A stretch of DNA of 64,000 bases from Colius striatus (taxonomy: Eukaryota; Chordata; Aves; Coliiformes; Coliidae). Made by a program: the position numbers and the translations under genes. Numbering within the stretch: position 1 is the first letter of the stretch; each line of letters opens with the position of its first letter. The notes under the pieces were generated by a model, which worked only from the letters and a program-made list of their open reading frames with translations, searched no databases and was not told the origin of the DNA. Below, piece after piece: positions 1 through 64,000 of this stretch. The stretch covers positions 5,898,513 to 5,962,512 of the forward strand of contig NC_084781.1 of the NCBI RefSeq assembly GCF_028858725.1, written 5' to 3'.

Positions 1-3000
1 CTACTGTATTAGCAGCTTCACAGAGAGATCCCTTTTCTTGCCATTTTAATAGAAAATAGCTTGGATCAAGTTACCTGACCAGTTAAACGACTGTTACTGC
101 TGATCTTTAATAACATATGTGGTTAACTGTGCATCTAATTCTACCAGCCAGGATGAATCCATCTTGTAAATTGGTGCAATATAATGCATCTTTGTTCCCC
201 ATTTCTGTATAGTGCATTTTGTTGAACAAATTTCAGTTGACTTTTCTCTTGTTTTTTCTTCAAAAAAAACCCAAAACAAAACCCCAAAAAACCCCAAACC
301 AATAACAACGAAAAGCCCTGTGTCCCTCGTGAACTGAAATGCCTCCGTGATGAGAAAACCATTTGGCTCTGATGCTCTTCTAAAAACAGGTGTGTCTCTC
401 AGGTCTCTTTTTCTCTGAGTGGGCCTGAGGTTGCCAGGGATGAAATTGCTGACACAGTTGTTGAATTGCCTTTACAGATACTGTCAGTTGTCTGGAATGG
501 GATTAATCTAACGAAATGATAATAGAGACGAACCAAAACCACTGCCATCAGTCTTGTCTAACGACGCATTTTATGCTCTGCACATAAGTCTTTGCTGTGT
601 TGATTCAGACCTTGTTCATCATGATCTGAGAACTGTTTTTCTGTCTAAATTACAAATGAACATGTTGTGCAGCTGTTGCACACAAAAGAGATGGATTTCT
701 TTTTAAAAACCCCTGGCCTCCAGTGTTACAGCCAATGTGTTGGATCTTTCGAGTGTACACCTTAGTGCTACTGAGGAACAGTGAGAATAACCATCGTATT
801 AACAAGCTGAGTGACCCTCCCCTGTAGCTGGATTTACTAAGTTCATCTGTAGATCTGATATCAGCCCATACTGTGGGTTTCCACAGACAGAGATTACTCA
901 CCCAACTCACAGGTTATTACAGTTACCTTTACACAGTGTTCCGTGGACAGAGAGCAGCACCTCTGGAGGCTGCTCTTCCTATTCAAGGAGAGGTGCCTTA
1001 AGGCAGTTGTGTGCTCAAAGGGGCCTCCTCTCTCTGGTGACTAGGCAAAGCCCAGATGAGTACATGGCTGAAGTCACTTGAAATGAATCGCATCTTCAAC
1101 AGCAAATAGGAATCCAGTCAACATGGAATGTATCAGAAAGAGATTCTGTCCTTGCATTTGTAAAAATAAAGGGCAGAACTGATATTTTTAGCACCAGTTT
1201 AAGCAGATTTGTAACATGTCAGATACTAGATACACGTCAGATCCTTGAGGTCTGGCAGTCGATGCTGGACAAGGTCCCAAGCCTTACTCTTAATGTAAAC
1301 TGAGAGTTTTCAAAAAGCCAGCTCTCTTTTCTGTGCTCAGAGATGAGACATAGATTCAGATGTAGAACCACAAGTTCAGCGGACACATGCAGCCTTGCAA
1401 GCACATGTTCTATGTGAACAAGTCATACATAAAGAAGGCTGGAACCTTAAGCCTTAGAAAAGATGTTTCCGTGTGTGTGGTGAGCAGCAGTCTTGTGGGA
1501 TCCCAGCAGCTGTGCCCCCACTTGGCTGTTAAGTCTCTACATATTTTCAAAGATGTTTGTCAAAGCATTACTTTGGCTGCCTTCATTTTACAGGAGGGCC
1601 TTGTTTGATAACGTTCTCCTCCACCAGGATCAGTTGCAACTGTTCACACCTTCTAGTTTCTACTAAATAAAAAGAAGTTTTTGAAGCTCTCCTGATTCTT
1701 GAAGCTGGTGAAGTGGAACAAGCAGCCAGTGGCACTGAGGTGTGTGCATTGAAGAGTGTAGAAGAGCAGCTGTGGCAGAGGTCAGACTGCAGGTCAGCTG
1801 TTCAGATTTACAGTCAGTTCTACTCCTGAAAAGAGGACCACTCTTTGCTACAGTTTTCCCCCCCATTCCTCTTTTCGTCCTTGGAAAGGGAGTCAGCCAC
1901 AGGAAATAACAGAGCTTGAAGCCAGGAGCACAGCGCTGAAGCCACAGTGTTGGTGACAATCTAAAATGAATTCAGTACAGTTTTGGGAAATAGCCATTGC
2001 CCTCTTGCCTTGGAAGGAAGGCTCCATGGACTGCTATGTATTTCTGCTACCTAGTAGCTAAGTTGAAAGCAAGCAAAGATTGTCAAGCTTAAAGCTCTTA
2101 CAGGAACGGAAGCTGTTGTCACTTGGAAGAGAAGGTTACTCACATGTTGCTTTTCTCCACTAAAAATTGTGCAGTGTCTGAGGGAATGAGGTCTGTAAAA
2201 TGTGGCACTCCTTGTTTGAAGGGTACTTCTGAGTGTTTGCAAATTAAAGCTGTTAGCATCCACTGAGAACAAACAGCTTTTCTCCTGGATTGTTTCTTTT
2301 CTTTCCATTCTGATGCATGAAATGAATTTTTACTTGTTTTGTTTGTTCTTCGTTCTTCTGCCAAATATTGGAGGAGCTTTGAAATGCCTGGAGTCATATT
2401 TGCTTCTCTCCATCCCTTTTTTGTTTCTTTGTCTGCCTGTGCCTGAACATTCTCTGCACACTGTCTGCGACCTCACTGGGATGACATATCCGAGTGGTTC
2501 TGCTCTGTCTGTCAGGGCAAAAGCCTGAACAGAGTTGCCAAAAGTCAGATTGATGGGTGGTTTTATTGTGCACCATAAAATAAGGGTGATTAGAGAGGCC
2601 AGTCTTGCAGGGAGCTCACTTTCTGTTGAAAAAATATTTTGTAAGTAATAAATTCTTCACTTCTTTAGAATGAAGGAGTCAAGACTTTCAGCATTTTGTG
2701 TTTCCTTATTTAACCTGTGGATGAATAACTATTATTATTCCTCATGGTCCTGAGAATAGCAAAAGAGAATCAATAGGAAGCTTCTCATCAGATTGTGAGT
2801 GCCCTAGGTCAGGTCAGAAATGCCCACCATGGACTGACATGGCAGCAGGCAGTGGTGATGCAGCTGGTACCATTTGTACACAGCGTTGGCAGCCGCTGCT
2901 CAACAACTCGACTGTTTATACACGTCGTTTGTGTTCTGAATTGTTTTGGGCCCCAGCAATTTAGTGTCTAAATAACTGTTTGATTAAATACAACATAAAT

Positions 3001-4955
3001 TTAGCTATAAGATGGGGTGAAAGATTCTTAAAGTATTTGTAGATCAATTTCACTTAATCAAACGTGCCAGTCTGTGGAGCTGAACCATGTGCTACGTTCC
3101 CAGCATTTTATAGCAACAGCAAAATTCCTTTACAGAATATATACAGAACAAAGAAATGCAGCACCAACAGCCTCCAAGTTCAGGGGGTCTTTAAGGATTC
3201 TTATATTATTCCTCCTTATTTGCTAGTCTCTGAATGATTTGGAATATCAATTCATAGAATCATAGGATGGTAGGGGTTGGAAGGCACCTTTAATTAATCT
3301 GTAAAACCAGCACTAGTGGAGGAGATTTGAAAGTTACTGAGAACAGCAGGGCTTTCTTACTCACCTAGAAAAAACCTTGCAGACAATTACCTTGGCCTAG
3401 TTTCCTTGTCTGAAATATAAAAAACTGGGAATAGCACAAAAACAAGGGCATTCCTCTGCAGATTTGCCCTTGTTCTCCCTATCTCTATGTTCCTCCTGGC
3501 AGCTTTTCTTATCATAGCTTCTAGTGCTCCCTGGGGCAGAGGGGCACAGCGGGAAGGATAATGGTTTGGAAGGGAGGGAAAAAGGGGAGGGGAGACTAGA
3601 ACCTATTCCGTAGCTCTCCTCTGGGAGTTCAGAGAGGAGAGTTATTTTGCAGTTGTTTGGCTCTTTGGAAACAGTAGTGCCTGGTGGTTTCTATAGCCTG
3701 GTGCAGTCGGTTCCACCATTTCAGGCTCAGTCAGCACTACTGCCAGGTTACCGCAGCGGCTCGGGGCTGCTGTCCTGCCGTCCTTCACGTTTCATTGACA
3801 GCACAGTCACTCCATGTCACTTGGGTGCATTTGTGTATCAGCCAACAGCCAAATGCTCTGCCTGCAGGTCATCATCAGCTTGGGACGAATTAGTGTGAGT
3901 AAAACAAGGGGAACTGAAAGTATTTTGTGTTCAGGGTGTGACAGTAAGAGGCTGGGAGGCTACAGCCTGTGGTTTGTCACGAAAAGGCTTTGACAGGATT
4001 AACTGATGTGTTAATCCACTCCCCTTTTCTAAGGAGGTACTGAGCATTTTACAAGCAGGTAGAAAGTTGAAGGCGTCTCCTGTGAAGTTAGTACCAAATG
4101 GGCAACCCCATGCGTTTGGTAGGCCTCCGTCGCCACCTCTCACCTGCTGTCCTCTTGTCTGTTGGAAAAGGCAAGGTATTTTTTTCTATTCTACTCTATT
4201 TTATAGCTGGGGAAACATGGTGCTGATTGGGTGCAGTGGAGTGGGCGTCTGTGGTGACAAGGACAATGTCAACAGAGTGACAACCTGCTTATCTTTACCC
4301 TCTGCCTCCTCAGAAGACCACTTGGACAATGGCTGTAGCTAAGCCAAAACACTCCTAGAGCATCCACTGATGAGCTCAGCTGTTCCTGGATAAGACATGA
4401 AAAAGCTTATTGCTTTCCAGTTTTGGATAGCTGGGTCTTACCTGAGCATCAGGAAGGGGTTTAATTCCTCTTTTTGTTTTAACCTCATAAGGGGTTAATC
4501 GATGCTAAGGCTCCACAGATGTCACCCCATTGTGTCCCACCAGAGCAAAGTTGTGCTATAAGAGCCTAGGCCTCACTTAACACTTACCTTTGGGCCAGGC
4601 TCACATGGCCAAAGTCACTCTGTACCCTAGACACAGCCTTCATCTTGAGGAAGTGGCGGGCTGAAACGAGACCTTCAGAGTTCCAGCTGTAGTAGAAGAG
4701 GTTTCTGCAGTCTGCTTTCCTGGCCATAGCCCAGTAGCGATGGGAAAAGCCCCATTAGGTCCAAGTGAACCTGTCTTTCCAGGTAGGTTGTCCTGCACAT
4801 CTTTAGGATAAAGCACACATGCTGCTTAGAGAAAAGGTATACTTGCTGTAAATAGCTCATGCTTGCAACCTAGGTATAGCCAGATTTGAGCCATAACGAG
4901 CCCCAATTCGCCTTCTAACTACAATGTCTTTTTCTTCTCTTTTTGCTCTCTAAAG
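1..4955 (+). other. NCAM1: NCAM1 intron upstream of the transmembrane exon
   Basis: This stretch lies upstream of the NCAM1 transmembrane exon, so it is read as intron. All open frames in it are short and none resembles an immunoglobulin or fibronectin III exon of NCAM1. In mammals the alternative exon for the GPI-anchored 120-kDa isoform sits just before the transmembrane exon. I could not recognise it here with confidence. Other contents are an A/C-rich low-complexity run near 260-300 and a short CR1 remnant near 3250. Confidence 0.7.
3252..3293 (-). mobile_element. CR1 LINE 3'-end fragment
   Basis: The run contains two tandem-like copies of the 'ATAGAATC / ATAGGATGG' type, followed by a GGGGTTGGAAGG-like core and 'CACCTTTAA'. 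This is the reverse complement of the characteristic 3' end of avian CR1 retrotransposons, which end in short ATTCTATG-like repeats. Only about 45 bases remain, so it is a dead fragment, inserted in reverse orientation in an NCAM1 intron. Its type supports an avian source. Confidence 0.65.
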
Positions 4956-5163
4956 CCAGCACTAGCCCTACCTCAGGCCTTGGGACCGCTGCCATCGTGG
5001 GCATTCTCATTGTTATCTTTGTGCTGCTCTTGGTGGCTGTGGATGTCACCTGCTACTTCCTGAACAAGTGTGGCCTGCTGATGTGCATTGCTGTCAACTT
5101 ATGTGGCAAATCCGGCCCAGGAGCCAAGGGCAAAGACATGGAGGAGGGCAAAGCTGCCTTCTC
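4956..5163 (+). CDS. NCAM1: NCAM1 transmembrane exon
   Basis: The acceptor is 'ctctctaaag' and the donor 'gtgagt'. The exon encodes a short extracellular stem with SPTSGLG, then a hydrophobic helix (about 4988-5062: [16 protein letters not shown]) and the start of the cytoplasmic tail. Four cysteines follow within about 20 residues ([17 protein letters not shown]). In mammals these are the palmitoylation sites that place NCAM in lipid rafts. This exon is used by the 140- and 180-kDa forms and not by the GPI-anchored form. Confidence 0.96.
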
Positions 5164-8100
5164 GTGAGTACTGTCACCCTTTATGTCACTGCTTCCATTG
5201 CTCAGCCTGTCCTCTCAGCAATTCTGGACAAGAAACTGTTTAAGGGAGTTCTGGGTTCCTCATCTCTGATGGAAGGGTGCTGAAAAGATCAGTGCCGTGC
5301 TGGCTCTGCTTTGTATCTCCAGGAAGGGCTTTCTTCAGCCTTTCTTCTGGTTTTGCCCCACTCTTGTTAGTAGCCACCAAAGGGCTGGTCCAAGGGCTGG
5401 GCATCCCAGCGGCTCCTGTGTGGTGCAGGGAGTAACTGGAAGGGGAAGTGCCAAAAAGAAGTAATCTGCTGTTTAGGCCGGTCTGTTTCTGTCATTTGGT
5501 ATCAATATTCACAGCATGACTTTGCAGGAGGATGTCTAATGTGAATGGCAGTCAATCTCCATGCAATTCCTTTGTTACAGGAAAGATGAGTCCAAAGAGC
5601 CTATTGTGGAGGTGCGAACTGAAGAGGAGCGGACCCCCAACCACGATGGGGGAAAGCACACAGAGCCCAATGAGACCACCCCGCTGACAGAGCCAGAGTA
5701 CGTTTGCATTAGTCAATCCTAGCACAGAGTCAATGCATTGCCTCCAGTTGCCTTAATCCCTGCACTCTCAGCCCATAACTTGGGGCAGGAAGAGAGGGAG
5801 AAAGGTACAATCTCTGCATTCCATTTCTGATGTGCCAGTGAGGAAATGCCTCCTCTCTTCCTCAAGATTCAGTGACTCCTGCTTCTAGCACTGGAAGGAA
5901 GGGGAGTAAAGCAATGTTTCTTGAAGGGCCAGTCTCTGCCAATCCTGTCCAGTGCATAGATCAGGCTTCGCTGCAGAGGATACAGAGCAAAAGCAGCCCC
6001 CAGCTAGCACTGACTGCTGCTCGAGCTGTGCCATGGCAATGCTGGATGAGTGCTCCAACACCCCATGGTGAAAGCAGTCCTCTCTACTCATGGCAGCAGA
6101 GCAGGTGTGCCCTGAGTGTTGGGGGAGGCACGGCAAGTCCAGTGGTTTTGTGAAAGGGCTGACAGCTACCTACAGGCTTCATTTATGTTGGAGAACTTGT
6201 TTGGGGCCTAAGTCTGTGTTGGCTGCGATTGGCAAGATTGAAGTATTGCACCCTGTCTACATTAAGCCCTTCCCTAGACTGTTGCCGTTCTAGTGTCCTC
6301 TGAGTACCTCTCCATAGCTTCTGGAGTACAAAAGGGAGGAAGTCACTTTAGGAAGTTGCTAAAATGCTTGTTAATGTTTGGATCAGGTTTGGGGTTGATG
6401 GCACAAGCTGTGTTCCTTTCCTTCAGCAGAGTCATCACAGTGGTAAGGTGGTCAGGCTTTTGCACCCATGTACTGCTTACCGCCTTTGGTTAGGTTTGAA
6501 GTGAGGCCCACTGGTAAAATGGGTCTGCTGAGGTCTCTAGAAGGGGAGAGAAGAAAGGAGGCTATGTCCACAGGCAGCACTGAAATGCAGGTGTGCAGCA
6601 GTGAAGAACAGCTGGGATTTATATTGTCCTGATTTCCTTAACTAGTCTTCCCAGAGCTTTTTACTCAATTATCCTCAGTGAAGGTTTTCTCTCTATGAAT
6701 AAGCCTGAGGTGCTGTTCTCAGGCACACTGGATTCTGACAGAATAAATTATTTGGTTTTCCAGCCTCACATCTCTGTATTTAAGGCAACTAGTGCTACAT
6801 CATAACTGCTAAAGCATAGTTACTCTGTCAGACATTGTCCTCAAGCAAACCTTATTCCAGCTAGCAAAACAGGCTGGAATCTGGTCAAAAGGACAGAAAG
6901 CATCCCATCCAAGCTGCGTGTGTATGTACACACATATCAATATGCATTACGTGTGTGAGAGAGAGAGAGACTGCTACTTTGTGTGGCCTTAGACTTGCAG
7001 GCAAAGGGACAGGGCCAAGAGGAACGACTGGATTCAGGGGATTCACTGGAACTTTGCTGTGTGGTGACAGATGGCACAGGGCTGCAATCTCAGGGAGTTG
7101 GTAGAAAGCACTCTTGCAAGGTCAGGTGGAAGAGCAGTCTCTGCAAGTTGATGAGGTTAGGTTGGTCCAAGAACTGAACCAAAGTCTGTGCAAACAAGTC
7201 ATTCCTGAAGGTCATGTCCTCTTTGCTCTTTTCTTTTCCTAGTTATTCTTCTGTCATCCCAGCCAGCCTTTGCAGCCTTTTGCACAATTGATCTCTGAAA
7301 GGTTTCTGCTCCTCCGAGTACCTCTCTGTGTTTTGTGTGTGTTGTAACCACGTGCCATGCTTCTGCTGCGCCACCCACTCGCCTTCTCACTCTTAACACT
7401 CTGCTCCCCTTTCTCCTGCTGTCACTTACAGGCTTCATTGTCTCTATTTCTCTTCTACTCCTGTCCTCTTCACAGGCACCCCGCCGATACCGCAGCTACT
7501 GTTGAGGACATGCTGCCTTCCGTAACTACAGGCACCACTAACTCTGACACTATCACTGAAACCTTTGCCACTGCTCAGAACAGCCCCACCAGCGAGACCA
7601 CTACGCTGACCTCCAGCATTGCCCCTCCAGCCACGGCCATTCCTGACTCAAACTCCGTGTCGCCTGGCCAGGCTACTCCAGCCAAAGGGGCAGGCACCTC
7701 AGTCTCTTCACCACCACCCTCCTCCACCCCTAAAGTGGCCCCCCTTGTTGATCTCAGTGATACCCCAAGCTCTGCTCCAGCTGCTAGTAATTTGTCTTCA
7801 AGTGTCCTGTCCAACCAAGGTGCAGTGCTCAGCCCCAGTGCTGTTGCTAACGTGGCCGAGGCCTCCAAAGCAGCAGCCGCTAACAAGCCGGCTGCCCCGA
7901 GCCCCGCAAACCTCCCGGGCCCTCCCGCTCCGTCGGAGCCCAAGCAGGAGGTCTCAAGCACCAAGAGCCCTGAAAAGGAAACCGTGCAGCCCAGCACAGT
8001 GAAGAGCCCAACAGAGACAACCAAGAACCCGAGCAATCTGAAGAGTGAGGCTGCTTCAAGCAGCACCACAAACCCCTCCCAGAACGAGGACTTTAAAATG

Positions 8101-10192
8101 GACGAAGGGACCTTCAAGACACCAGACATTGATCTTGCAAAGGATGTTTTTGCAGCTCTTGGCACTACTACTGCTCCTGCCAGTGTGACTAGTGGGCAAG
8201 CTCGTGAGCCTGCTTCTTCCACTGCAGACAGCTCTGTACCTGCTGCACCTGCAAAGACCGAGTATGGCTGCCTTTAATCTTCTGTTGGTTGTGTGCTGTG
8301 TCTCTCGTGCACTGGTGCTTGTGCTGTGTTCTTGTTGGATGTTCTCTTAACTAGTGTCATTGTTTCCCTAAGAAACTAACTGACCTGTGAACCAACTAAA
8401 CGGGACATGGCTTTAAAGGTCTAGGAGGAAAGCAGGAATAGGCTGTGGCCAGGGAAGCAGAGACAAGGCAACCCCAGGAATTCAGTGCGAGCCCAGGAAG
8501 TGCTGTCCTCAGAGGGAGGATTACAGCTCACTGAGAGAGACAGGCTATGCTATAGCAACCACACTGGAAACACACCCTAACTCACAGCTGTGGTTAGAAC
8601 TTTTCCCATCCTCACATCTCCAGGAAACTTGCCCCATTCTGGAAGCTTTGTACTTCATCTAAAATAAAGATTAGCATTGATAGTCCACTGTGCTGCTGTG
8701 ATTGCGGTGTGTGTTAGCACTCAGAGAGGAGCAGTCAGGCACTGTATGACCTAGAAGCAGGCTCTTTTCTAGGTCTAGGTGAAAAGCTGTGCTGTTTTAC
8801 TGTGTTGTTCAGGTGCCTTTTCATCTTACGGCTCTGGTCTCCCCCTACCTCCCTGCTGTGCTCCTGTTCTCTCTGAAGTCAAGAGGCATTCCTGCCATGT
8901 GCCTGTTCCACAGCATTGCCTCGTGCCCCAGGCAGCTGTGAAGCACATGGCCCTTCCTGGAAAGCCTGGCTGGCACAGCAGATGCACGAGGGTTGGAGGG
9001 AACCAGGTAGCCTTGATGGGTGCAGCTAAGCTGCTCCCAAGCAGAGAAATCTGTGTTCACTTCAGTTTGCTGCACCTAAAGCCTGTCATCCAGTGTGCTG
9101 CAGAGGGACAAGCAGGACAGAACAGAGAATTGTGGTCGGGTGCTGAGCTGAAAGGGGGTAGGAAACGGTTTGCCTATAGCACAGAAACGTTTCAGCTGGA
9201 GTAATGCAACTTGGTGTGTGTCATGTCAATGAATTCTTGGAACAGTAGAATGCAGAGCTATGTTCTTCCTGCCAATCTAGCCACTACCTTCTACCTGTGC
9301 TGCTTCTACCTGCTTCCCTTGGTGCAAATCAGGACTGCAACCATAGGCTTAGATTTGTCTCATCTGCTCATCAGGGTGAATTAAGATTGCAGTCACCTTA
9401 GACTAGCGCTGTGGCTCATGGGCTGGAAAGGGCAGTTCTGCAGGGAGGCCACCAGATATGCCTTGTGTGGCTTTTCATGACTATGAAGAGAATGTTGGAC
9501 AAGTGGGCTTCTCTGATGCTTCAAGCAAAGTGCCAAAACACCTGATGAGCCTGAGCTTTAGCCTGTGAAGATGTTGACCCCCTTTGCACTTGGGAACATG
9601 TGTTTGATAAACTTCAATTCTGTGTTTCCCTTCCTGCACCGTACTGGGAAGTTCTGGAGCTGCCTTGCCACAAGGAAAAAGCTTTTCAGTTGAAATGGCA
9701 GTGTGTTTTAATGGGATGTTTGGGTGACCCAGCTTAGCGATGGTAAAATCAAATGCATTTGCACCTGTGTTTCCCCTTTTTGCTTCTTTGTTTGCACGCC
9801 CCAACACGCTGGGCACCTCTGCTGCAGCCTGAGACCTTGTCCTACCAGTGGGATAACTCAGAGCCAGAAGGAAAATCACAAAAGGCTTTTCAAGAGTGAA
9901 GCTGGGGGAAGCTTGGGTTTGGTTTTACTTATTTCTGCACCTAGAAATGTTGATTTTGCTGTAGCGAGGTGTTTGCTTGTTTCTAGAAGCCTGCTCTTAT
10001 CAGTAATTGAGCAATAGTCGATCTGTAGTTCTCTGTCTCTAAACTGTGCCATTTTGGTGATTCTTCCTCAGGAAAATCCCAGTAGAAGACAAATCTGAAG
10101 TGCAAGCAACGGAAACCAAGACACCTCCTGCAGAAGTCAAGACGGTCCCCAACGAAGCCACACAAACAAATGAAAAGGAAAGCAAAGCATGA
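4956..10192 (+). CDS. NCAM1: Neural cell adhesion molecule 1, C-terminal part (4 exons; 140/180-kDa isoforms)
   Basis: NCAM1 is an immunoglobulin-superfamily adhesion receptor of neurons and muscle. The window holds only its membrane and cytoplasmic end. The exons are 4956-5163, 5581-5697, 7476-8261 and 10072-10192. They join in one frame: the reading frame enters with one base of a codon from an upstream exon, and the later junctions fall after two bases. Together they encode 410 residues, or 148 when the 786-base cassette exon is skipped, which is the known difference between NCAM-180 and NCAM-140. The transmembrane helix, the four membrane-proximal cysteines and the C-terminal ending in ESKA match the vertebrate family closely. 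The extracellular Ig and fibronectin III domains lie upstream of the window. Identification is by remembered family sequence and is very strong. Confidence 0.96.
5581..5697 (+). CDS. NCAM1: NCAM1 proximal cytoplasmic exon
   Basis: The acceptor is 'tttgttacag'. The exon encodes an acidic segment running from [17 protein letters not shown] to [10 protein letters not shown], nearly identical across vertebrate NCAM1. The donor reads AGA|gtacgt, ending after two bases of a Glu codon. Both possible downstream exons begin with the G that completes that codon, so splicing to either one keeps the frame. Confidence 0.95.
5698..7475 (+). other. NCAM1: NCAM1 intron before the 180-kDa exon
   Basis: A 1.8-kb intron with no recognisable exon. 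It contains a small purine run of GA repeats near 6956-6970, next to a short GT/AC stretch. The 3' end, from about 7370 to 7475, is a long pyrimidine-rich tract ending in 'cttcacag'. The open frame that runs into the next exon from 7357 is only intron read-through. Confidence 0.8.
7476..8261 (+). CDS. NCAM1: NCAM1 alternative exon of the 180-kDa isoform
   Basis: This cassette exon is 786 bases, exactly 262 codons, so it can be included or skipped without changing frame. It encodes a Ser/Thr/Pro/Ala-rich cytoplasmic insert that starts [15 protein letters not shown] and ends with the conserved block [19 protein letters not shown]. Its length and ends match the large cytoplasmic exon that distinguishes NCAM-180, the form enriched at neuronal contacts and synapses and linked to spectrin in the literature. 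The middle is low in complexity and probably disordered. The donor GA|gtatgg departs from consensus, as expected for a regulated exon. A 215-codon antisense frame here is a by-product of the base composition. Confidence 0.96.
8262..10071 (+). other. NCAM1: Last NCAM1 intron
   Basis: A 1.8-kb intron between the 180-kDa exon and the terminal exon. Translation past the exon's donor stops after four extra residues (YGCL). An AATAAA at 8663-8668 is followed some 30-50 bases later by T/G-rich sequence, so an early polyadenylated transcript is conceivable. No other coding segment was recognised. The 141-codon frame near 8779-9204 has no family resemblance. Confidence 0.75.
8663..8668 (+). promoter_or_regulatory. 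Possible intronic polyadenylation signal after the NCAM-180 exon
   Basis: An exact AATAAA lies about 400 bases beyond the 180-kDa exon's donor. It is followed by a G/T-rich stretch near 8695-8715 (tgctgtg, ggtgtgtgtt). These are the two sequence parts of a vertebrate cleavage site. Nothing shows that it is used. Confidence 0.3.
10072..10192 (+). CDS. NCAM1: NCAM1 terminal coding exon
   Basis: The acceptor is 'gattcttcctcag'. The exon encodes the shared C-terminus, beginning [10 protein letters not shown], passing through [16 protein letters not shown] and ending ESKA, then a TGA at 10190-10192. The end is almost invariant in vertebrate NCAM1. The first residues are the more variable part of the exon. 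Confidence 0.95.
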
Positions 10193-11147
10193 TCAGCGAC
10201 AGATGAAAGCGATCGACAGAACAGCTTCACCCGAGCATTTACAACACAGAACACAACACACATCTCATTCCTCTGGTGTCTGTTGCCTTTTTTTAAAAAA
10301 ACAAACAAAACAGAAAATGCATAAATGGGGGGAGGGGGGAATCTCTCTTGTTCTTTTCTTCTCCTTTCCTTTTTTTTTAAAAAAGATTTCTAGAAGGGTT
10401 CTATTTGTCGTGCACTTGCTTTTAAAAAGTAATACACTTAAAAACAGGGTTAAACCCGTAACCAAATCAGGGCTTAGACGCCCCTGTGCGTATTCAGCTA
10501 GCAGAATTGCCACTCGGTTTGCAGTGTGGTTGGGAAGCTCAAAATCAACTAGTCCTAGACCAAAAAAAGCGAGAAAAAAGACAAAAAAAAAAAGACCCTG
10601 TTCTTTCCTCCCTTGGTTAGCATAGCAGATATAACCACTGTACTGCTTGGTGCAGCTGGAACTTAATGAACAAAGTCCACAATTTATTTTTATACTTTTC
10701 AGTCGAGTTTCAAATATGTAAAAGCCTCATAAATAAGTTATAAGTTCTGTTCACCTTGTATTTGTTCAGTATGCAAAGTGTCTCGAGCTCTTTGTGACTG
10801 AATTCTGTTCTCCACGTTAGGCATTTGTTTGGGTTTTACTCTCTTTAGTTAAGGAAGAATGCCAGAATTGCAGCTTCGGGGATGTATTTCGATTTGCAGT
10901 ATTCGGACTCTACATTTCTTCAAATTTGATGTTAATTTTTTTGCCAACTTTGGTTCTTTCCAGTGTTTACAATTGACAGTTTGGGGTTTTTTTTTTAACT
11001 TTTGTTGTGTTTAAATGTATGTGTAAAATAGCTGCCTTTTTTTTAAGTAACTAGTCGGTAGGTGCTAGCTCAGCATGCTTGCTTTGCAGAGGGAGACATT
11101 TTAAAACATGGATGTTTACAGTAGTTGTTTCCCCTTTATCTTTTCTA

Positions 11148-11190
11148 ATTATTGTTATTATTATTATTATTGTTATTATTATTATTATTT
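11148..11190. repeat. ATT/GTT microsatellite
   Basis: About 43 bases are made almost only of ATT triplets, with two G interruptions. It lies inside the NCAM1 3' UTR and is probably length-variable between individuals. Confidence 0.9.
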
Positions 11191-12149
11191 CTTACTGGAG
11201 TAAGAAGAAAAGTGATGCTGGGTTTTGGTTTGGGTTTTTTTTTGGGTGGGTGGGGGGTATTCAAACCACTCATCACCAATCAAGGTCTTTATCCAGCAAT
11301 CCCCATAAACACGTGCTTAACCGGGAGTGAGAGCTGCTGGTGAGAGTCCTTCCATGCTGAAATTTAGTAAGAGTTTAAGTCCCTTGCTGGACCTGGGCCT
11401 GACTGCATAAGAGAAATATCATCTCTGCTTTTTTAGGACATTCTCCCCTTTCCTTCATGGAACCCTCCTGGTGCTTTGAGAAGCAGAAGGGAGATTGTAC
11501 AGTTAGGGCTGGTCTGGTCTCATCTCAGACGTTTGACTGCATCAATTCCTCCTCAGTATGTCAGACCCTAGAAAGCTGACTTGAAAGACTTTTTGCACAC
11601 AGGCGCTTGGCAGCGTGCGAGACCTCTCCTGCAAATCCCGCTCCGTCAGCAGTTGATGATTGTAGGTCCCTTCCAACTGGACTGTTCCCTCACATCGTGT
11701 GTATGGAGCGACCCGTCTCTGCTCTGCGGAATCAGAACTATGAAATCAAGAGCTAGGACTTGGAAACGAAGGCCAAGTCTCCCAGTGATTTCCCTTGTCT
11801 TGGCATCACGTCTGATAGTGGGAAAAGGGGCCTGATGCAGTATGTGTATGGTCATGGTGGAGGGGGCGGCGTATCAGTGGCATTTAGCATCGGGAGACGA
11901 GGAGTAACGCTGAGATTTTGGGGTGGAAAGAAAGAAGGTTTCAACAGAAGGAAGGCAAAGGTATATAGGTGAAGACCAGCCCATTGTATAGAGATGTTCC
12001 TTCTGTTGGGGGTTTGGGTTTGGTTTTTCTTTCTGTCTTTTTTTTTGCTTTTGTTTTCTTTTTTCTTCTACTTCAGCCCTGCCAGCTTGTGCACTGTGGG
12101 TGCGTGACTGTTCTAGTGTGAAACGTGTTTTTTGTCATAGTATTGAAAT

Positions 12150-12155
12150 AATAAA
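12150..12155 (+). promoter_or_regulatory. NCAM1: NCAM1 polyadenylation signal, proximal
   Basis: An exact AATAAA lies about 1.96 kb past the NCAM1 stop codon, in an A/T-rich context. It is the first canonical signal I noticed after the long T-rich UTR and is a reasonable cleavage signal. Confidence 0.5.
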
Positions 12156-13777
12156 AGCTTCAACATAGTTTGAATGTGGAAGGTGTAGCGATAGTTCAGA
12201 GTTGAAAAAATATATATATTCAGGAAAAAAAACCCACAAAGCAAAAGAGAACAACTCTTAGAAGGAACAGAAGCCTTTAAATGAAAAATGAAACCGAGCT
12301 GACTTTGGCATCTATTCCGTTGCGCTAAGGTGATGAACAGAAGGATGTTGGGGGGTGGGTAGGCTGCAGTTTGACTTGGGTAAATTGAGCCACTTCTACT
12401 AGTGTATTCTTCTAAGTATGCAGTCTTTTACAGTAGCATCACATAAACTGTGAAAAATAATGCTCTTGTCACTAAGTGTGGGGTTTTTTGCTTTTCTTTT
12501 CCTTAGCTCCTGGGATGCAAATGGAGGCTGACTGGGAATACAGGCGTAGACATTCATGCAGTACCCATCCTGAGCAGGATAGCAGGGCAGGATGGGGCCT
12601 CACTTCAAAGCCTTGTGTCAAATCTAGCCCTTGCATGACCCCTGACAGCAGTGTTGGTAGAATGATGGGGAGGTCTGGCCTAGGTCCCTGGGATTATTTT
12701 TATTCTAAGACATCGCTCCATAAAATGCAGCACAAAAAGTTACTACGGTCGGTCTCTGGTTGGGGAGAGTCCTTGGGGCAGCAGAGGATGAGTAGGTAGG
12801 CAGTGTGTACCTCTGTCCGTGTCGATGACCACAAGATTTGCTCATTTCTGCAAAGTTTTTGACTGCTTTTGTCATCTGTACGTTGTGGTGTGTAAGTTAC
12901 AACGCACCGAGAGCTGAGCAGCTGCCAGGGAACAAATGTTGCACAGCACCAAGGACCAGGGACATGTACAGGGACGTGGGGCAGCACCTTTTCAGTGAAA
13001 ATTGGGGTTGGCATTTCTGTCATAAAAAGTGTCAAGCTGGAAGCCCAATCCAACACCCAGCAGCATCATTAGGAAGTACCCTGCGGGCCGCAGCGGGTCT
13101 GTGTCAAGGCTGACGGAGGGAGCAGCATGCCAAGGCAGAAGTGAAGCCTGCGCTTGCCTGAGCGCTGGGCACAGCCATTCACCTCCTTTTAATGTCCTCG
13201 TGACACCTCCCGACACTTGCAGATTAATCCTGGAGAATGGTTTTATACTCGCCCTTAAGGGAGAGTGATTTGTTTTAATTCAGTACTCCATTTCCAAGGT
13301 AGCTTAGGCTTCATTGCTTTTCTTTAAACCTTTGAAGAGGGACCAACCTGATGCCGTTTATGCTGTATATGTTTATATATGTATCCATGCCATACATATA
13401 TATCTATATGGCAATGCAGACTGATCAGCTTCTAGTTGTGGAGTGACGACATTTCATGCTGCACCATACGTAAAGATGATGTTAGTGCATCCAGTTGTTC
13501 GGCTTTTAGAGTGGAGTTTTATTTTCACACTTTTCTATGGAGCCTTCAAACCCCAGGTTTTCACACTAGGCTGTTTTGATAGTTGTTCTCAGCCCCTCTG
13601 TTGCCATCCTTTCCCAGCATTCCCTACTTTTGGGGGCCTTCTATCTTGTTAAAAAAACAAAAAAACAAAAAATCTTTTTACCAAGTGAAGCATCACTTCC
13701 ACCTTTATTCCCATTCTCACCGGTGTAAATACTAACTGAGGATTTTGACTTTGCATTCTGTCAGAATAATGTGTTCA

Positions 13778-13783
13778 AATAAA
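13778..13783 (+). promoter_or_regulatory. NCAM1: NCAM1 polyadenylation signal, distal candidate
   Basis: An exact AATAAA is followed within 15 bases by a second one, then by a G/T-bearing stretch including gtgtgtgtgtg near 13850. It would give a 3' UTR of about 3.6 kb, ending less than 1 kb before the TTC12 coding start. Confidence 0.45.
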
Positions 13784-14429
13784 AACTACAAATAAAAAAA
13801 GCTCGTGGCTGCGGTCTGTCCTTCAGCTGCCCCGGCAGCCCCCGGACTGCGTGTGTGTGTGTGCAGTGAACAGCCCAGCGGGAGGGAAACATCTGTCCGA
13901 GGTTCTGGGCTGCGCACCAGCGGGAAAGGCGCTCGCCGTTAGCATCCAGCCGGGCAGCTCGCCTCCTGGCTCTGCCAAATCAAACCCAGGTGTGAGTTTC
14001 AGTAACACAAGCGGGAGGGAGGAGCAGCCGCAGCTCGCCCTTCTGGTTTGAATACATTTGGGCTGCGAGGCAATGGCTGAGCTGCTTGGCAGAGGGAAAG
14101 GGAGTGTTTTCAGCTTGGGAATCGGTGAAGCATTTCTCTGAGCTTTCAAGCCAGAAGTTAAAGCAAGGAAAGCCAGGATGAAGACAGCATCTCTCTGCTG
14201 TGCTACAGCTACCTCTACGTGGCTCACCTGGAGTACGAGCACTACTGGCCAGCAAGGGAATGCTGTCGAGGAGTAACGGTGAGAGAAGACGCCTAATGCT
14301 CTAGAATGCACGGGAACTACAAACCCCTACTTTTCTCCCACAGCATTCGAAAGACTGCTGCAAAAGCAGGCCAGTACCTGGTGCTGAGGATGCGCCTGTC
14401 CCCACTCCGTAAAGCAGAAAGTGAACTCC

Positions 14430-14800
14430 CACATTCCTGCGCTGGCGCATGGGCGGCGCAGCCGAGCGCACGGAGCCGGCGGGACCCGCAGCGGCGGCGC
14501 CGGGCCAGCAGAGGGAGCCCTCGCGGCACGGCGGGGCGAGCACGGGCGGAGGCAACGGACGAGGAGCGAGCGGGGAGCCGCCGCCCGCCCGCCGCGAAGC
14601 CGCCGCGCCCGCCCCGGAGCCGGCCGGGCCGGTGCCCACGGCAGCGCCGAGGCCGCGGCGCCTCCTCCGGGCGGGTGCGAGCGCCATGGCCGCCCGGCTG
14701 CCGGAGCGGGAGCTGCGGCGCTTCCTCCGCCGCGTGGACGACATCAGTGAGCGCCGCGGGGCCGGGCTGGGCTGCTCGGGTGGGGTGCGGGGAAGTGCGG
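14430..14800 (+). promoter_or_regulatory. TTC12: CpG-island promoter and 5' UTR of TTC12
   Basis: The base composition jumps here to very GC-rich sequence with dense CG dinucleotides, for example runs of cggcggg and gccgcgg. Neighbouring DNA is CpG-poor. The first TTC12 codon lies inside the island. No TATA box is evident near the start, which fits a housekeeping-like promoter. Long open frames on both strands here reflect the high GC content. Confidence 0.8.
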
Positions 14801-16445
14801 GATTCCGGCCCCCGTCCCGAGGTCGGGGTACCTGAGGTGTCCGTGAGAGCCGTCGGAGGCGTTGCGGATGCCAGGAGGAGCTGCCGGGCCCGAGGAGGGT
14901 TTGTCACGCAGAAGCTGTGGCTCTTGCACGCGAGATGAAGTTGTGTTTGTAAATGTTTCCATGTCCACAAGCTTTCCCGGTTACCGGAGCCTCTCCAATG
15001 CAGAGGCACAGCCGAACTGGTCCTTCTGGGTCAGTCGTGTGCGTGTGTGTGTGTTTCTGCTTACTTTATGGTTTTAATCCCTCTTTAGCTAATTTAGTGC
15101 AAGGCTTGAACTCCACGGACCCCGCTGTCAGGGAGAAAGCTTTTGCTGAAACAGAGAAAAGGCTCCACGAGCAGGAAACCGAACAGGAGAAAGCCAGCGA
15201 GACCACAGCGAACAGAACAGTCATCAGCACGGGAGGTCCTGTAAGGGGTTTCCCTTAGACGTTAGAGCTGTATGCAATTGGGGTCTTTTAAACACCACTT
15301 CACATTCCTTGCCCAGGAGAAAAAAAATGCTAAACAATACAAGTATGTTCTGAATGGGACTGTATTTTTTTCACCAATCATCTTATTGGGTGGCACTTGA
15401 TGTCTGAAGACTGCCAACAACACGATACTCCTGTTGGATTTGTCCAAGCTGCATGCAAGCACTGAGGTGCAATAGCTTGTAGATTTCATCTCCTTTTCAG
15501 GAGCAACTTGGGCAGAACTAGTGTTGTGTCCCTTCATTAATTTGATTTGGCTTTGATTCCTGCTCTAGGGTGTGGATTTCAGTGGCTCACCTCATTAAAG
15601 ATACAAGTGGGAGCTTTCTGATAACGTCAAAAATGATGAAGTTCTGCCATCCTTTGTTTAAGTGTCAATTTGACATTCCCAGGAGGCATCAATCTGGATA
15701 TTTCAGATGGCCTGGAGCTTTGAATAGCTTAAGCAAGTGTTCCTTTGCTGCTGTGGGTTTTACTCAAATACATGTGTACAGACGTGTGCTGTGCTTCTCT
15801 TTGTAGGACACGGTGAATGCAGAGGCAGGCAGTGCAGGTAGGATAGTGCTCCCTCCAGCGTTTAGCATTTCTTCAATCCTTTTTAGCAGAGATGGAGAAA
15901 ATAATTGCTGGCACTTCATGCAAGACTCAATTCCCCTTCTTCTGAGGTCAAGGCTAACATTTCTAGTGACTTTAATACAAAACCAGTCAGAGCTGGGAAC
16001 ACGTTGGTGGATTTTGCCGGTATGGCTGCGCTCACTCCTGGGCAGGGAGCTTGGTGTGCCTTGTCGTATGCTGGCCTCTCATCTAAAAAGTATTCTGAAT
16101 TTAAAAGGAAACGGGTTTCTTTCTAGAGATGAGATACTTGGAGGCAAGCGTGGAAGTCCCGAACGGCAGCGTGGCCCCTGTGTGCAGCAGCTTGTCATTC
16201 GTGTCCCAGTTCAGTTGTTGTGCACCCTCAGTATTTTAATTTTAGAGAAATACCTCAGAAATTAGGTTGGCTTTTTTTTTTCTCGTGGTAGATTTATTTT
16301 AATGCAGAATGCCTTGTTCTTTCCCCCTCTTTCAAACTAAAATGTCAACCACTCTGCTGGCTCAAAGATGGCTTTCTGGCGCTTCTGGAAAAGGATGCGA
16401 AGGAACGAGCTCAGCGAAGGAAGAGAAACGAACGCTCAGCAAACG
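14686..16445 (+). CDS. TTC12: TTC12 N-terminal exons 1-4
   Basis: Four exons encode residues 1 to about 108. They give a helical start (FLRRVDDI), a segment [18 protein letters not shown] matching the family's N-terminal helix pair, a glutamate-rich stretch, and a basic region [13 protein letters not shown] just before the TPRs. Exon 3 is only 31 bases (15807-15837). It is supported because its one-base overhang joins exactly to exon 4 (G|AT = Asp), giving [15 protein letters not shown], the family pattern. Confidence 0.88.
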
Positions 16446-19400
16446 GTAATCGCTAAAGGCTGTTGTAGCTAGTGCCTCCAAAATTGCTTAGGGGGAGCTG
16501 GGCTGATTTTAGAGGCCAAAATGCTTTGTTTGTTGCTGTTCTCTAGGCATACTGAGACAGTGCTTTGGTTCTCTGAAAGCAATGATCTCGTCCGCAGCAT
16601 TGGTTACCTGGATGCAGCAGGGTTAAACGCTTCGAGAGTTGTTGCAACCTGTTCTTCTCCCTTTATTATAAAGGCTTGGGATGGAGGGAGCCAGCTGAGT
16701 ATTTCAGGGCTGTCCTAGGCAAAGACAGATGCTCACTTTTCCTGCTGAAAGAGGAGTGGGGATCAGGTGCACTGAATAGGTCAGAAATTCCTTGCAGGTA
16801 ATGCCTGGTGAAGACAGCTGCAGTGGAGCTGGGTTTTGGTGCTTATTCCAACAGGAAAGTGTGGCCTCTGTTTCCTTAGTCACTCTTTGGGGAAATAAAA
16901 CCTGAGTAATTTGAATGCCTGTCTGTTGTTTTGCAGCTCTGAAAGAGAAAGGAAACGATGCTTTCAGGAAAGGAGACTATGTCACAGCCATTCAGAGATA
17001 CACTGAAGGTCTGGAAAGGCTGAAAGACAAGCAGGAGCTTTACACAAACAGAGCACAGGTGTGGAAGTGAACTACCACTACACTGCCTTAATCTTGTTAG
17101 AAACTTCAAGAAAGAGTTGCACAGAGATCATTAGAGGTGTAAATTCTTCCCTCCTGACTGATGCATCTGAATCCCTTGGAGGCTTTAGTTCTAGGCTAGG
17201 GCTAGTCCTTCCTGAGGGAGTGTTCGTGTCTCTGCCCTCTTGGGTATGGCACAGATGAGGCCCTGTTCCTCCAGAATAAGTGTGGGGAAAAAGTGATTCT
17301 AGTTCATAATTTAAATCCACTCCTTTTTTTCTTTCTTTTCAAAGGATCACTGTTATGACTGTAGAATGTTAGTAACTGCTCTGCATTCTCTGCTTGCTTT
17401 GTATAATCCAGATGCCTCTCTTGGAGTTTGTTTCATTACATGTATTGTAAGTTACAGACTCTGAGGAGGTGGAAAACAAGATAAGAAACAGCTGGTAATT
17501 ATCCTGAAAAATCAGTGACTAGACAAATCCACACTCTGGTTGTATTCCTTTCTGATTAGCTGATGTTTGTACATCAGTGAAAGTTGTGTGGAGTGTTCTA
17601 ATTCCTCTGCCTGGGCTCTCTTGGTTTTGTTTCAGGCCTACCTGAAGATGCATGAGTATGAAAAAGCCATTGGTGACTGTGAATGGGCATTAAAGGTAAC
17701 TTCAGGATTCTGTCTTTTATGGTCAGTGCTTCTGGAAGGCGAGTTCCTTTGTAACTGAGGACATGGAGACAACTTGCTAATAGAAATGAAAGAATGTGGT
17801 GCTGCAGAGATCCCTGTGTCCTGAGTGACCTGAGCAATATAAAGCAGCTAATATTTCAGTGCTACCTGTGCACAGAAAGGTTTAAAAAGCTTGTTATAAG
17901 TGATAGTAAGCTACAGTAAGATAGTAAGCTATTAACTGAATCCAGATTCAGTTGCAGTACATCAGAGACACCCATGACTACAACATAATTAACACTTTAT
18001 TAACAATAATGTCAGCATTGTTGCAAGAAATCAGTATTTTTGATACATAATTGAACTGGCAAAGATCCCTGAATCTGTGAGTATTCCCTCAAAAGTGGTT
18101 TTTTTTGTGCACAGCTAATGATAAAGGGGTGCTTATTTCATTCCTGGCAAGACTAATCAAAAGAAATAGAGAAATGCTGTTGTTACAGAAGTTGTGGGAC
18201 TCTGCATGTGTTGATGCAGACCTTAACGTGACCTAATTGCACAAAAGTCTGCTTCTACTGCCTGGTCTTGCAGCTTTCTGGGAAGGATGTGACCTCAGCT
18301 GATTCCCACTTTTAACCAGAGCAAAGCCTGCATAGCTTGCACAGGGAAGGAAAATTGGTACCTGAAGGTAATAATTCAGCATCTGAGCTTCCAGTGCCTC
18401 TGGTACCTGGTATGAGCAGCCTCTTCTGTACTTCTGGTTGTTTTGGTCAGCTGTAACCATTAAGCAGAAGACTGGGATGAGCATTAAAAGGTTACAAGTT
18501 CTAAACACATAACTAATAATTCTTTCTTTTTACACACAGTGCAATGAAAAATGTATCAAAGCCTATTTTCTAATGGGAAAAGCTCAGCTGGGACTCAAGC
18601 ACTACACTGAGGTGAGCTGACCAAGTCTTGTGGCCACGGGACCGTGTTCTGCTTTTGGTGTAACATTGTGGGTGAGAGGCAGAAATTTGTGACCTTAAGA
18701 ATGGACTGTGGTGAGCCTTTAGACCTGAGAGAAATTTCCTGTGCTTTGCAAAGACTGATAATTCTAAAGTCATCTTTCCACATCTTGTAAAACAGCCTGT
18801 GTCCTCTAATTTGGCACACACAGATGTAGAAGGACTGTTCAGTTGTGTCACTTTGTACTCTAATCGACCTCAAAAGAATGGGGGACTTTTCTATTCTGCT
18901 CTCCCATAGTAGAATATTTCTTTGGTGAGAGTTTGTCACCACTTGGCTACTGGACACTGAGACAGCAAGCGCTGTGCCAGTGCTGAGAGTCCTGAGGCTA
19001 GCCTGGGGGAGTGTTTGGGGAGTCTGCAAGGCTTGTGTCTGTGCTCAGAGAACCCCACTTTTGGTACTTCAAGACTGATATTAGTGATGTGTGCTGAGGG
19101 AAGTGGTTGTGCTGTGAGTGCCATGTTTCACTTTTTTGAAACAGAAGAGGTTTTGACTTGTGCATGTCCATAAATTTGATTTTTCACACTCAAATACAAT
19201 GGCCAAGAAACCTGAACTTACACAGGGTGACTCTGATTAGGATTGGCATTTTTATCATCTTCCCATTTTTATCTTAAACAGCCTGTTTCTGTTTTCTGTT
19301 AAGTCCAGGCAGTGTTATGAGAAGATCTTACAAATTGATCCCCTAAAGGAAAGGCTATTTAAAGGTAGGAAATAGCCATTTTTACACTGCTGTCCCTTGT

Positions 19401-22400
19401 TTTCTGATCAAAACCACTGTCTGAAAGTTTCTGCTCTTCAGATGGTTTCACAGCATCTCTTCACACAGCTCTTGTTCCTGGTAGTTTCTTCTTTAAGTTT
19501 TGTTTCACTTGCCAGAGCTGTGGATCATTCTGTCTGTGTGTGTAAGGTAGTGCTCTCTCTGTCACAGTCAGCTTCAGTTTTCACTTGTCACTTGACCATA
19601 TCAAAACATTGAACTGCCATGCTTTGGTTTCGTTTTTCCTTCCCAAGATTGTATGAATGAGGTAAACTTGGAGGAGAAAAGGATGAAAGATGAAGAGAGA
19701 GCAATGAAGGAAGTTCAGTCTGGAAAGCTTGCTGCTCTGTCCATAAAAGAACTGCTACAGAAACTTGAGAGGCCTGACCAGAATATCCTCTACTATACAG
19801 GAGGGATCAGACTTTTGACAGGAGCTGTGAAAGACCGTACGTATGTGATGCCAAGGCTGTCGCTCATGGGAGCTGTAACCCAAGTTAGGTGAAGACAAGT
19901 GGAGTAGCTTTTAAAGGAACAGAAAAAAAATATTCCTGTATTTAAAACACAAAGTGAACAAAGATTCAAAAAGTCTGGTCAGTAGCCATTTATGTGTGTT
20001 TTTCAGAACTGGATGAGTACTGTAGCTGAGCTGGTTTCTGACACATTTGGGTCTCTTCAGAGCCATTTCATTTGTTAGGAAGTATTTGTAATTTTCTGTT
20101 AAGACAAGTTGATTTGCAAAGCCAGTCTCATGTTTCAGTCTCCCTAAAAAGCCTTCAACTTTAAGTCAATTCCTCTTTACAGCACCAGGCAGGAGTTAGA
20201 GCCGTCCTCAGCTTCGAGGGTGCTTCTGCTTCAAGTAGCGTTCTTAAGAGATTTTTTTCCCCTGCTGTAATAATGTTCTCTCCCCAAAACTGTCGATCCA
20301 GTGACGTTTTCTTTTAACACTGTGTTATAGAAGAGCAGGAGTCTGCCTTCACAACGATACATCATCCAGACAGATCATAGAGCTGATGTGTTTGTCTCTG
20401 ATTTTTTCAGGCACTGGGCAAACTTTATTTAGAACAAACAATGGATTCAGTATCCTCAAAGACAACGAGACTGTGAGACGGTAAGAGCTCTTCAGAGGAG
20501 AACAGTGGGGTGTTATAGCATGAGGAAATGAAAATACTGCTTTCAAGAAACACAATCAGGTCTGGAAATGCAGATGAAATGATGGAAAGATAATGCAGTA
20601 ACAGGTTTTAATGCCTGAACGGACTGCCCTCTGACTCTGGCACAGACGCTGCTCTACCAGGTGCAGTGGACAGAGTTAATGAGTTTCTTTCTCCATCTCC
20701 TCTTTCTGTACAGTTAGCTTATCATGGTGAGAGCAGGTTAGTAAAAAACCCTTCATATAAAAGAACATCTGAAGCATGTAGTTGCTTTAATTCTGCCTGT
20801 CTGGACTCCCTGTTAATTGCTATTAGTTGCCATCAGTAAATATGCATGGCTGTATGCCATGGCCACATTGCTCTGGGGACCAGCCTTTTGGTAATCAAGA
20901 TACAAACCTGGCTCATATTTATCTGTATCATTTTAAACTTTGTCTTTGGAGGGGTCTCCTGTCTGAATTTGCATTTGAGCCAAGTTCAGATAGATAACAG
21001 AAAGGAACGATGTGCAAAAGATGCAACGTGGAGTTATGGCACAGCTGAGTTGGCTCAGAACAGCACGATCTGGTTGAACAGAGCTGTTCTTTAAGGTTGT
21101 CACCAGGACTGCAGCACAGACTTCCTGAGAGGGAGAGACTATTGTGTGTGTTGGCTGTAAACAGACTTAAGACCTGAAGTGCTTCCAACTGTGCACAAAG
21201 TTTTTATGCCCTGGCTGTTCACAGGTATCTCGCTGCAGAACTGAATTTGCCGTCTTTATTGTGCTGTGTAACACTCATACAGGGTCTTGCGTGTGTTGTG
21301 GGTAGAGCAGAGCGAGTAGATCATCAATCTGGTCTCATGGAAAACGAGTCTGATTAGTCCTAAAAATGTTTAGCCCATGAGCTGGGTTTTGGGCTTATGG
21401 ACTGAAGTGTTCGCGTGGGCTTCGGCAATTTCCGTGGCAAAAGAGCTGATTATTTGATCTGTCCTTTGCCCTTTTTATGAGCTGACTTTTCTAATTCAGG
21501 GGCTTCTGTGCAGAGAGAAAAAACACTGCTGAAGTGGATCTGTCTGTTTGTCTTCTCTTCCTTTGGCAAGCTGTCTGCGCCGGGAATGGTAAAACTACGG
21601 AATCGACATTAATCATTGTTAATGGACTTGTTAATGTGGCACTTACTGTGTCTAAAACTGATGTTTGACATGAACATCACTTTCCCAGAGCACTTGGGTC
21701 TAGACTTTATTGTAAACAAAGTTTTACAGGTCAGTTGCAAGAGTTGGAGGAGTCCTCCTAGCAGCAACCACAGTTCTGGCCACTGTGTCTGCGATGAGAT
21801 TTAACTTCCAGTTGAGGTCTGTGGGCATTTTAAGTCTACTGAAGAAGTGGAAAGTGAATCCCCTGTGATTATTGCTGCTCTTGAGATCATTCTATTGTTT
21901 GTATCACTTTGTCTTTTTCAAGCAGTTGAAATAGCAGCAAAATAGCAGAGGTTTACAGAAGTGCTGTGAGAGAAGGATGAATTCCGTTAGTGTTCACAGT
22001 CAGCAGTCCCTGGGCTGGCAGCTCGTGCCTCTGTTTCTAGGGAACATACACGTAGTTGAGGAATGGGCTGGGGTGGTGGGTGGTAGAGTGGTACAGGGTG
22101 CCACACAAGGAAAACACATACAGTTTGGTGTCAGCATCTGTGTTGACTTTTATATCATGGGGTGCAGCTGAAGCCTGAGAGAATATTCATGTTGCAAGGT
22201 AAGAGGAAAAGCCCATTTCGTTTTCTGCCTATAGTTAGTGAGCAGTAAATACAGTGCAATGTGCAGGCTTGTGTAGCTTACATGTTTGTGCCTGGCAGGG
22301 CAGGGGTCTGTTTTGCCTGAACAGTCCAGACCCCAGCTGATGAAGATGGGAGCACTCTGTGCTCACGATTCTTGTGTCTTTGAAGAAGTACTTGGTGCCT

Positions 22401-25400
22401 GGGAAGGTCGTGTGTTGCAAGTGAGAGTAAAAATTCAAACAGCAGGGCATGTGATGAGGTAATGAAGCTGGGAGAAGACTGGTGGGTGTTCTGCCTGACC
22501 GTTGCTCTGCAGGGCTGTAGGCCAGATGAACGTGTTGGAGTGAATGAGCACATTAGTGGAGGAAATAAAGACATAAACCCATTAAATTGTGGGCTAGGAG
22601 GAAAATTTGTAAGAGTAGTGGGGATGCTGTTGTGTGTGACATTGCTCTTAGATCTTCTCTTTTCTCAGAAGAAAATCAGCGTCTTCTCTTGTGTCACCCC
22701 GACGTGAGGACACAGCTGCCAAAGCTGCTTTCATCTGCTGTCCTGGAGATCCAACAGGAGACACTGGCGCTAATCTCTCTCTACTCAGAGAATGAGAATG
22801 GAAGGAGACTGCTGGTCGGGCACCAGGACCTAACCAAGTACTAAACACTGCTGTACCTCAGGAAAAAGTCCTTAATGCCTGGGTTCACAGCAGTTCAGAG
22901 CTCATTCCACTAGCACCGAGGAGATGGGTTTTCTGAAAGGGACTCAGTGCCATCGCAGCTTCTGTCCTTAAGGGACAGGCCTAGCTAAGCAAAAGTAAAA
23001 GTTAGGTGTGTGGGGAAAGCTTCAGCAAACTTTCTATCCAAAGGCATCTGTGAAACCAAGCAGAAATGCTCATGCAGTTTTCAGGCAGACCTGTTTTACA
23101 CCAGTGTGTGTTTGTCTAGCGCTCAGTTATCCCCGACTGTAACAGCTTTAGAGTGAAGCAGAGGAGAGATTTGTTGAAACTGTTTGATACTGGGCTATGC
23201 TGATGCTGTTCCTGGTCCAGATTGTTGCTGGCCAACAGCAAGGAAGCTTAGCTTCATGTGTCTGTGAAGTTTACCTGCTGATGAAATCTAATGCCGAGAG
23301 AAACTGGTACATACTTGTGCAAAGTGAGATGATACTGTGAGAGAGGCTAGGGCTAAAATATTGTTCTAATGGCAGTTGGGTGACTGAGTGTGTTTGGAGG
23401 GCCTAATAAAGCCAGTTTGGTCAAAACCCTACTGAACACAAAGGAGTTTAAAACACATCTTTGATCTTTAATAATCAAACCAAAACTGATGTAAACATTT
23501 TGGGGTTTTTTTAATAACAGGTGGCTGCAGATTTTGATGACATTTGTCAACAACAGTGATGGGAGGGCTAGCAGTGCCATGAGCATACTGTCTGACTTAG
23601 CTGAAGAGGAAAGGTAACTTGTGGTTTCTCCTTCATTTTTATGAAGTTGTACTTTGGAATGCACTAAAAGATTTAATGACAGGGCCGTTTGCCCCCTCTG
23701 CTGTGAGGGTACATTTCCAACTGATGTTTAACTGGTCTGTTTGTTCCTGTTGTGTTGCCTTTGTCTGTGATTGTCTAAAGCTTCAAGTGTCCTCCTACAG
23801 CTTTCTTTATCCCCCAACAGGTTCAAAGCCCAGTGTCGTGTCGTGCTTTCCACGAGTGTTTTACCTGTGTTCATCCAGTTGTTGGTATGAAAGATCTGTT
23901 TCTATACTTCTATTTCTGCTTCACTTGTGTAACATGTCTTAGGACTGCTCTCTTCAGTTTTACAGCCAGTTGCTCCTAGACAGGACCCCTCTGCAGCAGG
24001 ACTGCAGTAGTTACTCTGTCCCTAGTTCTGGAGGCCTGGGAAATCCACTTTCATCAGATACTTTCCCCAGGCAGATGTTTTCGGTCTCCAGTACTTAGCA
24101 CTTGCTTTCTACACATGACTAGCTTTATAGCCAGTGATTTGACTCTGGAATTTGGCTGCAGGTAATCTGTGAGGCCAGGATTTCACCCTCACCTTTGTGT
24201 TACAGTCTCCTTAGTGCGTCTTTCAGCCAGTTGGTGACAACAGATTAATCTTGGGTAGTGATTTCTTTCTAATCTGAGAAACCAGGATGAAGAGATGACA
24301 TTAGGTCACAAGGTAAAGATGGTTAGTGGTTCAGGTGCCTTTCCTGGTTATTGATTATTTGAACTACAAATAATACTGTATATGCAGATGATAGAGAAGG
24401 TTGGTTCCAATGCAGAACAGCAGATACAGCTGGAAAGCAAAACACTTCCACTTGTCCAAACAAGCACCAAAACACCACAATAATTACAGTGGTTTTGCAT
24501 TGCTTGTTTCTCTCTCCTGAGCATACCTTCCTGGAATTACAGCTGCAGCAGAGGCTGTTCTGTTCTATGACCTAACTGAGAGTAGGAAATACTCACAGGA
24601 TCCAGACACTTTTTTTCCTGAGACTCTTAAAACGTTGTTGAGATTCACTGTGAAATTTGGGGTGATTTGTAAACTTTGGACTGCTGGATTGTAACATAGA
24701 TGAGAGAGATTCTGGAATCTGAGTTTCCATTGCCAGAGGGGTAGGAACACATCTTTGTTCCCTTGTTGTTTGTTGCTAATTTGCTTCTCTTCTGGTTTTA
24801 GACCTCTGCCAAGCTGGTGAACCAGGCAGCCCTTGCCCGTTGCATTGGCATCATGGGGAACCTGTGTGCAGATGGAGTCATTCGAACGCAGATGGCTGAG
24901 TGCAAAGAGTGCTGGAGAGCATGCCTGAAGCTTGTGGTAAAGAACAGCTCCCACAAGAGTTTTCAGCCCCGTCTCCTGTGGAAGTGGCACTTGTGTGATC
25001 ACATTTGTCTGCCTCCTCTAATAGCTCTGAACCCTTGATGGAGGTCGTTAACACCTGGTAGTTGGGTAAAGGTCTCAAAGCAGTCTGTCACTCAGATAAG
25101 CTGTGGATTGATAGGTGTTGGGGAGGGTGTGTGAGTGGTCCCTTGCTGTAAGTGGCCCCTGTCAGGGTTAGGATGTGGTGTGAACTCTGTCCTAAGAAAG
25201 GAAAAAATTCAGAGGGTGTGAAGGGATCTTGCTTGAAGTGTGCAGCTTTAGATGCCACAATGAAGCAAACACAAGAAAGAATCCGTGTCTAAAAGGTGCT
25301 CAAGGAACTTTTCCTCCCTTCTGAGTTTGTGATGCACCATGTAAGCAAGCACACAAAAGACAGGGAATGCATGTTCTGAACCTCTGAACTGACTGCAGCC

Positions 25401-28400
25401 TTCCTTGCACACAGGATGAATGCCTTGATGACAGCACACCCAAATACCAGGCGTGTGTGTTTGCAGTCCTGGGCCTGATGATGAACTTGCTGCTTGAATC
25501 AAATGGGATCATCCAGGTATACAAAGTTTATGGGTGTTCATTAGTAGTGTTCTTGGAATCCCTTCTTCAGAGATTCCAAATTCACGGTGCATCCTCCTCC
25601 CTTGTCACTGTAAATGGGCCTGATGCCATTGGATTCTTCATTGTCCTTTTGTCTATTAACCTGTTTCTGCTCCAACACTTCCCAGCAGTCGGCTGGACCT
25701 GAGTTTTTCACGTTGCTGTTTCAGGACTTTGCTGTGGACATAAGTGGCAGGTGCATGTTCCTCCTCAGGAACAAGGATGGAAGTATTGTGACAGTAAGTG
25801 GAATATGTGTGGGCTAACAAAAGATTAGCTGACCTGACTTGAGCACTTCAGTGCAAACTGCTGTCCTCTGCAAGCCTGTACATTAGGCCTTGAAGCCAAA
25901 ACCATTGAGAATTAGTTAGTAAAGAAATAATAGACCACTTGTTCTTTTTTTATATGTGATTTGATGCAAGATGTTCTCAATGTTCTCTTGCAAACTACTT
26001 AATAGAAGCTCTTAAAAGTCATTTCATCCTTAGGATGCTTTTCAATCTAAAACTCTTAAAAAAAATCAATCTAGAAGCAAAGGAGCAAGAACAATGAAGT
26101 GTTCAGCTGCTGTTTGTTTTTACAGTTCTTGCATGTGAATCATACCTAGGAGATTGTACTCCTATTCATGGTGTGTAACTCCCAGGGACAGCAGTTATTC
26201 AAAGGCAAACGGGGAGAAGCAGATGTGGATTCAGTCTGTTCACCTCTCAACTCACATGGATTGCTCTGATCTGTTTTACTTGATTCTACACCAGCAGTGC
26301 TTGGCTGGATTCTCCTGGGAATTTGTTTCAATAAATAAAACGTACAGGGAACTGTCCTGGTCTCCCCTCTCTCTACACCAAGCCTTTAGAAGCTGTACTG
26401 AGTTCCATTTCCAGTAAGCAGTAAAAAAAACCCCATGTCCTAAAGATGTTTTGTTATATTCCTGTAAATTTCTCCTTTTATCCCTTTAATTGCTTTGAAT
26501 TTATACTGCAAAAAGAAAATAATTTGAAAACTCCTTAAAGTTGCTGCAAACAATCAACTGCTTTGGTATTTTTTGCCTCCTCTCACACCATTTTCTACTT
26601 CAGAGAGCCACTGGAGTGCTGAGTCGCATCCTGTCAGCATCCTCCGCGGCGGTGGAAGAGGCGACGAAAGGAGGGGTGGTGAAGAAAATGATCAAGTTCT
26701 TAAAAGTAAATGAATTGAGCAAAATTCACTTTATTTCTCCTTGTGTTGTCCTGTAAGAAAACAGTGGCTGTCTCTGTGCTCAGCCTCCTTTCCCTAAGAC
26801 CTGTGCGCTCACTCTGGCTGCTCGTGTCTGTGTCTCTGTTGTCCCTTGTAACAGTGCTCTCAAGTTTTAGACTAGGTAGCCAGTCCACAGACTAAGGTTG
26901 CCTTCTGTAGTCTGCTCCATAGCCCATGTTCTTCAGTTGTTTCCATACGAGCCAGAGGCCTGTGCATGGCTCTGCTTGCAGAGACCTGCAGAATCAGGAG
27001 GACACTGCTGCAGGCCTGGCTGGAGGGTTTAAGCTTAAAGTTGATGTGACGGCCAATGGTACCTAAGCTGTTCTGTGACCTTGAGTAAGCTGGGGAATGA
27101 TCTGTGTGTTTGTTAATGTATGCTTTACTCTAACCAAATCTAGGCTGGAGGACCAATCACATCTAGTTACAGCATAAAGACTCTGTCCATCTGCACCAGG
27201 AGCAGTAGACAAGCCCAAGAAGATCTAGTGAAGTCAGATCCAGGTAAGTGACGACCTGGCTTATTAGGGACTGAATGTAGAGATATGATCTCAGTATCAT
27301 CCAGTAACTTTCTTCCCGTGAGCCTTGGCTCTGTGTGTGGATGGAAACAGGCACATTACTCGTGAAACGTCTCAATATGCCTTTTCAGGGCCAGAAGTAT
27401 GCATGTGTTGAAAGAAGTGATTGGAAACTAACTGAATGGGGTTGTATCTCCTGAAGTTGGTGGCCAAAGTAAGAAAATTCATTTAGATGTCTGATTCCCA
27501 GAGGTTGAGGCTGTTCATGGTTTCCTTCAATTTACAAGTGCATATTTGGATAGGAAATGGATAGGATGACAGAGTGCTGACATCAGACCAGATCTCTTAG
27601 GGTATTGTTGAGTATATTTGTTCTACTCGTGCAATATGACGCTACTTAGATTGCTTTGAAATCCAGGTTCAATTAATGCTAATGTAACTACAACAGAGAA
27701 TACTTCAGCTTTATCTAACTGGTTGAACCTGTCAAGAAACTGTCAGCTCGTGCAGTTCAACTTGAACCCTAAGGATTTCTTCTCATTAAAAGCCTCTCAG
27801 AGCACCGTCTTCCTTTTGTATTAGTCTCACTGTCATCTGTAGATGAAGCTTTTGCTTCCTCAAATTAGCAGTAACGCTTCACTCTCATTCTTTCTACCAA
27901 AACTCTGGGTGTTAATCTTGTGAGAAGTCACTTAAGACTTCTGTCATCTCTGTTTGCCGACGCAGACATTGCCCCATTTCTAGGAGCCTGCTCAGCTTAA
28001 GCCATAGTCCCGTGATACGGGCCGCTTAGTTCAGCTTCTGCACCAGTTGCGTTGCAGTCTGGAGCAGCACTGCCTTCCCAGCATCAGAGAAATACTAAGC
28101 AAATACAGAAACACATCTAGCTCCCTGCTGGAGAACCTCTTAGGGTGCAGTTTTGTGTGAAGCTTAGCTGGGCAGGTGGAACTGAAACAGCATCCTGGAT
28201 CCTGAACCTTGCTCTGAAATTGCCTTGCTCCTCCAGGTATTGTAGACAACAGATCAGGGCTACCTGAACAAATCTGTTTGCAGTCTGCATGTTTAATCTT
28301 GCTTTCTCCCAGGGTTCAGTGTGCTGCTGAAGCTCTTGGACTCGGAGAACGAAATGATTGTGGGAAATGCTGCTTTCTGCCTTGGCCAGTGCCTTGTAGT

Positions 28401-29488
28401 TCCTGGAGCAGCAGCGTCCTTACTGAACTCCAATGTTGTGATGCTGTTGTTGAAACATGCTGGTGGTGATGCTACAAGAACTTCTGTGCAGGAGAATGCA
28501 GCAATTGCTCTGGGGAAGCTTTGTGTTGCAGAACCAAGGTATTGTAAAGCAAACTATTGTTCTCCTGCACCAGTTGGTTGGTATTCTGTGATAATTCTTG
28601 AAAAGCAGACTAGTGTCAGTTTATTTTGTTCACAGAGCAAGCAGGTCCCTGGCAGATGATTAGTTTATAGAAAGACTCCATGAAATTCATTACCTTTCCT
28701 CCAGCTAGAATTCCCACTCGAGGCACTGTCTCCACAGCTCTGCTTCAAGGTTCCTGTGTTGTTAGTTGTCTGTCTTAATGTGTTTCAAGGAGCTCATTTT
28801 GCATTGCTTTCTGATGTTACCTGTGCTAGAAGAGTGGAAGGAGGAGGAGTGATGCTAAAAGTTTGTAGAGGTCAGAGCAATGATGAGTGAAACAGAAAGT
28901 CCAAATGGCAGCTAAGAATGCCTGTTACTGCCTGCCAAGCATATGCCAAGCTCCAGCTAGCTGCAAGCTGCTAACTGCATCTTGAACTGCATACCAGAGG
29001 AGCGGAGACCAACTGGTTAATACACATCCTGAATCATTGCAGAGTGCAATGATGCTTAAGTTACAGAAGTATAAGTACCTTGCTTCTCCTGGAGATTCCA
29101 AAGGAGCAACAGAGGTAGTGTTTGCTCTGAGATCTGTGAAACACTCCAGATACATGAGGTACACCTTATTTTCTTAGTTTTGTTAATTTGAAATGTCACC
29201 TATTTGAACAATTGTCAAGTATTAAGTTTCCTTTCTGTGGGGAACAGTAACTGAGAAACTGTTTCTCATGCTACTTTAGGAGGAATTCCTCGAATGTAGC
29301 TTTGCACATCCTTGACAGTTTGGCCATGGAATATAGCAGAGCAGTGGAAGCTTGAAACTTGTATCGTTAGTCATCTTCTGTTCCCCCAGCAACCTTTCTG
29401 TTGTCTTTTCAGGCATATGTTTCAGCTGCGGAAGCTGAACGGATTAGCCATCCTGAACTCCTCTGTGAAATACTTACAGACCGTCTGA
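14686..29488 (+). CDS. TTC12: Tetratricopeptide repeat protein 12 (21 coding exons)
   Basis: TTC12 is a cytoplasmic factor needed to assemble axonemal dynein arms. In humans its loss causes primary ciliary dyskinesia. The exons are 14686-14746, 15089-15240, 15807-15837, 16368-16445, 16937-17058, 17636-17695, 18540-18611, 19304-19364, 19648-19836, 20411-20480, 21500-21588, 22669-22837, 23521-23613, 23821-23884, 24802-24936, 25415-25516, 25725-25793, 26604-26705, 27144-27243, 28313-28538 and 29413-29488. All junctions use GT-AG and keep frame. The total is 2121 bases, or 706 residues plus stop; human TTC12 has about 705. The start codon sits in 'gcgccATGg' and the protein begins [20 protein letters not shown], like the family's N-terminus. 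Residues about 108-213 carry the TPR motifs. Residues about 240-690 form helical armadillo-like repeats. No break or missing segment was found. Confidence 0.95.
16937..19364 (+). CDS. TTC12: TTC12 TPR-encoding exons 5-8
   Basis: Exons 5 to 8 encode the tetratricopeptide block, residues about 109-213. TPR signature positions are visible: [18 protein letters not shown], then [20 protein letters not shown], then [18 protein letters not shown], and [10 protein letters not shown]. TPRs of this kind bind Hsp90/Hsp70 tails or other partners, consistent with a co-chaperone role in dynein assembly. Exons 5 to 7 end exactly between codons. Confidence 0.93.
19648..29488 (+). CDS. TTC12: TTC12 C-terminal armadillo-like exons 9-21
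   Basis: Thirteen exons encode residues 214-706. Family landmarks include [15 protein letters not shown] in exon 9, LWQAVCAGN in exon 11, EENQRLLL in exon 12, [13 protein letters not shown] in exon 15, [11 protein letters not shown] in exon 16, [10 protein letters not shown] in exon 18, and [17 protein letters not shown] plus [15 protein letters not shown] in exon 20. The last exon gives [16 protein letters not shown] and TGA at 29486. Exon 11 (21500-21588) is the most diverged from the human protein in its first half, but its phases (1 base in, 1 base out) fit both neighbours. Confidence 0.92.
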
Positions 29489-29831
29489 GCCCCCAGGAGC
29501 TTCACAACACGCTGTTAGTGGCACTTGCTGCTGAGTATCTCCCTCGCTAAAACTAACTTGAAGCACACCAACTTTTCAGTCCCTTTTCCAAGTGCTTGCT
29601 GGTCCTCCACAGAAGCCAGTGGCACAAAACAGAACTGTCAGGAGGAAGAAGTCAATTTATTATCCAGGCTAACAACTAAAATAACGATTTGCAACGAGCT
29701 TGTCTTTGCTTTAATAAGTGATGTTGACCTTCCTTATTGATGAGTTTCTTGCTGGTTAACTGTTGAACGATGGCTTTTCTAGTTTGCTTTGCAGTTTGGG
29801 TCTGGTACCCAGTGTATTGGAAGAAAATAGA

Positions 29832-29837
29832 AATAAA
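29832..29837 (+). promoter_or_regulatory. TTC12: TTC12 polyadenylation signal
   Basis: An exact AATAAA lies 344 bases after the TTC12 stop, followed by T/G-bearing sequence (ttgtgagttttaac). It gives a short 3' UTR of about 370 bases. Confidence 0.65.
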
Positions 29838-29859
29838 TTGTGAGTTTTAACTTTGTAGA

Positions 29860-32800
29860 ATCCATTTTCTCCCCCTTCCCCCCCATACTTTTTCTTTGAT
29901 GGCTACATTATCATTTGATATCACATGTGTGGTATCACCTCACCCTGTGCTCAAACCTCATCTTTACCTGCTCAAATAGTTTGGTCTTAATTTCACTAAG
30001 CACTCAGTGATAACTCACGACAATGTGGTTTGTGTAGAAATTGTTTGGCTGTTTATTTTAGTAGGATTTCACTGCCTTTGTAAATTCAGTGGTATCTCAC
30101 AGTCCTTTTACTTGTGTGTGGAGTAGGAACAGCAGTTGACCCTCCTGACCTCACGTGCTTTCTCAAGGCCCCTTCTGTTCATCTCTGATCTCCTCTGCAG
30201 TTGGTCATTTTTTCCAACAAGAACACAGGTGGCATGTCCTTCCAGCATACCCATGTTGTCTGGAGAAGTCCAAAATGAATTAGCACTAATGGCAAGTGTC
30301 ATTTGAAAAGAAAGGCAGTAAAGCTTTGCTCTTACCTCTCGTGTGTTCTTCTAAAAAGGCTTCTGGAAAGCAGATCTGAGCACTCCGGTGGTGCTAACAG
30401 AGGAGCAGCTGTAATACCTCTGGCAGAAGCCTGTCAGATTGAACTTCACAAATAAACAGATGCACACAGACAGAAATCTATACCTAAAGCTTGTAAAACT
30501 GGGGGTACACAAGGACTTTGGCCATAAATACAACACTTCTCTTACTTTTGCCTTGGTTTTGAACACAGGAAACAAAAGAATATATTCCATTTCTATGAAG
30601 AAGCAGAGGCCAGTCATGTTGGACTTAAAAATGGCTCTTCAACATGCCTCTTTGACACCTGGAGGTGTATATTCTGTATGTAATCTTGTCCCTTTGGAAT
30701 GCTGGCTGACAAATTATATGTCATCTCTTTTTCAAAATAGCAACTGAATCATCTTCCCACTTCAGAAGAAGGGAGCTCTCCTGCACCTGGTTTGTCTCCC
30801 CTCACAGTGAAAAGCATCCAACTGATAATCTCACTGTTTTCCAAGTTCCTGCTATTGTCACACCCTTCCTAGATAAATACATAACAAATACTGTGGATAG
30901 AGTTCAGGTACAAATAAGCACCATGATCTAAACCTGACACACACCAAGCATTGCCTTAAGGAAGAAAATGTTAGTGAATCTTGTGTTTATAGAGGCAGGA
31001 TGTCAGAGGGGAGCAGCGGGTGTAATGTGTCACCAGAAAATTACAGGAGAGTCAAAATCATCTTAAAAGCCTAAAAGCTGAATCCTTGGTTTTGACTGAC
31101 AGGCTGGGTTTTGCTTAATGGAACTTTTCACATGCTAGTTGCTGTCATCCCCAGAATAAAATGGTGATCAGCTAAGAGAATTGCTGCTGACTTCCTCCTG
31201 CAGAAGTTGTTTGAGAACTGATTTGTTGTCCTCAAAAAGAATTGCTGTTGCAAAATTTTTATGAGCATGGCAGGTTACCAGGAGGAGCTGTTGCTGTTTG
31301 GGGATGGGAAGTGGACCTGAGCAGTCAAGCAGTTACAGAAGGGGCGTTGAGCTTGTACCATCTGTAGTCCCATTTGAAGAACAAAAAAAGGTGCCAGCAG
31401 CTCCTAGCTGGGAGTTGACTCTGGGTTTATAGATCACTTTTGTAGCATCTTGATACTTGTAAGCCAATTGCACGAGGTTTTATGGTTCAGAAATACATCT
31501 TGAGCAGTATTCAGGTGGTATAACTGATGACAGCCTGTGGGAAGAGACTCATGGCCTCTCAGGGGTAAGTGGTCTGCAGGGCTGAGTGTGCCAGCTGCTG
31601 TTTGTAGTGGGATTGTTTGTTTAGTTCTGAATGTGAAGTTATTTTGTTTTCATTTTGTGTCTGGAAATGCCAGTCAGTGTCATTTTCTTCTTCAGATAAC
31701 TTAGGAAAAGATGAAGTGACCTGACCTTGGTTACCACATTCAGGTGAGTGATATGGCAAGGACTAGAAATGATACCAGTCAGCACCTCGTCTGTTGTGTT
31801 ATCTACCAGACTGAACTTTATCAGTTTGCTGAAAGACGGATAATGGTTTATTGTTATTTCCCTCAGGAGTGATCACCTCGTCCCTGGTGTCTTTTGCAAT
31901 GTTTTTCTAAGCTGTCATTATGCTCCTTCTCTGACTTTTGCTTATTTTTGTATGTATGATTTCCACTGCAGTCACAACAGTCGTGGCTGTGTAATAACGT
32001 TCTCTCTTACCTTAACCTGCATTGTTCTCAGTTTCCCATTTCTGAGAGTTTTGCCCTTGGGTTTGTGCATAGGTGCCTGGCACTGGAAAGGTGCCTGAGG
32101 TATACTGCTTACTATCTTCAGCTGAAGGTTTGCAAGGACACTAGGGCTCTTCACTGTGAAAGGCAGAGGGAGCGTGAGTGCAGCACCTGCCATTCTATGA
32201 TTCTTGTCCCACCAGAATGTTTGGTCAGGGTGCTCTGAGCTAGATGAGATTAGTTGCTCTCCTGTAATCTGCTTCTTTTCAGTGTGTGTTGGTGTTTCTC
32301 TGTGTCTCTTGAATTAAGACCACACTTTGCCAAAGCTTGTAGGCCTAGGGAAGAAAGGGTCCAGCAGGCTTGGTAGCGTGATAAAAGCAGAACCGTCAGC
32401 AGCATTTCTCTGTGGCCTGACCCTACCCAGAGGGTCACTGGGAGAGAATGTCCAGCTTCTTTGGGCTCACAGAGTCAAACATCTACATAAATGGATTGTT
32501 CTAGGGAAGTGTCTCCATCTGGGATCCAGACTGATCTCTGCCTGTGTTTGTCTCAGCACAGACTGGCAAACTCACGTTTTCCACCTCTGCTGGGCACGTG
32601 AACACACTCTCTTCTTTAGTTAAAAACCAAATGGTTCCAATTGGTGCAGGCTTTTGGTTTTTTTTCCTTGGAACAGATTATTGGTTGCTGTCTAGCCTGA
32701 GCTCTTATAAAGTAACCCAATACTCTTCCAGAACAAACACAGCAAGTGTCCCTTGCAGTGACTCCTTAGCAAGCAGCTTCCTATCTGAGTAGGTTGTTAT

Positions 32801-34796
32801 TGGGATGACTCAGGAGCTGCCTCACAAGATGCAGGAAAAACTCCCCATCTTTACTTTGATTGCAGCTGGACTGTTGGATTTATCTGGTGAGCGATGTGTT
32901 CTGTTCTAATCTCAATTGCTATCTTTCTGCCCTATTTTCCTCTTTGAGCGTAGCTTTTCTGCTCACTGATAAATATTGTGCCACCAGCCTCAGATGTGTG
33001 GCAGCAAGGAGATGCTGGAGCAACTTCTCCCTGTGCAGCCGTGTTGGAAGGCTCTAGGTTTGGTTTAAGTGGTTACTGTTGGGAGTATTAGTGGCCCCAA
33101 ATCAGGACATTGCTGTGCTGCTTCCTAAAGCTAAGAGACAGTCCATTCCCCAGAGGATCTATTGTCTCCTTCAGGTGGAGGAAAGCAAAGGAGAAACAGA
33201 CTCGCTTTTCATAAAGCCCATAGCAGAACTGAGGATCAAACTCAAGTCTGCTGAAGCCTTGTGCAGAGCTCCAGTGTTTATGTTACTCATGGAGTCTCCT
33301 CCTCACCATGCAGCAACACATTGTTCTGCGTTTGCTTTAGGAACAGCTGTCCTGCCAAATATTCCTGACAACGGGAAATCCATGATGAGCCTGGAACACT
33401 GTCATGCCTCATGAGTTCCTAGGGCTGCTGTCACCCAGCCAGTCTTTGCTCCCTGCCTCATCATGTGCCTGTGAGCATAACCTGCAAGCTACATGAAATC
33501 GACTTGGCTAATGAAAGCAGCCTTGTGACTTCAGGCAGGCTGTTCAGTAAAGATAAAGGTGGGGCGGTGGCATCAAAGGATTTTGCACCTAATTAGTCAT
33601 TCTGTGATTTTGGTTCCATTTGTTTCACATCACCTTGTCCCCCTGCAAGGTGCATTTGTGGGTAGGCACACCACTTTATAGATCCTCGATTCAGTAAGTT
33701 CTTGTCTTTATGGACAGATCGCCTGTGTTGCTTTGCTGAGTTGGGACTCTGACTTGTTCACACAAAACTCCAAAGTATTTTATAGGTTTAACATGTGAGC
33801 CTCCATCATCTGTTAATTTCCATTTCTGTTTTAATAATATATCAGCGTTTTGGGTTCCCTTATGTCAGCTTATCTTGCTCACCGTTGAGTGACAGTAGTA
33901 CTGGTTCTCCAGATGACCACAGAGGAGTTGTAATCTCCTCTCAGGGCACTGTGCTTAAATATTAACCCCAGGGATTTCATCTGAAGCAAAACTGCTAAAT
34001 CTCTGCTTTCCCTTTGTCAAAACCTGCAATCTAAAGAATCATTGCTTAGCTTTTAGATGCATGTATTTGCTGGCAGGTGCCTAAGAGGAAATGCTTAAAG
34101 TTTTTGGAGCGTATGTTAGTATTGTAGTCCATGGTTTGGATAGTATACTTGGGAATGTCAACCTTCTGCTTGTGAATACAGAAAAAATCAAATGTTTGGA
34201 TAAAACAATAACATTTGAAACCCTATGTCTGCTTCTTTAAATGACAAAGTGTCTGCTTTTGATTTGGCAAGTTGAAAGTTACTATGTTCTGTCTGTGCTG
34301 TGTCACTTCCACAAAACAAACCAGGTTCCTCCTGCCTGGCCACCCAATATGAATCAGGAAACTCATCATAGGACTGGAATACCAGGAGAGGGAGAGCAGT
34401 TAAGGAGAGCCAAGTGAGTGAGCTCATTCATGTACATATTAATCTTGCTTAGCTATAGAAGACCAGCCTGTCTTTAGGCAACCTGAGGGTTTCATTCTCC
34501 CTGCATCCTCAGCTGTCATTTATATCCTTGTACAATTAAAATAAGGGCTTCCTCTCTGGCTGGTTAATGCTTTACATCAGTATGACAGGAGTTTGAAGTG
34601 TCATCCTTCGTATGACACTGCAAATAAACAGCAGAGGGTCAGGTTTGTAGCAGCTGGCTGCAAGAATGGCAGTGCCACAGCTGCCCACCCACCCTGTACA
34701 GTTCTGAACGGAGCCAGTGGCAGCTTAACTTTCTGCCTCCTGCTCAGCCTGATGTAAAGTGCTGCCGAAAGCTCTTACAAGTTCGTGTGCAATTGA
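29860..34796 (+). other. TTC12 to mucin/ZP-gene interval; no coding exon recognised
   Basis: Nearly 5 kb without a recognisable exon. If the downstream giant exon begins at a splice acceptor, a short signal-peptide exon and the promoter should lie here. I looked for an ATG followed by a hydrophobic run ending one base into a codon at a GT donor and found no convincing case. A tiny segment 32865-32892 has acceptor-like and donor-like edges but no support. The interval otherwise holds ordinary A/T-rich sequence and a possible CR1 end near 32.2 kb. Confidence 0.6.
32190..32206 (+). mobile_element. Possible CR1 3' terminus
   Basis: The sequence CATTCTATGATTCT resembles the octamer-like repeats that end CR1 elements, here in + orientation. 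The 200 bases before it could be an old CR1 3' region, but I cannot confirm that by eye. Confidence 0.35.
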
Positions 34797-37700
34797 ATGG
34801 ACAAATGGCTTGTTTTCTTTTCATTAGGTGCCTCCTGGAACGAACATCGTGTCAGTGAAGTATTGGGCACAAGCTTTCCTGGAGAAGCCCAGCCAAGAGC
34901 TGAGAGTAGCCCAGTGCCTAGTGAAGTGTTTTCCATTACAGAAGATAACTGGGATGAGGTGACCTTTAATTTTCAGAGTCCAACAGTTGATCCTGCCAAT
35001 GGAAAAACTGCTGACTTCATTCCTGTCCATACACAGATGGCTGCTAAAAGAACAGCTGTGCTACCTAAGGGGTTGGTTAGAAACTTGGATGTGCCTGAGC
35101 AACCGCACACAGAATCAGCAGCTTTAAAACTCCAGGATGGACACACAGTTCCTAACAAGCCCTTGAGTAGTGTAAGCATCTCTGTCTCCTCACAAGGATC
35201 ACAGGCTACCACACATCTGGAACAGCCAGGCAGGTCCTCGCAAGGAAAACCAGATAATGTTACTGAGGCTGGATTCAGTCCTGCCAGCTCTAGTGCTCGG
35301 CTGCCACAGCCCTTGCTCAGCAAAGGGGGACATCCAGACTCTCCTAAGTTGATAGCTATCACTTCTGTTCCTGTTATCAAGCAGACAGAGGTGCCAAGTA
35401 GTCCTGCAACATCTCCTCTGACTTCAGTGGTAGATTTTCATGCTCCAAGAAAAGAAACAGCTGCATCTCCATTTACCACCAGAGTTAAGATTGCCCTTGG
35501 AAGTGCAAGGGTGGATCAGTTACCAACAGGAACGACTCCCTCTAGCAAAAGGCCAGGAGACACAAATCCACAAGTCCAGCCTGACAGCAAAGCTGCTGTG
35601 ACATTTGCATACCTGAAAGTGACTCGGAGTAAGGACGCTAAAGTTGCAACTTCTGCATTCCTACAAAAGCCAGCTTCAGGGGACCTTAATGCAGGCAATT
35701 CCAGAATGACACAGACAAGCACAGTCCAGTTTTCCTCTATTTTATCTCCGAAGCAAGAAACAACAGGCAGTAAAGCCAGAAACTCAGCAACAGCTGGAAT
35801 AAAGGGTTCTGGACACCCAACCCAGATATCTGCTCTTCAGGCACTCCCGCAAGGCAACATACATTCTTCTTCATTATTGATGCATCTGGAAGCTTTAGTT
35901 CACAATGACTTGCTTTCATCTCCATTTCAAGGGCCTACTAGCACGACTGATAGACAACAGCCCCTCTCTTTGTCCCAGACTCTCAACTGTACTAAACACA
36001 TTTCCCCAGAAACCAACGGGAGCTCTCAAGAAATCGCAGCTCTAGTTTTCCAAAGCGATACTGATCGTTGGATGACGAGTAAACCTGAAAAATCCAGATC
36101 CCCTGAGAGCCCACAGACTTCTGCTAATTCATCCTCGTTCAGCCCGTCGTGGATTTCCACATTAAAGCCTTCCCAAACTACTAAAGAGCTAAAAGGAGTG
36201 ACATCTGCACTTTTCCCAGGGACGTCTACCTTTGAGAACGCAGCCCTTCAACCTGTGAGCACTTCTGATTCTGTTCATGCAGGGCTTCAGCCACCAGGGA
36301 CAGCTTTTCCTACTTATGCTGGATTGCAGCTAATGGGCATCCCTACCTCTGCTGAGAAAGCACTTATATCAACTTCATCCACATCTACTGGTTCTGGGTC
36401 TCGGGTTCAAGGCATTTCTGCACATCCTATATCTCAGGAAGCCTTCCCTATGATGGTGCAGATGAGCACAGTGGAAGGATCCAAGAGTAAGAAGAGTCTC
36501 CCACAACAGATAGGTAAAACTGGTTCTCCCCCACTGACTCCACAAACCCCCCCTGGACTGCATGACAATGGGAACCAGAAAGTTCCTCTTCACAGCTTTA
36601 CCCCTACAGCCTCCCAGATTCAGCGGGCTGTCAGCCTGGAAGCTTTTGCTTCAAAACTGCCCTCACTCCATGCACAGGGAAGTCACTCTGGCTCAACAAC
36701 CACACGTCCCCAGCCAGCGGTGCCTGGCGTTCCTGATGCGATCCCAACACACCTGGCACAAGCACTAACGCAGCTACGTGACACAGCTACCAAAAACCTC
36801 AGTGCCTTTAGAGGTGATCAACTTACAATGCTGTCATCATCCCCATACTTGTCCTTTCTGCTTAAAAGTACTGATGGCATGGTGTGCCTGCAGCCTATGC
36901 AAGATTCCCCTCTACCTACAAAATTCCCAAAAACCAGTGTTGGGAGTCTGGTTTCCATTCAGCAAATCCTGTCAGCATCAAATTCTTCAATGCTGGACTT
37001 TACAGACTTACAGAGTCTGAATTCTTCTAGCTTAATTTTGGTTAAGCCTGTATTTATCCTTTTGCCCACGGACAGGCCAGATTTACAGAGAGTGCCTTCT
37101 TCTGAGGGTGAAGATGGGCACAGAACTGTCCTTGTGTTCACAAACAAGCAAGATCTGAATTTGCATATTCCTGAAAGTAGTCATGATACCCTAGTGAAAA
37201 CTACTTCATCTTACCCCACTAGTCAGTCTCCGAGGTCTGAAACTACTCTCTCCACTGCGTCTGACCAACAAGCAGAGAAACCAAAGGTAACGTCTGAGCT
37301 AGTGCTAACTAATCCTAATTATACAGCCATCACTAATCCTAATTATACAGCCATCACTACTTTGCTTCAAGCTGTTACTTCAGCACCAAATCATTTGCTG
37401 GACCCTCAGATGAGGATTAGCACAACAGTGCAGGCCATGCATCTGCACAGGCTGCCTGGAGACAGGCAGGTACCTGCTCCCAGTTCCCAAGAAGCCAAGG
37501 GAACTGGTCTGCTTTTACTTAGCAGTACAGTAGCAGAGCCGTTCACCTCCACTGCACCACCGTTAGTGGTATCTGCTCAGCACAGCCCCCGTATTTCCCC
37601 CAAGGTATTTGTTACCACAGAAAAAACACATTCTTCTCCTGGAATCCCTCTACTGTCAGCAAAGGGACTCTCTCATTTTCCAGCACCAGCCCAAGCTCCG

Positions 37701-40700
37701 TTTACTGTCCCAGGGGCTCTAGATAAGGTTCAGCACCCTAAGGAAGCAATGCTGTACACTACAGGCCCTCACCAAGGCTTGGTGACCACCCCTTCCTCTG
37801 CCCATGCGCGATGCGCAGCCTGTTTGACCTCGCGTGCAGCTGGAGCCGTAACTTACCCGGTGAAGATGATCACAAGTGCCGTGCCTTTGCGGGCCACATC
37901 GCAAAGTCTCCTCGGTACGGAGTCACTTCAGAGGCAGCCATCACAAGTTCAGCTTGTCCCCAGCACACCACCAGCTTTCCCGGCGCTTGCAGCTGGAGAT
38001 GATCACAAGGATTCAGCAGCAGGCAGCACGGGCTGTTCAGGAGTCGCTATTCGTGCTAAAACAGCACAAACCGCCACCACTTCTATCAAACCTGCTCTTA
38101 CTAAGCATTTGGGATTTACTCCCATTGTTCCTAAGCTGTTTATAATGACAGAGAGACCAACAATAGCATCAGCATATACTCCATTTTCAACAAAGGTCCA
38201 AAAGAAAACGACAGTTTCTAGGAAACTTCTGGCTACACTTACCCATCTGAGGATGTCTAGCAAGTCTCCTGCAAGCTCACCTTCACCTGTGTCTACACAT
38301 GTTCCCATGCTATCAGCCCTGAAAGGTGACCAAATCCTTCAAGCCCATACTGAAATCTTCTCACAGGGCAACAAGGGAGAAAATACAAAGCCAACTGAAA
38401 TCAGCCCAAGTGCAAAAAAAACAGAAAGTGGTAAATTCTTGGGAACAAGCGTATCTCTGTCAGCCACATTTAACACGAGGACACGGCACCCTCCCACAGC
38501 AGCTCTTGAGAATAAGATCACTTTCACCCCAGGACAGTCACCTCAGTCTGCAGGATCCATTATTGCTTTTGAGAAACAGCCTGAGTTGACACAGACCACG
38601 TCACAGTCTCCAGCAGCAATGGCTTCTCATGGTTACATCACTACTTCACTTACAAACAATGAAGCGTTTCACCTGTCGACATCAACACGCCAGTCTGACC
38701 CAAACATGATGCTGTCTACAGTTGCCAGAGTGAACAAGACAGCCGCAGTCCCAACATCAATGGGGAAGAGTGATAAAGTGATAGTGAAAGGAGATGCAGG
38801 TGTCACTAGCCAGCTGCCCTCCGAGGCACCTGTGTCACATCTGGTGTTGGCAAAAGGCCCTTTGGAGAAGGTACTGCTGGAAGGTAACGTTGAACATGAG
38901 ATTGGGCCTTCCAGCCCTGGCACTGTGATGCATGCCACTGAGCCATCGACAGCAAAAGCATTTTCTGTCTCTGCTAACAGGCTTGTAAATAAGGTTGCAA
39001 ATCAGTCAGCTGTTTTCCATAAAGTAGCTGCCAAAGACGCTGAGGTGCTTCTAGACAGAGATCTAATCCAGTTCCTTCCAACCCCAGAGAGCCCCTCATA
39101 CTCTTCTCGGACTGGGGTAGCACTTACATCCCAGCGGGATTCCTTACCGGGTGGTGCAAGCACTGAACAATCTGAGAGGTTGTTGTTGAACACAGAGGCA
39201 GAGGAGATGCTCAGAACAAACGAAGTAACAGGAGAAGCGGCTGAAGGCTTAGGAACCGTTGTAACGCCGCGGGATTCGGAGCCCAGTGCGCTGCTGAGTG
39301 GGTCACATCAGAGGAGGGGTTTGCAGCCAGATGCCGCCGTTCTGAATGGGTAACTGTCTCAGAGCTGTTGCATATTTGTGCTGCATGATTTGAAGATGGG
39401 GGGTTAATAACTGCTCCACGGGCTTGGGAATGTGGGTGTGCTGTGTTGTGGTTTTAAAAACACTTAGTTTGGCAATTGCATTGTATAAAAGGGGGGGCCT
39501 CTTCACATTTCAGATGATAATGCTTCAGACCTACTTTTCTTTTTCACAATAGCCTTTGCCTCTCCTCTCAAAAACAATCTAAGTGCAATTTTGCAGGTGA
39601 GAAGGTTTGATAATGCTCAAAGGTTAAATGTGCTAGCAAACAAGGTAGCTAGGCCCAGGCAGCAAAACAGTTGAAAGTTCCCCTCAATACAAATGAGTTG
39701 ACTTTGTAGAGAGAACACGAGGTGGTTCTGATCGTGGGAAGCTCTGTCATGACATGGTCTATGTGCTGGTCATTTGTTTCAACTTATTGTTTGGTTTCAC
39801 TGAGTGAACTCACCCTACTGCTGTTTTATTCCTAAGAGGCTGCAGAGCCCAACTGAGCCTCAGCTTTTTTTCCCTCTTTCTCTACAGCCTCGCAGTTGTG
39901 AGTGACGATGTCTGTGGCTCCAGCAACTACACCGTGCAGATGAGCCTGCGCCCTGTTGCAGAAGCAGGCCCTGAAGTCGAAGGGTCGGCACCTTCCCAAG
40001 AGACTTTCCTGGCTGTAATCGCTGTGCAGAGCAACAGCAGCCAACTCATGCTCCAGATCCGCTCGTGCTGTGTGACGCCTTCCGCCAGCCCAGGGGGACC
40101 CGGCGCGATGTGCTGCCTGTTGCACAGGTCAGGCATGGAGCTGCAGGGATGAGTGCCACTTCCTACTGCTCTTTGGGAAGGGGCTCATCCTTAGAAGACT
40201 TTCTCTTTTGTACACTGTGGCTGTAGTCCGATCTCTTTGGAGTTCAGAGTAAGCTCAAAGCAATGAGGAGTCCAAGAGTGCTCTGCTCCCTTACTTGCCT
40301 TGTAATTAATACCAAGGTCTTGATAAGACAAAGAACCTTTAGGGGAAAAAAAATCTCCCTTCACCCTTTGATTATGCAACTAAGCCAGCCATCATGCTCC
40401 AGGCTGTGCTGTCACAGATGTCAGGTGTGCAGCATCCTCCTGCGTGTCCTGCTAGGGGATGGCACAGCCCAGGAGAAGAGCAGTACAAGGGCAGGAGACA
40501 GACCTCCATCTCCACCTTGGCATTCCTTGGCTATTCTTGTCTAACCTGACGGGGCTGAGCAGAGGGAAATCGAAGGATTCCTTAATTCATGTTTGTAAAA
40601 CCGCTGGGGCACAACATGTGCCTTAGAAGTGCTGCACATTATTGTTAGTAAATGAGCTTTCTGGTTGTCCCATACTGGCTCTAGCCAGAGGCCACCTCTG

Positions 40701-42719
40701 CAGTGCTGCTGAATTAGTCTAGGTGAGGGAATGATGAGTGGACTGCAGTAGCCATTTTAATAGACAAAGTCATCCTCTGAGAAACATTGGGGCTGTAGGA
40801 CTGTGGCCTCTACAGCAGAGCTACATACAGCCCAAAACGCTGACATTTTGCGACAACTTGTGCAGACCTGTGTCAGCAGAGCCCTCTCAGCCCCACACTC
40901 AGTCAGGAGGAGCTAGAATTTGAAATTATTTGCCATTTGTCATTGCCAGGTTGCCGTTTGAGTGCAGACACATCCAGTTACTGCACAGCAGCAAGTCCAG
41001 GGCTGCTAGCTTCACCATCCAGCTGTTCCAGATGCTGAATCACTCAGTGGCCTACTTGCACTGTGAGCTTAATGTCTGTCTACATGGCAAAACGGGATGT
41101 GAACAGGTATGTGCCACAGGTCCATTCTCAGTGGTCTAAGGAGCTTTTTGAAAGATTTGGTGCTCCCAGCAAGTGCAGTCGATTCAGTAAAGCATCTTGA
41201 TGACAGATGTACGGATCCCCACCATCTTCCAGCTCCTCATACAGTTCTTTCTTAATCTTCTGCATACTTTGTGTCTCCTAAAGCCCCAGCTGAATTTCTG
41301 CCCTTGATTAAGCTGAGCTCACAGTGCTGTGTTTTCACTTTACGTGCAGTCAGCATAAGAAGCATATTAACAAATAAGCATTATATTTCATGTGTCTTTC
41401 CTAGGACTGCCTTGAAAGCACAGAGCCACTTCTGCAGCCAAGTGACAGGAACAGCTATGGAAACCTGCACAACCTGATTTCATTTGGTCCAGTTTTGAGA
41501 GCAAACAACAGGTTTCTATATAAACCTGTGGAAGGTGAGTCTCTTGCTTTTCATTTCTCTCTGTCTCTCTCAACAAAGTTTCTGCTCGATGTCCTGCTAT
41601 AAGAAAAACAGCACACTTTGAACAACTTTCTTGACTGGCATCTAGTATGACCAGATTATATCCTAACAACTCCACCCCTTTATTCTGGCCTTCCTAAATC
41701 CCAAACATGATGGTTAATTGGTATTAGACCTGGTAGACTCTGAGCAAGGAGACACAGCCAATGCATCCTCTGCAGGAACTGAAACTTTAGAAGGAAAAGC
41801 GGGGAGAAAAATACGGCCGAATGTCCTCCAGTTGAAAAGAATTTTCCTGCCCATGGTAGTATTTTGGAGAAACAAAACTGAAGAGGAGAAATGTCATTAA
41901 AATGATTGTGAGACATTGATTCTTTCCTTCAAGTGGCTGGGTTTTAGGTAGGATGAGATAGGAAGGGTCAAGGGGATAGGGAGCTCCTTGGAATTTTTTT
42001 CTTTTAGCTTTGCAGCTTTGAGAATGAAAGAGCAACGTGGTCATTTTTTGTACTGAGTTTAGGGAAGAATCCCCATATTCAGAGGTGGCTACCTGGCACA
42101 GCAAGGAAACTGCACCCACAGGTAACTGAACAGAAATCTGACTTAGGAGCATTAGATGCAGAAAGAGGTTGGTCCTGAGTCAGGAGCGCTTTCTTTTTTC
42201 TTTCTGTTCGTAGGTGAAGTACCGCAGCTGGTTAACGTTAATCAGATGTTGTCCAGCTGTTAGAAAGGAGTGATGCTGAACCTGGTACATATGGGCAAGA
42301 GTCTACTTAAATCCATACCTGGCACCATACCTGAGAGCCACCTAACTTCTTGTGTCTTGGTTTATGCAAAGAATATTTACTGCTGGGAACTTAAGGCAAG
42401 GAAGGTAGTGCATCTGAAAAGCCACTACCCATTCAGACTGCTCCGTGGAAAGCAACCTCGCCATACCTGCTTGGCATGCTATAAAGATGAGTGGGAGTTG
42501 AACCCTCTCTTTCTTCTCCCTTCCTCTCTTAACACTGTTCATTCCTTGATTATTTCTTTATTTCCAGGTCCTGATTCTGCCATGCTGGTACCAATTCTGC
42601 TGGGATCTCTTACTGGCTTTGCTGTCTTGGGCAGCACTTTCATAAGCCTTTGGCTGCATCATAGACAGAAAACCAAAAACATGTGCTATCCACAACTTGG
42701 AGAAATCCATGGCCTGTGA
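34797..42719 (+). CDS. Mucin-like ZP-domain type I membrane protein (5 exons recognised)
   Basis: I do not recognise this as a named gene. The exons are 34828-39349 (or from an ATG at 34797), 39888-40127, 40950-41106, 41405-41534 and 42568-42719. They join in frame to 1743 residues if translation starts at 34797. Order of parts: a possible short signal sequence; about 1500 residues rich in Ser, Thr and Pro with few cysteines and many N-glycosylation sequons (NVT, NCT, NGS, NLS, NSS, NYT, NKT, NQS); a cysteine-bearing module of about 175 residues that matches the C-terminal half of a ZP domain; a transmembrane helix; and a 20-residue cytoplasmic tail. The ZP-C signature is SCCVTPSASP, FECRHIQLL, SFTIQLFQML and VAYLHCELNVC. 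Such proteins are cell-surface or shed glycoproteins. The coding potential is strong: over 1500 open codons and four consistent splice junctions. The function is unknown. Endoglin, betaglycan and other ZP proteins share only the ZP part. Confidence 0.85.
34828..39349 (+). CDS. Giant mucin-like exon
   Basis: A 4522-base exon without a stop. The acceptor 'tgttttcttttcattag' leads into GTGCCTCCTGG, two bases into a codon. The donor is ATGG|gtaact, two bases into a Gly codon. Alternatively translation starts inside the same frame at ATG 34797, giving MDKWLVFFSLGAS, which has the look of a short signal peptide, though the base at -3 is T, a weak start context. The protein is dominated by Ser, Thr, Pro, Ala and Gln. 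Less mucin-like islands are the acidic start (ITEDNWDEVTFNF), a hydrophobic block near 36790-37190 (SFLLKS, SLVSIQQIL, ILVKPVFILLP, VLVFTNKQDLNLHI) and the last 150 residues. Dibasic HQRRG lies about a dozen residues before the exon end. One giant exon for an O-glycosylated domain is usual in mucin genes. Confidence 0.85.
37308..37355 (+). repeat. 24-base in-frame tandem duplication in the mucin-like exon
   Basis: Two perfect adjacent copies of a 24-base unit encode TNPNYTAI twice. Each copy carries one Asn-glycosylation sequon (NYT). Perfect identity suggests that the duplication is recent or is being homogenised. Confidence 0.95.
39888..40127 (+). CDS. ZP-C exon A of the mucin/ZP gene
   Basis: The acceptor is 'ctctttctctacag' and the donor CACAG|gtcagg. 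The first base completes the Gly codon left open by the giant exon. It encodes the first strands of the ZP-C fold: VCGSSNYTVQMSLRPV, ETFLAVIAV, LMLQIRSCCVTPSASP and a CC pair. The pattern of a hydrophobic strand, then 'SC.xTPS', is the hallmark of ZP-C modules (compare the general family form 'CWATPS'). Two sequons (NYT, NSS) are present. Confidence 0.87.
40950..41106 (+). CDS. ZP-C exon B of the mucin/ZP gene
   Basis: The acceptor is 'gtcattgccag' and the donor GAACAG|gtatgt. It encodes RLPFECRHIQLL, SFTIQLFQMLNHSV and AYLHCELNVCLHGKTGC. The 'F.hQhF' strand followed by 'hYLHCElhhC' is the most diagnostic part of the ZP module. It is found in uromodulin, tectorins, betaglycan and egg-coat proteins. 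Confidence 0.9.
41405..41534 (+). CDS. ZP-C/stem exon C of the mucin/ZP gene
   Basis: The acceptor is 'gtgtctttcctag' and the donor GAAG|gtgagt. It begins with DC, giving the last cysteine of the module, then LISFGPVLRANNRFLYKPVEG, which links to the membrane. 'ISFGPV' resembles the hydrophobic external patch region after ZP-C. No clear furin-type RxKR site is seen; the closest is RANNR. Confidence 0.85.
42568..42719 (+). CDS. Transmembrane and tail exon of the mucin/ZP gene
   Basis: The acceptor is 'tatttccag'. The exon completes Gly, then encodes PDSAMLVPILLGSLTGFAV and further hydrophobic residues to ISLWL (about 42580-42655), a basic stop-transfer HHRQKTK, and a short tail ending GEIHGL with TGA at 42717. 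One uninterrupted hydrophobic segment of about 24 residues predicts a single-pass type I protein. Confidence 0.85.
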
Positions 42720-43260
42720 ACTACAAGCAGCTGACTGGTCTTGCAGATCCCACCCCACTGCTAGAATGATCAGAAAAGCAATTGATTTTGCTTTGCACAC
42801 TCTATTGCTTTTGTAGAGCTGCTGCTGAGGCAGCGAGCAACACATCCAATCTCTGCTTTAAGTGTGTCTCTCCTTCATTTCTTTCCTTCTGCATGAGCGA
42901 GTCCACAAACTGCAGAGTACAGAAAGAGCTGTAGTAGTGATCCAGTTATGAAGGGAGAGCAGAGCTTAAAACTCTGTCTGTGCAAACACCAGCACACTGT
43001 CTGTTCACACAAACAGGAAAGCAGATGGGAAAGGGTGCAGAAGAGCCACGTAAAAGAAAGCACTGTAGACTAAAGCTGTGCCACCAAGGAGCCCAGCTTG
43101 ATGGTAATCAAGCATCTCAGTAAAGGGTTGGTCAGCATTGGTCTTGCAGTGAGGGCAGACACAAGCACCTTGGGGTGAGTGGGTTCAGAATCATTGGGCA
43201 GGTTTGGTCAGCAGAAGCATTTTGACCTCTTTTTGGTGAATAAAGCAGATAGAGTGCTAT
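42720..43260 (+). other. Probable 3' UTR of the mucin/ZP gene
   Basis: Untranslated sequence after the TGA, with an exact AATAAA at 43239-43244. Another AATAAA lies near 43675. Either could end the transcript. Confidence 0.5.
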
Positions 43261-46200
43261 GCTGTGATTATGCTTTCAACCACTTTGCAGATGTTTTGTT
43301 GGCACTACAAAGGTCTTGAGTGTCCTGGCAGAATCCTCACTATTTGGCTGTTCATTCTTTCAATGCAGAGGCTGACCAGGGGTGTCAATGTACAGGCTAC
43401 AGGTAACTGTCACAGGGCTTTTCAAGTGTCTCACTTTCCTATGCATGTGATGTGAGCTTTTGGGTTCCTGATGGGGAACAATTTAATGAAGTTGCTTTTC
43501 ACACCATTGCCAGGCAGGTATCAGGTGAGATGGTTGTATCCATCCAGTTAATCTACAGTTTCCAGCTGGCAGAGATGGATGGAAGAACCTCTGCTACAGG
43601 CTGACCTTTCAGTCCTGTGACAAGGGTCAGAGTTGCCAGGAGGTGACAGAGATGCAGCTCCCCTTCTGGAAGGCAATAAACCAACTCTTGCATGTAACTC
43701 TTGGGTAGAGCTTTGTCAGTTGTTCTCAGGTGCCCAAGCAGCATCTCTGCTTGTTACCAACCTGGAAAATATGTCCCACTGCAGTGTTACTGCAGTGCCT
43801 CTAGGAAGGTGGTGTGGGCTTCGAGTACCTGCACACATTTTAAATGTGGAGATTCCTGTTGATGATGACCAAGCCCCTTCCCGTTCTGCTTGTGTGTAAC
43901 CAAACCTCATATTAAAAACAATGCTTTCCTTTGCTTGGGTCCTGTGGGACTGGATGTGATCTCCTTACTGATGCCAATTCCCTTTCCCTGTTCTTGCTTG
44001 TGTTTGCCCAGCACCTTGTGGTGGCTGTGTCGAGTACCCTGAAAGAGGGAGGAACTTATTCTTTCCAAAGGCTTGTGTGCAGTTTGAGTATGGAAAAGGC
44101 TCTGTGCAGGTGCTCGGTCCCTCTGGGAGGACAATGTGTGCTGGGCCCATTTCAGAAGGGAAGCTGGGTCCAGAGCTGCACCCAGCAAGGACCCAGCCAC
44201 ATGCACCAGCAGGCTGTGTTCTGAGTAGCAAATGCAGACAGTAATCACAAATGGTGATTGCACCCGAGACTCTAGAGGATACTGACTGATCCTAAAAGAC
44301 AGTTGTCCCACTGCTATAGAGGGAACTCCAGTAACAGGCTGGGTTTCTGGAATCTGTGAGATTACACAGGAGAAAGGTACCGATGGTGTGGCTGGTACAA
44401 ACAGGTCTTTAAGAGGTGTCAAATGCTTTTGTGACCTGAGGTCCTTGCAGACACTATAGTGACTCCAGGGCTGCACTAGGTAACACACAGCTGCCCCAGA
44501 CACTAAGAAGTGCTACAGCCAGTTCTGTTAGACTGTCCTGCAAAAAAGTACTTGCACAGCAAGAAAACCTGCTCCTGGATGCCAGAGCAGGGATTTGGAG
44601 ACTGCTTTGCTGCACTGGAGCCAGCCAGCATCGTGTTGTTGTCTTGGCTACCCATGTGGTGAGTCGAAACAAGCGGTCCTCGACAGTCCTAGTTGCAGGT
44701 GCAGTGAGTTAGGACAGTGAGGTGTTCCCTAATTGTACCTGAAACTCCTGCTGCCTGGGGAACGTGCCACTGGCTCCAGCTGCCTGGCTTGTAGCCTGTT
44801 CTTGGCGATGGAACCTCAGAAGCATTGTGGCCGAAAGGAAGAATTCCTGACTGAAGGAATTTGTGACTCAGCAGAAGGGTCTCCCTTACCTTGTCTCCCT
44901 TACTCTATTAGACTTAAACTGTTGACCAAGTCTGGGACTAGGTTTGGATGCAGCCACTCCTAGGCTCCTCTCTGAGAAGGAGTTTAGAAAGCAAGGGGGT
45001 CCATTCAGAACCTCATGACTCAACAGGAGGGTCTCCCTTACCCTTTTTGTCTCCAGTCTGTAACAAGTTCTATTAAACCAACCCTACCTTGGTTTCCCTT
45101 TGTGTGTATCTCCCCCGTAGTAAGCTGGAGCCTGAGCCGTACCTTTGACCTCTGCTGAGATTTCCTGTTACAAATGAATATTAAAATCACTTTTGCTATG
45201 ATCTGTCATAGTGTTTCTTTAAGTGATCAGAAACCTACGTCACCCATGTTCAAGTGTGCTCTCCCCTGCTCTGAGTGCTCCTCTTTCAGCAGAGGGGACT
45301 TCAGCCTCTGGAAGAATGTATTCCCCCTCTGTGTCCCCACACAGCTCCTGCTGTCCTTTTCCCAGCTCCTAAGGGCTGGGGGTACCAGATAAAATGCTTT
45401 CTCCAACTGCACATTCCCTGTGTAGCTGCTTTCCTGTCCAACTCTGCTCTGACCAGAGAGGTGGCAGTTTCCAGCTATGACCTCGGCGGCAGGGTGCTGT
45501 TGCAGTGGGAGTGTGGGTGTTTGAGCTGAAGCTGGCAGGGCTGTAGTGCAGGGCAAGGGCATGGAAAAGGTCACTTCAAGAAACACGAGTTGTTATTAGC
45601 AATGGTCCAAATGATTGGCATGACTGCATTTTAATGCCATTGAGGTTTAAACACACTCTGGAGTGTGCCTGAGCTAAGAAATGCAACACACCTGTAATTC
45701 CTGGGGCAACTGAAGCAGCAGCAGCAGTTGTTAGTCTGCAACCAGGGAATGTTTTCCGCTACTCTCTCACTTTCTGAACTTTCTAGAGTAAAACTTGAAC
45801 AGTTCCGTAGCGGTTTGCCCTGCCTGTGCCTGAACACACGGGAATGGAGCGCCAGCGTGCTTGTCCTTGGCTCTGAAGCTGTGTTGGCACATGAGCACCA
45901 ATAAGCAGCAGTGGAGTGGCCGAGAGCAGCACCTGGGCCAGAAGCGTGGCAGCTGGTGGGCGGCTCTTAAGGAGCGTCGGGAAGTTTGCAAGAGTCCTGG
46001 ATCTGACTCTAACGCTGCTTCTCTTCCTAAAAAGCTGCAATCTGGCTGGCTTTTTTTGCTTTTTTTCTTTTCCTAAAGCCTTCCAGCTACGAGCGACAGG
46101 CCTTTGACAGAGCACCTTGTGTCAAATGCAACGGAGAAGTAGCTTCCATTTCCACCTTGATCAGTTTTCCTCCAATAATTTCTTCAGATCTCATATGTAG

Positions 46201-47144
46201 TTCAACATTCCATGTCAACTACCCTTCAGAAATACTAGTTGTTTGTATTGCAGTAGCACCGAGGAAACCAGCAGCACCTTATCTTTGACATTGACTTACC
46301 TACAGTGATATTCTTTGTGTGATGTTCATACATACATGCCCAGGACTCAGACGAGTGTCATGAAACCATTTTACAGCTTGGGAGTCAAGGTGTAAAGCAA
46401 CCAAAAGCATGCATGTTATTACTAATGCTCACATGGTGATGGTTAAACTGCTCAGACCAGCTCTTCAGTATTCTCTTGTTTTTTCAAATGCCCCTTGCAG
46501 TCTTTCCACAGCATTACTTTGTCCCTGGGGCAACTACTCTGGTTCATGATGTTAGTTGTATTTCTGTTTATTTTCTCAGGTTCATGCACTCATGTTTGCC
46601 ACATGGTAGTTCTAAAGTCTTCTCCTTTCTTCACCTTTCTGGAGTGTTTTCCACTTTTCTTCTTCATTCAGCTCACATATGCAAGACTGCACAGGAGCCT
46701 CGTGGATCTGTCTGCATAAGTGTCTGTCTGCCTCACTTTCACCAGTGAGTACTGATGCCTCAGGTGAGGAATCCCACTTTCAGCACTGTGCCATTGCTAA
46801 AAGCTTCTTGCATTGCATCACTTTTCGTCTTGTATTCTTCCAGTATTTGCTCACCTAGTGATGACAGAGAGAGAAGTGCAGCCTTATGGAAACGCAGAGT
46901 TCCATCCAGCCAGGCCAAGCTCTGCACAGTAGCCTGCCATTAGTGCCTGGAATTAACTAATGCAGCTCTTCCACATACGCAATGAGAGGAAACACTGAGG
47001 ATCCACCTCTTGGCAGTAAGTAACAGGGCTCACTTCAGGTAACTCCCCTACCTCCCTATGTAAGCTGCAAGTGGGAAGAGCTCCCTTTATTCTTTTTTGA
47101 TCCTGTCTGAGCAGGCAACAGGGAGCCAGGCTGCTTTTTCTGTC
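43245..47144. other. Intergenic region before ANKK1
   Basis: About 3.9 kb without recognisable coding sequence on the + strand. A 198-codon minus-strand frame (43907-44503) has no family resemblance and no sign of splicing. The region holds a duplicated 27-base motif near 44.86 and 45.02 kb. The ANKK1 promoter and 5' UTR should occupy the last part, but no CpG island is apparent there. Confidence 0.6.
44864..45042 (+). repeat. Imperfect direct repeat of 27 bases with AP-1-like cores
   Basis: The segments 44864-44890 and 45016-45042 differ at only two positions and both begin TGACTCA. The first reads TGACTCAGCA, which fits an NF-E2/Maf-type site; the second reads TGACTCAACA. They are spaced 152 bases apart. 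They may be two copies of a regulatory site or remains of a repeat element. Confidence 0.6.
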
Positions 47145-50100
47145 ATGACTTTGGAGAGAAACCGGAGACTTGGCAGCTTAACTGTCTTTAATAAGGAGGA
47201 TTTTGAAGAAGATTGGCTAAAAGTGGCCAGCGGGGGCTTTGGGCACGTGTACCAAGTGAAGCACAAGAGGTGGAGAACGGTTTATGCAGTAAAATGCTCT
47301 CCATACCTGCTGCAGGACTCCGGCGTGGAGAGGTAACTATGTGGTCTCTTCTAGCTCGGTAGTTCAGACCATCATTTAGAGCAGTCTGTGGTGATTTGGT
47401 GTTAAAACTCTGAAGGAAACATTCTCATGGCTTCTCCTCCCTTGGAAGTCAGGTTTTTGGTACCAAAAGGCAGTGGAAAAAGCACTAGTGAGTTGAGTTC
47501 TGCTTCTCTCTCTTTCTTGTCTGTATGTGAAAGTGATAAGGGAACACTTACATGTCCAAACAGCTTTGAGGCTGCTCTGACTTACACTTTTTAGCACTCC
47601 TGGTGAGTTCTGGCTTACAAGGCAAGACTCTGCTGTCCTGCTATTTGGCTGTGCCAAAAATCCTTCCTTTCCATGGGGGCTGTATGAAGGGCCAGCATTG
47701 GTCTCATAGTCCTGTGCATCTGGTGGGTGTTGTTCAATGCCTATTTCTTCTTGCCTTAGGCTTTGGCTTTGGCTTCGACTTTTACAAGTGGCAGACCTTC
47801 AGTGTGCAGTTTACTGTGCATACCCACAGAAAACACCATTAAGTGTACAGCATACGAATCTGTCAGGAGCCTTCTCACTTGTATGACATTTTATTGTAGG
47901 GAACCTGTTAGAGGAAGCCTGGGAGGAGGATTGCTTAGATGAACTGTGTTTAGAGCTGTTTGTGGCCTGGCATGATGTTGTTGCAAGCTCAGATTCATTC
48001 CCAGGGTGTGCTTTTTAAATTAACTTTTGGAACTTTACTGCTTGTCTGCTGTCAACATGCTCTGGGCACCCCAACTTGCTCATCAGGTTGGGAAATGCAA
48101 AGATTTAATGAAACAGGTCTGCTAAAACTGGCAACAATGAGCAGACACGTCTAGACTGCCTTCGGGGCCAGATTCACTGTGCTCAAAGAGAGAAAGCTGC
48201 AGGCAAAGGCGCAGGAATAGATACAGGCAGGACATGCCCTCTGGCTGTGCAAGCTTCCATATACTCAGGCTCATCAGGTTAGTGTGTCACTGGACCCTGG
48301 CTGCTTGCAAGCTGTGTGAGGCTACGCCGTGGGTACATGGTGTATGAAAAAGGCACAGCTCACTGTACAGTGCCTACTCCTACCACCATGCTTCCAGAGG
48401 AGCATCACTTGGTAATTTCACCACAGTGTGGAAACAGGCACATGGACAAGGCTTCCTGTGATCACTGAAAGTCTAAGAGCTGGACTAAGAGGGAAGTTTT
48501 AGTCTCTTTCTCTAGGAGCCTAGTGGCTGAATTTGTCCAGATCATCCTCATCTCATTCTGAAAAGTTGTAGCACCCTGTGGATTACAGCGTGCAAAGATC
48601 ATGATGTGGTTGCATTATCACCCATTCAAGGGGCAAATTGGAATGAATCTTTTTGGGGTAGGAAGGGCTGCTTGTAAAGGCTGACTGTCACTAAGCTACC
48701 TTACAGTAATCTAACCTGTCAATCACGAGATGCCATTTCTTGTTTCCACTTGCTCTTTTTTGTTTTTCCAGAGTCAGTATGAACTGTCTAATGGAAGAAG
48801 CAACCAAGATGGAGAAAATAAAGTTCCAGCACATTGTCACTATCTATGGGGTTTGCAACAACCCTTTGGGGATAGTGATGGAGTATATGGCAAGAGGATC
48901 CTTGGAGAAAATTCTTCCCACTCACAAGATGTCATGGCAGCTCAAGTTCCGGGTTATCCATGAGATGGGCTTGGCTATGAATTTCCTGCATAGCATGACA
49001 CCACCTTTGCTGCACCTAGATCTAAAACCAGGGAATGTGCTCCTAGATGGGAATATGCACGTCAAGGTATGACCTTAAAACTTTAATGAAGTTTCAGCTG
49101 GTAGGTACCTCCTCATACCTCGCATCGTGAAGGATGGAGGTATCTCCCAGCTAATATAAGGAGGAGTGAGACTGGGATCGTTACAGATGAAGCTCTCTTT
49201 TGGGTTTTTTTATCTGCTTGCAGATCTCAGACTTTGGGCTGTCAAAATGGATGGAGCAATCTAGCCGAATGCAATATATTGAAAGCTCTGCTTTGAGAGG
49301 CACTTTGAGCTACATCCCCCCTGAAATGTTTCTCCAGAACTGCAAGCCCCCAGGAATCAAATATGATGTGTACAGGTAAAGGCTGCTTCTTTCCTAGTTT
49401 TCCCATTTCTCAAAAAGGTGAAATCAATATGTGAATTTTACTATGGAAGTGATTGCTCATGGTCTCTCATTGCCTGCAGCTTTGGAATTGTCATTTGGGA
49501 GGTACTTATGCAGAAGAAACCTTATGCAGGTAAATATGAACACCTCTTACATGCCCTGCAATAATTAAATGTTTATTACAGCCATCTTCACAGAGGAAAA
49601 TGCCCAGCACATGTTGCTCTTTTTCAGGAGCCAACATGATGGCCATTATAGTCAAGGTTGCAGCAGGAAAGAGGCCCTGCCTAGAACCCATCAGCGATGA
49701 CTGGCCAGGAGAGTGCCAGCAAATGGTTGACTTGATGAAGAGATGTTGGGACCAAGACCCCAAGCAAAGGCCAAGCTTTACAGGTGTAGTAGCTGATTAC
49801 GATAGGGATTAGTCAAGGTTAATGGATTATCAAGTGGGGGATAGGATTGTGTGTAACTATTAGCCAGTTGGGTTGCCTGTTGCCTTGGAAATGCTTGGAA
49901 CTCATTTCTTGTCAATGCATTCTCTGTCTCTCCTTTCTTGCCATGTGGAGAATGTGTAGAAGGCTTTGACAACCTTGGGTACTGACTGGGTTCTGAACCT
50001 CTGGGTAGTCTGCAAAGCTAACAGTCTTTTTGCTCTGGTAGATATCCCTGTGGAAACAGACATGCTGCTGTCACTGATACAAAGCCTTGTAGTAGATCCA

Positions 50101-52795
50101 GAGAACGAACGCCTTGTCAGGAAGATGTCCCACAAGCCTGCCATCTCTGGGAGCCGGCAGGTGAGGAAGGCTTCCCAGTTCACTTGGGAAATTCCCCTGA
50201 GTTCTTTCCCTCTTCTTACTAGTTTCTGAGAACACGTTTCCTCATCACTGTGTATCATCAGACAACAAGGGCACCTCAGCAACCTTTGCATAGGTTGTAC
50301 ATCAGTTGTTTGTTTAGGGAGACAGGTGGGTTTATCATGCAGGCCTCTGTCATTAAGAGAGGCACAAGCAGACGTGGGGGTTCTGCCCATGGAGCTGGCA
50401 TATGTGCTCAGGTGACTATTTTCCAGCTTCATGGAACTGAGGACATTCCAGTTTAAACAACTCTTTGTAGAAGAAAAAATAAGTTTTAAATCCCCACGTT
50501 TCTCTAAGAAAAAACACAGGACAGTCACAGTTTTAGCCCAGTTCCTGGAGTGTAATTGTGCCTAGAAGTCAGCTTCATGCAGGGAGAAGTAGCAGCTGAG
50601 AACTATTGCTGTTTTGAGAATTTGCCTAGTTTTGCAGGCAGCAAGAAACAAGATGCCTGAGCACAGAGGAGGCGGCGGTGTTTGGGTTCCCTGTGCAAAA
50701 AAGAAAATGGCTAGCCAGGATACAGCCATGGGCATGTGCTGCAATAGAGAAGTAGAATATATGCATTTTTGGGAGCAAGTGAGCAAGAGGAGGAAAATCT
50801 CAGTGACAGCCAGAGATCCTTTTCAGGCTCTCGCATTCCTGTTAGTGTCATGATTTGCTCCGTTGAATTTTGGATGCAATAACAGGATTGGATAAAAACC
50901 ACTTGAATGATAATACAAAATTCTAGAGCAGTAGCAAATAACAACTCTGTGCAAACCTTACAGAATGCAAATGAGCAACTTTCTCTTATGTCTTTTTCTT
51001 TTCTCCTTCCTGAAAATGAGAGTGACAAAGAGGAGTTCGCCTATCCCCGAGACACCAGAAGTGCTGGTGAGTAGGAGCCTTTCTTTATAATTCAAAACCA
51101 AAGAAGGAGAAACCTACCAAAAATTCACCTATTTCCTTTTTCTCTGGTGGTAAAGGGTGTGGTTCGAGTCAGTTTTCCATGTGAGTGACTTGTTTTAAGT
51201 TAAGGAAAACAGACTATACAGGAAATAGCAGATATAGTTCCTGTGAGGGAGAGCCCGAATGTCTCACTGCATTCTAAGAGACTGCATGTATCACTCTTGC
51301 CTCATTTCTTATTCCCTATTTCTACAATGACTTTTATCTCATTCCACACTGTGAAGATTCACATGCTCTCGCTTCCATCTTGTGCACACCAAGCTATTTC
51401 AGCTGGTCTTAGTCTCTTTCTCCTATTTTGTTTCCCCTGCCTGTAGAAACTGATAATCGAGAGGTTCGTGTCCCACCTTCCTACGGCGGGGTTGAAAGCC
51501 CAGAGGACGTCCTGTCTGAGGAAATCTGTAGAGTCCATGAAAATGGCCTCACGTTACTTCACCTCATGGTGATCCAGGGAAACCTGGAAAAGGTCAAGTT
51601 TCTCCTGAACTGTAAAGCCAATGTGAACAGCCAGGTGATCTGTGGCTACACCCCGCTCATTATGGCTGTTCAGAAGAGGTCACCAGAGATCTGCTCAGTT
51701 CTGATAGAGCATGATGCAGACGTCAATATGCCCGATGATGATGGTTGGACACCTCTTCACTTTGCCGCTCAGAACGGGGACGACAGGATTGTACGCCTCT
51801 TGCTAGACCACCAGGCACGGGTGAATGCTCAAGAGCACGACGGGTGGACCCCTCTGCACTTGGCATCACAGAACAACTTTGAGAATGTGGCCCGAGTACT
51901 GTTGTCTCGCCAGGCTGACTCCAACACACAGGAGGCTGATGGGAAAACTGCCCTCCACGTGGCAGCTTGCTTTGGACACGTCAGCTTGGTGAAACTGCTT
52001 GCCAGTCAAGGAGCTGACCTGGAGAAAAAGCAGAAGAACCATAGAACCCCACTTCACGTTGCTGTGGAGAGGGGGAAGTTCAGGGTAGTCCATTATTTGC
52101 TGAAGAATGGGACCTCTGTCAACAGCCTGGATCAAAATCATTACAGTGCCCTGCACCTGGCTGTGGTGAGGGGGAAGTATCTCATCTGTGAGAAGCTCAT
52201 CAAGTATGGAGCCAATGTGGAGCTGAGGACAGACAAAGGCTGGACTCCCCTGCATCTGGCTTCTTTCAAAGGACACATTGAAATCATCCACCTGCTAAAA
52301 GACAGCCGTGCCAAACTGAACGCCAAAGGAAGCATGGACTGGACACCGCTTCACTTGGCTACTCGCTACAGCGATGAGCCGGTCGTCTGCGAGCTGCTGA
52401 GATGTGGGGCAGATCCCAACAGCGCTGAGAAGTCCCAGTGGACCCCTCTCCATTTTGCAGTCCAGCGAGGCTCCTTTTTGACCGTCATCAACCTTCTGGA
52501 GTGTAAGGCGGACGTCAACGCCAAGAACAAAGTGGGCTGGACACCCTTGCACCTTGCTGTGCTCAAGGGCAATATGGCCATTATAAAGACCCTGATTAAG
52601 GCTGGTGCTCTGCTTGACGTGGAAGATATCACTGGCTGTACAGCCCTGCAGTTGGCAATTAGACATCAGAGAGAAAACATCATTAGGCTGCTTCAAGGCA
52701 AGGACTCCTTGATGAATAAATCAGGGAATAGGACTCTAACAAACGATGCTAAGATTTCAAGACCCAAATTTGTTCCAGGAAGGACAGATTTGTAG
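47145..52795 (+). CDS. ANKK1: Ankyrin repeat and kinase domain-containing protein 1 (8 coding exons)
   Basis: ANKK1 is a RIP-family Ser/Thr protein kinase related to RIPK4. The exons are 47145-47332, 48772-49066, 49224-49375, 49480-49529, 49628-49783, 50042-50160, 51021-51066 and 51447-52795, all GT-AG and in frame, giving 784 residues (human 765). Kinase landmarks: glycine loop SGGFGHV (residues 29-35), VAIK-type Lys50 in YAVKC, helix-C Glu in LMEEATKM (71-72), catalytic HLDLKPGN (144-151), DFG (164-166), IPPE (192-195) and the RCWDQDPKQRPSF end. A linker of about 90 residues leads to twelve ankyrin repeats (about 368-760). The start ATG at 47145 is chosen because MTLERNRRLGSLTVFNKEDF aligns with the family start. 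The in-frame sequence before it has no ATG that fits better. DRD2 is the expected convergent neighbour. Confidence 0.95.
47333..48771 (+). other. ANKK1: ANKK1 intron 1
   Basis: A 1.4-kb intron separating the glycine-loop/lysine exon from the catalytic exon. No additional exon was recognised. The open frames seen in it are short and lack family resemblance. Confidence 0.8.
48772..49066 (+). CDS. ANKK1: ANKK1 catalytic-loop exon
   Basis: The acceptor is 'tgtttttccag' and the donor GTCAAG|gtatga. It encodes the helix-C region, the hinge (GIVMEYMARGSLEKIL) and the catalytic loop HLDLKPGNVLLD. The usual HRD arginine is Leu, as in human ANKK1 and RIPK4, so this is a family trait and not damage. 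The catalytic Asp146, Lys148 and Asn151 are kept. Confidence 0.95.
49224..49783 (+). CDS. ANKK1: ANKK1 activation-segment and C-lobe exons 3-5
   Basis: Three short exons (49224-49375, 49480-49529, 49628-49783) encode ISDFGLSKWMEQSSRMQY, the activation segment ending SYIPPEMF, the F-helix DVYSFGIVIWEVL and the C-lobe end VDLMKRCWDQDPKQRPSF. The 50-base exon 4 joins its neighbours exactly (AG|C and G|GA). All conserved C-lobe positions appear intact. Confidence 0.94.
50042..51066 (+). CDS. ANKK1: ANKK1 linker exons 6-7
   Basis: Exons 50042-50160 and 51021-51066 encode residues 281-335, between kinase and ankyrin domains (DIPVETDMLLSLIQSLVVDP, then SDKEEFAYPRDTRSAG). Exon 7 is only 46 bases. 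Its acceptor 'cctgaaaatgag' has a short pyrimidine tract, so its exact start is the least certain junction in the gene, although the phases agree. Confidence 0.75.
51447..52795 (+). CDS. ANKK1: ANKK1 ankyrin-repeat exon
   Basis: A single 1349-base exon encodes residues 336-784, with twelve consecutive ankyrin repeats of 33 residues. Most carry the TPLHxA helix start (GWTPLHFAAQNGDD, GWTPLHLASQNNFE, and so on); the first (LTLLHLM) and last (CTALQLA) are degenerate caps. The acceptor is 'cccctgcctgtag'. Lys720 (AAG at 52598-52600, context LIKAGA) sits at the position I align to human Glu713. The stop is TAG at 52793. Confidence 0.96.
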
Positions 52796-53400
52796 ATTCA
52801 TCAAGCCTGGCATTTATGACTTTTCCAATGTCAGGTGCTGTGCCTTAAGCCATCCCATCCTGTCACCTGGCGATTACAGGAGTTGTTTTTTTTAATGGAA
52901 GTCTCTAAGCGTGAAGATTAAAAAGAGCAGAAGAAAGCAGAGCTGCAGAAGGAAGCAGACAAGTTATTTTTCCAGAGTCTGGCCAACCTTGAAGAACATT
53001 TTGGCTTGGTGATGCTGGCTTTAGGCAATGCTTTCCTCTTTTAACACCACGCAGGGATGGAAATGTATACACGTACTCCCTTTTCATACGGGCAATGCTG
53101 AAACAGTGTACAGTGATCCACATATACACGTCTTCCACAGATTTCATTGCTTTTATTCTATGCTTTCCTACACAGCAAATTGCTATAAAATGGCCTCGAC
53201 ACAGGTGGGAATTGAATCATGAGATTCTCACCTGCTGTTGGAAGTAGACACTAAGCATATGGTGCAGCAACGGGTCAGATTTTCTGACATCTCATTTTTC
53301 TAACAAGAAAAAAAAGATCAAAGAAGGAAGAAAAATCACTAGTAGAAAGTATGTAAATGGATGCAACACAGAGAAAATAAATTCCAGAATAATTCCACTC
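52796..53400 (+). other. ANKK1: ANKK1 3' UTR
   Basis: Non-coding sequence after the TAG, with an exact AATAAA at 53376-53381. This predicts a 3' UTR of about 600 bases. Confidence 0.6.
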
Positions 53401-56400
53401 CATTGCTTCAGAAAAACTGAGCCAAGAGATCTTTTTCTTAAGCATTCAAATTACTTATTGACTGCCTCCACACTTCAGACTTTAAACACTGAGACTGTCA
53501 TTAGAAAAATGGATGTAAGGATAAGACAAAAAGTGGATGCAGTTCTGAACCTTGTTCCCTGCCATGAAGGCTACCAATAACCTGCAGTATTAACTGCAAA
53601 ATTCTGCTGTGGGAGTTTCATAGACCATTTGAAAGAGTTCCTACTGAGAAAAGATGTATCCAATTTGGGTTATCCTAAATTCTCACTGCCTTTTTGAGGT
53701 TTCTTAAGAACAATGAGCAGCTGGGAAAGTCAAGTGCTCTGTGGAAACTGACTGATGGGCTTATAATAGTCAGCTGTGGGTAATAGCTTAAAAGGTTAGC
53801 CTGTAAGAGCCTTTGTGTAGGCTTTGAGGATCCTGGGGTTTCTTGGTACTGGTGCTTAAGGTGGTGTGTTACCTAGATTTGGGGGTTTTTTCTGCTGAAG
53901 CTGCGCTTCTATAGGTGAGTAAAACATTTATTTTTATATCTGGTCCTATTTGTGGAGGATGTCTTGAGAAGTGAAGAGACTTTGTAGCCCCAAAGGAGAA
54001 GGCATCACTTAAGAGTTGGTACACAAGAGAAGTAGCTATTTCCAGGCCAAGGTTTAAATAATGTCTCTGCTGGGAAGTAATTCTTTATCTCCATCAGAAA
54101 GATGCTCTAGAGCTTGGTTACTTCTCTGCAGAATGTATGGTTTTCATGGATTTGGCTCTCTTGTCACAGTAAGTAGCACTTCTGTGGAGCTCGTGACAAT
54201 TCTACCTTGGTTTGCTAAGCACTTCCAAAACGTGCCTGGGATGATGACTTTCTTTTTAGCACCTTAACTGGAAAGATACAGTCGTGTAAACAAATAATCC
54301 ACAACTCTGCAGGGGAGAAGATCCATCTTCCCTGATGGACACTACTGGCTGGGAGTCATTACAAGCAAGTGTTACTGTCTGTCTTTTATAGATGGAGAAC
54401 AAGTCTATTTGTGCATGCAGCACACTTCAGGTCCCAGCAAACAAACCACAGCAGTGCTGCAAACTGGTAATTTGCTTCTTGCAGTGAGAGAGTTATGGGC
54501 TCCAGACAAACAGGCTTACGAGGTCTGAGCAGACAGCTGTTACAGCTCCAGTGGCTGTGCTTGGGATGAAAAGAAATACAACTGTGCTGGAGTCCATCTC
54601 CTCTAGCTGAACACCAGTCACTGTTCTCGTTTGCTCTGCTGGTATTCCAGTGTTGCCTTTAGTGCTTCAGACACGTCGTGCTGGGTCTTCACCTCCTGCA
54701 GGCAAGGGGGAATGACAAACTAAAGGGGGTTCCTTTTCATTTCTGGCCAACAACTGGTATTGCTCTAGTACAGAGAGGGTTCTGTTCAGTGGCTTCCCAT
54801 AGGCTTGGTGTGTGTGAGAGAAACATTCCTGTGCAGAAAAAGCTGGCATTTGTTTGATCAGGACAGAGTAGAGCTATGAGAGCTAAGCTGTGTTGTGATG
54901 TGTGAGTCATAACTATTTGATTGTTTAATACAGCATGCTTTTCCTTGGATTTGCTTTGTCCCTCTGTAGCTCTCTGGACTCTGCTAAATACAAGATCAGG
55001 AGGGATGATTGCAATGACAGTTATTAAAAACCTCTCCATTGCTTCTCATGCATTTATTTTTCCTGTTGACGTTTGACCAGTTGAACCTGTCTCGAGGACA
55101 TTATTCTAAACCGGGTAGAGGCTGGGGGCAGCCTGCATCCCCAAGGGCAGGCTCCAGGCTGCTTTGCTGTGGGAGAGGCTGGATCAGCCACAACTCTGGA
55201 AAAGAGCAGATGGAGGAGCAAGGTGTTTTACTGAACCACAAAGGCAGGAAGCTGCCCAGTTTACTCTCCCCTCCAGTTGCATGATGTAGAAGTCTTTGGC
55301 TTCTAGGCTTGAGTGGGGAGTCCTGCACCCTTCCCTGCACAGGGGGAATACAGTTAGTATCTGTGCAATAGGGCCTTGAAGTTATCTGCCTTCAGATCTT
55401 GAAGGAAACCTTCTAATTTTTTTCACATGCATAAACTGGACTCTTTAAGTGACTTCTAGTTTAGTTCTTGCTTGTGGATAATGTTCACTCTTGTAAGAAG
55501 GGAGCACTACTCACAGACCGTGCATCTGCAGAATTGCCCTTGAGGTGACTGCATGCCAAGGTCCCAAAACAGCCTCAGTGTGTCACCCTTTAGCACACAG
55601 AGCTACCTGGGTGGAGTTATCTGTTTCTTATTAATCAGGGAAAGCCTGCAATTTAATGCAGTGAAACAGCTCATAATTGTTGAGGTCTGTGAAATGATTC
55701 AGTTCTTGTTCTGCCTGCTCTCTGTGGTTCTCAGTGCCTTGATGTGAGCTTGCCCTTCAAGATGGTTTTATTACTTGTGTCATGCAGATGATAGGACTGG
55801 TTAACATCTTCTGTTTGTGATGGTTTTGTGTCAGAGGAGAATGAAAACGACAGTACTTTTGCACACATCTTGCTGACGTTATAGTTACTTTCTTGGATTC
55901 TGTGGCATGCCGAAGGCAAGTTGCCGTGCGTGTCATCCACGGATCTGGGAATGGATGTCTGGCTAACGCCCACAGATGCATTCTGGGGGGGAGGAGTCCT
56001 TCGTAGTAACACTTGCAATGGCAGTAGTTAAGCTTTGCTCCCATAAAGTTCTCCTGCAACACGTCACATTCAGCAGTTCTAGGTCCCCTGGCTTCATTAT
56101 TTAACAGGAATAGTTCGAAGCAAGTATATTTCTTTTTCTTTCACTGCTGCCCAATTGCAGTGAAGAAGCCACCTCAAAAGCTTTCCAGGGAGTTCTCAGG
56201 GTTGCACAGTGAGCATCCTTTCTCTTAAGTTCAGAATGACTGGGAGTGTGGGTGGCCCAGCTGGGAAGCCCACAGGATATGGCAGACAGGAGAAACCAGA
56301 GACCTGAGCTCAAGGGGAAGAGAAAGAAGAAAGAAGCTGCTGAACAAGCTACCATGTTAGACTTCTTTTGCATTGCCTCTTAAAAAATGTTATCCTAAAA

Positions 56401-59400
56401 TTACTGCTGGTGGTAGCTTTTGTGAGAGGTGGAGAGGACAGGTGGTTTGTCTGTGGAAAGACCCCATTAACACCAGTTAGCGCTGACCACAGCAGCACCT
56501 CGGGCTCTGGGGGGAAGAGCAGGGCTCCGACCATGCAGCCACTGCTGATGCCACATGCTGTGCTGCAGAAATAGTGCTCTGCATGTGTAGCCTCAAACAG
56601 AGAGATGTTTGTAGCAAATCAGAAACTTTGCCTCTAATTAAAATGTCATACCTCTTGTACTCAAACAGCCTGGAAAATCTCTTGCTGAGACCTAAGCTGT
56701 TTAGCTGTTGTTAAGCTGTCAAAGGCGTATCGTTGAAGAAGTATGAGGCACAGACAGACAGCTCTCCCTTGGTGTGACATCTTTCCTCCAATATCGCTTT
56801 GAAGATGTTTTTCTTAGCAGTGATGCTTGAAATTCTGCCAGATGATGGATGTGACTGATAGCAGGAATACTGGTCTCCCTGTACCAGTCATGTCTTTAAA
56901 AAAACCAGCCCAAATAACAACCCAAAACTTCAGCAGTACCTGAAGCAAGTCCAGAGAGGGCTTTTGTGGTTTTGAGGCTTCTTGAGTCACTGTGTGTGGG
57001 TTTTTTCTGGTTTGAAAATGTGTGCTCTCAAGGGCTCAAACGTGTGACCAGAGCCTCTGGTGTTCATTTTACTGCCTTTAATCTCCAGGTAGCAGATAGA
57101 GGGGCAGAGAGAAGTAAGGCACAGAGGACTGACTTCTGCCTCCTATGCACGGTGCATGTTTCCCGTCTTGTCTGTTGATCACAGTTGTTGCTTTCACCAA
57201 ATTGTAGAGGCGTGACAAACAGCATTGTCTGCTCCCCTGTGCCTTATCCACAGGTGTGGAATGTCACGTGGAAAATTATGGACTTTCAAGTATTATTTAA
57301 CTATCACTATGGGATTCTTACATGTTTGACCTTCTTGTCAGCTAATGTCACGTGATTTTTTTCTTGCTTCCCTGTCGTCTTAGGAAATGAAGTCAAAAGG
57401 CTTTTAGGATACCAGCATCCCTCATAAATGCTGAGCAATGACAAGTATTAGTTTAGTTATCCAGTAGGGATGGTTTGGGGTTTATTCTCGATAGTTATGT
57501 CCAGCTTTGAGAATCCTTCAGCTGGAATGTAGAAAGCAGGTTGTGTGACTTGTCAGACAACTGGACTCAGCTGTGAGTACTGAGCTTTTCCAACACTTCT
57601 GGCTTTACAGTAGGAGTGACTCTGCCTGCTGCTTGTCAGACAGGAACACTGGCAGATGTTCTTAGCTGTCTCTTGGCTAAAATGGAAAACTGTGTGGAGG
57701 GGGAGGAACATGGATTTGTTTTTCACACCAGATAGCCTAGATCCAGTTTTGAGGTCTTCTGCATGGTAACATAAATAGTAATTATAGTATCTGTCTTCAG
57801 ACGTAATTTGTGTAGTGCAGGACATTGGTAACCTTGTGATTTGATCAGGAGTGTCAGCTAACTGTATGAAATGCTAGAAACGGGGAATTAGCCCAGAATA
57901 AATCTTCTCTTAACCTGCAGAGAGAAAAATCAAACCAAGAAGTGTCCCATTCAAGTTATGTTCTGTTGGAACGTCGATAATGCAGCCTGTGTTGCTTGGT
58001 AACCAGCCCTGTGTAAAAGACGACGCTCAGAGGAGTCCTCCCTGGAATAATAACATTTTGCAATGAAGTCCAGAAAAAAGCTCTCACAAAGAAGTGGTGT
58101 TCAGCTGTGCTCTAAGCTAGGGAGAATCCTTTAATGCTAATTTCACAGCACAGAGTAGGGGATTCTTCAGGATTCATTTCTGCTGTGCAGATTGCTGCAT
58201 TTGAAGCTTTGGTCCTAGAGCTGATCCCATTCACCCAGTTTGCACAGAGATGGTCCGCTCTTGAGGTGTTCTGCAAAATGGCAGCTGTGTGCATCAACCA
58301 AAGGAGGAAAAGACTGGCTGGAAAGCATATTTTACATTTGTCCATACAGCTCTTTCTCTTGGCTTGAGCTATATCGGTTCAGCTGGGGAAACTGAATGTC
58401 TCCACTGCTCAACACGATTTGAAATATTTACACTGCAAAAAGAAAGCCGTTTGCTACATAATTCAGCAGTTCATATCTGTCACCACTGACAGAAAAACAA
58501 AACTCTGCTCATATGTCATAGAATGCTCTCTAGAAAAGCTTAATTAAACCTAGAATGAAGATAAGAGGGGATTAAGAAGACATAAGGGAAATAAATAGTT
58601 CTTGCAGAGCATTACAGAGGTGATGGAAGCAATTTACAGAGAAAATTACCTGTTTGATGCTCAGTTTCTGTAGGAATTAAATGAGTCTTTACAAACTCTG
58701 GAAAACTGCTTTCCAGCCTCTGCTTTGTGCAACTTGCAGCTTGTTATTTCTAAAATTAATCCTAAGTCTCCATCGCCCCCTTTTCCCTTGTTCAAATACA
58801 TTTTAGTCTTTTGTCCTTGCTGATAAATTATATCGTGTTCTTAACCGAGCACTGCCAACGCTGACAGCCAAGGCAGCACGTCAGCAGTGTCTTTTGAAGA
58901 GAGCAGTTACAGGACATCAGTCTTCTTAAACACACTGTTTCTTGAGTGCACTGTGTAGACTCTTTAAGAAAAGATCTACACTGCTGACCCTTAGGCTTCA
59001 CAAAAATCATTCAGAGGTGCAGAGTCATGTTCTTTGCTTTGTCACTGACCTTGTTTGGGAAGACAAATGTAAGTAATTCTTCAGCATGTGTTTCTTCTCT
59101 CATTAGCATTAGCAATGGCTCTCTGGAGACTTTCAAGTTGACTGAAAGGACTGCCTGAAGGCTTGAGCTGCAGGGGTAGTTCAGAGCATCACCTACAGTA
59201 CCCCACACTCGGGAGGAAAGGCAGCCATACATGCTCACCTGTGCCTCTGCAGCACCTTCTCCGCACTTGAAGTTTGTGTAAAAATAATCAATAATTAATT
59301 CACATTAATCTCCTTGTTACACATCTAATATTCTGCAGTGTTATTTCTTCTATTGCATGCTCTGTTCATTCACTGTCACGTAACTTGGGCACGACAAGCC

Positions 59401-62400
59401 AGGTGTCTGTGTTCAATTTCCACTGCTTCTGTCCAAGAGATCCACGGGGAAACGGCCAAGCTGTGACTTTGAACACATCCAGTTCTCCACAAGCACCACA
59501 CAAATAAATTCAGTAAAGAGTAAATATACCAACAGAACCAAGGAGCGGCCTTGGAGCACCTCACATTGTTACCAGAGGGCTGAAAGCTGGATCTGTTATT
59601 GATTTCTTACATGCCGTCTGCTTTCTTAGCGCTGTGTCTGGCTAGAAACAATTTTTCACTTGAGAAATTTACAGCCTGACTTATCAGAAAGTGAACAAGT
59701 GGGGATTTGTCACATATAGCATGGAGCAGTAAAATTCCTGATTGGAAAAAAAAGACCTCAGATCTTTCAGCTGATTCAAATCTGTCTGAACCTTGACCTT
59801 TGGATTCTCTGCTGTCTCCGAATTCCTTGACATGCTTTTATCACTTAAATGGATTTTCAAAGGCTCTATGTGTGATGTTCCTATGGGCCTCCACGTGGAC
59901 AGCTTCAGATTAAGTAATGCTCAGCTCTATAGGCAGTACTCCTGTTTTGCTTGTTTTTCTAAAGCAGGGGATTTGCAGGACTGGAAACGGTTGAAATCTC
60001 TGCTTCCTTCTGGGTGTGTTTCCAGCCCTGCAGAGATCCCTTCCAAAGGCAATTCATTCCATTGCATTATTGTTATAATTTAAGCAAAGAAGTGACCTAA
60101 GGTTTAATCTGTACCTTCATTTTTGCAGATTAAGTAAGAATGTAAACAATTCCACCTAAAAATAAATCATTCCCCACTAGAAGCACATAAAATATTCTCA
60201 TGGCCTGTGCCGAATCCTGCATCATGGGCCAAACTCTCTTGCCCAGGTGACTGACAAATAGAATACAATCCTCTGAGAATTAAATTAATCACACAAAGAT
60301 GCAGAGAGGCAGTTGCTCATTCTGTGTTGGAAAGCTGTGTTCCGTTTGCCTAGCAGGAGAGACTGCTGATGCTTTTATGAGTCACTAAGTACTGCTGTGT
60401 TTAACAAATTGTTCTGCTTTAGCAAAGACATGATGCATTAGCTTTACTTTAAGTGAGGCTCTCGAGTTACCCAATGGAGCTGGAATTTATGGACATGGAT
60501 AACCAGACTAGGGTTTTGGGTCTCAGACCTGCAAATGCACCACTGTTTACTGACTTCACTTCCATTTATGCTTAGCTTAAGTTAACCACAAGGGATCAGT
60601 GTGAAGAGCTTAACTCTGATTTTGTTACAACTCCCTGTTGTCTAATGCCTTGTATGAAGGGGGGGACACGTGTGAGCTCCTGGAGTACATATCCTCAAGC
60701 TTTTTTGCCCTCAAGGTGCAGCTGTAATGAACTACCATTTATTTAGGAAGTGCTTCATTTTTGTTTAAGAAAACACATTGCTTGAAAAATGAAAAATCAA
60801 GAAGACAAGATCACAATCATCCCATGGACAGAAAGCTCAGGAAACCCTCCCAGAACATGACTTCTCCATCCTAGATCTGTGGTAGATGTGCTTCCGAATT
60901 AAAACCAAGACAACAACATAACAAACCAACCAACACCACAACTTTATCAGTTAGAAAATATGACAAAGGTTCTACCTCCATCTGAAGCAATTAGCAAGAG
61001 GAAGATTAGGCCTGGGTCAACAATAAAGGCCCATAATAATTCTAAGTTTAGTAAAGCTTTAAATGAGCCTTTGTTTGCTCTGTTAATCCTGTGGTGCAGT
61101 GACATTACTTGAGAAAAGGGAAGCATGATGAATACTGGTAGAATTCACCTGTGACAGAATTTAAGTTCAGGACATATGTGGGCTCAATCCATAGCACTTT
61201 CACTACTCTTCAGCACGAGCTTATTTCTTAGTAAAGCAGAGGAGTGTCCTTACCAGCACAAAGATTTTATTGCTATTCCATGGACAAGCTTTTCTATCTG
61301 CTTCAAGCAGGAAAAAAAATCCTTGTAAGGACTTGAGGGAATTAATCTGTGTTTGTTGGAAACCATTCCAGTCTGTGAAAAGGTTTTGCTGAGACCAGCC
61401 TGCCTTCATTTTGAAGAAATATTTCTCATCTAGCACCAAATATGATTTCTCCCAGGAGAGCTTAGTAGGTCTGTTTGCTGTCTGACACGTTGCTCCTTTT
61501 GACTGAACACAGTTGTGTTCTGTTTATGGCTCATCCCTAGAGACTCCAGTGAATGCAGGAAAATGTCATGGGACACCAACCCACGGGGATGTTAAAAGTA
61601 GCAGGAAGAAAATCACCAACAGCCCCTATCAAAAGAATAAACAGGTCAAAGTATAGAAAAAGGTGGAACTCTTCAAGAACCTCACCAGGTTTTGCATAAG
61701 GAGATGCTTTCAAGGTCGTTTCCACGTTAACCAGATGTTCAGCATGTCAAGACACTTCACTTTGCTGAAGGACTGGGTTTAATAGACATTCACAAATCAA
61801 ATTGGATTAACATTTCTATACAATAGCAACAGAGGAAACCCCCTTTTAGCCTTCGCATTGGAGCCAGGGGAGCTTTTATTACCTTCAAAGTGAATGACTG
61901 TACAGCTAACAGAAGATGGCATTCCCTCCCCAGCTTAGCACAGCTCTTGGCTGTTTCACCTGGTAGGATCAGTTTGCAAATCAAAGGTTTATTGACCCCT
62001 TGCTGCCCTCGAGAGTCTGCTGCGGGCTGTAGCTGCTGATGGGGAAGCTGTGTGCACTGGTTTCCTTCCTGTAAGAATTCAGACTGTGCTTTCGAGTTCC
62101 CCACCCCTTCATTTAGGACTCAGAGCTCCCTTTCTCTTCCTCAGTGAGTTTCTTTGCTTACTGCCAGCTAGGGAATAGAGATACCTGTCTGCAGACAGAG
62201 GCCTGGAGTCCAGACAGACCAGGGGTCTGATGGGCTCTGTCACTCCATTACTGCTTTTCTGTAGCTATGATGAAAACAAATGTACTTAGGGTGGGAAAAA
62301 AACAGATGGAGGACAAGTGTTATTGTACGAAGTATCTTTTCTGCTTATGAATTAACCCGTTCAGCTCCCTGGTGCGGAGATACACAGGCCTACAGCCAGG

Positions 62401-64000
62401 TCATCTTCTTGCAGAGAGTAAATCTATTTTCCAAGGCCTCTGCTTTCACTTTTAGCACAAGGATGTGCAGAGATGAATCCTCTGTGAAGGGAGTGTCCTA
62501 CTCTACACCACCCTGCTCACTGCTGGTGCCACATCAGTGACGTGCAGTGATGATTACTGCAGGGTGACAGCTTTTGGTTTACAATATGTTCCCAAGCACC
62601 TTGGTTCATTCAGACAGACTTTCTTTGTCAGACTGGCTGGGCAAAGAAGAGCGTCTCAAAATTAGTCAGCTCACTGGACAGCTTGTGTTTGTCTTTTTTA
62701 ATTAAGGAGGTAGACTTCACTAGCGCTTTCTCGTTCACTGGTGTCTCTGAGTCACCTTCCAGTCCCTAGGGTTTCACTCTGTAATCTTCTTGAATGATTC
62801 TGGTTTCGTCCTGGAAGTAATTTAATGAGCTTGTTTGTCAAAAAAAGGCAATCAGACATGTTTTGTACAAGGCGCCCTGGGAGTGCCATGTAGGCCTGAG
62901 CGCTGCTTCTGACAGGCGGGCGCAGCCACAGAGGCCTGTGTCTATGGCTGAGCAGGTTACCTTGCATTAGCAGAGCCACGGTAAATCACCCTTTGCATAA
63001 TCCTAACTCCTAGCAAACGCAAGGTAGGCACGTTAATGTAAACATAATGAAGGAATGTAGCCTCGAGCATCTGCCACCCGCTGAGAACACGCACAAACAC
63101 AATTACTGTAGCACGGTAAATTGCCAAGCCGTAATAATTCAGTCATAAATCTACCTCCCTAAGGTTAATTTGGTGTGACTTTGCATCTAGACTCCAGCCT
63201 TCACGTATATTGAAAAAGCTGATTCCCTGTTGTTCTGCACTTGTACTGTCACTTATAGCAAAAAGGAGTGCAAAATGGGTGTCCAGTGCTACAAGATGGC
63301 TTGTGGTGTGGGCAGGAGATCAGCACGTTGCTGGAGAGTCATGGTTTCATAGCTGTCTCTCACCAGTAGCTTCTGGGTTAGAAGGAGACACGCAGACTAC
63401 TGCCCTCTTTGGCTTCTCATAGTTAGACCTGATGACAGGGCAGTGGGCCTGAGTAGCCGATTTATCTTGAGGTGGCTTCACTCCAGTGAAGTGATAGCAG
63501 ACGAATTCCCTAATCATCCTGATCATCATTCTAATCAGCTTGCTGTGCATTTGTGGCTTCACTTTTATAAATCTTGCTGCTAATGTACATGTCATCTTCA
63601 TGTTACGTGGTACAAACCTCCCTAGCAGTGTGTTAATCTCTGTCTGGTGGCTCAGTTACAAAAAGGAGCGATGACTTCTAACATAGAACAAGCACAAAAC
63701 CTGGCATCAAATCTCATAGCTGAGATTTAAGTGATGTCATCTTTACCGTCTCATCAAAGCTATGGGCACAGTTGATTGCGTGCAGCAGGGAAGCAATGCT
63801 AAGCTCCGTTAAATGTGCTCACTTGTTTTCATTATCCCACTTTTCTTCGTGGGCCCAGCATGGCAGCTTGGGAATGCAGAATGTTTTTCCTCATTTAAAG
63901 CGCCTGGATTTTGCTTTGCTTCTTAAGTCTCTTTAAATGCATTTCTAGGTCTGTTAATTGTTCATTATACCTTAATTATATTCCGTCCGCCATAGTCACT
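53401..64000. other. Gene-free flank between ANKK1 and (expected) DRD2
   Basis: About 10.6 kb in which no exon on either strand was recognised. DRD2 lies beyond ANKK1 on the opposite strand in other vertebrates. Its last coding exon, with the sixth and seventh membrane spans, should give a recognisable minus-strand frame, and none is present. Open frames here are at most about 100 codons and lack family features. Short stretches near 62.9-63.2 and 63.47-63.6 kb look like regulatory sequence. Confidence 0.7.
62940..63190. promoter_or_regulatory. Candidate conserved non-coding enhancer
   Basis: This stretch has a high density of recognisable binding cores: TTTGCATAA (octamer/POU-like, 62992-63000), TGTAAACA (forkhead, 63037-63044), several TTAAT/TAATT homeodomain cores, and two identical decamers CACGGTAAAT (62977-62986 and 63112-63121). 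It has no coding potential. The call is an inference from motif density. Confidence 0.35.

Follow-up and report, generated by a model that had tools for sequence, protein, structure and literature searches.

Transmembrane mucins of the MUC1/3/12/13/16/17 type have a long Ser/Thr/Pro-rich ectodomain, a folded juxtamembrane domain and one transmembrane helix. Uromodulin and GP2 carry a full ZP module and are GPI-anchored, and uromodulin is cleaved and polymerises. Polymerising ZP proteins are typified by a dibasic, furin-like site downstream of ZP-C and ahead of the membrane anchor, although uromodulin itself relies on a different protease. Cleavage of polymerising ZP proteins releases the last β-strand of ZP-C. 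Betaglycan is a membrane protein without a mucin ectodomain.

Papers cited here and below by PMC number are represented by excerpts. In betaglycan and TGFBR3L, which span the membrane once, a ZP domain lies in the C-terminal region (PMC7795056). Egg-coat families named so far include ZP1-4, ZPD, ZPAX and ZPY (PMC6262864), and egg-coat ZP proteins carry the full ZP-N/ZP-C module (PMC13361971). Across jawed vertebrates DRD2 is flanked upstream by ANKK1 and TTC12, a conserved arrangement in which the excerpt names no further gene (PMC5900934). In the open-licence literature searched, we recognised no description of a ZP or mucin gene between TTC12 and ANKK1, nor did we meet a ZP-C placed next to the membrane on a mucin-like ectodomain.

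A five-exon gene between TTC12-like exons and ANKK1

The window, the whole stretch of 64,000 nucleotides analysed here, comes from Colius striatus (G000:C29:5898513-5962512; the genome searched comprises 1.21 Gb in 191 contigs). It contains a five-exon gene on the + strand, running from 34828 (or the ATG at 34797) to 42719 (Table 1). Joining the exons yields a single frame of 1,743 codons whose only stop is terminal, with no internal stop or frameshift. As the original prediction had proposed, the four introns are all GT-AG and keep one frame (phases 2, 2, 0 and 1; lengths 538, 822, 298 and 1033). Two of the four donors, GTAACT and GTCAGG, depart from the consensus GTRAGT.

The open Ser/Thr/Pro-rich exon of ~1500 codons that had been predicted was borne out: its 1,506 codons contain 0 in-frame stops, against 69 expected from composition, and the other two forward frames contain 67 and 101. 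Shuffling gave a longest + strand open reading frame of 223 codons (100 Markov-1 shuffles of 33001-44000), so the intact frame lies well outside what chance would give. Relative synonymous codon usage, measured against the ANKK1 ankyrin exon, was 0.56 for the large-exon frame and 0.57 and 0.46 out of frame; it could not tell the frames apart and was not counted as evidence. The 538-base intron between the mucin-like exon and ZP-C has stops in all three forward frames. Across the whole window, Rfam returned nothing reaching its gathering score.

Table 1 Features of the mucin/ZP-C gene, in window positions.
Feature	Position	Strand	Remarks
Candidate signal-peptide exon	32829..32886	+	MQEKLPIFTLIAAGLLDLS; donor GTGAGC, phase 1; upstream ATG at 32805
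Large mucin-like exon	34828..39349	+	codons counted from 34830; open frame extends upstream to ATG 34797
ZP-C exon 1	39888..40127	+	donor phase 2, like paralogues
ZP-C exon 2	40950..41106	+	carries SVAYLHCELNVC core; donor after Cys-x-x, phase 0
ZP-C exon 3	41405..41534	+	last Cys and NLISFGPVLR strand; without K/R-K/R or K/R-x-x-K/R
Transmembrane segment, 20-residue tail, stop codon	42568..42719	+	
First AATAAA 3' of stop codon	43239..43244	+	weak evidence; motif common (61 in window, 31 expected)

The start given by the original prediction, ATG 34797, is doubtful. This ATG lies within a pyrimidine-rich run that ends CATTAG at 34827, and at 34827/34828 TTTTCTTTTCATTAG followed by GT resembles a splice acceptor of phase 1. 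Judged from these letters, the ATG probably sits inside a splice acceptor, and the true start would lie in an upstream exon. Splicing the candidate signal-peptide exon (MQEKLPIFTLIAAGLLDLS followed by G) to 34828 would read ...LSGA-SWNEH. Two such candidate donors occur in the interval 29548-34797, and one or more appear in 13% of 300 Markov-2 simulations, so we regard this exon as suggestive only.

The gene lies where it had been predicted, between TTC12 and ANKK1. Upstream, TPR- and Arm/HEAT-type stretches, all below Pfam cut-offs, presumably belong to TTC12, as their position also indicates. Downstream, a kinase stretch at 48710-49069 exceeds the Pfam cut-off, a second at 49191-49376 falls below it, and the open reading frame 51413-52792 holds 11 ankyrin stretches; from this domain order we take these to be ANKK1. 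The Pfam scan of the neighbourhood matched five of ten stretches, and the other five gave nothing. Beyond the window, two 7tm_1 exons (L034 and L035) lie on the minus strand; we assume them to be DRD2-like. Further upstream, where the end of NCAM1 is expected, window positions 7348-8274 hold a 309-codon Ser/Thr/Pro-rich open frame with no Pfam match, presumably an NCAM1 exon specific to a long form.

Since a single 7.2 Mb contig spans the TTC12-like exons, the gene, ANKK1 and the DRD2-like exons, misassembly is unlikely. In searches of the genome, both the ZP-C and the opening 475 residues of the large exon matched at this place only (E up to 0.001; among 15 and 21 candidates scored, respectively); the identities of 89-96% returned for ZP-C result from matches extending beyond exon ends. 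A known gene misplaced by assembly error, which the original prediction had named among the things that would overturn it, was rejected: no near copy was found among the candidates scored, and the three best ZP-C relatives in the genome are 21-29% identical.

A Ser/Thr/Pro-rich region of modest mucin character

The first 1,518 codons contain 13.6% Ser, 10.7% Thr and 9.1% Pro, with 11 N-glycosylation sequons and five cysteines only. Ser, Thr and Pro together make up ~33% of the large exon, which is modest for a mucin. This composition suggests that the predicted protein would be O-glycosylated and located at the surface. BLAST self-comparison of the large exon gave no internal repeat at E 1e-3, and Pfam gave no match at E up to 1. 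Using phmmer with a less Ser/Thr-rich part (36600-37500), we obtained one match, to a bacterial protein, at E 0.44.

Reading the same exon by eye, we noticed a 24 bp in-frame tandem duplication on the + strand at 37308-37355 (TNPNYTAI twice). The duplication keeps the frame and is a possible site of length polymorphism.

The membrane end carries ZP-C, and scans for ZP-N were negative

The original prediction described a gene with a ZP module, three of whose exons encode ZP-C. The ZP-C part held: once joined, the last four exons scored 29.8 bits with PF00100 ZP-C, against a curated cut-off of 24.6. This was the sole Pfam match at E up to 1, and no SEA or EGF domain was found next to the membrane. 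Compared with solved structures by phmmer, the ZP-C scored best with uromodulin (34.1 bits), second with GP2 (26.1 bits) and 14.8 bits with TGFBR3 (E 0.14). Six uromodulin cysteines fall within the aligned stretch: five align in column, and for the sixth the query has a Cys four residues off. The strand NLISFGPVLR resembles what we take to be the external hydrophobic patch of uromodulin.

The predicted transmembrane exon was likewise supported: after ZP-C comes a hydrophobic stretch with a 19-residue mean of up to 1.85, followed by a basic tail. Residues 1519-1743, from the start of the ZP-C exons to the C terminus, contain no K/R-K/R or K/R-x-x-K/R; a protease of another specificity might still cleave the protein.

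The N-terminal half of the module did not appear. Pfam found no ZP-N in the large exon and none in the 20 that were scanned of the 65 upstream stop-free stretches (at least 28 aa), a scan that a ZP-N split across short exons could escape. As a positive control, the same scan detected ZP-N in three of three paralogue exons. The upstream scans returned two chance matches below cut-off, DUF995 (E 0.18) and MRF_C2 (E 0.12). Within the stretches scanned, the gene thus appears to carry no more than half a ZP module, the ZP-C part.

Shared introns point to the uromodulin/tectorin/UMODL1 branch

We compared the gene with its paralogues in the same genome, taking donors from DNA and not from transcripts. 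A PF00100 search gave at least 27 matches from 33 candidates; the window's own exons are absent from these matches, so the number is a lower bound. Of 15 loci with an exon ending inside ZP-C, 14 have the first ZP-C intron at the same place, in phase 2 and with a GT donor; the gene's own donor there is CAC AG followed by GTCAGG, also phase 2. This intron is general to most ZP genes of the genome; it also occurs in L004, L007, L009, L014 and L016, which we take to be egg-coat genes. The 15th locus, L024 (G000:C3:36937979-36938179), reads GG followed by GCAAGT at the shared site and has one TGA near the 5' end of the match; it is perhaps a GC-AG intron or a decaying gene.

The second ZP-C intron belongs to a subset of loci. 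Eleven loci hold the second half of ZP-C, and in all four that were checked (L017, L018, L021 and L023; L019, L028 and L029 were left out) the intron is in phase 0, two codons past the distal Cys. Three of these are presumably TECTA-like (L018), uromodulin (L021) and UMODL1-like (L023). The gene's own second donor, TGT GAA CAG followed by GTATGT, is in phase 0. Four genes on C10, which we assume to be DMBT1/CUZD1-like, read through the site of this phase-0 intron. The betaglycan gene, L008 (165.9 bits to TGFBR3), runs unsplit across the site of the first. Both the phase-2 and the phase-0 intron are present, as in the uromodulin/tectorin/UMODL1 branch, and we infer that the gene descends, introns included, from this branch. 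Because its ZP-C introns match those of same-genome paralogues in place and phase, we take it to be a real ZP-family gene and not an artefact.

Several of the compared loci have features of their own. The C10 genes (L006, L010, L011, L013 and partners) form a cluster of four related ZP-C genes over ~88 kb on one strand (G000:C10:34675178-34763129). In the uromodulin gene, ZP-C exon 2 (L021, G000:C16:2102588-2102740) lies within a 1,942-codon open frame, perhaps repeat-driven, and nearby L032 translates to Pro/Ser/Gln/Cys-rich repeats. We assume that cupulin is ZPLD1. The printed cupulin antibody peptide (excerpt of PMC4219815) is contained in L019.

At the level of residues, the kinship is distant. 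The three best ZP-C relatives in the genome are 21-29% identical over 86-100 residues, the best being a UMODL1-like gene on C1 (~91.27 Mb; 24% identity, 50-52 bits). When ZP-C was compared by BLAST with 12 paralogue pieces, with composition correction off, 11 gave a match (all but L019), some over 16-45 residues only. In a tree of nine rows with no starred branch, the query sits on a long branch and its UMODL1-like placement is weak (81/79), a hint only. That the ZP-C core and five of six uromodulin Cys columns are kept at 21-29% identity argues for long selection.

Comparison with described systems

The UMODL1-like C1 gene has the same two ZP-C introns in the same phases, and a Ser/Thr-rich stretch before its ZP-N was seen by eye. 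Pfam matched three of six stretches there, with WAP and EGF_CA upstream of the ZP-N and ZP-C stretches; these would form one gene, which we name UMODL1-like on the assumption that this set of stretches identifies it. Unlike the mucin/ZP-C gene, it has ZP-N, WAP and EGF stretches, and no giant mucin exon was seen in the 50 kb viewed on its strand (L040 left out).

Uromodulin and GP2 are the best solved-structure matches, and the uromodulin gene of the same genome (C16) shares the two ZP-C introns. The mucin/ZP-C gene differs from both in its transmembrane segment and in that no ZP-N and no dibasic site were found. The egg-coat ZP families have ZP-C in common with it, but again neither a ZP-N nor a dibasic site was found in the gene. 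Transmembrane mucins share the Ser/Thr/Pro-rich region and the transmembrane helix, as judged from composition and hydropathy only; the gene has ZP-C in place of SEA or EGF, and no PTS tandem repeats were found. Compared with betaglycan and TGFBR3L, the match is weaker, and TGFBR3 of the same genome lacks an intron at the shared ZP-C site.

A membrane mucin anchored by ZP-C is the favoured reading

The predicted protein runs from a long Ser/Thr/Pro-rich region through a ZP-C of the uromodulin/UMODL1 type to one hydrophobic segment and a 20-residue tail. We consider it probable, with some reserve, that the gene is real and encodes a type I transmembrane mucin with a juxtamembrane ZP-C, residing on an epithelial or oocyte surface and not polymerising alone. 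Stiffened by O-glycans, the ectodomain would form a brush at the apical surface of an epithelium, oocyte or follicle, and ZP-C would act as a folded juxtamembrane anchor, the counterpart of the SEA or EGF domains in other membrane mucins. The last β-strand of ZP-C (FGPV) would stay in place, so that the protein remains membrane-bound without polymerising by itself. At the cell surface it could serve as a docking site for partners that bear ZP-N.

The protein could instead be an egg-coat or apical-matrix component. It would then have a ZP-N of its own or borrow one and, after cleavage ahead of the membrane, enter ZP filaments such as those of the vitelline membrane. Its ZP-C is indeed nearest to uromodulin and UMODL1-like sequences, and uromodulin, like the tectorins, is a builder of extracellular matrix. 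A review notes tube-shaping ZP proteins in C. elegans with ZP-N or ZP-C on its own (PMC13361971). Uncharacterised proteins are listed in two bird vitelline-membrane proteomes; in the excerpts of both, however, 'ZP domain' is absent and we recognised no such protein, which is weak evidence against this reading (PMC6992205, PMC7652871). The scanned stretches contain no ZP-N and we found no dibasic cleavage site, so the egg-coat role that the original prediction offered is less favoured in its classic polymer form, and a matrix role in general seems unlikely to us. A further function offered there, growth-factor binding, would make the protein a co-receptor for ligands of the TGF-β family such as inhibin, with ZP-C binding and the mucin stalk presenting, like betaglycan or TGFBR3L. 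The latter is a predicted single-pass protein of 316 residues that resembles the C-terminal part of betaglycan, where the ZP domain lies (PMC7795056), and the ZP-C of the mucin/ZP-C gene does match betaglycan weakly. Uromodulin and GP2 both score higher, however, and the phase-2 ZP-C intron is missing from the genome's own betaglycan gene. Membership of the betaglycan group was rejected on sequence (14.8 versus 34.1 bits) and intron structure (L008 unsplit), and we hold the co-receptor reading to be quite improbable.

That the gene is decaying or non-functional, or an artefact of annotation or assembly, would fit with codon usage that fails to single out the reading frame and with two off-consensus donors. 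Against this stand the 1,743 codons without internal stop or frameshift, the GT-AG introns, the conserved ZP-C core and intron phases, and a 7.2 Mb contig with the expected neighbours; we give this reading very little credence.

With the transmembrane mucin preferred, a broader proposal can be made only tentatively. The gene may possibly represent an undescribed class of membrane mucin that uses ZP-C without ZP-N as its juxtamembrane module, that belongs to the NCAM1-TTC12-ANKK1-DRD2 cluster of birds and perhaps other non-mammals, that was lost toward humans and that docks ZP-N matrix proteins. RefSeq or Ensembl may well list the gene already, whether as an unnamed model or as a 'mucin-like' one. 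The TTC12-ANKK1-DRD2 interval is much studied in human genetics, and an intact extra gene within it would mean a gain or a loss. If ZP-C without ZP-N does sit on a mucin stalk here, the gene would offer an uncommon natural experiment on the function of ZP-C by itself.
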